A stretch of DNA of 64,000 bases from Ulva prolifera (lineage: Eukaryota > Chlorophyta > Ulvophyceae > Ulvales > Ulvaceae): contig CM041196.1 in the NCBI GenBank assembly GCA_023078555.1, positions 11,116,985 through 11,180,984 on the forward strand. Reading direction: 5' to 3'. The notes beneath the pieces were generated by a model. It had not been told where the DNA came from, ran no database searches, and was given only the letters and a program-made list of their open reading frames with translations. Below, piece after piece: positions 1-64,000 of the stretch. Position numbers and translations under genes: made by a program. Each line of letters begins with the position of its first letter. Position 1 is the first letter of the stretch.

Positions 1-3000
1 TTCAGTTTGAGCCACTATCCCATGCTACACTGAGCTGGAAGCTCTCACACACGACATACACTACTTGACTGACAAGGGATTCCACATCATTGTGTGCGGG
101 GACTTCAACGCCAGGATTGGGAATGCACAAAACTCACATCATATTCCACTACATAATGAAACGTTCCGTAACTCACAGGGCTGTCGCCTAATAAACATGG
201 TAGAACAATGCAATATGCATGTCATGCACAACCACACTGCCTTTTCGCCGACATGCATGCATGCCGGCGGCACCTCTGTTGTTGACTACTGTCTGACGAG
301 CTCTGCATGTAGGGACCGTTGCAGTGCACCTGCAATCCACTCTGCTGGGCAGTGTCTCTCTGATCACGCGCTGCTCACACTATCACTGTCACTGCCACAT
401 GCCACACACAGAAGCAAGCGCAAATGCGCCCGATCACACAAAAAACGGTGGAATAGGAAAGCAATGCACAACGAGGAGACAGTCGCAAAATTTGAGACAG
501 CCCTGCAAGCGCCCCTTGCGCAGTTGCTGCACGACATGGACTCATGTAGCATGCCGCATGCTGAAGCTGCCAACACTTTCACATCTGCCCTGGCAAACAT
601 CCTACGTACCGCAGGAGAGCAATGCTTTGGGAAACACCAGGTACGGACCCATCGCGTGCAATGGTGGAACAAAGAATATGCAGACCTCAGACGCGAATGC
701 TGGACCCTTCATGAGACACATTGCCGGACCGGCAGCGACACTGACAAGCTAGCATTCCAGCAACGCCGAGGTGCAAAGAACCAGCTGAAACGCGATCTTA
801 AACGTGCATACACCAAACAGCAAGCCAACCATGTCTCTAAAACGTGCACGCCAGGACTTGAGTCTAAAGTTTCATGGGTGTCTGCGAAACGTTTGTTGAA
901 ACTGCTAACCAGGGGTGGCTCGACGGCCGAGCACCCCGTGCCTTCTGTTATGTCTGGGGGAGTCCCCACTGATAATATAGACACAGTGATGCAGGTTTTC
1001 TCGAATCACTACCAATCTGAAATGAACCCGGTCCCACATGCCACATTCTGCGAGCAAACTGATGCACATGTCAGAGACACATTGCACGCATGGCGCCAAA
1101 ATGAGCCTCAACACAACCAAGAGATGGATGATGCCTTCACACTTCACGAACTTCAACAAGCACTTGCTACAATGCACAACTGGAAAGCCGCAGACCACGA
1201 TGATATCATCTGCGAACTACTGAAGGCCGGGGGGCCGCAATTGCAAACCGTCGTCCTGCAGCTCCTCAATTTCTGCTGGACGCACGAAACCATTCCCAAT
1301 GCGTGGTCACTCGGAACAATTGTAAGCCTCCACAAAGCCGGGGATGCAACAGACCCCTCCAACTACCGGGGTATCACACTGCTTTCAATATTCCGGAAGC
1401 TTTTCAGCACACTACTCAGGTCCCGCCTCCAAAACAATATAACCCTCCATGAGTCCCAAGCCGCATTCCGCGAGGATCGCGGCTGTGTAGACCATGTCCA
1501 CACCTTTGCACGCATTGTCCGGGCGGCCGCCGCGGCGGACACTCCACTTTATGCTTTCTTCCTGGACATCCGGAAAGCATATGATACTGTGTGGCGCGAC
1601 GGTCTGTTGTACAAACTACTCCAGAAAGGAGTGACAGGCCGCCTCGGTCGGGTCATCGCACACATGCTCTCAAACACGAAATCGAGGGTGCGCTTCCAAG
1701 ACCAGGAATCACCATACTTCCCCATCACCCTCGGGGTCGGCCAAGGCGACCCCCTGTCAACCATTCTCTTTGATGTGTTCATTGATGATCTGCTCGCAAC
1801 ACTGCACACCCGTCCAAAAGAACTCTGCATTCCCCTTGACTCACCAGACACCGATAAAATTTCCGGACTCACTTATGCAGATGATGTCAATGCAATGTCC
1901 TTGACACCGGCAGGGCTTCAGGGACATATTGATACAATCGATAAATGGTTGTTTCAATGGCGCTCCTTACCAAATGTGTTGAAGTCTAAAACTATGGTGT
2001 TCAATCAGCCGCAGGGCGGCGCACCAGTTGTCTTCCAGCTGCGGGGGTCGCAGTTGGAGACTGTTCACACCTACAAATACTTGGGTGTTTTCTTCCAGTC
2101 AAATGGCTCTTGGTCTGAACATATGCATCATGTACGCGCAAAGATGAACAAGGCACTTGGCGCGTGGCGGCCAGTGCTGCGTTGCCACTACCTCCCGGTG
2201 ACCGCCCGGCTCCGCCTTGTTTATGCGTTCATATATACTCCTGCTTTGTATGGGGCTGAGGTATGGATTGGCCCAAAAACTGAACTCGACAAACTTGATA
2301 CCATCTGTAAAAAGGCAATCCGCATGGTGTTTGGTCTGCACCAGTTCGATTGCAGGGAGGAGATTCTTTTTTCCGACACGGGCCTCCTGCCTGTGAGCTC
2401 AATGATCAAGGCAGCTAAACTTTGCTGGTACGCAAAGCTGACACACATGGGGGCGGAGCGATTCCCGGTTGCGGTGGAATCCACCGCGATTCGGGGTCAC
2501 TCTCAACGGGGGCCGGGGGTGGGCGGGGACTTTCACTCCCGCATCACGGCCATTGCGGCAGAACTGAAACGATATGCACACATCAGACTTGCCTTACAGG
2601 CTCCACCCGAGCCTGAGCATCGCCGCCGACGTGGGCCACCCAGGGTGTCCAAACGTCTCGGCATGCATGATCAGCCGTCCAAACAAAGCCCTCTCACAAT
2701 CACGTACTCAAATCTTACCCGTGAGAAGGTCGTGGCTGTCATGTGGTTGGCATACCTTGAACAACGATTTGAGAAGCGTGGTCGCGACAATAAGGTCACT
2801 GGAGAGTGGTTGCGTGGTGTGATAACACACGAACTAGGGTCACTAGCCCCGTTTATGGACTCCGTTGAGCCCGGTCTTGTGCGTGTGCTAATGTCTGCTC
2901 GTTCGGGTCTGTCTCCTTTCTTGTGTAGGCACCGTAGTGAAAAGCATTTGGAATATTCACGTGCTGCTGATGTCTTCACATCCTACATCGCACGTGCACC

Positions 3001-3371
3001 CATCGGGGCAGTTCTGCCACCTGTCCCAGTGGCACATCGTGATCGGCATGTCTCCGCCGTTGCGGTTTTGGTGCGGCAGTTGCTCGCACGGCCAGGTCCT
3101 TATGACAGTGCCTCTGGTGTTTCGTGGTCTGATGTAGCGGTTGTGCTTATTGTCGGTGTTGATGGTGTTGGTGGTGATGCTGGGGTGTCGGGTGTTGCAA
3201 ATCGCCCGTCCCCTCTCGGTGAATTGGCTCGTGTTGTTGCATTCTGTGGCGCAAGTCAGAGTTTGCGGCAGCATGTTGCTTGGATGCCTCTTTCGGTCCC
3301 GGATTTCGGAGTTGTCAATGTCCAAATGGATACGGCTATGTAATCATGCATACATACATACATACACACAG
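1..3371 (+). mobile_element. APE-type non-LTR retrotransposon (LINE), 5' end outside window
   Basis: The element enters the window inside its endonuclease domain and ends in a CATA-repeat tail at about 3349-3371. Its last 50-110 bases recur as 5'-truncated copies at 61517-61624 and 15174-15217, and in diverged form at the end of a SINE near 13218-13262. The repeated 3' end followed by CATACATA marks the true element end. The clade is not settled: the endonuclease and RT order fits L1/RTE/Jockey-type LINEs. No 5' end or target duplication can be seen. Confidence 0.9.
65..3343 (+). CDS. LINE ORF2-like protein: apurinic-type endonuclease and reverse transcriptase
   Basis: This protein nicks target DNA and copies the LINE RNA at the nick. 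From the first TTG the frame is 1092 residues, but it is open back to a TGA at 8-10, so the real start lies upstream or in another frame. Endonuclease motifs are GDFNAR at residues 12-17 and SDHALL near residue 99. RT motifs are FFLDIRKAYD with Asp at about 501, GVGQGDP at about 558 and YADD at 604-607, so the three catalytic aspartates are kept. The RT thumb region (YKYLGV) follows, then a long C-terminal part without a visible zinc knuckle. The N-terminal third of the endonuclease is missing at the window edge; another frame at 3-38 may continue it, implying one frameshift near 35. The frame is otherwise uninterrupted for 3.3 kb, which suggests a young copy. Confidence 0.9.
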   Translation: MTDKGFHIIVCGDFNARIGNAQNSHHIPLHNETFRNSQGCRLINMVEQCNMHVMHNHTAFSPTCMHAGGTSVVDYCLTSSACRDRCSAPAIHSAGQCLSDHALLTLSLSLPHATHRSKRKCARSHKKRWNRKAMHNEETVAKFETALQAPLAQLLHDMDSCSMPHAEAANTFTSALANILRTAGEQCFGKHQVRTHRVQWWNKEYADLRRECWTLHETHCRTGSDTDKLAFQQRRGAKNQLKRDLKRAYTKQQANHVSKTCTPGLESKVSWVSAKRLLKLLTRGGSTAEHPVPSVMSGGVPTDNIDTVMQVFSNHYQSEMNPVPHATFCEQTDAHVRDTLHAWRQNEPQHNQEMDDAFTLHELQQALATMHNWKAADHDDIICELLKAGGPQLQTVVLQLLNFCWTHETIPNAWSLGTIVSLHKAGDATDPSNYRGITLLSIFRKLFSTLLRSRLQNNITLHESQAAFREDRGCVDHVHTFARIVRAAAAADTPLYAFFLDIRKAYDTVWRDGLLYKLLQKGVTGRLGRVIAHMLSNTKSRVRFQDQESPYFPITLGVGQGDPLSTILFDVFIDDLLATLHTRPKELCIPLDSPDTDKISGLTYADDVNAMSLTPAGLQGHIDTIDKWLFQWRSLPNVLKSKTMVFNQPQGGAPVVFQLRGSQLETVHTYKYLGVFFQSNGSWSEHMHHVRAKMNKALGAWRPVLRCHYLPVTARLRLVYAFIYTPALYGAEVWIGPKTELDKLDTICKKAIRMVFGLHQFDCREEILFSDTGLLPVSSMIKAAKLCWYAKLTHMGAERFPVAVESTAIRGHSQRGPGVGGDFHSRITAIAAELKRYAHIRLALQAPPEPEHRRRRGPPRVSKRLGMHDQPSKQSPLTITYSNLTREKVVAVMWLAYLEQRFEKRGRDNKVTGEWLRGVITHELGSLAPFMDSVEPGLVRVLMSARSGLSPFLCRHRSEKHLEYSRAADVFTSYIARAPIGAVLPPVPVAHRDRHVSAVAVLVRQLLARPGPYDSASGVSWSDVAVVLIVGVDGVGGDAGVSGVANRPSPLGELARVVAFCGASQSLRQHVAWMPLSVPDFGVVNVQMDTAM

Positions 3372-4687
3372 ATCGCAGGTAGGACGCCCTGTCCGGATAT
3401 CCAGAGATTCGGACCTATCCAGCATTATTAGAGGGATTAATACGACTCAAATTGCATAGCGTGTGTCACTATGTGGCCAGCCTCCAGGAAACTCAGCCGT
3501 ATACAGCTTCATGAAGCCTCACCAACGAAAAATATGCACATACAGCCTTGCGATCACCAACAAGAGCTTTAAAGAGCTCATTTTAAAGGCGTTTGGGGAC
3601 GCCTGCGAACGATTGGGGAGGTTTGGGGAGGCGACTGAGCGTCTGGGCCGGTTGGGGAGCCAGCGTCGCGAAAGGCCGATTTTCCCCAACCAGACGAGCC
3701 ATATGGACGATCATGGGCAATTTTCCCCACCCGAGTGAGATGACACACTACGAATCCCCATTCAACATAGACAATAGCCAAAGTGTTCCCCAAGCGGCCA
3801 AAATTGCAGCCGATCTTGCGCGCCGTAGGTGGGCCCACCATGTAGCGGGAGTGGTTGACCCCCTGCCACGACAGTGCGCAAGTATTCCGCTGGTGCGCAA
3901 TCAAGGTCAGCAATACATATGCTACGCATCAGGGAGCCTATTCACTGGGTAAATCAATGCATGACTGGCTCTCATCAGTGCTGTGATGCTAGTAACATTG
4001 TTACACCAGTACTCCATCGTGTGCCAACATGCAGCTCACCGCTGCGCCTTGTAGCCACTACTGCAGCCTCTACTGCAGCCACGACTAAGCCACCATTCAT
4101 GCTATAGTCTACAATGAAGTACAAACTGAAGTGCTTCAACATACGGTGCTTGAGCACGCCTGAAGGCTTGTGCCTAGACCACAAGGTATCCTGCAAATCA
4201 CAATTGTGTCCTCAAGGTGTCTAGGTGATATGATCGCAGGTCATGACAGCCAGCAGTCAAGCATTAATCAGGTGACGAACGACATGCAGACAGATGTGCT
4301 ACTGATCATATTTGTCGTGGATATATGGACGTGCATGGTGAAGTAGCCAGTGGCATAACATAGCAGTCCAGTGACTCATGCGTGCAAAAAAACAGAAGAG
4401 GACTGCTTCGGTGCGTACTTTGGGACTGGGATTGCCAATTCTTGTTGAAAACTAGCTGATCGTAGGCATTGCCACCATAGGCTTCCTGTTCGGAATTTAC
4501 CTTGTCAGAGCAGGAATCGGTGTTGCAGAACTGCATGAATGCACGAATGAGCTTGACAACTTGAGCTTGACAAGAGATCATGAGTAGGCAGCCAGTCTAA
4601 CATTTCAATGCAGCAATCAAAGCACACCAGCATCATTTCTGTTGATTTAAATATGTAGACAAGCAAAGTCGGGGTCACCTGGCGATC
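3372..4687. other. No gene recognised
   Basis: Open frames are short and overlap on both strands without motifs. A G-rich run with TTGGGGAGG repeats lies near 3612-3660. Nothing else is supported. Confidence 0.5.
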
Positions 4688-5480
4688 CTAAACTGAATTT
4701 GACCATTGTGGCCATCGCTGATCATCATTCGGGAGCCATTGACTCTCTATGATTGAGGCCTGCAGACAAGAAGTTTGTTGACGATGTAGCTGCTGGGTAT
4801 GTCCGTCGAACAACTGTATCGAGACACTCCACTCGAAAAGTGCTGCACAAACTGCGCAGGTTATGGCAGATGACACACTGAAAAGGAAATGCTTGCCTTG
4901 ACAGCCTCATATCGAAATTGTGCATACACAATGTCCCGAACCAATTTCTTGACTGATGTCTCCGCGTCTAGCGCTGCATAGAGAAGGCACGATCCAACAC
5001 TAACAGCCTCGCACCGACACAACGGTGAAGCACGAACGCTTCCAAAGCTTCCATGGCAAATATTCTCGAATTTCGAGACATTCCATATTGCGAACGCATA
5101 AGGTTCCGAGGGTGCAGCAACCGAAAGGAATCGATCGAGCACATCATAACTGGCGACGTCCGTGATATTATACATTACTAAGCATGAGGCTTGATAGGCA
5201 ATACATCAATTATCGCTGACATGTACACGAGCATTTTCGAACATGCACGCAGGCTGCGGTCGACGCCAGGCCCCAGGCCTGCCTGTGGGAGAACGCCAGT
5301 CAACAACGCAAGCGTTGCAAAACTGCGCTGAAGCAAAGCAGCGAAAGAAAACATACCACGAAAGTCCCGCATCCTTGTTTGCGTGATCATGCGCGAGAGC
5401 GCATCATGCAAAACATCTGCTAGCATGGACGGAAGAGTTGCATCTACCGCAGCAGCTTGCAGAAAGCGGTTGGAGGTCAA
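4688..5480 (-). CDS. Possible multi-exon gene of unknown function
   Basis: Three minus-strand blocks look protein-like: 5480-5178 (100 residues, Ala/Leu-rich, helical), 5175-4861 (104 residues, containing DVLDRFLSVAAPSEPYAFAI) and 4876-4688 (62 residues). They follow one another on the same strand and have mixed, non-repetitive composition. Splice sites between them were not fixed: GT near 5225 and AG near 4848 are candidates. No domain is recognised, and the blocks could be chance open frames. Called only because three adjacent ones share a strand. Confidence 0.3.
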
Positions 5481-6863
5481 GAGATCCCCAGTGCTAGAAC
5501 ACTATCTTCTTTAAACAAATGTTCCGTCAGAAGAGTACACCAACATGCGCCGGGCGACGGCCGGCTGCACGCAGTGTCAAAACAAGCGACCGCAGGCATA
5601 GGTGATGTTCCCGTACGATACTACGCTATTCGCCTGCCCCAACTAGCACAGTCTTCTGTTTGACATCAGTTCAACTCTGCGTTGCATTATAATGCTTGCG
5701 AGGTGCGTGAAAGTCGTCGTCGAGCGTGGCATCAAGGCAGCCCTGCAGCGTGGTGACCAGGGCCCTGGTCTACACGGTGCAACGCACGTGCTGGAGGGGT
5801 GCCATTTGTGACAATTATCATCGGCATGGCAGAGCATCTGACTGGAGGGCTGTGATTCTCTCATATGTCTGCTGTGCCGATCGCTATACGAAATCGTTGA
5901 CCGCGACGTGGCAATGGCTCCACAAGCCAGTCGTCTAGCGCGGAGGGTACACAAGCAAGCCACAATGACAACACGATCACTGCTCGTGCAAGTTAGTCTA
6001 TATAATTCTGAAATTGCTTTGTAGCATGAAGCCAGTTGCGCGCACATCAGCGCAGTAGCCTGGTTCAACATGCGACGACCACCACATCGATGCATACCTC
6101 ACGGGCGTGAGCTTGCAACGCAACAATTAATATAACGACTGCTACCACAGATTTCTGCCCTTCTTTTGAGGAGGTACACATCTGTGTGTGAACTGAGAGA
6201 CTCACCGCAAGTATGATAATCGAGACCAGAAATACACAGGAGTGCGTAGGGGATAGATCATTGCTGGATCTACCGGCCCCATGACGATCTCCAGCTTCTT
6301 GAAACGACGTCGAGGCGCATGCTGTGCCATAACTTAACTGCGCAAAGCCCTGTTGCACCGGTGGAGTACCTGCCCGAGTGAGCAGCTTCGCAAGCAGCGT
6401 CGGCTACACCTGTGAGAACCTGACCAACATATATCTGCATCAGACGTAAAGCAGTGCGTTGTTTTATCAACATGCGACTGAAAGCTGATGTATTCGAGGT
6501 ACTGACGCGTGGCGCTCACCCATCGTTCGCTCACCTGGCGGACACGCGCACCCACAGAGTGCGCGGAATCAACACCGCAGCCCTGCAGGCACGACCGAGA
6601 GCCCGCCAAATCGATATCCAGTCATACAGTACGGTCATACATTGACAAAGGGAGCATATCCAGGCCTTAATACCAAGTTTCGATCACTTGCCTGCAATTG
6701 GCTAGTCTGCGCACCCGTGGGTCGCGCACCCATTTTCTTGCGCACTTGGGTGAGCCAAAACTCGCGTAGTCGCCGTGAGCCCAGTGATATGACCGCTACA
6801 CCACTGGACTGCAACAAATGCTGGGCCCTCGGAGACTGAGGCTGGGCAATCCGCAAATCACAT
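5481..6863. other. No gene recognised; one short hairpin repeat near the end
   Basis: Open frames on both strands are short and without motifs. A copy of the CCAGTG/CACTGG hairpin repeat lies at 6778-6815 and is listed separately. Confidence 0.5.
6778..6815 (-). repeat. Short hairpin repeat, copy 1
   Basis: On the minus strand this reads GCAGTCCAGTGGTGTAGCGG, then TCATATCACTGGGCTC. Its ends pair (AGTCCAGTG with CACTGGGCT). Related copies lie at 20563-20611, 21804-21850, 28885-28925 and 60375-60419, so it is a dispersed family, not an isolated hairpin. Confidence 0.6.
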
Positions 6864-6891
6864 GTAATCATACATACAGACATACGTATCT
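6864..6891 (+). repeat. APE LINE tail-like remnant, target of the next insertion
   Basis: ATGTAATCATACATAC resembles the APE LINE 3' end (ATGTAATCATGCATACATAC). The 17-bp stretch 6875-6891 is duplicated at 6985-7001, so it was the target site of the REL LINE fragment between them. Confidence 0.55.
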
Positions 6892-6984
6892 CTTTTTTTT
6901 TTTTTTTAGTGCCATGATTGCGTGAGTGGATTTGCGTGTGTATTCCTAGCAACGGCTCGCTGCCCGGCCTCTGTCCTTTGTAAC
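6892..6984 (+). mobile_element. 5'-truncated R2-like (REL) LINE fragment with oligo-T at its 5' junction
   Basis: Bases 6908-6984 match the last 77 bases of the full REL LINE (ending CCTTTGTAAC). They are preceded by a run of 15 T at 6893-6907 that is absent from the element. A perfect 17-bp direct repeat (6875-6891 and 6985-7001) flanks the insert. It carries the ATGATTGCG and CCTAGCAAC variants, like the fragments at 15.5 and 63.5 kb and unlike the full-length copy. Confidence 0.85.
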
Positions 6985-7001
6985 TACAGACATACGTATC
7001 T

Positions 7002-10000
7002 TTGTCGTACGTCTGTCGTCTGTGCTGTGTCGTGGTCCCGATGTAGACGCATGCCAAAAGAACCCGGCTGCGGGAGGCAGCAAAAAGAAAACGAATAGGC
7101 CCTTAGTTGTGTTCTGTCGTCCGCTGTCGTGCAGCTGCAACGAATACGCGCGCCAGCTGCCAGTGTTCCGTCGTTCTGCAGCCCCACTAGAATGCCAGCG
7201 GACTAACCGCCAGTGGCCTGCAGCCTTGCCCATTTGGAACACCTAGATGTCTGTTGTATGTTTCGCCTGGCCTTCCTGGTGACCCGCTTGGCTGTGCAGC
7301 CGTCATGTCGGCGCGGGCCGCTGGCTGCCCGCGTGCCGTTGTCCGGCAGTCCCACTGGCAATCCTGCGGACTAGCCGCAGGTGATCTGCAGATTTGATTC
7401 GTTAAAAGTGTTGTGTGTTTGTTGTTTTAGTTTTGTGCCGTCTGGCCGGTTCAATGGCCCGTTAGACCGCACCGTTAGTGTGTCCGCTTTCAGCGGAACG
7501 AGTCCCTGCGTATGAGCTTTCAGTGTCCATATGACGGATGCAGCGCTAGTCTCTCCTCCCATTCAAGTCTGTTCACCCACATCCGAGGAATCCATCGCGA
7601 CGGGCCGAGGCTGCCTACTGCGAAGCTGCACGAACTCAATGCCGCGTACTGCTCTCACTGTGGCATATTCGGCTCCACCAAGACCCCTAAGGCGCATAAA
7701 TGTGTGGGAGGTCAGAACAGGAGCTTGAGGTCAGGTCACTGCGTGCTGCCCGCCACACATCCGGCCCGACAGCCCGCCCCAGCCCAACCCGCCCCAGCCC
7801 AGCCCGCCCCAGCCCAGCCCGCCCAGCCGCAGCCCGCCCAGCCGCAGCCTGCCCAGCCTGCCCAGCCGCACCCCCATCAGCCACCCCGTCACTTCACCGA
7901 AGCCCCCGCCGCCGCCCACAACACCGCCCAGCCCAGGCCCTCCCCGAAGGTCCCGGACACCGTCCATCCGGAGTTCGGCGACGCAACGGCCGAGCTCCTC
8001 AGAGATTTCAACGATGCCAGCGACGCGTCCAACATCGACGGAGCACGACTGGCCCTGGGCCGCGTCCTCGACTTCCCTGGTAAGGTTCTGTCGCTGAAGG
8101 GAGGGGACGGCACGGCGCGCCGCGCTCGTACATGCATCACGCTGTTCATGGACGGCGAGGAGCCCAGGCTGGCGGAGCCCACTCCGAGCCAGAAGCGCAG
8201 AATGAATCAGAACCAGGATCGCCGCCTGGCGGGCTCCGTCCACAGGTCACTGAGCGACGGTAATGTCCGCAAAGGCGCGGAGAAAGTGGAGGCGCCGCCC
8301 ATCGCCAGGTACACCCCGGAAGTGCATGAGGCGCTGCGGCACCTGCATCCCGCAGAAGCGCTCCCCCCCGACACCCAGCCCGCCGAGCCCGCGCCCCCGC
8401 TGCAAATCGACGAGGCGACGCTCCGCGCACTGCTCGACAAGCTGCCGAAGGGCAGCGGCCCAGGCCTGTCGGGGTGGACGTATGAGCACATCCGGGCTGC
8501 TGGCACGGCCTCCACGGCCGCATTCACGGAGATTCACCGCTTCGTGAACGCGGCCCTCGCCGGCCGGCTGCCACACCTCCCGCGCTTGCTGGACTGCCGC
8601 CTCCTCCCGCAGGAGAAGCCACAGGGAGGCGTCCGCCCTATCGCCATTGCAGAGACGTGGCAGCGCCTGGTAAGCCTGTGCGCCATGACCCTGTGCAGTG
8701 GCCTGGGTGCCTCCCTCGCGCCGCTGCAGGTGGGGGTCGGGGTGCCAGGGGGCGCGCAGAACCTGGGCCATGCTGCGCGCGCCGTGCTGCAAGCGTGGGA
8801 CGATGTCGTGCTTGTGCAGCTGGACTGGAAGAATGCATTCAACATGATGTCCCGTGCAGCCATCTTGGAGGCCGTTGCGTCTCACAAGCCTGCGCTGCTG
8901 CCCTTCGCCACCATGCTTTACAGGTTCCCCGCAAATCTCTACATCGAAGGCGCACCGCCCGGCACCGCTGCAATCACGTCGCAGCGCGGCGTGCGTCAAG
9001 GCGACCCCATCAGCCCGCTGCTCTTCGCCCTGGCCCTCCAGGGCCCCCTCCAGGCAGTGCAGGCCCAGCACCAGCCACCCGGGAGGGAGGTCACGGCCGC
9101 CCTCATGGCGTATCATGACGACTGCACCATCGCCGGGCAGCGCGTGGACGCCGCCGCCGCATTCCGTGCGCTGGTCTCGGCAGCAGAGCCCCTCGGGCTG
9201 GAGCCCCAGCTGCACAAGTGCACGGCCTACTCGCGCGACCCCCAGCATGCGGGATCCGTCGCGGCCGCGCTCGGCATAACGCATGCCACGGAGGGCACCG
9301 TCATCACCGGCACGCCCATCGGCACCCCGGCGTTCGAGTCGGCGCACGCGGAAGCGACGGCCGACAAGGTGTGCGCCACCATCGAAAAGATGATGCGCTT
9401 GCCCCTGAAAGCGCAAGACCAGTTCTTGCTGCTCACGATGTCCTGCCAACGCCGTATGCTGCACTACGCCAGGGCGGTGCCGTGGGCGCACATTTCCGAT
9501 CACATGCGCCGGACGGAGGCGTCCGTCCTGGCTGCGGTGAATGAAATCATGCGCGTCCCGCGGGACGACACTCGTGCGGCCGCACAAGCCGTCCTTCCAG
9601 CGCGCCTCGGAGGCCTGGGCGTCACGTCCACGCCGCAGGAGGTCGCGGACGGAGCGTACCTCGCTGCGGCGGCGGTGAGCCAAAAGGCGTTCGCAGGAGG
9701 CCCCGAGTGCATGCAGCCGTACCGGGGGCCGCACGGGCAACAATTGCAGGAAACCTGGCAGGCCCTCAACGTCGCTCAGCAGCTCCATCCGGAGCTGCCC
9801 GGGCCGGCGAGCGGCGACACCATCGCCAAGGTGTTACCTGGTATGCAGCAGCGTATCACAAAGTTGGTTGCCCTGCGCCGCCGGGCAGCTCTGCTTGCCA
9901 GCCATGACGTCGCCACGCTCGAGGGTGCATGCAACTTGGCACGGCTTCGCAGCTGTGCTTGCCGTGCAGCCACCCTTTGGTTGAGCACCCTGCCGCTCTC

Positions 10001-11146
10001 CCAGGCGCTGCGCATGACTGACATTGAGTTCATGTTGTGCATCAGGTATCTCCTGGGCATGTCCCCAGCCCCTCCCAATGCGGTCGGCTCGCGCTGCGAA
10101 TGTGGCACTCTCATACAGCCGCATGATCTCGATCACGCGATGAATTGCACACACAATGCGGGGACCTGGACTTCGCGCCACAATATCGTTGAAAAACAAT
10201 GGCGCGAGATCGGGTCCCACGCGTGTGTGGCATCCACGCGCATCCCGCGCACAGCGCCGTTCGTCCGCGCGCGGCTCGCGGCCGCATCGAGGCAGATCCA
10301 TGCTGGCCCGTTGGGCCCGCCCCCCCCTGCTCCGCCCCAGCCCGCCTCCCAGGTCGCGGGCCCTTCGCGTGGGGCAGCCTTGCCCGCGGCGCCGATGCCT
10401 GCAGCCCCGCCGCCGCCGCCGACCGCGCGCGCGAACGAGGCGCCGGCACCTACGCCTGCTCCGGCCGCCGACGCCGATGCTGGACACAGCGCCCACATGG
10501 GGCGCCACGCGCCAGACGCAGCGCAGGCTGCGGCCCTGGCGGCGGCGGCGGCGCCGGGTGGTCAGGATCCAGCGGGGCCTGGGGAGCAGGCCGCTGCCGC
10601 GCAGGCAACGGCGCTGGATGAGGTGTTCAGGGCAGTGGCCCAGGAGAAACTGGGGGACATCATGTTTATGCCGCCGGGCGACCCTTTGTGCATAGGAGAT
10701 GTGTCGGTTGTGAACCCCTGTGCTGGTTCCTATTGCGGCCGTGCGGCCCGCGAGGACGGGGGTGCTGCGGAGACGCGGGACGTGCAGAAACGCACTGCTT
10801 ATCGTTTGTACGACCCTGATGCGTATAGTTTCGTGCCGTTGTCGCATGAGACGCATGGTCGCTTGGGGCGGCCTGCCATGAATCACTTGAATCGGCTGGC
10901 GGAGGTTGCGTCTCGGTGTGGTAAGGTGAACCGTGCTTTGTTTGTGACGAATGCTCTGCGCCGGTTGAGTGTGGCGTTGTGCAAGGGGAATGCTCTTGTG
11001 CTCCGTGCGGGGCTTCAATCTTTGGCTGGCATCACCGGCCGCGCTGTGGTACGTGCTCGTGCCCGGCCTAGTGCCATGACTGCGTGAGTGGATTTGCGTG
11101 TGTATTCCTGGCAACGGCTCGCTGCCCGGCCTCTGTCCTTTGTAAC
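7002..11146 (+). mobile_element. R2-like LINE with restriction-like endonuclease, near complete
   Basis: One long ORF sits between about 500 bases of 5' leader and a short 3' UTR ending CCTTTGTAAC, followed by TACATACATACATA. The 3' end is shared exactly with copies ending at 6984, 15614 and 63597, and with the reverse copy ending at 55675. The 5' boundary is inferred: the reverse copy is homologous only from about 7281 on, so this copy starts there or earlier, plausibly just after the duplicated target at 7001. It is about 99.6 percent identical by eye to 61641-63597 (about eight differences in 1.96 kb), so the family has moved recently. Confidence 0.85.
7512..11087 (+). CDS. REL-LINE polyprotein: C2H2 finger, reverse transcriptase, CCHC knuckle, restriction-like endonuclease
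   Basis: A 1191-residue protein with the domain order of the R2/CRE/NeSL group. Residues 5-28 form a C2H2 finger (C5, C10, H23, H28); C47, C50, H62 and C64 form a possible second one. A Pro-Ala-Gln repeat follows at about 86-125. RT motifs are LDWKNAF with Asp438, GVRQGDP at 493-499 and YHDD at 534-537, where His replaces the usual Ala. C862, C864, H875 and C879 form the CxC...HxxxC knuckle, followed by SRHN (888-891). The endonuclease has GDIMF (Asp1049), IGDVSVV (Asp1063) and QKRTAY (Lys1093), matching a PD-(D/E)XK core. The protein should nick DNA and prime reverse transcription there. An Ala/Pro-rich linker lies at about 935-1035. The ATG at 7512 is chosen because the first finger begins five residues in. 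The frame is intact throughout. Confidence 0.92.
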   Translation: MSFQCPYDGCSASLSSHSSLFTHIRGIHRDGPRLPTAKLHELNAAYCSHCGIFGSTKTPKAHKCVGGQNRSLRSGHCVLPATHPARQPAPAQPAPAQPAPAQPAQPQPAQPQPAQPAQPHPHQPPRHFTEAPAAAHNTAQPRPSPKVPDTVHPEFGDATAELLRDFNDASDASNIDGARLALGRVLDFPGKVLSLKGGDGTARRARTCITLFMDGEEPRLAEPTPSQKRRMNQNQDRRLAGSVHRSLSDGNVRKGAEKVEAPPIARYTPEVHEALRHLHPAEALPPDTQPAEPAPPLQIDEATLRALLDKLPKGSGPGLSGWTYEHIRAAGTASTAAFTEIHRFVNAALAGRLPHLPRLLDCRLLPQEKPQGGVRPIAIAETWQRLVSLCAMTLCSGLGASLAPLQVGVGVPGGAQNLGHAARAVLQAWDDVVLVQLDWKNAFNMMSRAAILEAVASHKPALLPFATMLYRFPANLYIEGAPPGTAAITSQRGVRQGDPISPLLFALALQGPLQAVQAQHQPPGREVTAALMAYHDDCTIAGQRVDAAAAFRALVSAAEPLGLEPQLHKCTAYSRDPQHAGSVAAALGITHATEGTVITGTPIGTPAFESAHAEATADKVCATIEKMMRLPLKAQDQFLLLTMSCQRRMLHYARAVPWAHISDHMRRTEASVLAAVNEIMRVPRDDTRAAAQAVLPARLGGLGVTSTPQEVADGAYLAAAAVSQKAFAGGPECMQPYRGPHGQQLQETWQALNVAQQLHPELPGPASGDTIAKVLPGMQQRITKLVALRRRAALLASHDVATLEGACNLARLRSCACRAATLWLSTLPLSQALRMTDIEFMLCIRYLLGMSPAPPNAVGSRCECGTLIQPHDLDHAMNCTHNAGTWTSRHNIVEKQWREIGSHACVASTRIPRTAPFVRARLAAASRQIHAGPLGPPPPAPPQPASQVAGPSRGAALPAAPMPAAPPPPPTARANEAPAPTPAPAADADAGHSAHMGRHAPDAAQAAALAAAAAPGGQDPAGPGEQAAAAQATALDEVFRAVAQEKLGDIMFMPPGDPLCIGDVSVVNPCAGSYCGRAAREDGGAAETRDVQKRTAYRLYDPDAYSFVPLSHETHGRLGRPAMNHLNRLAEVASRCGKVNRALFVTNALRRLSVALCKGNALVLRAGLQSLAGITGRAVVRARARPSAMTA

Positions 11147-11189
11147 TACATACATACATACTCCTCCCCCATCCTTTGACTTCATCACC

Positions 11190-11350
11190 AATCCGGACCG
11201 GTTGGCCAACCAGGCACTTTCACTGGTCCCCAACTATGTGAAGGTGGCCCCGTAACGTGCCACCACTCGGCCCTGTGCAAGCCGGGGATCGAACTGATGA
11301 CTGCAACAACAATCCAGCATCTCCCCACAGGGTTGCATGCCGCAGGACAG
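11190..11350 (-). repeat. Possible tRNA-derived SINE
   Basis: On the minus strand a tRNA-like B box (AGTTCGATCCCC) lies near 11292, and an A-box-like stretch (TGTGGGGAGATGCTGG) some 30 bases before it. The body runs toward the CATA repeat that ends the upstream LINE. The layout resembles the SINE at 13041-13290, but no second copy is in the window and the ends are unproven. Confidence 0.35.
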
Positions 11351-12420
11351 TGATCACTGTTCAGAGTTGTTTTGGGAGACCTTGTGCTATAGTATAGCAT
11401 ATATGTCTGTCCAAACCCGTATGTGCTCTACCACCGCCGTAATGCTCGACCACTGCCACATAGCCTTACAGTAAGGCTATTAGTGTGGGTGTGCCAGCAG
11501 ACTCAGCATTCGAGCCTCTCCTAGAACAACCACCACACTCACACAACCACCACTCATGCAACCAACCACACTGCAGCAGAACTATCTCCATAAATAATAG
11601 GTAATCGAAATTGTTGGTGCACCAGCGATGGGCAAAAAATCTCACAAAAAGCTGCCCATGTCTGGATGCTGCCAAGTCGCATGCCACATGCCCCTGTACG
11701 CAGCATTTCGCCCATAAGCCACATCACAGGGCATTACAAGGACAATGTCACAGAGGCGGTTATCTATAGCACCACATTTTCCCTACACAGCCCTAGGGAC
11801 AACTCATCGCAGGCTAGGCAGGCGCCGGCAGTCAGTTGGCCAAATGCTAGCATGCCGAGATGGCCAGCCGGCTGCTGCATGCTTAGAATTCTACAGCTAC
11901 TAGGTGCTACAAGGTGTGTGCTGCTATAGTGTAGCATGGCGCCTGACACCTACGTCTATGACTTCCTGGATGCATGCAAACACGATTGCGTTTGCCGCAT
12001 GGCATGGCTCGTGCCTTGCAAGGCCAAGGTATCGCCAGAGGCATGGGCGTCCAGCGTGGCGGCAGCATCAATGCGTCTCGTGCCGCTCCGAGATGGCAGG
12101 GGCTGTTGGGGATTGTGGCAGGCCCGCGTGTTTTAATTAAGGGCGGGTGGACCGATGGCAACTTGTTGTACCTGTGCATATGCATGTGCGTGTTCACATG
12201 CAGGGGCTTGCGCAAGCTGTAGCCCGCGCGGGGCAGCCGCCAGTGCAATTTTCGCCTGTCGGATATCCTACTATACTATATAGTACACATCCCAAGCTCC
12301 TTCTGACTCTGTCAGAAACTTCAACAAAGCACAGATTGTTGTGGGATATCCATATCTGGGGATCCAAGAATATAGATGACATAATCAACGGAGGAGTCAT
12401 CTAACAAAGGACTCGTTGCT
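11351..12420. other. No gene recognised
   Basis: Open frames of up to 113 residues overlap on both strands without motifs. No repeat boundary was found. Confidence 0.5.
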
Positions 12421-12424
12421 TCAG

Positions 12425-12500
12425 GTGAGCCCCAGTGGTTAGAGCATGTCGTGTGTACTCTAGAGGTCACCGGTTCAATTCTTACTTTCATTTCTGCCGC
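12425..12500 (+). repeat. tRNA-like sequence (SINE head or tRNA pseudogene)
   Basis: AGTGGTTAGAGCATG near 12431 is a good pol III A box and CCGGTTCAATTCT near 12469 a good B box at tRNA spacing. Ends AGGTGAG and CTTACTT can pair with G-T pairs, but the T stem does not close. It is therefore a tRNA-derived sequence, not a working tRNA. Confidence 0.5.
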
Positions 12501-12761
12501 GCGACTTTACGCGTTGGCAAGGTACGCTCCCCTCCACGTCGTCATGCACAGTCAGCATGCTTACCAGCTCAGGCACGCGCATTAACCCCTGTGCACACTC
12601 GATGAGACTAACACGCGTCTTGACACAGATTGTGTTGCACAATGCTATGGCCGCTCCGGCTGCGCGTGTGGAGGAGGTCTCTGTGAGTGTGCCGCATGCA
12701 TTGCAATCAGGGCTGGGTGCATATATGTGCATATATGTGCATGCGCGTTTGGGTGGGTGTC

Positions 12762-13040
12762 CGGCCAGAACTTGTGGCCTCAGGCCAGAACTTGTGACCT
12801 CAGATTTGTGCCCCCATACAGTGGCCGGTCAAGTGGCCGGTCCAATGGCCGGTCCAGTGGCCGGCCCTGTGGCCGGTCAAGTGGTCGGTCAAGTGGTCGG
12901 TCAAGTGGCCGGTCCAGTGGCCGGTCCAGTGGCCGGTCCAGTGGCTGGTCCATTGGCCGGTCAAGTGGCCGGTCAAGTGGCCGGTCCAGTGGCCGGTCCA
13001 ATGGCCGGTCCCGAGGCCGGCCCAGTGGCCGGCCCGGGGG
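12762..13040 (+). repeat. 12-bp GC-rich minisatellite
   Basis: About 18 copies of GTGGCCGGTCAA-type units run from 12821 to 13040, with CA/AA and C/T variants. A 20-bp unit (GGCCAGAACTTGTG plus CCTCA) stands twice just before, from 12762. Because 12 is a multiple of three, every frame stays open, giving GPVA or RSSG peptide repeats that are not evidence of a gene. Confidence 0.9.
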
Positions 13041-13290
13041 TGCAGGTGGTAACAGCAACTCTACCGTTTCAGGAGGTCGTGGGTTCGATTCTGCGTGCGC
13101 TTTGGGGAATCGAAACGGCCGCACGTGACCACCTCGCTTAGCACAGGACGAGGCCCTGTGAGTTGCGTACGGTCGTCTGAGGGGGGTTTCCAGGTGGTTT
13201 ACCCCTTCGGCATATGTGGTCCCGTTAATTCGGAGTTGTCAACGTCCAATAGGATACGGCTCAGTAAATTTAGATTTACTTTACTTTACA
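13041..13290 (+). mobile_element. tRNA-headed SINE with a 3' end copied from the APE LINE
   Basis: An A-box-like TGGTAACAGC at 13047-13056 and a B box GGTTCGATTCT at 13082-13092 give a tRNA-type head. After about 120 bases of body, 13218-13262 matches the APE LINE 3' terminus (3296-3338): both read GGTCCCG, then TTCGGAGTTGTCAA, GTCCAA and GGATACGGCT, with few mismatches. The tail then runs into TTTACTTTAC. Sharing a 3' end with a LINE is the usual sign that a SINE is mobilised by that LINE's RT. Only one full copy is visible, so the 5' edge is approximate. Confidence 0.7.
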
Positions 13291-14198
13291 GACGGGCTGC
13301 AGTGTCCAGAGGCTGTGCGGTGCGGCTCACGTGCGGAGTGGCGCTGGGCGTTTGCGTGTGTACTAGTAGTGCAGGCTCCAGACAGGCCCGTTATTAATAC
13401 ACCGTGTATTTAATTGTGACAATTGTGGTGCGCCGCGATATCAATCCTCCGTGCCACGGGGGTAGTGGTGCTACCTGCCCATCCGACCTCGCCCTTGGGT
13501 CACATCGTTGGTGCCTTTGACAGTGTATGCATTGGAGACGAGGGAGGTCAGACCATTCCCAAATTTGGGCCAGAAAGATAGTCCACGAAACCAGATTCAT
13601 ATGATTCATATGCATGTCGATTCACCTGGTGCAGCCACAGTGGAGTAGTGGAGTAGTACACGTAGTGGAGTAGTACTCGAGCCCGATCCAGACACAGCAC
13701 GTGAATTCTCGACAGACTCTCTCTGAGCGGATGCAACACGGCATGTGTATGCAGCATGCATTGGCCGTTTGATGGTGAGGCGCCGCGGGCGACCCGGGCG
13801 GCCCGGGGAATCGACGACCCCTCAGGCTCCCCCCCACACCCCCACACCCCCCCTCCCCCCAGTCACCAGAGCGGTTCCCCTCCTGGCCCTGGTGTCATGA
13901 CGCCCCCCACGGCAGTCCAGTTGACACCTCAGCAACTGCGGCAGGGGTGCACGGCGAGGCCGTCTCTGCAGCCTCAGCTGACAGCTAGCGCCTGCTGACA
14001 GCTAGCGTCGGCTGACAGCTAGCGTCGCTGAGACCGCGGGACCCCGGCTGCCAGCCGGGTCCAGTGACCTGCACGGCAGCGTCGGCGGCGGAGATGCTGA
14101 CGTCAGCTGTGCACGTGGACGGAATTCCGCACGAATTCCGGACGTCCAAGCTTCGAACGATGGGACCTGCTCAGCTGGCGGCGCCCGCTACGAGATAG
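13291..14198. other. No gene recognised
   Basis: A C-rich run lies at 13829-13860, and a short tandem of TGACAGCTAGCG units at about 13978-14027. Open frames lack motifs. Confidence 0.5.
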
Positions 14199-14269
14199 GA
14201 CAATTCCGAATATCCAGGTCTATCGGATGGGTGGCATCCCTGAAAATGCTGCAAACCGACCCAGCACTG
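14199..14269 (+). mobile_element. hAT MITE fragment (right part)
   Basis: It matches the inner and right part of the CAGTGTTGGGT MITE family (AATTCCGAATAT, CCAGGTCTA, GGGTGGCA, CTGAAAATGCTGC, CGACCCAGCACTG). The left inverted repeat is missing. Confidence 0.75.
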
Positions 14270-14296
14270 GTCGTAGGTGCCACATGTACCAACCTG

Positions 14297-14350
14297 TTAC
14301 AAAAGAGTGAACGGAAGAAGACAAACACAAAAACCGAATCTCATCCGAAC
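14297..14350 (+). repeat. Dispersed repeat, second copy inverted at 38846-38898
   Basis: Blocks TACAAAAGAGTGAACGG, AGAAGACAAAC and AAAACCGAATCTCATCCGAA recur in reverse complement at 38846-38898. It is probably part of a longer SINE or MITE whose ends are not visible. Confidence 0.7.
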
Positions 14351-15173
14351 CATATACCCACCCGAGCTCGGACGCTCGCGATCGGTCACCGTCAACTATA
14401 GCTGTTGTGTCAGAGTCGCAACCTGCGCATGCATGCGCATTCGGCACCATGGCATTATTAATTCATTACTCCAGATTTGTAACCATGCAATCCAGATTTG
14501 AACGACCTCCGAGTCACGTTCAGACGTGAATTCGTGGTCACTGGCCGCTGGCCATTAGGGCTGTAAATTTAACATCTGGGGGCATGGTTTAACGTTAATT
14601 AACAAAGCTAAAGTAAAATAAAAGTAAAATAGGCTAAAAATTCTTTACTTTAAACGTGTTTTAAAATAGTGTTTTCCTGCTTTACCAGTAAAACTGTTAA
14701 ACATGTCGAGGAGGGAGTTTCGGCCAATGGCACGGCACAAACACGGCACAGACACGTCCACAGCCACCTAGATACACCTATTGCACTGCCTATCAATTAT
14801 CTGCGTCTCATGAGCAACTTGACGACGATGGAGATGCTCCTAGGCTGTCAGACTGCAGACCACACGCTACTGCACCCTCGTTCTGGCACACCAGATCCAG
14901 AAGATTCTTCCTCATACACTTCATCAACAGAACCAAGCAGATGTTCAAAACATCGTCAACAGCTGCATCATTATCGCTTGGGTGATGTAGGTTGATTTTG
15001 GTGTACTATGTTGTTGCCAGCGTTCTGTTTTTCATTGACCTTCTCTTGGAGGTCAAAATGTCTAGAAATATATTCCACAGCCTCTCCACAGTTGCACAGC
15101 AGGGCTTCGCAGACATGATTTCAATGGCAGCCTCTCTCGAGCTCGGCAAACTTTTCAACAACATGGACATGTC

Positions 15174-15217
15174 CATGTCCAAATGGATACGGCTGTGTAA
15201 TCATGCATACATACATA
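15174..15217 (+). mobile_element. APE LINE 3'-end fragment
   Basis: ATGTCCAAATGGATACGGCT, then GTGTAATCATGCATACATAC, matches the APE LINE terminus with one change. It was the landing site of the next REL LINE fragment. Confidence 0.85.
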
Positions 15218-15224
15218 CAACACC

Positions 15225-15614
15225 TGGGGCGGCCTGCCATGGGGCGGCCTGCCATGACATACAACCATGACACGGCCTGCCATGACATACAACCATGACA
15301 CCTGGGGCGGCCTGCCATGACATACAACACCTGGGGCGGCCTGCCATGAATCACTTGAATCGGCTGGCGGAGGTTGCGTCTCGGTGTGGTAAGGTGAACC
15401 GTGCTTTGTTTGTGACGAATGCTCTGCGCCGGTTGAGTGTGGCATTGTGCAAGGGGGATGCTCTTGTGCTCCGTGCGGGGCTTCAATCTTTGGCTGGCAT
15501 CACCGGCCGAGCTGTGGTACGTGCTCGTGCCCGGCCTAGTGCCATGATTGCGTGAGTGGATTTGCGTGTGTATTCCTAGCAACGGCTCGCTGCCCGGCCT
15601 CTGTCCTTTGTAAC
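15225..15614 (+). mobile_element. 5'-truncated REL LINE fragment with stuttered 5' junction
   Basis: From 15337 it matches the last 290 bases of the REL LINE, ending CCTTTGTAAC. A 13-bp duplication (TACATACAACACC) flanks it at 15212-15224 and 15615-15627. Between 15225 and 15336 the same piece, GGGGCGGCCTGCCATGA, recurs three to four times, joined each time to target-like CATACAAC. It carries the same variants as the 6.9- and 63.5-kb copies. Confidence 0.9.
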
Positions 15615-16151
15615 TACATACAACACCACGAGACACAACATCAGTCGCAGCTGGCTTTCTGCATGCGCAGATTGGAGCCACGTACATCCGCCGAATCAGC
15701 CAGATTTGCCTCATCGGAACTTTCAGTCTCTTGCAGAGGTTCAGGAGGACGTTTGTCTTGTGCCATGTCTGGAAGTTGCTCACTGCCAAATCAATGACAG
15801 GTGCACACGGGCTACGGAAACTGACTCCCACAGCATGAGCAAGCGCAAAGCGACACAGATTCATGTACTAGGAGCAAGCAACAGGTGTGCTGCGAGTTAT
15901 ATCATGACCTCCGTGCTTTGTTAGTGATGTTTGTCCTATGAGGTCGGTCAAAGCCATCGGAATACAGCCCTTTTTGGCTTCAACTTTGGTTTTAAAGCAC
16001 CCTTAAAGTTAAAATGCGTTAAAGTAAAATAAAAGTAAAATGACCCCTTTAAAGCCTCGAAATCGTTTTAACGTTAAAATTGTAAAGTAAAATAGCATTT
16101 TAAACTCCGTTAAAATGGGGGTAAAGTTAAATTTACAGCCCTACTGGCCAT

Positions 16152-17004
16152 TCTGTGCACGCTCGCAGTGCATGCGTACCGTACGCGTATGTCAACCAAG
16201 AGCGCTTCTGCCGCTGCGACAACACGGGCATCGACAGTTGCGGTACAGGCGTCGAGCATAACCGGCTGCAAGCGTCTGCACGGCGTGACGCAATGTGTGC
16301 TGCCTTACAGGCTTGCACGAAGATTTTGTTCATTCGACGCAGTACTACTACTGGCGGCCGTGGGATGCATATGCACGGCACATCGATGCGTTGTCAGTGA
16401 TCCATCGCATATGCATGTCACAAACCCGAACTTGCGTGTTTCTTTTCGTGTGTTCACAGCCCTCACAAGGCCGCGTGGCGAAGGTGTAGCGATCTTGCGG
16501 TATGCGCCTGCACGGCGCCGTGCGTATGCGTAGCGATCTCGTCGGAGATAGTAGCTGTACAGCGCTGTATCTCGGATCCGCCCTGGCTCGGGTCACTTGT
16601 CTGAACTGAGGCCATGACGCGATTATGGGCATCTACTTGACGTGATGCCCATCACGACACGTATCAGGGGCTGTATTATTACGCCCGTGACGTGAAGGGG
16701 CGCCCGCCTGACTGCAGACGGCGCGATACTTTGAGCCCCTCTAGCCATGTTCCCAGTCGCGGGTCATGGGGTTCATAGTCCGCAATACACGTCCGCGGAC
16801 AACGAGAATAGATTTATAACAAGTAATGATATATATCAGTCTAATGGAATCGTAGCAGAGGGCTCGGCCAGCGAGGTTCTTGAGATTTAAAGCACCGCGA
16901 ACCTCACTGCAACCGGCCAGCATAAACACGAGGCATCGCTACCTCGTAAGCAATCCAGCTAGAGAAGTTTAATAATATACATATACAGCCTATAATCAAG
17001 TTAT
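16152..17004. other. No gene recognised
   Basis: Overlapping open frames on both strands have no motif. The stretch lies between the hAT element and the 3' end of the pogo-like gene, so 16.9-17.0 kb probably holds that gene's 3' UTR. Confidence 0.5.
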
Positions 17005-19303
17005 TTAGCGCCGGTTAGTGATGTCACATAGTGCCATTGTCCTCCCAACACGGCCAGCATTGAACTGCTCATTCCCGAAGGCCCCAGCTTTCTTGTGTGA
17101 CGTGCCAGTGTGATCATTCTCTGTTGTACCTTCGTCGTCACTGCTGAGCTGCACGCTGTCCTGTTCGTCTGAGGAGAGGGCTGCAGCCTCGAGTGCCCTT
17201 GTGCTCGGATTGACTGCTCGCCTAGCAGCACGTACAGGAGCCAGCACAGCATCAGCCGGCTCATTGACGGCCGCAGCAGGTGCCCGGTTGGCAGGTGCTT
17301 CCTTTGCTGCCTTGCGCTCTGCAGCCTTAGCAGCCTTGCCTGCTCTGGCTGCGGCCTTAGCTGCTGCATCTGCCCGCTTCTTCTCGATCCGAAGCTGTTT
17401 CCTTGCCTCCGTGGCTTGCTTCTCCTCAGCTTTGCGCTTCTTGCTTTCTTTGGCCTTCTGCGCCCGCGCTGCCGCTGCTGCCTCTTTGTCTGCCGCCGCC
17501 TTCTCCTTCGCCGCCTCAACGCGCTTCATCTTCTCCAGTGCTGCTGGGGCAGTCCACAGTCGCGCTGGAATCGTGTTCACCATTGCACTGGCAACACCCT
17601 CTGAGATCACCTTGAGGCGCAGAGGATCAGCGGCTTCCTCTGTGACCTGCTGCACATGCTGCACTGCTGCGTTGTTCTGGATGGCATCGGCTGTGGCCTC
17701 TTTGAGATGGTAAATAGCGCTCTTGCGCGACTCCATCCTCGATGTGTTGTGCCGAGCATTGCCAGCAGCATGGCCTGCATATGTAATAGATGAGGCTGGA
17801 GCAACCATGCGTTGCACCGCTGCTGTTGAAAATGAGAACACAGACACAGTCATGATCAGTGGGGGAGGGGGTGGAATGCTTGGTTTCAACAGCCCATCGT
17901 CGTCAAACTTGTCTAACAGCCACTCAGGGTGATACTGTTTCGCCTCATCAAACGTAAATCCGGCCATTCGGAAAGCAGACCGGCAGTTACCCTCGCAGAG
18001 GGCGGCTGCTAGAACAGACTTGCCGTATTCCAGGGTGAACCCTGCTGTCTCCACCTACGAAGCAGCAAAACATATTCAGCATTTGTTGCGGAGCAGCGAT
18101 GTATGCCTAGAATACTGAGATTCAGAGCACGCACATGTACCGAAAATGGCTTGGCGAGCAACTCAATCCAATCTTGGGCCCTCAATGTGCCTCCAGAGAA
18201 CCCTTTGCGGAGGGCGCTGGCTGCCGCCCATACCACGGCCAGCGCCTTCTTCAGGGCAGAGTTGATGCACAGGTCGAGCGGCTGGCACAGTTCAGAGCTG
18301 TGTGGCGCCAGTCCGACGACATGAATCATGGCTCCTTTCAACAGAGTAAGAACCTCACATGTCACGTGAGCGGCGAAGTTGTCGAGGAGCATGACGACCC
18401 AGTATGGGCGTTTGTACGCACCTGCATGCACGTGGACTCAGACCGGCGACGTCGTCAGTGGTGCAAGGTCGAACGTTGTAGACCCATGCAGAGCAATGAA
18501 TCAAAGATCACACCTAGTGCGGGGATGAGGCAGTCACGGGCCCATGTGTAGAACAGTGCGTTTGTCATGTACGCGTTGGGCTGCTGAGCAACAGCCGCGT
18601 CCTCCATCAACGTGCCTTTCACCGTGTCCACCATCTTCTTGGTCCCCCACCACGCTGGCTGGTTCAGCTCACCCGGGAGGCCCTCTGCGCCCTTGACAAT
18701 CAGGAAAGGGGGCACACGGTGTGCCCCGTCAGCGGCACTTGTCAGTAAAAGAGTGTATGAGTCGTGGTGGTTCTTATGGTCGGCCCTCAGAGCCTTGGCA
18801 GCTCCCTTCATAGCGAGCACAGGAGCGTCTTTCGTCACCATCCGCATGCACGTTTCGTCAAGGTTGTATACTTGCCTTGCAGAGAAGCAGCGCTTGCCCC
18901 CCCGCACGTCCTCCCCGCACTCCTCTCCGAGACGCTCCATGATGTTGTACATCTCCAGCACTTGCCCATATAACAGCTGCCGACGCCCGCCATCTATTCC
19001 CTCTCCGTACCGAAAGGACACAAGGTGGCCCCAGCGCTTCTGGAAACCCTTGATCCATTTGTGAGAGACCCCACATCTCTCCCACCGCTTGGTGACCTCA
19101 GCATCACGGTGGTTAGTGACAGCAATCACCAGCGCATGCTGCTTCAGCACGTTCTCATCGATCGAGAAGCCTTTCTCGCTCGCTGCAATTGAGTTCCGAG
19201 CCAATGCACACTCCTCATCTGATGTCAGGTGGGTTTGACCTCCTGACTGGGGGATCAGGCAGTACAGACTGCGAGCTAGTATATCAAACTCCTTGCTTCG
19301 CAC
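17005..19303 (-). CDS. pogo/CENP-B-like DDE transposase protein, at least three exons
   Basis: Exons 19303-18514, 18421-18141 and 18054-17005 join in phase across two GT-AG introns (92 and 86 bases) to give 706 residues. The 5' end is open: 19303 is a GTG, so an upstream exon is likely. Residues of exon 1 hold a CENP-B/Tc5-type helix-turn-helix (VSHKWIKGFQKRWG). The DDE core has Asp149 (VYNLDET), Asp277 (VMLLDNFAAH) and Asp313 (ELCQPLDLC), the last two 36 apart. The C-terminal 200 residues are a Lys/Ala/Glu-rich coiled coil, then an acidic serine stretch (LSSDEQD, LSSDDEG). No terminal inverted repeats were found around it. It may be a domesticated gene or a transposon with introns. The catalytic triad is intact. 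Nuclear DNA binding is inferred. Confidence 0.85.
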
Positions 19304-20562
19304 TTGTCAGGCTCCTTGATCTCCTCTATCTGCTTAATTGCGGATCCGAGATATACATGTTCCGGAACGTGTCCAAAGTTGCTATTCGCCTGCGTATGTC
19401 TGGATGCGATGTCACAAGCACTGACGAACATAACTTGGTTGTAGTTCTGCTTGTGTTAGTGCAGCACAGTTGTCCGCTCCGCAGATCTGACGGCACCTGG
19501 CCACGCTGACCGCCGCGCATTGCTGCAGCGAAAGTGTCATTTAAATGTGCCACAAAGCTGATCTGGTAACACAACTGAGAATTTTTTAGATTGTCATCCG
19601 AGCATGCGTTCCACCGTTCGCACGGGGCTCTGTGAAGAGCGGGGTGAGCGTGAGCCCGGCAAGGTAGCAGACCATCACTGTGCTGGCGATCCACACTCTG
19701 ATCGACCAGCTTGTCATACGCGACCGCTCTGTTCGCTGCGGATTGGTATTCGGCAACGTGTACATTGTCGTGCAAGACAATTGTCGACAGCAGCGCCTTC
19801 AGCTTGCTGCCGTCATCTACAGCTTCACACCCACGGCCCGCGGCCGACACCAATTTCGTGCGATCTACTCCATAGTCTAGGTCTGAGCAGTATTCCAGCT
19901 AGTCAATTGTTGCTCTGACAGCGTGGCCTCGAGCCATTGCGTCGACGAGGCTGTGGACTAGTGTTGCAGCTGCAGGCTCTCCCAATCGCTTCCGCTTCGA
20001 AACAGCCAGGCAACTGATCGCCGAGACCACATTTGCAAAGCCAGTAAATGAATGCAGTTGTGTGATGCGTAAGGGCACTGCGATAGTACGTCTGCCCTCT
20101 GCCAGACGAAACGATGTAGCTTGTTCAACCGCCACCGTTGACAGGTGTTCACGTCACGCTGTCAGCTGCAGATATTCAATCGCCTCATCTCCAGGGATCA
20201 AGTCATGCGCAGTTGCCTTTCAGCCCTGCCATGGAGTTGCGCACGACCGGTGACGACACTCGTCTGATTAGACTCTGCTTGCAACTGTCCATAGCCCATT
20301 GACATGGAGTTGCACCCGTACTGCCCATGGGTTAGTCACGCAGTTCATCCTATCGTGCAATCCTGGTGTGATGCTGTGCTGGTGTAGTGGACAGTCCGAT
20401 AGTAAGGACAACCTGACCATGTCCGACTGCTACCTGTATACCTACCTGTATATAGTACCGTACCGGATACAGTCACCAGCAGCAGCTGTCCACATGCAGC
20501 AGGTGTTCATATTGTATCAAGAGCAGGACTGGCTAGTCTCATCTCAGAGGACCAAGCTTTTC

Positions 20563-20611
20563 CGGCAATCCAGTGGTATATCTCCAGTGAGGTAGTGGCC
20601 ACTGGGCTGCC
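20563..20611 (+). repeat. Short hairpin repeat, copy 2
   Basis: GGCAATCCAGTGG and CCACTGGGCTGCC form an imperfect stem of 13 bp around TATATCTCCAGTGAGGTAGT. Confidence 0.6.
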
Positions 20612-21803
20612 ACACAATTCCTGTGGTCCTCCCTGGCCTCTGACACAACAATGCAGGTGCAAGTAGCTGACATGTCATGGTGTGGCAGCAAGCCTCTGGA
20701 GAACAATGCTGTACACTTGAAGTAGGTGTAACAGGCATGGTGTCACAGGTACTAGGTAGGCATCACATGATGGCAGCCAATAAACATCACCCCCCCCCCT
20801 GTGGCCCCGATCTGGTCCTGGCCTCTACACTCTCATAACCTGCCACCTGTTGTAGTCAGATGAGGTGAGGGGCGTCGGTGTAACTGGCAGCTGGGGCCAG
20901 TTGTAGCTTCCGGCGCGTAGGACCGCATACAACATGGATGCGTGTTTTTGGTGCACTTCTGGGATCATGGCCGCATGGAACAGCATAGCAACCGAGCAAC
21001 GGGTCATCGCTATACACTCACCGCGGTACTGTGTTGCAAACAGTGTCTGTTTTGTCGTGCGCCCAGGGTGTAGTGTTACAAGGAGCCAGCTTCAATGAAC
21101 CAAAACACCAAGTCTGGAAGGGAGGTAGCAGCACCGCTGTCTTCCAACAACACCGCTGTGCCAAGCCTGGAGTGGGCCACATGCTGCTGCCAGGCTTCAA
21201 TTCCTCAACACCTACCAGGCTGACAGGCTGCACCCCGCATGGGCGGGCAGGCAACAGATCGAAACTGACGACGGCAGCCTGCAATTCCTCAATACCGTAC
21301 CAAATTAAGTGCATCGACATCAAGGCCAGCGCTACATGGGGTCTAGGTCTGAAAAAGTCGCATCTTTGTTGGGTCCATCACCCCGAAAAAGTCATGATAC
21401 ATTATACCTAGCTGAGTGCCTAGAAAATCCAGAGTTTCGCATTACATGTCGATGCATATAATTGAATACGGTATTCACGAGTACACCACTCCCTGTCGTC
21501 GTGCCTCTACATGATTTCTTTTTGTGTGGCCGATGCTGAGTTTGGCGAGGCGCGACTTTCTCTCTCACCTTTTTGTTTCCGTTTCCACACTGCCATGCAT
21601 GTGTGCAGCGTGGTGGCACATGCAGCCGTCTGCAGCTGGGGCGGGCACCCGGCCTCCACACCCGCGAGGTTTCACCGACACAGAATGTCGGTGTTGCACA
21701 ACACGTGCATGTTGGTGAGACACTGCTCGCATGAGGCTCGCTGTTCCTGCGGCCGCACCTGCCTTCCGCACACTTCTCCAAGAAGTCCACACGCAGCCGG
21801 GGC

Positions 21804-21850
21804 GTGGCAGTCCAGTGGTGTAGCTAGCGGCCGGATGTCTGGACTGCCAC
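21804..21850 (+). repeat. Short hairpin repeat, copy 3
   Basis: GTGGCAGTCCAG at 21804-21815 pairs perfectly with CTGGACTGCCAC at 21839-21850. The loop begins TGGTGTAGC, as in the other copies. Confidence 0.75.
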
Positions 21851-21993
21851 ACTGGGCCCCGGACAGGACATGGCCGTCACAGTCGTGCATGCATGATCAG
21901 TTGCGGTGCTCCCAGCATACCGACTGATCACAGCTTGCAACAGTTGGCGCATATTCAGATAGATATGGCCCGTTTCAGTTCTTGAGCGGAGAA

Positions 21994-22020
21994 GGGGGGG
22001 GGGGGGGGGGGGGGGGGGGG
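21994..22020 (+). repeat. Poly-G tract, 27 bases
   Basis: An uninterrupted run of G. Similar tracts lie at 42746 (C), 46335 (C) and 55605 (G). Confidence 0.95.
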
Positions 22021-25000
22021 ATGACGGGTTTGCACATGCTATACGTGGCTGGAGCTGATGAGAGGAGTCTCGTCGGCCCAGAATGCATGCATGATGGGCC
22101 ATTGACGGCGCACACGTCGAAACTCAGTATCGAATCCGGGGTATGCCGGATTTCACAGCATAATTTGCATGAGATGCAGCTGCACTAAAGTATTCACCAG
22201 AACACGCCGTTTTGCATTTGTAAGCCGCAGCCCAAGGTCGATTGCTCATAATCTCATACCGGTACGTGCGTGCACCTCACTGCGCGCGCGCCGCTAGGCA
22301 ACACCTGCACAGAATGCGAGGACAGTATACGGACGCCGATCGCACACCAGATTGGGATCGAGCCAGAGCGGCCGCGGTCCATTAATACATGCATTACGTC
22401 TATAGATGCTGCGTTGGCCAGCATACTTCGCTGGTTTCGATACGTACATCGACATCCTGAGGCCCGTGCACCATGTTGTGCTGTCACGGACGAACGCGAT
22501 GTTGCCGCTGACCTCAGCAGCTGAGGTGGCAGAGCTCTGCAGTTGCGACGGATCTGATTGTGTGTCAATGCAGCTCATGCATGACTGGCGAGTTCGGTTC
22601 ACAACCGGCTGCAGCGCATTTGCGATCGCTGCTGCATGCAGCCTAGGCGCGCACAGCCGCGATGGATCTAGAGTTGAGAATACCCGCTCGAGTGAGTTTC
22701 ACAGAAGTTCCTTGCGACTTCGTGTGTGGAACTTTGATTGCAGGGCAGGGCATTTCAGCTTCCGGCCCGCAACGGTGGCGATGTGCTGACCAGCCTCGTT
22801 GAAACAGTTGTTTTGCCGAGATACGATAATCCACTACGCGGCGCCAGCCTGTCCATCCACTCCGCTCATCAATTGTCAGCTAAGTGCTGTGTGGCTATTC
22901 CCACGTGTCCTTTGCTCCGCAAGTATTGCAAACGCGGCTCAGCCTGGTGTATCACATTGTCAATTGCAACCCGTGGGCAGCCACACGCAGGTGAGTCTTC
23001 CACGCTGATGTTCTGCTAATAGATCATGGTTCCCTGTTTGAGATTTGTTCTCTGTCGCGCCGTACGTGGGTGCTGAACAGGAGGACTTTGAGCGAGAGTC
23101 GCGCACAGTTCACTGGCGTGGCCCACTGTCTGCACAACGCCTTCCACATCCATATATCAAGAAGTGCGAACTATTTCTCCCATGTTCTGAGGCTTCACTG
23201 CGTTGCGTTGCGTTTGCGATGGAGTGCGCCCAGCCGTAGCAAGCACCTCGGCCGATGTATGCACGCCTGCCGAAAGCAGCTGCCAGCTCCATGTCCACAT
23301 GGCACAGCATCCTTTTTTTTTGATCTGCAGCAGCGCAAAGTTATCTCTCAGCTATATTTCAAGATGCTCCAGCCAGACGAAGCCGAATGACCCGGGTCGA
23401 CGCCATCCCCGAGCCCTACTTATCTTGACCACTGCCTCCTGCACCCTTGTGAGACACGAAACGCCACGCTGTCATCAGCACCGAGAGTGCAATGCATGGC
23501 GTGTGCTGCACCTGCCCGAGGCGCGTCACGCCAGCCTCGTTCCGTCGAAGTTCATCCGGGATCTGACCGCGATCGCGCATCTGACCACACACACACACCA
23601 GGCGCTCTCCCCAAGAGCGCGACGTTGCCACAGCACACGCAAACGCACTTCATTCATGCTCGTTCATGCCTGACTGATCATATCGCAGATGATTCGAGCA
23701 TGCACAGGTAGATGTATAGCACCGCAGTCACCCGCCGACCGTCGAACTCAGCTCGGCTTCTAGGGCCCCACCCCAACACCGCCGTCTGCGCCGGGTACTA
23801 CTTCAGTGTGGCCGTCACTGCGGTGTGGCGGCTCGTGCCTCTAGCTCGCGTGAGGCTTGCTGCAACAACGCGTCGATGTGTGATATCGCGCTGCCAATGT
23901 CGTCGGCACGGAGATCACCACGTCGCGACAACATCGAGATCTCACTTGCGTGCGAGCATTGATGACGGCAGCGCCACGTGTCAAGCATCAGTACGCACGG
24001 CCGTGCAGCCGCATTTGTGATAATGGGTGTGGTCTGCCGCCCCGGGGACGTGTCCGTCACTCACCCACGTGGTCACCCTTGTCACCGCTGAGCCACGCGC
24101 GATGCACCATGTATACTACCTGAGGTAGAATTACAAAAGAGTGAAGTCTACCTGAGGTAGATAGTTCACTGGTTGATGCTGTATTACTTGAACATCACGG
24201 ACCTGTTTCGGTCTTGTCAAAGGGCCTCATCAGACGCCTACGTGAGTCAAGCAACCAACACCAACCATGCACCATGGCATCATCGTGCTGCGATGTCATG
24301 GCGTGAGACCGCGATGAGCGATGAGCGATGTGCGGCAGCGGCAGCGATGTGCGGCAGGGACCGATGTCAGTCCAGCGGACGTAGTCAGCGTGACATGGGG
24401 GGTCCATTGGGGATGCTTTGTAGTCATGCTCATCATGTCTGGCACCATGGTTAGGCTCGGGGCGCCCCATGTGAGTACTCAGCGCATGCCCGCCATGCAT
24501 CGGCTGGGTGCCCCATCTTGCACAGGGAACCAGGCATCGGCCGGGGGCTCTGCTGCATGCATGTGTACAGGCGGCGAAAAGCAACTGTGTTCTCCCCATG
24601 GCAGAGGGCTTGCGTCGCCCACTGCCTGCATCACTGGCGCGCAGTGCGACAGTGCTACCATCGAAACAACTCTCTACGACGATGAAAAAACTCTCTACGT
24701 CGACGTTCGATCAGCCCAGTCGTGATCTCACCGTGCGCCCCAGTGCAGCCATGGGCATGTAGCCAGCGACAGCACATCATGCATGCAACCATCAAGGCAA
24801 TGCTGCCTCTTCATTCCGTTTCATGCATGTGCAGGCCCCGCACTTCCGTCACATCGTGCATGCTGTGTGCTACGCCTGTGCCCCAGCAGCCACACGTGGA
24901 CACCTCCAGCCCCCCCACCACAGCCGCCCCTGCCCAACGCTTCGCACCCGGCTCCACCGCAGCGCCGGCCCGCCCCTGCCGCAATGCATGCGCGCACGCC

Positions 25001-25105
25001 GTAGCGTCCGCCGCTTCAGACGCCACCCCCGCCTCCCCCGCAGACAAGTCGGCGGCCGAGGTGTGAACTTCCCAACGCGCCGAAGAGCGTGAGAGCACAG
25101 GCGCA

Positions 25106-27600
25106 ATGTACGGCATGACCGGGCCGCTGATGCGCGTCAACGCGGCGACGCAGGCCGTGTTTGATGCATGGGACAACCGCGGCGCCGGCGCCGAGGACAA
25201 ACTCGTGCGGCTGACTCAGGAGGGCAAGGTGAATGTGAATGCGACGGCCGCGTACAAGTGCACGATGCTGCACACTGCGGCCGCGAACAACTGGACGCGC
25301 TGGGCGTTGCTGCTCCTGGGCCGCGGCGCGAAGGTCGACGCGCGGAATTCGATCGAAGAGACCCCTTTGCTGGTGCGGGTGTTGAAAAAAAGAAACCTGC
25401 AGTGCCGCCGTGGCTGCGACGCGAGCGTGTGTGTGCATCAAACGTGTTGTACCTGGATGCGGCGCAGTCCCCGCTGCCTTGCTCATCGCGGCGCGCTGCC
25501 TCAGTCGAGCGCTGTTGTGGCCATCTTTAGCCGGTCGTTTGCCGCAGCTGTTGATGCGAGAGAGCCCGGGTGGCGGACGTGTGCAATGAGAGTGGCGGCG
25601 GGCAGAGCCTGGTGGCAGCTCATGGAGCACCTACGCGGTTTCTGAGCTGAGCGCGTTCTTCTTGCAGCTCAAATGAGCACATCCCGCTGCTTGTACAGAC
25701 ACTGTCCTCGTTCAATCTAAAGACATTTCAGATAGAAAACACATTTTTGATTGGCCTCCCTTGAGTGTCATCACAGGCCAGGCAAAGCTGCTGCAGGCCC
25801 TGCGCTGTTGTGCTGCACTGGGAGACTCTGCTAGATGTGTGCCGGGGGTTTGTTTGCAGTGCCACCATGCAGCGTGTAAGCCAGGACAGGACTATGTACA
25901 ACATAATCTATGTGTACCGGCATGTACACCGGCATGCGATATTATGACAATAGCTGGTTGTGTGGCTGTGTGGCGCTGTCCTTGCTACAGCGCACGTACA
26001 CGAATCCTCCAAGCCGCTGCGCTGGCAATGCGGGCCATGTTTGATGCATGGGCACACTTCAGACCACTTCCACGTGTTGCCAGCAGTGTTGGGTCGTCGG
26101 GCCCGATCATATGTAACAATTCCGAATAGTTAGGTCTACTTTCTGGGTGGCCGCCCTTGAAATGCTGCAAACACTGGTTGCACAGACAACCGTCTCCCGG
26201 CCGTCAGCGCACCTTGCTCCCCCTGCTACCAGCAAGAGTTTCACATATGTGCCGTGGTTGTTCAGATGGCAGCGGAGAAGCTGCACGTCCAGGCGATGGA
26301 GCTGCTGCTGAAGGCCGGGGCCGACCCGGCCGTGAAGGATTGGCGCGGCAAGACCGTCCGCGCCTGCCTCATCGCCGGCAAACAGTCCAACCGCCTGCAG
26401 GCCCAGAAGTGCCTGCTGCTGCTGGACAAGCACGCCGCGGGGCCGGAGCGGGAGATCGCGGCGCGGCGGCTGCGGGAGCGAGGTGTGCGCGAAAACATGC
26501 CCCCCAAATCTCTGAAATCTGCTGAACTCTGCCGAGGATGCGCGCTGGTGCCTGTCCTGTGGCTGCAGTGGATGCTCCGTACTCTATTTCATCCTTGCTC
26601 TGCCGTGTAATCGCCCAAGCTTACGCCGGTGATCAAGTTGGCGGTTGGCCTGTCCTGCGGGGCCGGGGTGCTGATCACTTTGCAACGGCGCTGCCGCTCC
26701 GGCAGAGGTCGCTGGAGCCAAGGCGGCGCTGGTCAGGTAGAAGATGCTGCTCGTTGCGTGCTGTGGAGACTCGTGCGGTGCGGCGCAGCTGATCGCCGCC
26801 AAAATCATAGCCCGGCACGGCGCTGCTGTCTCGTGGGGTCAAACTGAATGATAGGTCGTTGCGAATGCTGTTGGGATGCTACATGCTTGACACACTCCTG
26901 AGGGTGTTTTTGAGCCGCCTGGCCAAACGTTCGAGTTCATTGCCGCGATACATGTATGCATGCCAGTAGAGTGACATGCTCTCTTTCATGCATGCACACA
27001 CTCGTCGGCTTGCACCAGTAGTAACAATGACACAGCTGCGTTCCAGGCAACAAGGCGTACAAGGCGGGCAATGCCGAAGTCGCACTCAAGCTCTACCACC
27101 AGGCGAACGAAGTCCAGCCCCACGCCTTCACGTACGCCAACGCGGCGCTCGTCCACATCAGCCGCCGCGACTGGCACAGCGCCGCCGCGGAGGCCACCAA
27201 AGCCACAGACGTTGACCCGGGGTACGGCCGCGCGTGGCAGCGCCTTGTCAAGTCGCACCTCAACGCGCGGAACTTCCCTCGGGCCCTGTCGGCTCTCAAG
27301 CGTGCGCTGTGCGTTCTGCGAGAGGACGACAAGGAGGTGCCGCGGCTTCGTGCAGTCGAGGGGCTGCTTGAGGGGTGCGGGATCGAGCCATGCGAGGAGG
27401 GCGGCGGCGTGCCGGCGGGGGTGCGGCGGGATGTGAAGACGCGGCTGAGCCGGGGGGTGCCAAGTGCGCCGTGCGCGTTCTGCCGCAGCCCGCTGCCGAC
27501 GCCGCTGGAGCAGTACGAGGTGTGCGCGTGGTGCTCGTGCGACCCGCAGGGCAAGCTCGCGGCCGGCCTGACGGACGCCGTGATCGCGGGGATCCTGTAG
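25106..27600 (+). CDS. Ankyrin-TPR protein with C-terminal zinc knuckle, three exons
   Basis: Exons 25106-25372, 26266-26482 and 27047-27600 join in phase (phase 0, then phase 1) through GT-AG introns to give 345 residues. The first junction restores the ankyrin motif ETPLL-MAAEKLHVQAMELL, the second the TPR motif RERG-NKAYKAGNAEVALKLY, which supports both sites. Ankyrin repeats occupy about residues 50-125. TPR-like helices run from 162 to about 260 (GNxAYKAG, YANAALVHIS, AWQRLVKSHL). The C-terminus has C304-x2-C307 and C321-x2-C324, a likely zinc site. Both repeat types bind proteins, so an adaptor or co-chaperone role is inferred. Partners are unknown. The ATG at 25106 follows GCGCA and opens the conserved reading. 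Intron 1 carries a hAT MITE. Confidence 0.85.
26084..26176 (+). mobile_element. hAT MITE inside intron 1 of the ankyrin-TPR gene
   Basis: It starts CAGTGTTGGGTCG and ends AAACACTG, 93 bases, with the family core TCGGGCCCGATCA, GTAACAATTCCGAATA, AGGTCTA and AAATGCTGCAA. Part of the right inverted repeat is missing. Flanks GTTGCCAG and GTTGCACA share five of eight bases, a decayed duplication. Confidence 0.85.
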
Positions 27601-30600
27601 CCACTCGAGTCCCCCTGTAGCCACTGCATGTTGCGGGCATGCTCCCTTGCAGCTTCGCGCGGGCCGTGATGTTCTCTCCGTTGGGAGTGGCACGTGTATG
27701 TGTATGTGCTGAGGGCACCCCGTGTGTGTACGCCTGATTGCATCAGTGCCCGGGATGCGTGTCATCTGGGGTCAACCGCAAATGGCGCGGCCGCATACGC
27801 AGAGGGCCCAACATCCACTGAGAACATGCCGCCCAATCCCGCTTTGCTGCGGGAACGCCGGCCATCACCTTGCTTTGTGGGAGGGCCCACGGCGTGGCAG
27901 CAGCGGCCGAGCGCATTCATTCAATGCGCCCACGAAGGGCTATTGCTGTTCTTAGTTTTCAGTTACTTGTTGCCACATGCGTGTGCGCCGCCAGTCTCCG
28001 CAGTCGTCTCTGCGGGACCACTGTGTGCCATGCCGCAGCGCAGTGGTGTACAGGCTCGGCTCAGGCTGTGCGGACGCATGGGGGACGATGCCTAGATTCA
28101 TAATCACTTATCGATCAGATTGCAGTGGCCACTCAGCTGTACCGAGTCCTGTGCTGTACTGAGTCCTCGGTACAGTCCAGCCTGTTCTCCGCAGGCCTGT
28201 CCCAGGCAGCAGCCAGTGAGTCAGGTGCTCTTCATGGCACTTTGTATCTACAGAACCTTTCATTGCACCACTTTCGTATTATTTTATATTCAGGCACCAT
28301 GCCGGTGCGTTTCAGTCGAGCCCTGCCTTGTAGGCGGGCGGTGACGATGTTGCTCTTGTTTCTTTTGCGGCTCAGTTGTTGATGGCAGGATCTCTCGGAT
28401 TTGTTCATTTTTGGTTTGTAGGCGAGTGTGCTGACATGCTATGGTCTGCAGACCATAGCTTTGTACCTTGTACCCTTAGAGAGGCATGAGGGGTAGGCCG
28501 CCGGTGTGGGAGGGTTTGAAGGGTAGCAGTATGTTGAAAATGTTTAGCACACATCTTTCTACCAAGGTGTCCTTCCCGGATCAGCGGCTCCTTTGTAACA
28601 CAATTTCAGCATTGCGTCCTCTGATCAGTCCATGCAAATGGGGTCAGGCATGCCTGCCAACTGTTGAGCTGCAGAGACAGCATGTCAACCTGGCAGACAG
28701 CACGGACGTCACAGGCACTTTCACCGCTGCTGGCATGAAAACCAAGACTTGGGTGACAGATGCGCGGTTGAGAGATCCGCCCTTGATTCTCTTCTTGATC
28801 TGCCGAGGCTTCCAGGTCCTCCCGAGGACAGGGTGGCGCGGCCGTTCAGCCGCGCTGCGATTGATCCGGAAGACAGTCTGGAACCATGACAGTGCAGAGA
28901 TGTGACTGCTACATCACTGGACCCTTGCATAATGCGGCATGCAAGGCTACAGTCCAGTGGCAAAGCAGCAAAGCTTTTGGGCTTGCTGCCCCAATAGACT
29001 GCGCATCCAGTGGACAACGTTAAAAGACACTGTAGCAGTCAATGAGTGCACCCAACGCATCGTGAGTCTTGTACCTGACTTGTAAGCGCAGCATGGGTTG
29101 CGAAGAGTCGCGGATACTGTCACCTTGCGTGTGTGAGATGGTGTGGGGCCGTGAAGTGCACCCCTTTTCCAGCTGAGGCCTGTGCTGGCAGGCTGACACG
29201 GCGTAGTGGTAGCATGGGACTGCATTGTCAACGCTTACAGCATACAAGAGAACCAGGACGCATGATGACAACGAATTCCTACTGCACAGCTGCATGTCGA
29301 CTGTGATTAGAAGTGGTGGATGTTCCTTACAATGTCGTCTGTGTGAGTGACGAACTCCTGTGATTAGAAGTGGTGCGGTACGATGTAGCCTGTCTCCCGA
29401 CATGCACAGGTCACTGAAACGAACCGAGCAAGATTTCATCCTACACTACGTAATTTCTGGCAAGATAATTCACCGCAGGTTCCCGTCGAGGCAGCTCAGG
29501 CCACCTGGGCATGCCATGCCACTGGCGTGGTGGATCCTAACCTGAAAGGCGTCTGTTGTCGCACAACAGCTGTTGTGCAGACGCCAATGTCACATGCGAC
29601 AAACAAGAAAATTGTGAGGCATAGAGTGTCCACATGCAGTGGTTCGTCGCATGTACCGCTATCTTTGGGACAGTTTTCTTAGAGTACCGCACATCGCTGC
29701 AAAGTGAAGCATTCAGCCCATTACGTTGTTCATAGCCAGTTTTGAGAACTTTGCTACATGTATCGAGTGGTGCAAAGATGCAGCGCTGCCTCGAGACCTA
29801 ATTCGAGTCGGGCACCGCAGGTAGCTGCCACAACATAGCGCGGCTGTGGCCACATGGAAGGTCAATGACAGTGGAGTAGGTCTCACGTTGCAATGTCGCA
29901 CTAACCGCCCGCCATTCAGCATTTGAAGTCACTTATGCCAAAACAATCCGTGGTAATTCTTTACAAAGCTGCGTATTTGTTGGGTCAGATTGGTTGCGAG
30001 ACCAAGGCGTCCACACGCGAAGGGTCGGTTGTCGTCTCGGACGAGCCCGTTATTCCGGCTGATTTCGCCACCGACAGCCACTATCTCAGGAGATATCAGG
30101 TGACACCTTACCGGACTGTGCTGCAGCTGCATGCAGCTGGAGGCTGACTGATGACTAAATCGTTTCTGCCCAGCACCTTGGAAACCTTATTGCACATGTC
30201 GCAACGACCATCGAACTCGCAACAATGTCTTCCATCTGGTTGACCAACTCTAGTCGTCATCCACTTTACACCGCTTGAAGGCACTGAGCTTCTCAAATGA
30301 AGTGAAGCAACGAATAATTCTGGTTTGGACGGCTCAAGGCTCTGTTGGTGTACCGCCTGCCGCAACGGACAAGCCTGCGGTTGTGTTGTTGAGCAGCTCG
30401 TGGCGAATCTGCGTAAGAATGACACCTCTTTCCGCTATGGATGTTTTTTCATTCGACGTGAGTCATCATGTGTGTCAAGGACTTGCGACAACATCCAAAT
30501 TTCTGCCATCAGCACCTGATTTGGGTGACTGGCGCGGCTCTTCAAGTTGCAGGCTGCAACCAGATCGGTGACAATGCAGCCAGGCAGGTGATGCAGCCAT

Positions 30601-33261
30601 TGTTTCAGTCCCTGAGACCTGCACTTTTACTGATCAGGCAAACATGCACAGCTTCTCAAGTCAGACAGGATTGACTGCAGGCGCCCATGGACAAGTGGAT
30701 GACACAGATCCCAAAACAGATGATTGGGTCCCAACCATGTCAGAAGCGCGTGGACACATTACAGCCATGCAGATTTGAGATGCATTTGATCGGCTGACAT
30801 ACAAACATGATGCTCCTGAGATCAATCGGTGATCTCTGTACAGCTTCAAATCCAGAAGCATACAGAAAACAGTACCCCAAAGAAGGCCCACATTGCATTG
30901 TCAGAGGAGTGTTAGTGGACAAGGGATGGCCAAGTGACTCGGGGGCGGTGGTAGCACATTCTTGTCCCTAGTAAATGCGCTTGGTCAACATGTTCGCCAC
31001 TCTTCACAAGCATCGTTGTGCAACGAGCGGGCTGCAATAACGCAGTTGCAGCTGCGACCGTCGTATCAAGTCTGTTGCAACTTAATTCAGGAGTTCAATT
31101 GGTGTGATTCCTCACCGCAATGCTCAGCCTCTTGTCATGCTCACTGACCCAGCCCGCTCGTTGTGGTCATTTCCAGGGGCTAGCATCTGCCGAGCAGCCA
31201 TCGTGAGCGCTGTTGTTGCCTTCATGTGCTACAGCGAGGCAGTGTTCAAATAGAGCCAGATGTTTTGTTCCTGAAATATGTTGTTTATGGACAATTTGCA
31301 TGTGTACAACTGGCTAGTGATGTGTCGACCATATGACCAACACCACAGTCTCCACTGTTTATCAGAGTGAGGACCCAAGATGCTGAACCCTTGGACAATA
31401 TATATGGAGCAGCGTCCCTCTTGTGTCTTCAATTGCAAATTTGTCTTCAATTTTCAAAGAGCCACAACCAGTGCAAATGGGGTACATGCATGTTCCCTCG
31501 TGTATCTTTTGTTGTGACGACCCCACTTTTGAGCTACGCGAGCATGCTTCTCACAACGTCTGCAGCAGGCGTTTCGATGATCGACGATCTATGCCCATGC
31601 TCGATCAATGTGTGTCTCTGCGCATGCAGACATGCACTTGTGCATTTACGTACGCAAGTGTATCTGCGCGCAATGCATGTCCCTTTCAGATATATGCATG
31701 AATGCTCACGCGCTGTGGGCTCGTGGTGCACGAACGCATTACGATGCATTACTAGCGCCAGAGCAACGCGTTGTCTGGATTCTGCTGCTAGTGTATGTAC
31801 TTCTCTTGAATGGAACCGCATGGACGCAGCAGACTCGTGACGTTCATGCAGGACTCAGTGAAACGTATAAAGTCATGAAGCACTGCTATAGCGCAACTGT
31901 CAGGCTGAGATACATCTCCGTCGATGCCGTGGCCTTCTTGAGCTTCGCGTCGAACACATTCGTGCTGCCACACAACCTGCCCTGCTGGTATCGTCGTCGT
32001 CTAGCGTACTTCCTGTTGCTGACGTCTCTACTTGCCAGTCGACGTCTTTGAGACTTTGGCAGACGTATTCCAGGTGAGCCTACGCTTCTTACCGGAGGCA
32101 ATTCAGTGTCTTTTGGTTTTCTTAGCGATGGTTGTCGTCCTTGTTTTGTTGCGCCCTGTATACTACGATGACTTTGGTCTCGACGCGAAATGAACGAACG
32201 GTCGTGCACGGACGGTATTGCGTCCACGTGCCTGCGTGTCATGATGCTCGAACAATGGCAATCCGAACAATGTCCGTGTATTCCGCAAGTGCATCGCCCC
32301 GTGTACATGTCGGCAATCGTTCACATCACATCGGATCCGGTGTTTGGACGTTCACGGCACTACAAGAAAACTGACTGGCCCAGACTCACAGAAGGGGCAC
32401 ATTGTGAGGCGCTCTTGGTGCAGTTGGATGAGTCCGAGTGTAGCTCTGGGGGCACATTTGCCTGAACTCTGGGGCTGACACTGGCAAGGGGCTGAAGCCG
32501 GCTGCGGTCGTGAGTGGCGTTATTCTGTACAGAAACAAGATCCATTCAATACATCAAGTACATGAAACGTAACAGGTCCGTTAGTGGTGGCAAGCGGCGA
32601 CTCTGGCGTGCAGCGATCGCTTCGGATCATACAGCGCCTAGCTCCGTGGGGCAATAACTATATGGTTAGCCGGTCTACACGCAATGCTTATAACGCATAA
32701 ACGATGCGAAAGCAGTGGGCGATGTAGGTAGTTGCGTAAGTATATGCAGCGTTGTGTGGTGTACGGGATTTCGGCACTGGACGGCTGGATGCATGCTTGG
32801 AAGTCGCCGAGGTGGGTGGTGTTCGTCGTGGCGGGATCGAGCTGGAAGTCTTCCACCTATGCCATAAATCGTGGCAAACGTGTCAACCAAACATTGGTGT
32901 AATTTGAGTTCCTTGTGACTATAAGATGGTGCTTCAGGGCATAGAAGTAGGCAGAAGGAGGCTGTGGCACATCACCATGATTCTGCTCCTATGTGAGCAC
33001 AGAAGTGACCCTTACCACCAAGGGGCTGGAAGTGCCCTTGGCCCAATGGCAGTTTCACGGGTATCAGGGCCAATTATTATGAGCTGGTGGCAGAATCTGC
33101 CACTGATGCAATTAGGGTCACATTCCTCTGCACTGCTAGGATGAGATCATGGTGGTGCTTCCAGAGCTCGAAAACATGTAGCATGCAGCCGTACAGTACT
33201 GATATGCGACCTACTGTTCTCATATGGCTTGTGAAGGTTACAATCTGTAGGCTGGAGGCAG
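27601..33261. other. No gene recognised
   Basis: A 5.7-kb stretch with only short overlapping open frames. One block at 29923-30110 (plus, containing LLGQIGCETKASTREGS and VPIPADFATD-like residues, with a GT donor at 30111) could be an exon, but the opposite strand is open too. A 16-bp-arm palindrome with a 6-base interruption lies at 29549-29586. Confidence 0.45.
28885..28925 (-). repeat. Short hairpin repeat, copy 4 (diverged)
   Basis: On the minus strand it reads GGGTCCAGTGATGTAGCAGT, then CACATCTCTGCACTGTCATGG, matching the family core CCAGTG-TGTAGC-GTCA-AT-CACTG with changes. Confidence 0.5.
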
Positions 33262-36192
33262 CTAATACCCGTCCCTCATTCCTATGACACCTGGTCGCCA
33301 TTGCACAAGCCACTGCAGGGTGAGAGGGGGCTGCACTATCACAACAACACATGAATCAGCAAGCAACACAAAACGGTCCAAAACAAAATCTTCAAATGTG
33401 CTGCAGCCTCTCTCTGTGGTCTTGTTCTGCACCTCTGCATCTAGCCTCAATACTTCTTCGACCTCTGCCGCCCTGACGTCCTCTTCCTCTGCATGAAATG
33501 CCAAATCAGAACTCATTGCCGCTGGCATATAGTTGTGTGCAACAGAGCTGGACCGCCGTAGCAGAAAGATGTGGCCAGGGAAGGATACACCAACAAATGC
33601 CATAATTGCAATGGAAACCAGAAATGCGACATAGAGAGTGCCTCACGACTACGTACAGCATCTATTGACAGTGAGCAAACCTGGATATGGTTAAAACTGC
33701 GAATTCAATGCGAGCAAGCATGCTCATTGCGCTTATGCTGCAAGGCAGGGAGTGGGGACACGCACCATTTGGTGACACACCTTGGCACATGGCAAGCTTA
33801 GCTGTGGGTCTGTGTTGCACTGTTCTGTGTTAGATTCTATGTCTGCACCTGCACATCGAAGCATGTCATCTTGGGTACAAACATGGCGCCACGCGCACTA
33901 GGCTGCTGCTAGGGCAAGAACAGCACACACGTCGCAGTGGCCGTACCCATGGCAGCTAGACTGTATGCTGTTGATACAGCTGCTGTCAAATAAAGCCTTG
34001 AACTCTGAAGGTGCCCGGGAGGGGGCCCCCTCCTGTCAACTAGTCCAAGCTTGGATGCACTTGGGTGTGTACCGAGTGCTTCTTTCTCTCCAATAGACAG
34101 TAAAAAGTCCATCAGACAAGCTGCTCTGGATCTCGAGCGCATGTTCTCTAGAGATCTGTGGCCCTACATAGGCATATTCGTAATCAGAGGACAGAATCGT
34201 GACATTGGCGAAGGATACCGACATGGAAAGGGCAAAGATGTCATACTTGGACAGCACTTTCAAATGCAGCTTTTTCGTCTGATAATCAAGATGCTTCGTC
34301 GCCAAATCGCGCCGCATTGCCTCGCCATATGAGGCGAGCGCCAGCAACTTCGAATTCTGGAAGCCAACGATGGCGTCTTCTTCAATGTTCTGCAAGGAGT
34401 GGCACCTGACATTTGAAATCCATTGCATCCTAAAGTTGATAATTCAGAGATCACCTGAGTACTGCTCATGAAATAAATTCTGTGGGAAACAGCGAAGGCA
34501 GACTAGGGTGAGGACCTCGTTAAACAGGTCAGAGCTCAGCTTGGCCCACAGCCCAAGCTTGGCAACAGGCATTCCCGGTAGCCACCATCGGTCTTCTGGT
34601 CCCCAGAATGTTACTGCCTTTGGCAGAAACTTGACCTTGACGCGATATTCGGGATCGGCCTGCAATGCTGCATTGAGAGCTACCTTGGACAGGCTTGATG
34701 GCATGTATGCTATAGTTGCCAGCCCAGCTTCCCTCCTTGCTGGATTCTGCACGTTGAATATGGGGCACTGTTAACCATTCATTACGAGAGACCCAACGGT
34801 TAGACGGCGCGGAATGCGACTGTCGACCACTCGCGAGTGCGCGCCCAATATTGAACGTGAAACGCGCTTGGTGCAAATGCCAGCTTTAAAGTGGCTGCTT
34901 ACCTCGTACTTGGCCTGCTGCGCATCGACCTTTGGTCTGCTTTTGCCGCGACCTTTCTTCTTCGTCGTCAGACGTAATTCGTAGTGGCCCTAAATCTGGG
35001 TAGTGTTCTGCAGTCGCGTGAGCGCCTCGTGCACCGGCTCGGCTGCCTCGAGTCTCATGGCGTAGATTCGTTCCATGATCTCCCGAAGACTAAATTGTTT
35101 CTTCTCCAAGCTGCCTTCCACGCTGAACTCCTTCGACCCTGCCCTGCCGACATCGCTCAATATAGTCAAGATTACTTCCTCAGCGTGGCTGCGGCAATCT
35201 GCTGGCACCCCTAGTGGCTTGCTCGTATACGAATCGGCTGTCACGAGGAGTTTGCCATCTGAGAAAATGTCAATCACCTTAATAAATAGTGTATACGGCC
35301 GGAGCCCGGGAGCGTCTTGGCCGGCTTGCATGGTGGCAGGTCTGGGAGTAACTCACACTCGACGAGTAGACGGTCATACCACAATGCTGCGGAGATGCGC
35401 TCGCTTGTGACCGGATTCCGTCGCCAGATTCAGTGACGTTCGCTGGGCGTGACAAAGTTCTCCAGGCGCGTTGCCACCGCGTGCGTGTGGCGTAGGGGGA
35501 GGATACCCCACAGCGATGGCGTAGGCAGCACCAGACCCCAGCTCCGCCATCCAGTCGCGACGGTCCATGTCTGCCGTCACATCATCGTGCTGAAGTCAAA
35601 GGGCAACGTCGACGCCATCAAAACGATGGCACGAGCGGTATGGTGGCTGCTCCTTTTATGTGTCTGTGATTGCTACCCTTTAGCACACGTCAATGACACG
35701 ACCTGTGTCTCGCCACAGCTAACCTGAAAACGTCAAGAGGCTGTAATTATAATATATTGTGGCTGTGTTTGCAGGCGCCAGGTGCATCCGAGCATGATAT
35801 AAATCTGAAATGGTGGAAACCCAACTCTCTGTACATTAGCCGAGGGGCAAAATCGATGCCCTTTCCCATTCGTCAGGCCTCAAATTAAGAGGGAAGCGGG
35901 GAGTAAGGTTGCCTCCACGAATATTAGTTTTTCAAGCATTGGGGACATCAGCCTTGCTGATGCTTACCTCGAAAGCTAGCAAGTCAGAAATGTGTGTGGG
36001 AATTAAATCAGCTTGACGCGGTGTTTCACACCAAATCATACTTCGATAAAATTTTCTAGGGAAGAATAAAGAGTCGTGGATGTAAACTGCATCAAATCCA
36101 AACGTGTCGCGACTCGTGACACTGATCTGTACAGATTTGCCTTTTCTACCGGCATGGACTCCTCTCCACTGTACACCTGCCATACGCAGAGT
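33262..36192 (-). CDS. Multi-exon gene of unknown function
   Basis: Several minus-strand blocks have clear splice borders. Block 36192-35968 (FDAVYIHDSLFFPRKFYRS) ends at donor GTAAGC. Block ending 35357 (NPVTSERISAALWYDRLLVE, donor GTGAGT) joins in phase to 35258 (YGKLLVTADSYTSKPLGV) over a 98-base intron. That exon runs to 34903 (donor GTAAGC) and continues in phase at 34746-34455 (GPEDRWWLPGMPVAKLGLWA). Further blocks lie at 34428-34170 (HLDYQTKKLHLKVLSKYDIF) and 33603-33262 (EEEDVRAAEVEEVLRLDAEV). An in-frame TAG stands at 34990-34992; a 45-base GT-AG intron (35034-34990) would remove it. The phase between 34455 and the next block was not resolved. No domain is recognised. The gene could be partly decayed. 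Confidence 0.55.
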
Positions 36193-36270
36193 TCACTTTC
36201 ATGTCCACAAACCACACGTCCCACCATTCCCTGGGTGCAAATGTACATGTTATGCATGGCAGCTGTTACA

Positions 36271-37244
36271 AGCATGCTGAATTTTTTGTGAAGGAGCTGA
36301 GGCTGCCACTGGCACACCTGAGCTGCAAATCCATTCGGCAACTCACATGTTCAGTGAAGTGTGCAGTTTGAGCTCCAGCAGCCCAATGCTGGGTTTGGTG
36401 CTGGCTGCATACGTCGCACGTGCATGCTGGTTTCCCGCTTCTGTGAGCATGCTGAATTTTTTGTGACGGAGCTGAGGCTGCCACTGGCACACCTGAGCTG
36501 CAAATCCATTCGGCAACTCACATGTGCAGTGAACTGTGCAGTTTGAGCTCCAGTAGCCCAAGGCTGGGTTGGGTGCTGGCTGCATTCGTTGCACGTGCAT
36601 GCTGGTTTCCCGCTTCTGTGAGCATGCTGAATTTTTTGTGAAGGAGCTGAGGCTGCCACTGGCACACCTGAGCTGCAAATCCATTCAACAACTCACATGT
36701 GCAGTGAACTGTGCAGTTTGAGCTCCAGTAGCCCAAGGCTGGGTTGGGTGCTGGCTGCATACGTTGCACGTGCATGCTGGTTTCCCGCTTCTGTGAGCAT
36801 GCTGAATTTTTTGTGAAGGAGCTGAGGCTGCCACTGGCGCACCTGAGCTGCAAATCCATTCGGCAACTCACATGTGCAGTGAACTGTGCAGTTTGAGCTC
36901 CAGCAGCCCAAGGCTGGGTTTGGTGCTGGCTGCATACGTCGCACGTGCATGCTGGTTTCCCGCTTCTGTGAGCATGCTGAATTTTTTGTGACGGAGCTGA
37001 GGCTGCCACTGGCACACCTGAGCTGCAAATCCATTCAACAACTCACATGTGCAGTGAACTCTGCAGTTTGAGCTCCAGCAGCCCAAGGCTGGGTTGGGTG
37101 CTGGCTGCATACGTTGCACGTGCATGCTGGTTTCCCGCTTCTGTGCGCATGCTGAAATTTTTGTGAAGGAGCTGAGGCTGCCACTGGCACACCTGAGCTG
37201 CAAATCCATTCGGCAACTCACATGTTCAGTGAAATGTGCAGTTT
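36271..37244. repeat. 175-bp tandem satellite, about 5.6 copies
   Basis: AGCATGCTGAATTTTTTGTG recurs at 36271, 36446, 36621, 36796 and 36971, with a variant at 37146: an exact 175-base period. Units differ at a few sites (AAGGAG or ACGGAG, CATTCGG or CATTCAAC, CAGCAG or CAGTAG). Because 175 is not a multiple of three, open minus-strand frames in the array are by-products. It abuts the 5' side of the unknown minus-strand gene. Confidence 0.97.
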
Positions 37245-39198
37245 TTCATTCCCACTTTGAAGCTGTCAACCTTCGGTTGAAAAGTTACGACCATGTAACA
37301 CCATAGGTACTTGTGCTGATAATGTGGCTTACCCGAGCTGGACGAAGTTTATGAGTAGAGACATCAACACGTGATTTCTATAGAGGTCCATGCCTATCGC
37401 ACAGAGCACCTACAACCAACAGGAATGCAGCACCTACATGAGCAGCCAGCAACTGGTGTTCAAAGCATTTTGCTGTATTCATTGGATAGGACACGAGTTC
37501 CATGCCCTAGCTAGACATAGCATCTCCACACATCAAGATTTCAGCGTGGATACTCACAGATAATACTTGCCAGCAGCCTACCTCATGGTTAATGGGCTAT
37601 CCACTGCACCGTAAACTACACCTTCCGTAGCTTGTGATCAAGTAGCTTCTACTGCTGCCATAATCATGATGCCTTGGGCTAGGTGGCGTGTAGCAGCAAA
37701 CTGCCGCTGCAACACTGATCACGATACACAGAATCAATACGTCAGTGGAGCATCATCACCTGCATGTCAGTGTAACAATCGTTTTCATTGTTTACACCTC
37801 AAATGGCGTTTTGCTGCAGGCGTCATCATGGAACACCAGTCACGAGCAACTGTGGCGCAACACACAAGCCAAGGCAGATGAAGCATGAGCATGTAGCCTA
37901 CCGGAGCGTACTACATTGCTTCGGATATTGGCGTCTGGCAGCCACTGGGAAAGCACGCTGGTCACTAATTGATTCACTCGCAGCAACGCGAAATCCACGC
38001 CGACTAATCAAGTCCGTTCTCCGCGCATGAAGAAGACTAGGGGCGGATAAGCCATCCTTTGGCTCACCTGACTGAGCATACGCATCGGTGGGCACCGGTG
38101 GGATCGTGATAACAGTGCAGGCATGTGCGAGTCGATAATCATGTCGAGCCCAAAGCCGCATCCGCGTTAGCTGCATGCATCGGCGACAAACGCTGCTGGC
38201 TCCCTCCGGGCGACCGTAAGGATATCGATCGCCACGAAAGCCGACATCAAGCGAAGCATGACCAGGATTTACGCATTCATGAATCTGTACCGCCGACCCA
38301 TCACACCACCCACGGGACACCTGCTCAATGTCCGTGCGTCGATGTACCAAACCGCCAGAAACAGTCATCAGCACCCACGGTGCACAGTTCGCGCATTCAA
38401 TCGATTATGTGCCTTATCTGTCAAGATAGTAATATTCAATTCGGCCCGATTGTCCATAGCAGGGCATCGCACCGTTTCACCAATGTGCCATGGCATGGTT
38501 GCACAAATACGGCCCCTTATGGAGCAGCTTAGTGGATGCCCAAGCAAACACCCCCTCATCGTGGGGCCCATATGTGCCCCTGACTTTCAAAGTGACCCTG
38601 GAGCCGGAACCCCCCCCAGCTGCCGAATCCTGAAACCGCCCCTGAACTAGCATGGGGCACTACAGCCCTCTGCCAACGAGCCCCCAAGTCATAAGGGGCA
38701 CCTTGTCCTTCCTTGGGCCGGTCAGGTTTCTTGTAGTGCGGGCGACGCACAGTCTTGCGTGATAACACGGTATCACAGATCCTGCCGGACTGAGGTGTGC
38801 GTGCGGTTGTAGTGTGGTCGTGTGTATGTGTGTGTGTTGCTGTTGATTCGGATGAGATTCGGTTTTGGGGTTTGTCTTCTCCCGTTCACTCTTTTGTAGT
38901 ACCGGTATCAACGAACACACCACATTGGCATCCTAGACTGCTTTCCCAGGACATGTCTACTTTCTTCGCCTCTGCCTCTTCATCGACCCCCACATGCACC
39001 GCAAAATTCCCTTGTGAGAATAATGCGTGCTTTGTGAATATCTGTGGTTTGCCTTGCTTCCTTTCGCTATGTTTTTCTCAGGACCCATTTCGATAGCATT
39101 CAGAGAGTGGATCCAGTTGGCGGTACGCAGCTACAGATTGGCCCTCCCCTGAACAGGCTGGCATGCAGGTTCACTGGCTGATAAAGATCCCCTCGGAA
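37245..39198. other. No gene recognised
   Basis: Short overlapping open frames only. A dispersed repeat lies at 38846-38898. Confidence 0.5.
38846..38898 (-). repeat. Dispersed repeat, inverted copy of 14297-14350
   Basis: Its reverse complement carries TACAAAAGAGTGAACGGG, AGAAGACAAAC and AAAACCGAATCTCATCCGAA, like the 14.3-kb copy. Confidence 0.7.
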
Positions 39199-42100
39199 AT
39201 GCCTTCTGTAGCATCGGCGCTGCTCGTGCTTGCGGCAGCCTGCGGTGCCATTGGTGCGACTCCTGCCCGGATCCCTGCATCCAAATGCATCTGCTGTCCC
39301 AGTTGCACATGTTGTTCTGCCCCCACCGGCCTTCATGTTCAGCTGCATGCCCCTTCTTGCCCCTGCTGTGCACCTGATGTGTGTGTGCTGCACTTGATTA
39401 CACAGCTATGCTAATCGGGACATCGCCGGCATTGGGGTTCCTGTTCCGGAAGGATCCGCCTCAGGCAGGCATGGTGACTGTAATCTACTCACTGTGAAAC
39501 CACTGTGTACTCTGCTTGCCTGCCCGTGGCACCAACAACTTGGAAGCTCAAACTTGGTGCTGCATGTTGTGTTGTGTGCAGTGTTGGGTCGCTTTTGCAG
39601 CATTTCCAGGACTGCCGCCCCGAAATTAGATCTGAATATTCGGAATTTTCCTATGGGATCGGGCCCGATCACCCAACACTGGTTGTGTGCATGATGCATA
39701 CAAGAGCGTTCCATGCAAATGCAAGCTGGCCAGGGTGCCCCCCGTTCCTGTACTGACATGATGAGTTTTCCCCATGCAGCCAGCAATGGTGACTGCATGG
39801 TGTCTGGTGTGCATGCTCAGTGTCGATGCGCCGTGGTTGTGATCGCGCACTCGGTCCGATCTGGCATTGAGGATTTGAGCATGCGTGTCGTGTCAACCAA
39901 CGCGAGACCGAGGTAGTGTCACGCCCCACGCCGCAAGCCCTGCGCTCACGCGACGCGGGACACCTCACTACCTCATACACCGACCATCAGCTCAACTGTT
40001 GTTCAGCGTTACAGTGAATCCGGCTGACACTGCGGCCATGCGGTTGCAGGTGAAGCTACTGCCGGCCATGCGAGCGCCTGGACCAACCTGCCCAAGCCCC
40101 CTGTTGAGCATTCAAAGCTCAGCAAGTGTGGTCACCTGGAAGCGTGCGAAGTATGCGTCTACGAGCACGGCAGATGGCAGGTGTGCCCCAGGCCCCCGCG
40201 CCGTTCCTTTCCTTGTTGATAAGGACACAGTGTCGCCTATCGTGTCTGCATTGCCGTGCGATCGCCCTGGAGAGGAATAGGCCATCCATGTCTGACGTGT
40301 TGGACGCTGTGTCTCGCTGCAGTGTCCGTGACAGTTGTCCAGGAGGGCCATGTCCTGCGGCCTCTGATGGGTGTTGATGTGCATGCCCTCCTGTGATGGC
40401 ATGCATCTGTGTTCCGGTACTGTGTGGCTGCATGCATGCGCTGGAGGTGTACTACTCTGCAGCGTACATCTGCAGACTCATATGCGATTTCGCCTGCGTA
40501 ATGAGCCGGTTTAAAGTGCCGGAGGGTCGCGTGGTGCATCCATCATGCGGCCCATGCATGGGCGCCTGCAACCTGCCTGACTGTGCCTGGCGGCATGCAG
40601 AAAAAGCATGCGCCAAAGGACACGCCGTGCGATGATGGGTACTACTGCAACGGCGAAGAGAAGTGCAATGCGCACGGCAAGTGCAAGAAGGTCCGTAACT
40701 CGGTGCCAAAGTGCGGGCACTTGTCCTTTGGCAGCATCGACCCCCAGTGCGGCAAGGCCGTGTGCAGTGAGAGGCACAAGGCGTGCAAGGTGCGTGCCAT
40801 TGTACACTGTGATGACATGATTGTTCTATTCCGCAGTTTTAATAAATAGTGGCGTCACGAAGAAATTCTCGCAGACGATAAGGGGTACTATACAACCGGT
40901 CCTGCCTCGCCGTTCTGTATTGCAGGGTCGTCTTGCGGCCTTCTCAGCGCTGCCATGTGGTAGTCTATAGACCTAAAAATTCGAAATTGTTCTACGTGGC
41001 TGGGCCCTGTGACACTGCTGTGCAGCGCACAATTTCAGTGCGCCTTCCTGCGCTCTGCGGCAGTTCATTCGTGCACTAGTATCCTCCTAGTCATCTCGCC
41101 GCAATTACATCAATATTACATGTGCGCCGAGTGCCGTAGTCGGGCTATCAAGCTCTGCGCCCAGATGCTCGCAGCGATTTGATGCAAATTCTGTCGAGAT
41201 AGCATTCTGTCCTTCTTATACATCACCAGTGGTAACAGTTGCTCGCTTGTGTTGACCCTTGTTGGCTGTGATCACCGGCGACGCGTGAAGGGGTCTCACC
41301 TCCTTGACTGCCCCTGTAGCCACCCCATGCACGGTCAACTGACCACCCCCCTGATGCGTGCCCCGACAGCCTGCGGGTGCTGCAGGTTGCGATCAACCCG
41401 GTGGCGTGCGACGATGGCGACCACTGCACCACGCACGACCGCTGCGACATCAAGACTGGCCAGTGCTATGGCATCCCCAAGAAGTGCCATGGAGAGTGCC
41501 AGACGTGCGACACGGAGCACGGATGCAAGAACAAGTGTGAAGATGGCGAGGTGTGCAAGCACGGCAAGTGCGCGCATGAAGAGGAGGAGCCTGAGGAGCA
41601 CGAAACAGAGTGCACTAAGGGTGGGCATGAGTGCGATGCCTGCCACAAGTGCTCCTTTGGCAAGTGCGTGCCAAAGAGCTGCCCCAAAGGTAAGCAGTGC
41701 GAGGTGGACGAGACTGGAGAGCCCAGCTGCGTGGAGAAGTCATCTGACTGCCGGGGTGCGTCTCGGCTCCCTGAAGCCCTCACAGGCCCTGCTTTCCCCT
41801 CGTCTATGTGCTACGTGCTGCGGCACTGCGCAGCACATAGCATGTGCGCCGTGGCTGCTGGCGTGCTGATGTGAGCCCTCGGCATCGGCACGGCGGTGGA
41901 GTGCGCGTGCACATGTGGCGAAGGCGCAATGGTTGACGATTTGAGAATTCAGCTCAAACGGCTCAGGCGGCCCGTGGGCGGATACGAGTTGTGTTAGGGA
42001 GGGTGTGTGCGACTTGGACAAGCGTCCGTCGCCGCGTCCATGGGTGTGCATGCATCGAGGTCCCATGTGTGGGTAGCGATCATTGCGAACTGGAGCCTCG

Positions 42101-42742
42101 TCTGTGTCGATGTGCTGTCAGTCGGTTGCGTAAGCAAACGTATGTGGATCTCTACCCAGGAGCGCTGAAGTCGGTCCACCGTATATGGGGGCATGTGGTG
42201 TGCAGTATATGGGTTGTATCGGCAGTGTGTCTCCCGTACACCTGACTCACCCCTCCAACCGCAGACCTCCTGCTCCGCGCCTCTCTGATTGTGAGCGCAC
42301 CCCTGGCCTTGCACCGCCTCGCATGCATGTTCGGCGGCCAGCACTGTCGCCTGCAGCGTGCCCGATCGAGTGTGTTCTGCAGGTGATGACTGCGATGAGG
42401 ACGAGGAGATGTGCAAGGAGACCTTCGATGTGACCTGCTACAAATGTGGTAACACGAAGCCCCTCAGCTGCCTTGTGCTTGGACGTCCATCGAAGCACGA
42501 ACTGGCCAAGATCCAACACGCAATCGGTGAGACCTGCACAATCAGTGGGTCAGGAGAGAGCCGCAGAGCGCGCACATGCGGAGGACAGCGATGCGACAAC
42601 GGTATCATCACCTCAATCGCTCCATCCACGCCAAAGAAGAGCGGTGGCCTGGCTCTCTGGGGGAAAGAGCAGTGCCTTTGGCCCTTCAAGCACGGTATGA
42701 CCCCTCTTTAGCCCGCCTCAGCTGTAGACAAACCGCCCCCCC

Positions 42743-42781
<39 letters not shown>

Positions 42782-44142
42782 ACACGCTTGGTGGAAAGAT
42801 GTTTTTTTTCAGCAACAGGTCCCCTTTTCACAAATGTCGGTCGTGGTTCAGGCAGGTTCGGCCTCCGCACGCCATGTACCTGTGCTCGGTCTCATCTTCA
42901 GCCATACGACAATCTGCCGTTGTCACGGCAGATTGTCCCATGCGAACATGCAGACACCCCCACTGCCACACGATTGCTGTACTGTCGCCTCGCCTGCCCT
43001 CCCCCCTAGGCTGTGACCTCACTCTGACGATTTGAGCATTTTCTGCAGACACGGAGTGCCCTTGCCTGGAGGATGATGGTACTACATCAGGACTGGACGC
43101 CATCGCTCGATACAAGGTGCTCCCCTCTCCAAATGACACCGTCTGTTACGGAGCCGCTGATCAATGCCCCATGTATTGTTGGTGCTGCCGAGGCTCGCAT
43201 GTTTATGTCAACCCCGCCAGACGGAGTTGACCCTGTGTTGCCGGCCATGGGCCCTCGGTCCGCCCACCATGATACACCGCTGCAGACGAGGCACAGCCTC
43301 ATCCAGGCCTTGCACATCTGTGCTGGCCGCCAGGCGTGATTGCAGCTGTTTTCATGCATACAGCGTTGAGTGCGCTGCGTGGCCGGGAGGGCGCACTGAC
43401 TCAGTGCGCTGCGCGGCCTGCTTTCATGCAACCTCCCGCGTGCGCTGCGTGGCCGTGATGCGATGCACCACTCACCTGACCAGACAGTGCTGCTGACCAT
43501 GGCTCTTCGGACGACGTCGCAATGCTTTGATTTTATGTGGCCGCAATCGCTGCCTGCGCATACGGCAGTGGGCCTGCTGCTTCTTTGCTCAGTGCCGTGC
43601 CGTTGCGACTGCACTGGCCCAGGCGACGACCCATATCATGTGTCCACAAGCGTATCGTGATCGTGCATGCTGGGACCGAAGCCGGCAGGAGAGGCGCGTC
43701 CGTGATGTTGGCATCTTGCACGAGCATGACAATGCCATGATGAGCTCTGCGTGATGGTGGCAGGTGCTGACTCGTTCGGGTGGTGCCGTTGAGTCTGGTT
43801 GACGAGATCGGTGTGGTCGGGTCGTAGGTGCAAGCTGTGGCTTGGTCCAAATGAATGAGTCGATCTGCATCCTACCGAGAATTTGCACTTCTGCAGGTGT
43901 GCCTGGGTCATGACGGCAAGGCAGTTGTCGACACAGAAGACGATGAATCTTGCGACAGATTGTGCGGTCAGGGTGCAAACGACCAGCTGTGCAAAGTTGG
44001 TGACTGCGTGGGTGCTCAGTGCACCACAGTGGTAGACTCATGCCCACAGCCGCATGTTTGCCCAAAACAGATTTACTACCCTGTCGCCGCCATGCTCGGT
44101 GATGATGTCAGCGGTGAACAAAATGGTAGAGAGGAAATGTGA
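39199..44142 (+). CDS. Secreted cysteine-rich repeat protein, seven exons
   Basis: Exons 39199-39253, 40050-40180, 40601-40789, 41386-41755, 42383-42694, 43049-43116 and 43897-44142 total 1371 bases with matching phases at all six GT-AG junctions, giving 456 residues. Exon 1 encodes a signal peptide (MPSVASALLVLAAACGAIG), so the product should enter the secretory route. The mature part holds many Cys. Repeats such as CDDGYYCNGEEKC and CDDGDHCTTHDRC resemble the CTDC-type repeats of slime-mould extracellular proteins and similar CDDG-x-C arrays. CGHLEACEVC and CGHLSFGSID share a start. An acidic run (HEEEEPEEHETE) lies in exon 4. No membrane segment or enzyme motif is seen. An extracellular matrix, wall or adhesion role is inferred. 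Five of the six acceptors read TGCAG, the sixth (exon 3) ATGCAG. Intron 1 holds a hAT MITE; intron 5 holds a poly-C tract. Confidence 0.85.
39579..39681 (-). mobile_element. hAT MITE, best-preserved copy, in intron 1 of the cysteine-rich gene
   Basis: 103 bases starting CAGTGTTGGGTCGC and ending CGATCACCCAACACTG, flanked by perfect 8-bp duplications GTTGTGTG at 39571-39578 and 39682-39689. Relative to the copies at 26, 46 and 50 kb it lies in the opposite direction. It has no coding capacity. Confidence 0.96.
42746..42781 (+). repeat. Poly-C tract, 36 bases, in intron 5 of the cysteine-rich gene
   Basis: An uninterrupted C run between GGG and ACACGC. Confidence 0.95.
42904..42933. repeat. 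Perfect 12-bp-stem hairpin in intron 5
   Basis: GACAATCTGCCG and CGGCAGATTGTC pair perfectly around TTGTCA. It may be structural in the intron RNA or a small foldback element. Confidence 0.8.
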
Positions 44143-45055
44143 CCACAATGACGGGATGGTGAAGAAAGTGGATACATCTGGCGCACCGCAGGGTGATGAG
44201 ATCACAAATAAGATTGCGTTGAGCCCATGACCTGCAGCCTTGCTGCTCACTGTGTGCAAGTGAGTGTGGCAGCAGATGCAAAGATGTAAACAAAGCTAGC
44301 TGACAGTGTTGCCACGTGACAGCGATCCTATCCTGGCCTTTCTCGACATTCTCTCCATACCCCCACGATGTAGCCTTTCTGCACTGGATGTGTGATGCTC
44401 CTGGCATGCCACTTCCTGAAGAATATCTGCTGCAAACGCTTTCTCACACAGCCTGCTTCAAGAGGTCTGATCTGTCATGTCTCATCTTAAGCTACAGTAA
44501 ACTGTGTCACAAAATGCCCAGAGCAACAGGATACACAACGTCATCTTGTACCCCAGATATCAGTATGCCATCTCATGACCTCCAGCACCCACCCCACCTA
44601 CTCCCGTTGTCTCGGTGTCCAGCAATAGTGTACCATAATCTCCACAGCTCGAGCATTGACAGTGAAGCCTCCACATTGCTCCACGCGACCGGCCGGGGGA
44701 GGTGCATATATATCCAGATTTCTGAACCATGGCGCCTGCGCAATGCAGACCTCTGGCAGTAACTGTGTTCTCTTCCAGCACTGGCAAGCAGTCACTGCAT
44801 ATGTATGGCAATGCGTCGAGGTTCAGACAGCACAATCTGTATGTTCAACAAGTTGCTGCGTGCCGTACGTATGAACAATTGCTTGCAGTACTAGTGTGGC
44901 TGGCGGGTCGTCGGCTACATTTGGATTTAATCTCAGGTCACGGCGAAATGAGACAGCAGAGGTGGTGCACAAAGCGTCTTAATTGTTTCAGAGCGTTACT
45001 ATACAGCAGTATACCAAGGTGCAACAGATACAAGATGAAGCAGCTGCTTTGTTCG
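44143..45055. other. No gene recognised
   Basis: Probably the 3' UTR of the cysteine-rich gene, followed by spacer before the tRNA. Open frames lack motifs. Confidence 0.5.
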
Positions 45056-45127
45056 TTCTCGGTAGTATAGTGGTTAGTATCCCCGCCTGTCACGTGGGAG
45101 ACCCGGGTACAATTCCCGGCCGGGAAG
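45056..45127 (+). tRNA. tRNA-Asp (GTC)
   Basis: 72 bases, no intron. The acceptor stem TTCTCGG pairs with CCGGGAA (one G-T pair), discriminator G. D arm TAGTATAGTGGTTAGTA carries the A box. The anticodon stem CCCGC/GTGGG encloses loop CTGTCAC, anticodon GTC. T stem CCGGG/CCCGG encloses TACAATT. All arms close, so it is likely functional. CCA is not encoded, as expected in eukaryotes. No T-run terminator follows directly. Confidence 0.96.
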
Positions 45128-45635
45128 ACTAGTACATTTGCAGAAGGTATTAACGTTGTTGTACGTTTCGGACCGGTTTTGGCCTTTTGCGTCGCATCGT
45201 AATTCGCGGCATCATTCAGCACCCGCCGTGCCCTGCGATTATGGACCCCGGCGCTCACATCTTCAATTTTCTGTATTTACTATGCCGTTCACGGCATACA
45301 ATGTGCCTTTGGCCTGGGTCTGTGTACAAAAAAGTGATCACTTCACCTCGAGGTCAACTGTGGATTCTCTGAGCCTTGTGCAACAGCCCTGCGGTCCCTC
45401 CAATGCCCATGGGCAGTGCCACCTGTTCTGCCATGCTGCTGCCCACGAGCATGTTCACGTGAATATTTCCTTGCCCAAGTTTGCTGCAGCAGTGGTCGCC
45501 TGCATAAAACATGTCACCATTTGATTGTCTCGATCTCACGCGTGTCGGACACAGCAGATAGACCTGTGCGTGTCCTGGGGCTCGACTTGAAGCGACGTTG
45601 CCCCATGGTTATGCTAGCGTACGGATGTGCGGGTT

Positions 45636-45682
45636 CAGTGGCTGGGCCCGATCACATGTAACAGCTCCAAACACAGCCACTG
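45636..45682 (+). mobile_element. hAT MITE relic with internal deletion
   Basis: CAGTGGCTGGGCCCGATCA, then CATGTAACAGCTCCAAA, is the left part of the MITE, closed by CAGCCACTG, which mirrors its own start. There is no clear target duplication. Confidence 0.6.
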
Positions 45683-45824
45683 GGCATATGCCATACGTCT
45701 TCAACGTCTCTGGCAGTCTGGTGCTATTCTACTGGTTCACACAATTTACTCATGCAACACAGCGCAAGGCTGAAGCATTGGGTGGCAGCACTGGCGTAGT
45801 GCTGTGTACCTATATACATGTATA

Positions 45825-45976
45825 TACATGTGATCGGGCCCGACGGCCCCACACTGCCTCAGGTGTGTGCATGCAAGGGCACGCTTGTGAGACATACCTG
45901 CAGGTATGTCTCACAAGCGTGCCCTTGCATGCACACACCTGAGGCAGTGTGGGGCCGTCGGGCCCGATCACATGTA
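45825..45976. repeat. Perfect 152-bp palindrome without spacer
   Basis: Arms of 76 bases meet at 45900/45901 (CATACCTG|CAGGTATG), and every base pair of the two arms matches. The right arm contains the first 32 bases of the next hAT MITE plus its left target duplication and 36 bases of flank, so the left arm is an inverted copy of a MITE end with flank. Confidence 0.97.
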
Positions 45977-46046
45977 ACAGCTCCAAATATTCAGGTCTAA
46001 TTTCTGGGTGGCAGTCCTGAAAATGCTGCCAAGCGACCCAACATAC
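45945..46046 (+). mobile_element. hAT MITE with perfect target duplication
   Basis: It begins CAGTGTGGGGCCGTCGGGC and ends CGACCCAACATAC, flanked by ACCTGAGG at 45937-45944 and 46047-46054. Core matches the 26- and 50-kb copies. The right terminus has drifted from CACTG. Confidence 0.93.
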
Positions 46047-46334
46047 ACCTGAGGCGCCTCCGTGTTAATTCGGTGCACTGTGGCGTTGCATACAATCTAT
46101 AGCCCTCATACACTTGCTGAAAGCCAGAGCGCATGCCGCGCAGACAAGGACAAACGGCATCCAAATTCTATGCTCTGCACTCTACATCCACTGGGTGCCT
46201 GCACGTCACTGACGCCCTACACTCCCCGATCTCTGAGCTCCAGCCACAGAAACCAGCTACCCGGTGCTCTTGCAACCTCAACAATGACAGAGCCGGAAGT
46301 TTCATGAGTCATTGAATCATGACTAGTCTACACT

Positions 46335-46354
46335 CCCCCCCCCCCCCCCCCCCC
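46335..46354 (+). repeat. Poly-C tract, 20 bases
   Basis: An uninterrupted C run, then GCCAAC. It lies downstream of the minus-strand gene ending at 46432. Confidence 0.9.
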
Positions 46355-46431
46355 GCCAACAGCCCCCAGGTGGCCCCCCAAGCTCCCTTCCGCTGGGCCT
46401 GAACACCGGTCTAGCGCAGCTGGCGAGTCCG

Positions 46432-47832
46432 TCAGTACACCTCTGCACTCGGCTGCAACAAACTGTAATGGCGACTGACAGGTGTATCATCGTCAACTGC
46501 ATCTGCCGCACTCCGCTTCCGAGGAACCGCACACAGCCTGACAAGCCACGACGTGCACGAGCAGCCACAGGGGACCCGCCGCGGGGCGAACCTCGTGCGG
46601 CCGTGAATCGAAGACGTCTTCGAGGCACACATGCATGTATCATCGGGCGCCGACACCACATCCGCGCCCGAGAGGCCGCGGAAGCTGACCGCGTCCGAGT
46701 CGCCCACAGCGTGCGCAGCGCTCACAGCACACTCCGTGCGCGGCGCTGCTGGGCGGAGCGCGCCGGATGCTGCACTGCCCTGTGCCGCGTCCAGCGCGGC
46801 CGCATGCTGCGTGCTGTGCTGCGTGCTGTGCATGGAGAGCCTGAGGTCGCCCGGAGCCGCCCCGTGCTGTGTGCTGTGCACGGAGAGCTCGGCCGGCGCC
46901 TCCGCGCCAATCACCTGTGCTGCGTGCTGTGCTGACGCGTGCTCCGCGGTGCGCGCGAGGTCGCGGAGCATCTGCAGGACTCTGGACTTTGCGACGGGCC
47001 CCCCGAATTCGCGGCCGCCGTGTACGCACCCCTCGGTGAGCGTGAAGGCCTCCGCCGGCATGCATGGCCGGCAGTCCGTCCACGCTGCGGGACTCTCCAC
47101 GCTCGGGCCGTCCGGGCCTGGACCCGGTTCAGGTTCTGGGGCGGTGTCGAGGTCCAAACGGAGGCCGGAGAAGCCGGATGGAAGCTGGCCGCGTCGTTCG
47201 CACACGGCACTGTCCGCAGCGGAGCCCGCCGCTGAGGGTTCAAATTCGCTGCACAGGCGGCTTGTTGACAGGGACTCCCAGCGTCGCGGACCCAGCGGCG
47301 GCGAGTCCGTCGACGCGGTCGTGGCGCCTGGTGAACTCACCGGAGACTGTGGTGCATGCATGGCGCCATGTATGGCAGCATCCGCAGGGGCCTCGGGCGT
47401 TCGCTGCCGGGCGGTCTCGCGGTGCGGCTCCTGCGGGCTGGGTGTGCGTGGCTGCAGGGACGGGGGGGGGGACAGGGTTCGTGGGAGGTGGTGCTCAACA
47501 GTGGCTTGAGGTGGCGTCGGCAGCGGCCCAGTGGCCTGTGGCGGGCTGTGCTGGGCGTGCCGTGACAGCCCCAGCGCATGCTGCGCATGAATTGCAGCGG
47601 ACGTGGACTCCTGGGTGGTCGCAGGAGAGCAAGCTGCAGCAGGGCTGCTGGAGGTGTCGGCCTGAAGATCAGTGGAGTCTGTGTAGCGACGGGTACTCGC
47701 GGCGCAGGGGCTGCAGGAGAGGTTGTTGGACGGGGGATCAGTTCGTGTGGTGTGTCCCGCTTGTGTGGCATCCACCGAACGTGCTGGACCTGCTGCAGCG
47801 GGTAGAGGGGTAGTTGTAGCTACGGGGGTCAT
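46432..47832 (-). CDS. Low-complexity nuclear-type protein, paralog A
   Basis: A 466-residue single frame from an ATG. The first half is Ser/Thr/Pro/Ala-rich, the middle acidic (TAPEPEPGPGPDG), the second half His/Ala/Gln-rich with repeated HSTQH. PRKRSAADAVDDD near the C-terminus looks like a nuclear localisation signal. The last 200 residues align with the product of 52189-53010: TEGCVHGGR/TEACMHGGR, QMLRDLA/QILHHLA, DSDAVSFRGLS/DEDAVSFRRPS and RKRSAADAVD/RKRSAAEAVD. Two unlinked-frame copies keeping the same residues argue for a real protein. GC-rich overlapping frames on the other strand are treated as shadows. Function is unknown. Confidence 0.6.
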   Translation of the reverse strand: MTPVATTTPLPAAAGPARSVDATQAGHTTRTDPPSNNLSCSPCAASTRRYTDSTDLQADTSSSPAAACSPATTQESTSAAIHAQHALGLSRHAQHSPPQATGPLPTPPQATVEHHLPRTLSPPPSLQPRTPSPQEPHRETARQRTPEAPADAAIHGAMHAPQSPVSSPGATTASTDSPPLGPRRWESLSTSRLCSEFEPSAAGSAADSAVCERRGQLPSGFSGLRLDLDTAPEPEPGPGPDGPSVESPAAWTDCRPCMPAEAFTLTEGCVHGGREFGGPVAKSRVLQMLRDLARTAEHASAQHAAQVIGAEAPAELSVHSTQHGAAPGDLRLSMHSTQHSTQHAAALDAAQGSAASGALRPAAPRTECAVSAAHAVGDSDAVSFRGLSGADVVSAPDDTCMCASKTSSIHGRTRFAPRRVPCGCSCTSWLVRLCAVPRKRSAADAVDDDTPVSRHYSLLQPSAEVY

Positions 47833-49729
47833 GAGCTTGCAGGCTTCGTGCGGGATCCTTCCGACCGACCTTCCTGGCTTCGATACCTGCGCGCGCGGAT
47901 CTGTTCACAACATCCCGATCGCACGTGTTCAAAATGCCGACAGCAACGGGAGCAGGTGCACTGAATCTCGTGCGATCGTTTCGACAGGGAACTTCCTGTG
48001 TTTTTCCGTCGGGCTCCCGGGACATGCGAAAAAACGCGCCTGCAGGTGCGTGGCTGATGCTGACCGTGGTACCGCCAGATCTCCAATCTACTCATCAGTC
48101 ATACACATCAGGTAATTATCGTGATTTTGAGTGAGGACGAACGAAACCCATCTCGTCTGTCGGAAGTTCTTGCGTGTGGATCTGCGTGCGTCTTGGGGAA
48201 CAGAAACAGACGTGCGTGAACATCTCGTCACACAGTACGCAATTCGCCACATGCCTCTATATTGGGGCGATCGCAACCACCTCGTCAAGGTATCCATTGC
48301 AGCTGCGGAACAGGTGATGTTTCATTGGGCACTCCGACACAACATCAACGCTGCAGCGCTGATTGCCCAGCAGCCAATGTGTACACTCACTTAGCTTTCC
48401 TGTCAAGGGTGATTCAAATCATTCTTGTGCATGAAGCCCTGCCGGCTCTGAGCATCATCCATGACAGCAGCCTCGGCAGCTTCCGACACATTGCAACAAA
48501 CGGAATGCTGGCGCAGCATCTGACCATTACATGCAGTTGAACAAATAATTATTCTATTTAAACTTTTGTGGCGCAGGAGCTGCAAAGCGGGTACCGATAG
48601 ACCTTATTGGGCGACGAGCTTAGGCAACATCGGACGATGCGCTGGCATGCAGGAGAGCACCAGGAAGGGCAGGATGCACAACAGTGTGATATGCACTTGT
48701 TGCAATCACATTCTGTACTCTGCTGGAACGGTTTGAGCATAACCATTCAGCATCGGAGCCTACCAGGTTCAGGGCGTCATGTCCAGACTCATGAGCCTCT
48801 GACATACGCGCATGAGGGCAGCACTGCTTGCCTGCTGCTACATGCAGCCTTTGCTAGGCGAGGAGCACGTACTGCGTTGGAATGGACCAGCTACTTCAAC
48901 CATCCCGAATCGCAGCAAGCTGTTACTGAGGATGCTCACCCCGTCCACTGGACCATGGCCAAGCAGTGATGGAATTGAAATCGTGAAGAGCTGTAACACT
49001 AGCAGAGGTTGTTGGAAAGCGGAGCGAACGAAAGCACAATCCAGAATGTACGGGCGTTTCTTCTGAAGCCAGAGCTTCACTTCATGTTTGCCGGAGCTCT
49101 TAGCACCATGGCAAACGCCTGCAGCTGTGACCGTGGCCGGCACGTCCTGGGGTATCCGGCTGGGCAACAAATACCTACAGGCGGAAGGAGCGTCTGGTGA
49201 AGGTCCGCCATCTTCTCGCGTAATAGGACCTGAACAGCCATCGGGAATTTGCACGAGCGGAATGCGACCCGCATCGAGCGGCCCACAGTCTTGCGTAAGA
49301 GACCTGGCAACAGCTGGACACCAAACGGTGCCCAAGAGGCCCCTACACGAGCTGTTGCATCACCGTTTCGTGCGACGTTGCAGGTGTTCCATAGCTGCGC
49401 TCTGTGCGATGCACGAGGTGAACGTGTACACGTTCTTGTCGAGACGACGAGGACTCAAATCCGAGCGAACTTTTGGATGGAGGTGCTGGCTGTGCTTCTC
49501 GAAGTTCGTTTGTGAGAGATGTATGGGCTGTGTTTGCTTAGGCCCGATTCATTCGCCCACGACAGATTCGCGAATTTCCGGCGCTGACACAGCAGTCGCT
49601 GCACAGAACCATACACAGCAGCAGTTCCTGCTGCTGCTGTGTATCTGGTGCTTGCCTGCGGTGCTTGCTGCCTGTCGAAAATCAGGAAATAGTATCCGCA
49701 GAATTTTTCAGTCTTTCGAGTAAAAACAT
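47833..49729. other. Uncertain region with possible exons
   Basis: A plus block at 48131-48394 (containing CRKFLRVDLRASWGTETDV and QYAIRHMPLYWGDRNHLV) and minus blocks at 49335-48838 look protein-like, but frames compete on both strands and splice sites could not be matched. Minus frame 49310-49077 (KTVGRSMRVAFRSCKFPMAV) is an alternative reading. None is called. Confidence 0.3.
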
Positions 49730-49793
49730 ACCGTATCTCAGTAGAGGAAGCCCAAGTTCGTCGGTGAACAGGTCAGCACCGAGCGCAGCTGCA
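49730..49793 (-). CDS. Likely internal exon of an unidentified minus-strand gene
   Basis: A TGTGTTTGCAG acceptor and a GTATGT donor enclose 64 bases encoding AALGADLFTDELGLPLLRY. Both sites are strong and the peptide is well mixed. Neighbouring exons were not fixed, although minus-strand blocks at 49335-48838 may follow. Confidence 0.45.
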
Positions 49794-49923
49794 AACACAC
49801 AGCCAACATTAACATCAACATTTTGTTTTTTATTGACTCATAACTAAGCCTGGAAAATGGGTACAGGAAGCTGAGTCATCACACATGCCAGAGCACGCAC
49901 CAGCCCCAACTATCTCTGAGGAG

Positions 49924-50025
49924 CAGCGTTGGTTCGTCAGGCCGGATCATGTGGAACAACTCCGAATATTCAGGCCGAATTCCTGGCTGGCAGCCCTGGA
50001 AATGCTGCCCCGCGACCCAACACTG
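49924..50025 (+). mobile_element. hAT MITE
   Basis: It begins CAGCGTTGGTTCG and ends CGCGACCCAACACTG, 102 bases. Flanks CTGAGGAG (49916-49923) and CTGAGAAG (50026-50033) match at seven of eight positions. Confidence 0.93.
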
Positions 50026-50157
50026 CTGAGAAGCGCCCCACAGGCCTGTATTATCATTCCACACCCACAAGCACTGAGCGCGTGCTGCATTGTGTTCTGC
50101 TGCGGCAGCAGTCCTGCTGTATACTCCTGTTACTCACACGTGTTGTGCTTCTGTGCA

Positions 50158-50261
50158 ATGCCTATGGAGCTATCTAGAGCTGCTTTTGCAGTTTTGTTCT
50201 GGACGTGTTTTTCAAGTGTGCAAGGCTTCTTAGCACCCGCAGCTGGTTCCAGTAGTGCGAG
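50158..50261 (+). CDS. Possible first exon encoding a signal peptide
   Basis: The ATG opens MPMELSRAAFAVLFWTCFSS, then VQGFLAPAAGSSSA: a basic start, a hydrophobic core and an AXG-type cleavage region. GCGAG followed by GTGAAC offers a splice donor. Downstream exons were not recognised, so this may be chance. Confidence 0.35.
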
Positions 50262-52188
50262 GTGAACTCGATTCACATCTCAGCATGGTGAGCACTGCTT
50301 GATCAGCACTGGCTCATCACCACTGCTTGGCTACTCCAGCTGGGTGACTGTGCGTAGTCTGACTGTGCTGCTGAGTCATTCAGCTGTCGTAGCAGTGCTT
50401 GCAGGTCGTTCCACCTCTGCTCTGCTGATGAGTTCTTGTGGTTGTTTGTGTGGTTCGCCTTGATGTGTTTGTTTGCTTTGCCATATAATGGCCCGATACG
50501 TGTAACTTAATGAACCTCTGCTCTGCTCGGCACCCAGGTGCCGCAGTGAAGCCCGCCCGAAACCCAGCCCCGGTGCTTTTGGAGCCCCCTCCACTGCACA
50601 GCGATCGTGGCACGGGGCTCCACGCGGAGCGATCGTAACAGGCATGCCGCTAGCCAATGGGCGTCACACGATTACACTTCAGATCCGAGAGCAGCAACCG
50701 GAAGGGCGAGGCATGTGCGCTCACCTGGGACACACCCGTTGCACTTCCAGGCAGCACCCCCTCGCCCCCTATGGAAAAAATACATAACACTAACACGCAA
50801 AAATACGGGTTGCACGGGTGCGCACAAGCACGTACAGCCACAGCACAGGCACAGCACCAGCACAGAACCTGCACAACGCCGGAGGAGCAGGCTGTACCAC
50901 ATGCACACCTCATACAGTGACCGGCAGGAAACACAACACCTAAGCCACTTCTGTCACTCCCACGGCTTGCCCACTTCTGACATGACATCAGTCCCATGTG
51001 TCAAGTAGCCGTCCCACCTTTCCTTCCTCCAAAAATTAAGGCAAACACCATCCCTTCTCACCGCCGAGGAGAGCTTGTAACACCGACAACTCTGATCAGT
51101 GTGCATCGATACTGCCGCAGAAAAAGCCCTCTGCAAAACGTAATTCTCAAAAAAATCCGAGGCACAACACTTGCAGAGCTCAACGTTGTGACACCGTAAT
51201 GGGCACAACAAAAGGTGCTGCAGGCACCAGTGGCCGCTGCAGCCGGTCCAAAGCGCCGCGACGAGCAGCCTCAGCACAGGCACCTGCCTGTCACATTTTT
51301 TTTCCCAGGCAGATGCGTGTGTCCAGACTCACGTACGCTACACGCCGCCAGCGCCACACTCTCCATGCATATGGCCGCAATGCGGACGCGGACTCGAACA
51401 GAGAGTCGGTCCGCGCCGGCCCGCGCCTGTTACTGAAAATGCACGCTCGCGCAGAGGGTGCCGCCCGCTCCTCCCGCTGCAACGCGGGGTGCCCGGGATG
51501 AGAGGCCCGCACACCGGGCACTCGCAGGGGCGGCGGCAGGCCACCACCTCCCGCTGCCCATCGGGAGTGACTCACGGCAGGGGTGGCGGCGCTACAGCTC
51601 CCTGGAGACGTGGTTGAAGCGCGCCGGACACGGCTGGGGGGCCCGCACGCACGCGGGGGGCCCGCCGGTCGCCGCGGCCTTGCGCGGCACGGTCGCCCTC
51701 TGCATGCATGTGCGAGTCGTGAGGAGCAGGCGGCCGGTGGATCCGGGGGACGTGCGGACGCGGCCATGCAGCGCAGCGCGCTTGGAGCTGCGTGAATGAA
51801 TGCAGTGTCATGCCCGCCGAACCACACGTTGCGATCATGCGTGCTTTGGGTGTGGCGGCGTCTGACATATGTGTACATCACGGACCACTGGTGTGTCCCT
51901 CTGAGCACATGTGTTGAAAAGTAGTGGGTCACTTGAGGGGAAACCGCCAATGCCTGAAGGCCCCAGCACAAATACCGCGGCACACATGAGGCTGCACCGT
52001 TGCCGCGTCATGCATGCCGCATCGGGGGCGTGGCCGTCGCAGTGTTGGGGCAGCACGCAGGGCCGCATCGCACAGCATGATCATGGCTGTGAGACCGCCG
52101 TCAGCGCGGCGGCGCCAGCACTGCACTACTCGAGCGGCCCCAGAATGTTAGTTGACTGCTGCAAGCACAGAAAGAAAGAGAGGAGAGA
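50262..52188. other. No gene recognised
   Basis: GC-rich, with long overlapping frames on both strands at 51.2-52.0 kb. A minus-strand stretch near 51500 encodes CECPVCG, suggestive of a zinc finger, but its frame has no support on either side. Confidence 0.4.
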
Positions 52189-53611
52189 CTACAGGCGGGC
52201 AAGCAGGCGCACCGGTGGAGGGTCCCTGTGCAGCGGCGGCTGGTCCACCGCTTCCGCCGCGCTCCGCTTCCGCGGCGGCAAGCAGAGCTTCGCACGCCAC
52301 GGCGTGCACGCGCGGCTACAGGGGAGCAGCCGCCGGGAGACCTCGCCGGCGTACGTGTCGTGCTCCGCCGCATCGACCCCTGACACCGCCTCAGCCGTGG
52401 AGGGCCTGCGGAAGCTGACAGCGTCCTCGTCATGCACAGCATGCACAGCACGCACGGCGCGGCCCAGAGGGGCCCCTGCAGCGACGCCCCATGCCGGGCA
52501 CGGACGCGGTGTGCCCCGCGGCGCGTGCTGCGTGCTGTGCATGGCGCGCTCGGCTGGTGACTCTGCGTCTTGCGGCCGTGCTGCGCGCTGCGCGAGGTGG
52601 TGGAGGATCTGGAGGAGGTTGGACTTCGTGCCCGGCTGGCCGGCCGCACGGCCGCCATGCATGCATGCCTCGGTGAACACAAACCCGCATGCATGCATGC
52701 ATGGCAGACGACCCCCCGCTGTAGAGTCCTCGTAATTGGACTCGGCTGTGCCGGGACACTCCTCCGCCACGGCCACCAGGTGTGACGGGTGGTCACCTGC
52801 AGTCTCGCTTTTCACATCTAGAGGCTGGGCTTGCGCTCTGTGCAGACCGCAGCATGCACCGCGCGGCGTGGCCGTCTGTGGCGGGTGCGCCGTGCGCGGC
52901 AGCGGGTGCTCTGGCGCGAACGCTCGCTTCCGGGGCCAACCGCTGCATTGGAGGCAAAGTGGTGGATGCGCTCGCGGTGTCGGTGGAATACCCGAGGCAC
53001 GGCGGCGCACGCATGGCGCCAGGGGTGCCCGCAGCGCTCAGGCCCCCCCCCAGAGGCTTCGGAAGATCAGGCCGAGTCGGGCTCAACTTGAATGAGTGTC
53101 GCTGTGAGGATGTGGCGGGGGGGGGCGGGTGGAGGTGCGCAATATTGTCTTCAGGCATCCCATGCATCGCTCCAGTGGCTGGAGGGGTCGTGCGCTGGGC
53201 GTGCTGCGGTGGCCGCGGCCGAGCCGCCGCATCCTGGGCCGGGAGATACTCAGCGCAGCGGACTGGGGCAGCCGATCGGCTGTTGTATGTGCAGGCCGGG
53301 TGCGCCGCGGAGAATGCATGTGCGCCGCGTTGAGGCTGCGTGGCGTGAGGACCGGCCGCGGGAGATGTGGCTAGAGGTGGCTCGCCTAGCACGGGGCCTC
53401 CTGTGTGACTGCCCGTGGACTGCTCGGGACCTGGTAGCCGCTGCTCCGTGCAGCAGGACGCGGCGGCTGCGGCCGCGTCGTCAAGCATCGTGGCCATGCT
53501 GTAGTAGGACGTCCTGCACTGCGCCTGTGTTATAACGCATGTGCTGCTGCACGGCGACATTGGCATTGCAAGCAACATCATGTCAAAACATGGCGCCATT
53601 GCGCAGGACAT
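52189..53611 (-). CDS. Low-complexity protein, paralog B, probably two exons
   Basis: The C-terminal part (frame 53010-52189) shares with paralog A the blocks PCMHACGFVFTEACMHGGR, QILHHLA, DEDAVSFRR and PPRKRSAAEAVD. An upstream frame, 53611-52793, overlaps it; a donor after CTGCAG at 52801/52800 may link them, but the junction was not verified. The upstream part is Ala/Pro/Ser-rich, like the first half of paralog A. Both paralogs lie on the minus strand about 5.8 kb apart, as expected after a local duplication. Function is unknown. Confidence 0.5.
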
Positions 53612-55599
53612 CGAAGCAGCCCAACACCGACAAAGAAGGCACAGCTAGGTATCGCCTTGTGACCACTGCAGCCTGCGAACAGAGATCTGTTTTTCAGTGA
53701 ACAGTGTTCACACACGCTTGTGACGGCTTAAGTAACCAAAGCAATTGATGGGGGCCCCCCGGGGTCATGATCAGGCCGGGGGGTATCGAGGTACAGCTCC
53801 TTGAAAGAGTCACGGGTGCAGCTACTTGAGCTGTAGGAAGTTGCGTTGAACAACAGACGTGTGGCACTGTAACATGGCAGGTTCTCAAGGGAAACAGAAT
53901 TTTTGCATTTGCCACACATGGGGGAGTGAGCTCGTTGCAGTGCAGGCATGCTGCAGGTGTCAGTGACGACTTTGTGCCATTGTTGGGCGACTGATGTCTC
54001 TGGAGATTGACTTGAAATGGACTTTGGTGGCTGTCCACACTTTGGTGGCTGTCCAGGCTTTGGGGGGGGGGGAGGGGGACAAAGTGCAGTTATTCAGTCT
54101 ACGTGCCACGTTCACACGGGCACTGGGCGCTCCGGCAACACATCGATGCTGACCCTCCAGCATGCTACATGCTTTATTTGCAATCCTAAATGTCTCCGTC
54201 GTTTCGCGATTCCTGTTGCAATTGGCTTCGCATTCTATCGGTGAAGGCAACCTCGGAGAGAATCATCGCACTGCCGTCTCTACAAACGATCTATCCACGA
54301 CGCGGGGATCCACAAACACAGCATATTCATTATGTTGAGTCTATGGCCGGCGCTAATATGTAATCCCTGGCAGGTGCCATCGGTATTGTGTGCAAAGCTT
54401 GCCTGCAACGTCGGCCGGTGCCCGCAGCGGCATCAGAGGAGGCTGCGACACATGATAGCGTGCACTACGCCTGCCACTTGATTAAGTCTCGTCAGGAAAA
54501 AAAATCAAATTGCATCAAGCGTGCGACGTACTCGCAGCGGAGATTTGCTTGCGCGTATACATGTGATCGCGCTGGCACGCAACGCCATGAACACAAGTGA
54601 AGCACATCCAGATCCCCGACAGCAATCAACACCCGGCACAGCTGGATGCATTCATGTAGCCAAGGCTAGTTCAGGAGCACGCACTGCAACGCCATCAGGC
54701 CAACTGCTTCAAGAAGCAGCGCGCTCCAACCGGAGACAAGGCAGCCGTCAAGAGCACGAGTACACAAACGCTGCTTCACTGACGTAAAACGACGGCTTAT
54801 AAGTATCGTCGTGCTGGAGATCAAGGAAATTGATGTGCAGAACAAGTATTTGACAATGGCGTAGGTTGCCGTGGCGCCCAGGGAGATCCCCCGCGTCACT
54901 CGAAGCACAAGGTGTCACATGGATTGGTCCTCTGCGTCAACATCTCCAGTGCAGCAGATGATGTCCTGCTAAGGCGCGCCGTGTGCTCCCTTGAAGTGTT
55001 TTGCAGCACCACGATGCTGCCCATATGCATGGCGGCCTGACGTTTGCAGCCACCGCAAACTTGCCCCGCCCACACCTATAAACCTCTGCAGCCCACACGC
55101 AGGCGTTGTTTCTGGCAGACCAGCGTAAAAATACTGAGTATAAAGCTGTGCCATGACTGTATCAGCAGGGTTCTCAAATGAATGCGATATCGATGGCCTT
55201 GCGATTGACAGGACCTGTGTACGTAGCTACGCGTAGTACAATACGTACAGGTGGGCGGCTGTCGAGCTGACGTGGATTGGCGGCTGTGGCAGCGCGGATC
55301 CGGAATGACGTGAGGCAGATCAATGCATACATGCCAGGGTCCGTACGAGCACCACGTCGCGGCCAGGTATCGCCGGCCCACATAGATCTACTATCTGCGC
55401 CCCGACCAGCCCCTCCGAGTCGTCAATATGAGCTCAGCTGAGCCTCAGGCCGTCGACCCCGCACAAGCCTCGCAGCGGCGCCTGCAGCGCAGAGTACAGG
55501 GGAACAGCGCCGCCACAAGTCCTCCCGCCGCGGATGACGCAACCATCATGTCGTTCTGTACATCAGCTTCGACAGAGACTGGTGCAGCATCCGAGCAGT

Positions 55600-55604
<5 letters not shown>
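53612..55604. other. No gene recognised
   Basis: Short frames only. Two GGTGGCTGTCCA-type units stand in tandem near 54025-54055, followed by a G-rich run at 54061-54075. Confidence 0.5.

Positions 55605-55633
<29 letters not shown>
55605..55633 (+). repeat. Poly-G tract, 29 bases, near the REL LINE 3' end
   Basis: An uninterrupted G run, 42 bases beyond the 3' end of the reverse REL LINE. Confidence 0.95.
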
Positions 55634-55636
<3 letters not shown>

Positions 55637-55674
55637 CTTAACGTGGCCTTGAGGAGGATGCCTGCGTGTACGAA

Positions 55675-58600
55675 GTTACAAAGGACAGAGGCTGGGCAGC
55701 GAGCCGTTGCCAGGAATACACACGCAAATCCACTCACGCAGTCATGGCACTAGGCCGGGTACGAGAACGTACCACAGCCCGGCCGGTGATGCCAGCGCTT
55801 GGCTAGCCAAAGATTAAAGCCCCGCACGGAGCACAAGAGTGCCCCTTGCACAACGCCAAACTCAACCGGCGAAGAGCATTAATATTCGTCACAAACAAAG
55901 CACGGTTCACCGTACCACACCGAGACGCAACCTCCGCCAGCCGATTCAAGTGATTCATGGCAGGCCGTCCCAAGCGACCCTGCGTCTCATGCGATAACGG
56001 CACAAAACTATACGCATCAGGGTCGTACAAACGATTAGCAGTGCGTTTCTGCACGTCCCGCGTCTCCGCAGCACCCCCGTCCTCTCGGGCCGCACGGCCG
56101 CAATACGAATCAGCACAGGGGTTCACAACCAACACATCTCCTATGCACAAAGCGTCACCCGGCGGCATAAACATGATGTCCCCCAGTTTCTCCTGGGCCA
56201 CTGCCCTGAACACCCGCTCCAACGCCGTCGCCTGCGCGGCAGCGGCCTGCTCCCCAGGCCCCGCCGGATCCTGGCCACCCGGCTCCGCTGCCGCCGCCAG
56301 GACCGCAGCCTGCGCTGCGTCCGGCGCGTGGCGCCCCATCTGGGCGCTGTGTCCAGCATCGGCGTCGGCAGCCGGAGCAGTCGTAGGTGCCGGCGCCGCG
56401 TCCGCACGCGCGGCCGGCGGCGGCGGCGGGGCTGCAGGCATCGGCTCCACGGGCAAGGTCGCCCTGTGCGAAGGGCCCGCGATCTGGGAGGCGGGCTGGG
56501 GCGGAGCAGGGGGCGAACACGGCGGGCCAGCATGGATTTGCCTCGGAGCGGCCACGAGCCGAGCGCGGACGAACGGCGCTGTGCCCGGGATGGGCGTGGA
56601 TATCCATCGATGCCACACATGCGTGGGACCCGATCTAGCGCCATTGCTTTTCAACGATGTTGTGGCGCGAAGTTGAGGTCCCCGCATTGTGTGTGCAATT
56701 CATCGCGTGGTCGAGGTCATGCGGCTGTATGAATGTGCCACATCCGCAGCGCGAGCCGACTGCATTAGGAGGGGCTGGGGACATGCCCAGGAGATACCTG
56801 ATGCACAGCATGAACTCAATGTAAGTCATGCGTAGCGCCTGGGAGAGCGGCAGGGTGCTCAACCAAAGGGTGGCTGCACGCGTACGGCAAGCACAGCTGC
56901 AAAGCCGTCCCAAGTTGCAAGCACCCTCGAGCGTGGTGACATCATGGCTGGCCAGCAGAGCCGCCCACCGGCGCAGGGCAACCGCCTTGGTGATGCGCTG
57001 CTGCATACCATGGCCAGGTAACACCTTGGCGATGGTGTCGCCGCTCGCCGGCCCGGGCAGCTCCGGATGGAGCTGCTGAGCGACGTTGAGGGCCTGCCAG
57101 GTTTCCTGCAATCGTTGCCCATGCGCCCCCGGGCCCCGGAACGGCTGCATGCACTCGGGGCCTCCTGCGAATGCCTTGTGGCTCACCGCAGCTGCAGCGA
57201 GGTACGCTCCATCCGCGACCTCCGTCGGTGTGGACATGACGCTCAGGCCTCCGAGGCGCGCTGGAAGGACAGCTTGTGCGGCCGCACGAGGGTCGTCCCG
57301 CGGGACGCGCATGATTTCATTCACCGCAGCCAGGATAGACGCCTCCGTACGGCGCGTGCATGTGTGATCGGAAATGTGCGCCCACGGCACCGCCCTGGCG
57401 TAGTGCAGCATACGGCGTTGGCAGGACATCGTGAGCAGCAAGAACTGGTCTTGCGCTTTCAGGGGCAGGCTCATCATCTTCTCGATGGTGGCGCACACCT
57501 TGTCGGCCGTCGCTTCCGCGTGCGCCGACTCGAACGCCGGGGTGCCGATGGGCGTGCCGGTGATGACGGTGCCCCCCGTGGCATGCGTTATGCCGAGCGC
57601 GGCCGCGACGGATCCCGCATGCAGGGGGTCGCGCGAGTAGGCCGTACACTTGTGCAGCTGGGGCTCCATCCCGAGGGGCTCTGCTGCCGAGACCAGCGCA
57701 CGGAATGCGGCGGCGGCGTCCACGCGCTGCCCGGCGATGGTACATTAGTCATGCATGACATATGATACGCCATGAGGGCGGCCGTGACCTCCCTCCCGGG
57801 TGGCTGGTGCTGGGCCTGCACTGCCTGGAGGGGGCCCTGGAGGGCCAGGGCGAAGAGCAGCGGGCTGATGGGGTCGCCTTGACGCACGCCGCGCTGCGAC
57901 GTGATTGCAGCGGTGCCGGGCGGTGCGCCTTCGATGTAGAGATTTGCGGGGAACCTGTAAAGCATGGTGGCGAAGGGCAGCAGCGCAGGCTTGTGAGACG
58001 CAACGGCCTCCAAGATGGCTGCACGGGACATCATGTTGAATGCATTCTTCCAGTCCAGCTGCACAAGCACGACATCGTCCCACGCTTGCAGCACGGCGCG
58101 CGCAGCATGGCCCAGGTTCTGCGCGCCTCCTGGCACCCCGACCCCCAACTGCAGCGGCGCGAGGGAGGCACCTAGGCCACTGCACAGGGTCATGGCGCAC
58201 AGGCTTACCAGGCGCTGCCACGTCTCTGCAATGGCGATAGGGCGGACGACTCCCTGTGGCTTCTCCTGCGGGAGGAGGCGGCAGTCCAGCAAGCGCAGGA
58301 GGTGTGGCAGCCGGCCGGCGAGGACCACGTTCACGAAGTGGTGAATCTCCGTGAACGCGGCCGTGGAGGCCGTGCCGGCAGCCCGGATGTGCTCATACGT
58401 CCACCCCAACAGGCCTGGGCCACTGCCCTTCGGCAGCTTGTCGAGCAGGGCGTGGAGCGTCGCCTCGTCGATTTGCAGCGGGGGCGCGGGCTCGGCGGGC
58501 TGGGTGTCGGGGGGGAGCGCTTCTGTGGGATGCAGGTGCCGCAGCTCCTCATGCACTTCCGGGGTGACCTGGCGATGGGCGGCGCCTCCACTTTTGCCGC

Positions 58601-59590
58601 GGCTTTGCCGAGATTACCCTCGCTCAGTGACCAGTGGACGGAGCCCGCTAGGCGGCGTTCCTGGTCCGATGCATTCTGCGCTGCTGGCTCGGAGTGGGCT
58701 CCGCCAGCCTGGTCTCCTCGCCGTCCATGAACAGCGTGATGCATGCACGAGCGCGGCGCGCCGTGCCGTCCCCTCCCTTCAGCGACAGAGCCTTACCAGG
58801 GAAGTCGAGGAAGCGGCCCAGGCCTAGGGCCACTCGTGCTCCGTCGATGTTGGACGCGTCGCTGGCATCGTTGAAATCTCCGAGGAGCTCGGCCGTTGCG
58901 TCGCCAAAATCCTTATGGATGCTGTCCGGGATCCTCGGGGAGGGCCTGGGCTGAGCGGTGTGGTGGGCGGCGGCGGGGGCGTCGGTGAAGTGGTGGGGTG
59001 GCTGATGGGGGTGCGGCTGGGCGGGCTGGGCAGGCTGCGGCTGGGCGGGCTGGGCTGGGGCGGGTTGGGCTGGGGCGGCCTGTCGGGCCGGCTGTGTGGC
59101 GGGCAGCACGCAGTGACCTGACTTCAAGCTCCTGTTCTGACCTCCCACACATTGATGAGTCTTGTTGGTCTTGGTAGAGCCGAATATGCCACAGTAAGAG
59201 CAGTATGCGGCATTGAGTTGGCCCAGCTTCGCAGTAGGCAGCCTCAGCCCGTCGCGATGGATTCCTCGGATGTGGTTGAACAGGCTTGAATGGGAGGTGA
59301 GACTGCTGCTGCATCCGGGGTATGGACACTTAAAGCTCATACGCAGGGACTCGTTCCGGTGAAAGCGGCCACACTAATGGTGCAGTCTAACGGGCCATTG
59401 AACCGGCCAGGCGGCACAAAAATAAAACAACAAACACACAACACTTTTAACGAATCAAATCAGCAGATCACTCGCAGCTAGTCCGCAGGATTGCCAGTGG
59501 GACTGCCGGACAACGGCATGCGGGCAGCCAGCGGCCCGCGCCGACATGACAACTGCACAGCCCAGCGGGTCACTGGGTCACTGGGTCACT
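55675..59590 (-). mobile_element. Decayed reverse-oriented REL LINE, truncated in its 5' leader
   Basis: On the minus strand it runs from the leader (equivalent to about 7281) to the terminal CCTTTGTAAC. Its 5' edge shows AGTGACCC three times in tandem (GGGTCACT at 59567-59590 on the plus strand), of which one belongs to the element. No clean target duplication was found. The copy carries at least eight short palindromic insertions plus small deletions. Confidence 0.92.
55803..59340 (-). pseudogene. REL-LINE protein remnant in four frame blocks
   Basis: Blocks are 59340-58648 (C2H2 finger, PAQ repeats), 58556-57588 (RT up to GVRQGDP), 57723-56635 (RT thumb, CCHC knuckle CGCGTF...SRHN) and 56687-55803 (Ala/Pro linker, endonuclease GDIMF, IGDVLVV, QKRTAN). 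The region around YHDD is altered by an insertion. One-base losses near 58670 and 58570, and insertions near 57750 and 56600, separate the blocks. In-frame 6-base insertions add TC, GA, GH, TR, NI and LG relative to the intact copy. It cannot make a full protein. Confidence 0.92.
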
Positions 59591-60031
59591 GTGTGGAGCC
59601 TGTGTCATGCCTGCAGGAGTTTGTACCATGCATATGGCCCCTGGGCCAGCCTTGCTAGTGCTGACACTATGGCCTTGTGAAGAGGTACAGCCTGGTTCAC
59701 AATTGCAAGCTGATAGTCACGTGGCCATGCATGGCAGATCATATATGCTACTAGCGTAGTACAGAAGAGTGGTAGCAGGCATTCACACACTCCAAGCCAC
59801 TTTATCCTTGCAACAATGCATGCAGCACTCCTCAGAGCCCACGAAAATACAAACATGCGACACATAAAATACACATAAAAGGCGGGATGGGAACCTCATG
59901 CCCCATCACGATGAAGTGCACATTATTCAGTCCTGCGAGACTGACACAGCAGTTCACTCACAAGCTGTAGTGTGGCTATGTGGATACTGCAGCAATGTAG
60001 TACAGGCACAGCAGCCCACAGACATGCTGCA

Positions 60032-60070
60032 GCCCCTCAGACCCCCAACGAAGCTGGGGGTCTGAGGGGC
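60032..60070. repeat. Perfect 16-bp-stem hairpin
   Basis: GCCCCTCAGACCCCCA and TGGGGGTCTGAGGGGC pair around loop ACGAAGC. No T-run follows, so it is not read as a terminator. Confidence 0.85.
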
Positions 60071-60374
60071 GGCGGCTGGGCTGCCAGCTCGGGTGGTCGC
60101 CGCGGCCGCGCGGGGTCGTTCTGTGTGTGGGACCGGGTGAGCGTGTGAACATGATTGGGGCGCATCGGTGGGAGGGTGGGCCTGCATGGGTGATTACTGT
60201 TGGGTGAGTGTGGGAATACATGTACAAGCCTGATATTATAAGCCGTCCTGAGGCCGAGTGGGGTGAGTGGGTGAGTGAGCGTGTTCAGATGCGTGGCTTG
60301 CGCAGGTGTGGGGCCGTCTTGCTGTGCCCGGAAGCCGTTGTCAGGGTCGGCGTGGTTGGTGGCGTTGGCGGGCT

Positions 60375-60419
60375 TGTGGCAATCCAGTGACATGGCCGCT
60401 ATGCCACTGGATTGCCACA
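60375..60419 (-). repeat. Short hairpin repeat, copy 5 (best preserved)
   Basis: TGTGGCAATCCAGTG at 60375-60389 pairs perfectly with CACTGGATTGCCACA at 60405-60419. On the minus strand the loop reads GCATAGCGGCCATGT, like copies 1 and 3. Confidence 0.8.
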
Positions 60420-61516
60420 GGGCCTGTGCGCTAACGTTGCCCTTGTGGTGCTGCGGGCCTCTCTGGTTAACCGGACAATTACTTGTGACCTTGACCGGAC
60501 CCACCGTGGTGTGACATGCACACACCGCCCGCGGTGCTGCCCGCCTTGCTGCCTTTGTCCTTGTGACACACACCGCAGGGACGTCCCGTCAATCCCCACC
60601 CCGGGCCGGGCCGGCCCCACCGTGTACACATGTATGCACGTCCCGTCAATCCCCACATACCACCCAGGCGCTCATGCACATACAACCCAGGCGCTCAGCT
60701 GCTCAGCTAGCGCTGCTTTGAGCCGGGCTGCCGGGAACAAACAACTCCGACAGCCTCCGGCCTTCCGCCCCCACACCCGCACCCCATCCCCCACACCTGC
60801 CAGGTCATGCATGCGCGTTTCACCCGGCTCAGCTTTCACCCGGCTCAGCTGCAGGGCGGCCATATGCATGTGGTTCATGTGTGATCACACACAAGTGAGC
60901 ACCGGCCAGTCACAGCTGCTGCCCTGAGGTGGCACAGGTGTGGCCACTGCAAGAGTCAGTGCAGAGTCCCACTGCAGACTGCAGCCACCGCAAAAGTCAC
61001 TGCAAGACTGCAACAGCCTGTAGGGGGCTGAGTTGCTGTGAACGTTCCACAGGCAGGCGTGGCCATGAATTGCACGTGGCCGGCCTGATCAGATGTCTTC
61101 ATGAATTCTTGAGGGGATTCACATGTGCTCCATATGGAGCACATATGTGGTTCAGCCATTCACCATGTATATACATGTGGTCCTGGCCCTCCGAAGTGTG
61201 TGTTTCTCATGGTCAGTAACGATTAGATCCTTAAGGATCTGGCTGGGTGTGGTGAAACCAGGAGTTTTCAGGAGAATCATAAGCATGGCTCAATAGGAGA
61301 CTGCTGTGTGAGGGAGCTAGAAGCTAGCATATCAAGAGGTGGTTGTACGCATGGTTGCTGTACACGTGCTCGACGCGATCCCTGAGATAAAGGGACTCAG
61401 AAAGCGGGAGCGTTTGTTGTTTTGCACATAGGTAGACATTATGTGTCTGTGTGCTTGTTTGCATATAAGCCTTGTGTTGACTCCAGTAGGACATCTTGTC
61501 TATTGGAGTTAAACAC

Positions 61517-61624
61517 AGTTTGCGGCAGCATGTTGCTTGGATGCCTCTTTCGGTCCCGGATTTCGGAGTTGTCAATGTCCAAATGGATACGGCTATGTAA
61601 TCATGCATACATACATACATACAT
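61517..61624 (+). mobile_element. 5'-truncated APE LINE fragment
   Basis: From AGTTTGCGGCAGCATG to the CATA tail it matches 3260-3360 of the first LINE with almost no change. It was the landing zone of the next REL LINE copies. Confidence 0.93.
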
Positions 61625-61640
61625 GCCCGCCCCCCCCTGC

Positions 61641-63597
61641 CCCTCGGGCTGGAGCCCCAGCTGCACAAGTGCACGGCCTACTCGCGCGACCCCCAGCATG
61701 CGGGATCCGTCGCGGCCGCGCTCGGCATAACGCATGCCACGGAGGGCACCGTCATCACCGGCACGCCCATCGGCACCCCGGCGTTCGAGTCGGCGCACGC
61801 GGAAGCGACGGCCGACAAGGTGTGCGCCACCATCGAAAAGATGATGCGCTTGCCCCTGAAAGCGCAAGACCAGTTCTTGCTGCTCACGATGTCCTGCCAA
61901 CGCCGTATGCTGCACTACGCCAGGGCGGTGCCGTGGGCGCACATTTCCGATCACATGCGCCGGACGGAGGCGTCCGTCCTGGCTGCGGTGAATGAAATCA
62001 TGCGCGTCCCGCGGGACGACACTCGTGCGGCCGCACAAGCCGTCCTTCCAGCGCGCCTCGGAGGCCTGGGCGTCACGTCCACGCCGCAGGAGGTCGCGGA
62101 CGGAGCGTACCTCGCTGCAGCGGCGGTGAGCCAAAAGGCGTTCGCAGGAGGCCCCGAGTGCATGCAGCCGTACCGGGGGCCGCACGGGCAACAATTGCAG
62201 GAAACCTGGCAGGCCCTCAACGTCGCTCAGCAGCTCCATCCGGAGCTGCCCGGGCCGGCGAGCGGCGACACCATCGCCAAGGTGTTACCTGGTATGCAGC
62301 AGCGTATCACAAAGTTGGTTGCCCTGCGCCGCCGGGCAGCTCTGCTTGCCAGCCATGACGTCGCCACGCTCGAGGGTGCATGCAACTTGGCACGGCTTCG
62401 CAGCTGTGCTTGCCGTGCAGCCACCCTTTGGTTGAGCACCCTGCCGCTCTCCCAGGCGCTGCGCATGACTGACATTGAGTTCATGCTGTGCATCAGGTAT
62501 CTCCTGGGCATGTCCCCAGCCCCTCCCAATGCGGTCGGCTCGCGCTGCGAATGTGGCACTCTCATACAGCCGCATGATCTCGATCACGCGATGAATTGCA
62601 CACACAATGCGGGGACCTGGACTTCGCGCCACAATATCGTTGAAAAACAATGGCGCGAGATCGGGTCCCACGCGTGTGTGGCATCCACGCGCATCCCGCG
62701 CACAGCGCCGTTCGTCCGCGCGCGGCTCGCGGCCGCATCGAGGCAGATCCATGCTGGCCCGTTGGGCCCGCCCCCCCCTGCTCCGCCCCAGCCCGCCTCC
62801 CAGGTCGCGGGCCCTTCGCGTGGGGCAGCCTTGCCCGCGGCGCCGATGCCTGCAGCCCCGCCGCCGCCGCCGACCGCGCGCGCGGACGAGGCGCCGGCAC
62901 CTACGCCTGCTCCGGCCGCCGACGCCGATGCTGGACACAGCGCCCAGATGGGGCGCCACGCGCCAGACGCAGCGCAGGCTGCGGCCCTGGCGGCGGCGGC
63001 GGCGCCGGGTGGTCAGGATCCAGCGGGGCCTGGGGAGCAGGCCGCTGCCGCGCAGGCAACGGCGCTGGATGAGGTGTTCAGGGCAGTGGCCCAGGAGAAA
63101 CTGGGGGACATCATGTTTATGCCGCCGGGCGACCCTTTGTGCATAGGAGATGTGTCGGTTGTGAACCCCTGTGCTGGTTCCTATTGCGGCCGTGCGGCCC
63201 GCGAGGACGGGGGTGCTGCGGAGACGCGGGACGTGCAGAAACGCACTGCTTATCGTTTGTACGACCCTGATGCGTATAGTTTCGTGCCGTTGTCGCATGA
63301 GACGCATGGTCGCTTGGGGCGGCCTGCCATGAATCACTTGAATCGGCTGGCGGAGGTTGCGTCTCGGTGTGGTAAGGTGAACCGTGCTTTGTTTGTGACG
63401 AATGCTCTGCGCCGGTTGAGTGTGGCATTGTGCAAGGGGAATGCTCTTGTGCTCCGTGCGGGGCTTCAATCTTTGGCTGGCATCACCGGCCGAGCTGTGG
63501 TACGTGCTCGTGCCCGGCCTAGTGCCATGATTGCGTGAGTGGATTTGCGTGTGTATTCCTAGCAACGGCTCGCTGCCCGGCCTCTGTCCTTTGTAAC
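61641..63597 (+). mobile_element. 5'-truncated REL LINE, nested inside another copy
   Basis: It starts inside the RT (equivalent to about 9190) and ends CCTTTGTAAC. A perfect 25-bp duplication flanks it (61616-61640 and 63598-63622). The last 16 bases of that duplication (CCCGCCCCCCCCTGC) are element sequence of the copy beginning at 63608, so this copy landed at the 5' end of an older truncated copy. Confidence 0.95.
61820..63538 (+). pseudogene. C-terminal part of the REL-LINE protein (truncated copy)
   Basis: 572 residues from the RT thumb through the CCHC knuckle (CECGTL...SRHN) to the endonuclease (GDIMF, IGDVSVV, QKRTAY). The frame is undamaged and nearly identical to the full-length copy, but RT motifs are missing and no natural start is present. 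Confidence 0.9.
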
Positions 63598-63607
63598 TAC
63601 ATACATG

Positions 63608-64000
63608 CCCGCCCCCCCCTGCTCCGCCCCAGCCCGCCTCCCAGGTCGCGGGCCCTTCGCGTGGGGCAGCCTTGCCCGCGGCGCCGATGCCTGCAGCCCC
63701 GCCGCCGCCGCCGACCGCGCGCGCGGACGAGGCGCCGGCACCTACGCCTGCTCCGGCCGCCGACGCCGATGCTGGACACAGCGCCCAGATGGGGCGCCAC
63801 GCGCCAGACGCAGCGCAGGCTGCGGCCCTGGCGGCGGCGGCGGCGCCGGGTGGTCAGGATCCAGCGGGGCCTGGGGAGCAGGCCGCTGCCGCGCAGGCAA
63901 CGGCGCTGGATGAGGTGTTCAGGGCAGTGGCCCAGGAGAAACTGGGGGACATCATGTTTATGCCGCCGGGCGACCCTTTGTGCATAGGAGATGTGTCGGT
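63608..64000 (+). mobile_element. 5'-truncated REL LINE, cut by the window end
   Basis: It begins at the Pro-rich linker (equivalent to about 10315) directly after TACATACATG and is still inside the endonuclease region at 64000. It is the older host of the 61641-63597 insertion. Confidence 0.92.

Follow-up and report, generated by a model that had tools for sequence, protein, structure and literature searches.

Copies arranged in the order direct, inverted, direct are expected to come in continuous lengths where they arise as DUP-TRP/INV rearrangements or as short template-switch mutations. Transib/RAG-like elements make 5-bp duplications and leave hairpinned flanks. For Ac/Ds elements (hAT), inverted P-nucleotide insertions from hairpinned flanks have been published, and in the Candida data of that report the Ds footprints are heterogeneous, with 28 types among 128 events (PMC5873905); the hAT target duplication is 8 bp (PMC4423477, Table 1). 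Soybean Tgm9, a CACTA element, excised precisely and left no footprint in the two revertants described (PMC4773125), and of the 94 rice transposon excisions given in another account, 8 left just the duplication, the rest showing deletions and/or filler (PMC4423477). Here we describe nine short insertions in a decayed LINE copy of Ulva prolifera, which are probably footprints left by the excision of cut-and-paste transposons that duplicate 3 bp of their target, CACTA (EnSpm-type) elements being the most likely ones. Their unusual part is their regularity and their density.

Results

The decayed copy lies on the reverse strand at 55667..59573 of the window (the whole stretch of 64,000 nucleotides that was analysed) and shows 204 mismatches in 3838 columns when aligned to the intact young copy at 7002..11146 on the forward strand, which carries a reverse transcriptase domain and served as the reference. 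In this alignment, the body of the decayed copy holds nine insertions, 6-11 bp long and all missing from the reference; six of them measure 6 bp, one 10 bp and two 11 bp. Because they are also missing from all 28 other LINE copies, the nine are derived and private to this copy; the possibility that they are ancestral and were lost by the intact copy, which the earlier note had named as an outcome that would overturn its reading, is ruled out by the same alignment (28 of 28 copies lack them). The palindromic insertions that the note had pointed out are real, eight of the nine being exact fits to one rule. An element residing inside the LINE body was seen in 0 of the 29 aligned copies, a sample of long unbroken matches from which interrupted copies would escape.

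The rule is that a 3-bp target duplication, X, encloses inverted bases of the hairpin type. All nine sites are given on the reverse strand. At five, the result is exactly X, rc(X), X with an X of 3 bp, just as the earlier note had read AGGCCT, CCATGG, ACGCGT, ATTAAT and GGGCCC/CCCGGG: CCT-AGG-CCT at 58820..58828 (3-bp duplication, three inverted bases), GGG-CCC-GGG at 57128..57136, TGG-CCA-TGG at 57008..57016, CGT-ACG-CGT at 56878..56886 and AAT-ATT-AAT at 55878..55886. TGGATATCCA, GTCATGCATGAC and TTGGCTAGCCAA had been taken for simple 5- or 6-bp triplications, which they are not: they belong to insertions of 10, 11 and 11 bp, in which an exact 3-bp direct duplication (ATC, CAT and GCT) encloses 7, 8 and 8 inverted nucleotides, and these obey the rule without any substitution. 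The first reads ATC-GATGGAT-ATC at 56599..56611 (duplication ATC, inverted bases 3+4, 2+5 or 4+3), the second CAT-AT-GTCATG-CATGAC at 57748..57764 (duplication CAT, inverted bases 2+6 or 3+5) and the third GCT-AGCCAAGC-GCT at 55794..55807 (duplication GCT, inverted bases 6+2 or 5+3, with the inverted left flank extending to 55810). The ninth site, CAC-ATG-CAC at 57356..57364 (6-bp insertion 57359-57364), had been called unclear and is indeed a misfit as it stands, GTG being expected in the middle; it does fit X=CAC after one G-to-A transition at a CpG.

Of 60000 random sequences drawn from the LINE at each length, those satisfying the 3-bp rule numbered 184 for 6-mers, 5 for 10-mers and 1 for 11-mers, while plain 6-bp tandem duplications meet it in 265 of 4025 cases. 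These rates of chance fit rule out random insertion and plain tandem duplication as the source, and the argument that random insertion would not yield self-palindromes holds, random inserts fitting in at most 0.3% of trials. What is inserted repeats the host flank next to it in inverted form, and not a transposon end, in the window copy as in three old copies at other loci (L064, L067 and L068). Remnants of transposon ends were considered separately and are ruled out: the bases in the middle track X and vary among sites.

The signature is not limited to one decayed copy; it recurs in further old copies, over the window as a whole and in flanking DNA from elsewhere in the chromosomes. L064 has a single body insertion of at least 2 bp, CCA-TGG-CCA, and L067 and L068, chosen among ten places by net length prior to reading their inserts, carry ATC-GAT-ATC and ACC-GGT-ACC. 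Thus, all three 6-bp insertions found beyond the window copy fit a 3-bp duplication, and among 13 body insertions of at least 6 bp a single one, of 14 bp in L066, does not fit. This tally leaves out an 8-bp insertion of L036 at the broken end of that copy (offset 4368), the insertions of the variable 5' leader (offsets 181-308), including one of 9 bp in L010, and 15-bp tandem-array variants near offset 1090. Ten lengthened copies were newly found, of which two were read; five of the other eight stand at net +7 or +8, lengths that the rule explains only together with small indels, and the remaining ones at +10 or +13. The search for older copies with a 400-bp LINE query returned only near-identical ones among the 40 of 430 candidates scored. 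A pair of stretches about 80% identical (L041) has noisy gaps, none of which fits the rule; presumably diverged coding sequence, it was not used.

Insertions below 6 bp stand outside the tally. Three of those in the window copy depart from the rule: TGT (3 bp, within a GC-rich run and also present in L010), TTCG (4 bp, in the 3' tail) and one of 1 bp. Elsewhere, GGC occurs in seven copies, L010 has AA as well as a GCA that would fit with zero duplication and three inverted bases, and GCAC in L068 is a plain tandem duplication or, alternatively, a 3-bp duplication with one inverted base.

An assembly or sequencing artefact, or chance, is a highly improbable source of the nine insertions: they sit in a diverged copy and are missing from 28 others, similar ones occur in diverged copies at unlinked loci, and they follow one exact rule that at most 0.3% of random inserts meet.

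Occurrences of X-rc(X)-X were also counted by arm length. In a pooled 104 kb of the 88.9-Mb assembly, arms of 3 are enriched (113 vs 45 by chance) and so are arms of 5 (10 vs 0.3), arms of 4 are not (4 vs 2.8), arms of 6-8 do not occur, and arms of 2 show a slight excess (627 vs 556) that the rule does not predict. Within the window, counted on masked sequence because tandem arrays inflate an unmasked count, exact 3-bp direct repeats with three inverted bases between them number 41 vs 13.9 (sd 3.4) and those with eight number 4 vs 0.1; zero, one, two or four bases between bring no enrichment (684 vs 753, 281 vs 298, 125 vs 115 and 18 vs 17), nor are plain XX duplications in excess there. Non-redundant flanks from other places (43 kb) give 20 vs 10.8 (sd 2.7) for three inverted bases and 3 vs 0.1 for eight. 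The rule does not predict every excess: the 43-kb flanks have more cases than expected with a single inverted base (240 vs 179, sd 14.5) or with six (7 vs 1.0), and the window has a surplus of 2-bp duplications around four inverted bases (64 vs 43, sd 5.5) as well as of plain duplications of 5 bp (67 vs 43, sd 8). The signature is absent or weak in three arbitrary samples of 10 kb each (6 vs 6.0; 19 vs 12.3 in a looser count). The X of the 3-bp class is varied, 25 of 32 strand-neutral types being in excess.

These arm sizes bear on fold-back template switching, one of the two origins that the earlier note had offered, in which a nascent strand would copy itself backwards for a few bases during repair or replication and then return to its template. 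The simple product, X, rc(X), X, would be identical, and templated insertions of this general kind are described in the literature (PMC8421209). Fold-back should however yield a continuum of arm lengths, yet arms of 4 do not exceed chance whereas arms of 5 do so strongly; if frequencies fell geometrically between arms 3 and 5, about 28 cases of arm 4 would be expected with chance included, where 4 are observed (P about 1e-8). Moreover, the 10- and 11-bp insertions combine a constant 3-bp duplication with inverted bases that come from the two flanks, a combination that a single fold-back does not give. The discrete arm sizes suggest target-duplication lengths, and we consider template switching an unlikely source.

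A candidate source family for the 3-bp footprints is present in the window: a CACTA-type element at 32358..38738 on the forward strand, with the termini CACTACAAGAAAACTG...CAGGTTTCTTGTAGTG and CACTA...TAGTG terminal inverted repeats, flanked on the same strand by a target duplication CGG (left copy 32355..32357, right copy 38739..38741). Twelve elements could be paired from the ends found, and all 11 that were read at both ends, the window element included, have perfect 3-bp duplications, in 11 different triplets; the fourth base matches in none of them (judged by eye for the window element). Exact CACTACAAGAAANNTG termini occur 59 times genome-wide, compared with 0 for a reversed-pattern control, and the elements are near-identical at their ends, in the window and elsewhere. 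No transposase was recognised: a Pfam search of 10 among the 44 reading frames of this window element gave no match above the cut-off, and the PF02992 profile had no match here but is uninformative, as it matched none of the control genomes either. We know of no element here with 5-bp duplications that would match the 5-bp class.

Discussion

The steps that we propose are as follows. Insertion of an element would duplicate three bases, X; upon its excision, both host flanks, each ending in X, would be closed as hairpins, and off-tip nicking of these hairpins would produce two tails, one carrying rc(X) and the other X. Pairing of the tails through the three bases, followed by fill-in, would then leave X, rc(X), X, a gain of 6 bp, and in a minority of cases the tails may be joined without pairing to leave X, 7-8 inverted nucleotides and X, a gain of 10-11 bp. 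The hairpin-forming cleavage that had been suggested as the other origin is in keeping with these observations, most simply as transposon excision and not as the work of a free nuclease.

An alternative is a nuclease, of the host or selfish, that cuts DNA with staggers of 3 and 5 nt, after which the ends are hairpinned and rejoined by the same rule with no transposon involved. It would account for the lack of any resident element seen at the footprint sites, for the many values that X takes in the 3-bp class and for the two discrete sizes, which could be two break geometries. No candidate enzyme was identified, however, and CACTA elements with exactly 3-bp duplications and near-identical ends are present, so that we regard such a nuclease as a minor contender. 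Still less probable, in our view, are footprints of another superfamily with 3-bp duplications or of small non-autonomous elements: the genome-wide counts covered only elements with CACTACAAGAAA ends, leaving some room for them, but the footprint triplets are varied and not the TAA/TTA expected of PIF/Harbinger from the element features given in PMC4423477.

Old repeats in this genome may serve as fossils of past transposon visits, with the target triplet, and the manner in which the hairpin was opened and joined, preserved in every scar. In the one old copy that was fully read, the nine scars exceed all other body insertions, of which there are two (3 bp and 1 bp), amid the 204 mismatches. 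This suggests that short insertions in the neutral DNA of this genome can come chiefly from excision scars and not from slippage. More tentatively, this could be a eukaryote with a single stereotyped way to resolve breaks at 3- and 5-base target duplications, namely to insert rc(X)X, the inverted stretch usually equalling the duplication in length and X-rc(X)-X being the commonest kind of short insertion in neutral DNA. Should the 5-base class stem from a second element, for example a Transib/RAG-like one, the rule would be a property of host hairpin repair, independent of the transposase. Given that the inverted stretch equals the duplication in both the 3- and the 5-base class, the repair step is open to test without genetics.

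The footprints share the direct-inverted-direct order of DUP-TRP/INV rearrangements, but not their lengths, only 3 and 5 being found here. A varied 3-bp target duplication is as expected of CACTA (EnSpm) elements, and such elements, with the CACTACAAGAAA ends, are found in the window and elsewhere; the products are nevertheless more uniform than in the excisions so far cited, whether precise (Tgm9, two revertants; PMC4773125) or with deletions and filler (the rice set; PMC4423477). As with Ac/Ds, for which the model put forward has the flanks hairpinned, nicked at an offset and joined through microhomology (PMC5873905), the insertions are short, palindromic and templated by the flanks, but they differ in their duplication of 3 bp and in the dominance of one product, X-rc(X)-X. 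Finally, as in the model described for mPing/Tourist, the target duplication itself would supply the pairing and so a regular repair product; in that model, the staggered ends pair directly and one copy of the site is restored (PMC4561436), whereas here the inverted copy stays, and it is this difference that calls for hairpins.

Results

The window (C1:11116985-11180984, on contig C1 of a genome of 88.9 Mb in 44 contigs) includes a full-length LINE at 7002-11146 (+), with a reverse transcriptase domain in its frame of 1191 aa, and an old copy at 55667-59573 (-) that differs from it by 204 mismatches in 3838 aligned columns. When aligned to the full-length LINE, the body of the old copy carries nine insertions of 6-11 bp each. 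These are derived and private to it: with the full-length LINE again as reference, 0 of 28 further copies have any of them, so the insertions are gains in the old copy, and losses from young copies are ruled out as their origin; the possibility that the insertions are ancestral, which the earlier note had named as a refutation, thus falls away. At least 34 LINE matches longer than 3 kb occur in the genome, the intact copy counted in, at 97-100% identity (best 28 of 1073 candidates scored), a lower bound that is biased to young copies. Short 3'-end LINE fragments stand directly before full-length copies in head-to-tail arrays (window 6907-6995; C1:4130703-4131616 of the assembly, G000).

Five of the nine insertions generate an exact X-rc(X)-X (an arm, its reverse complement and the arm again) with a three-base X: CCT, GGG, TGG, CGT and AAT. 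A sixth, said earlier to fit nothing clearly, is indeed inexact as CAC-ATG-CAC, and equals CAC-GTG-CAC after one CpG transition. The remaining three (10, 11 and 11 bp) had been read as five- or six-base palindromes; this reading gives way to a rule in which a direct copy of t bases is followed by l bases inverting the left flank, r bases inverting the right flank and the direct copy again. At t = 3 the rule accounts exactly for all three, as duplications of ATC (inverted bases 3+4, or 2+5, 4+3), CAT (3+5, or 2+6) and GCT (5+3, or 6+2), and the eight exact cases need no assumed substitution. When random LINE pieces are placed at sites drawn at random, 184/60000 6-mers, 5/60000 10-mers and 1/60000 11-mers obey the t = 3 rule, which supports the earlier note's view that the insertions are self-templated and not random; plain 6-bp tandem duplications fit at 265/4025 positions. 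Two smaller insertions of the old copy lie outside the rule, one of 3 bp within a GC-rich run and one of 4 bp in its tail.

The same signature is found in LINE copies at other loci. Parts of three copies scoring lower against the old copy were taken: L064 (C1:7791294; 60 mismatches in 1406 columns) has a single insertion of at least 2 bp, CCA-TGG-CCA; L065, which is young (4 mismatches in 906), has none of that size; and L066 (50 in 1986) has one 14-bp insertion, outside the rule. Body insertions of at least 6 bp are lacking in L010 (96 in 4227), and L031 and L035, about 3% diverged, align without any gap of at least 2 bp. A genome search for lengthened copies, based on LINE anchor pairs spaced 5-13 bp too far apart, recovered the window copy and L064 as positive controls plus 10 new places. 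Two of these, picked by net length, were read: L067 (net +6) is ATC-GAT-ATC, and L068 (net +10) is ACC-GGT-ACC with a 4-bp tandem duplication. Five of the remaining eight have a net gain of +7 or +8, reachable under the rule only with small indels added; the window copy itself, with +10 and -3 in one such stretch, nets +7 there. Overall, 13 LINE body insertions of at least 6 bp were examined, with 11 exact, one fitting after one transition and one not fitting.

Counts that need no alignment extend the pattern beyond the LINE. Three-base arms number 75 in the unmasked window (28 expected), and 63 with tandem arrays masked (29-37 expected from three kinds of control sequence). Under a stricter count, which takes direct repeats exactly 3 bp long separated by p inverted bases, the window shows 41 cases at p = 3 (13.9 expected, sd 3.4) and 4 at p = 8 (0.1 expected), no enrichment at p = 0, 1, 2 or 4, and no excess of plain 3-bp duplications (XX). 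Outside the rule, 2-bp repeats with p = 4 are raised (64 vs 43, sd 5.5), and so are plain 5-bp repeats (67 vs 43, sd 8). In 43 kb of non-redundant flanks of LINE copies at other chromosomal places, p = 3 (20 vs 10.8, sd 2.7) and p = 8 (3 vs 0.1) are again raised, as are, outside the rule, p = 1 (240 vs 179, sd 14.5) and p = 6 (7 vs 1.0). Three arbitrary 10-kb stretches, which we suppose to be gene-rich, show no excess by the stricter count (6 vs 6.0) and a weak one by the looser (19 vs 12.3). Long perfect palindromes are also over-represented in the unmasked window beyond the three-base class (16 bp, 15 vs 1.65; 14 bp, 29 vs 5.9).

The arms come in discrete sizes. Across the window and flanks (104,192 bases, self-complementary X excluded), arm 3 is found 113 times (45 expected) and arm 5 ten times (0.30 expected), arm 2 is mildly raised (627 vs 556), and arms 6, 7 and 8 are absent. 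Arm 4 occurs 4 times (2.75 expected by chance), where interpolation between the arm-3 and arm-5 excesses predicts about 28, chance included (P(<=4) ~1e-8). The arm-3 excess covers 25 of 32 strand-neutral triplets, with over half of it in GCC, ACA, ATG, CAA and CAG together. CGTAG/CTACG accounts for three of the ten arm-5 cases, and because it recurs in different contexts, it hints at a target preference in this class. One arm-5 triplication, ATACA-TGTAT-ATACA from 45814, overlaps the left edge of a perfect 152-bp palindrome (45825-45976).

These two discrete sizes resemble the lengths of target duplications, and a CACTA-type element of 6381 bp is present at 32358-38738, with termini CACTACAAGAAAACTGACTG...CGGTCAGGTTTCTTGTAGTG flanked by CGG duplications. 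Its left end matches 13 places (94-100% identity where the match is whole) and its right end 14 places at 99-100% and two at 75-76%. Twelve elements were paired from their ends, and in all 11 for which both ends were read (ten plus the window element) a perfect 3-bp duplication is found, with 11 different triplets and the fourth base never matching. The terminus pattern occurs 59 times in the genome, the two bases that follow it taking several forms (reversed-pattern control, 0). No transposase was recognised in the 10 of 44 frames of the window element scanned; inside the element, at 36271-37244, lie 5.6 copies of a 175-bp tandem repeat (95% matches).

Other features accompany these. An element at 14556-16143, whose ends are hAT-like, with terminal repeats of TAGGGCTGTAAATTTAAC and an 8-bp duplication, CTGGCCAT, contains a LINE 3' fragment (15332-15625) and, 33 bp inside its left end, an arm-5 triplication. 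A 282-aa frame (18458-19303, -) matches the DNA-binding domain of a Tc5 transposase, below threshold. G or C homopolymer runs of 27, 36 and 29 are found at 21994-22020, 42746-42781 and 55605-55633. C1 begins inside a reading frame (positions 1-120 of L042, the stretch at its start), which by eye looks like the C-terminal end of tryptophan synthase alpha, and its first 300 bases hold no telomere repeat.

Discussion

CACTA excision is the likely agent of the three-base footprints. A 3-bp duplication would leave both host flanks ending in X; hairpins, which by analogy may form at these sites, would open to carry complementary tails, one ending in rc(X) and the other in X, and tail pairing with fill-in would give X-rc(X)-X at any length of X, as in the 3- and 5-base classes. 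The 10- and 11-bp insertions could be read as two opened hairpins (3+5, 5+3 and 3+4 bases) joined without tail pairing. Several points speak against CACTA excision: published excisions in plants are less regular (PMC4423477); XX is not in excess; and no element with 5-bp duplications was identified for the five-base class in the 104 kb of window and LINE flanks. A transposon-free nuclease with a fixed stagger is a possible source of the breaks instead. No before-and-after site was seen for CACTA excision, and the choice of copies would have concealed occupied ones.

Among the open-access titles and abstract openings listed, which cover few of the older subscription-journal papers on CACTA footprints, none reports a genome where X-rc(X)-X dominates short insertions. 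Excision of a rice Harbinger MITE with a 3-bp duplication is likewise less regular than the scars here: one duplication copy was kept in 48/97 events, and the other footprints included deletions and insertions of 1-15 bp (PMC6850418). A further point against CACTA excision as the source is that two revertants of a soybean CACTA element carried no footprint (PMC4773125). The repair of mPing is steered by complementarity of the target duplication, as proposed here, whereas its staggered ends restore the site (PMC4561436). The model borrowed for the present footprints is that of Ac/Ds, where flanks are hairpinned upon excision, opened off-centre and often joined by microhomology, leaving palindromic P nucleotides (PMC5873905).
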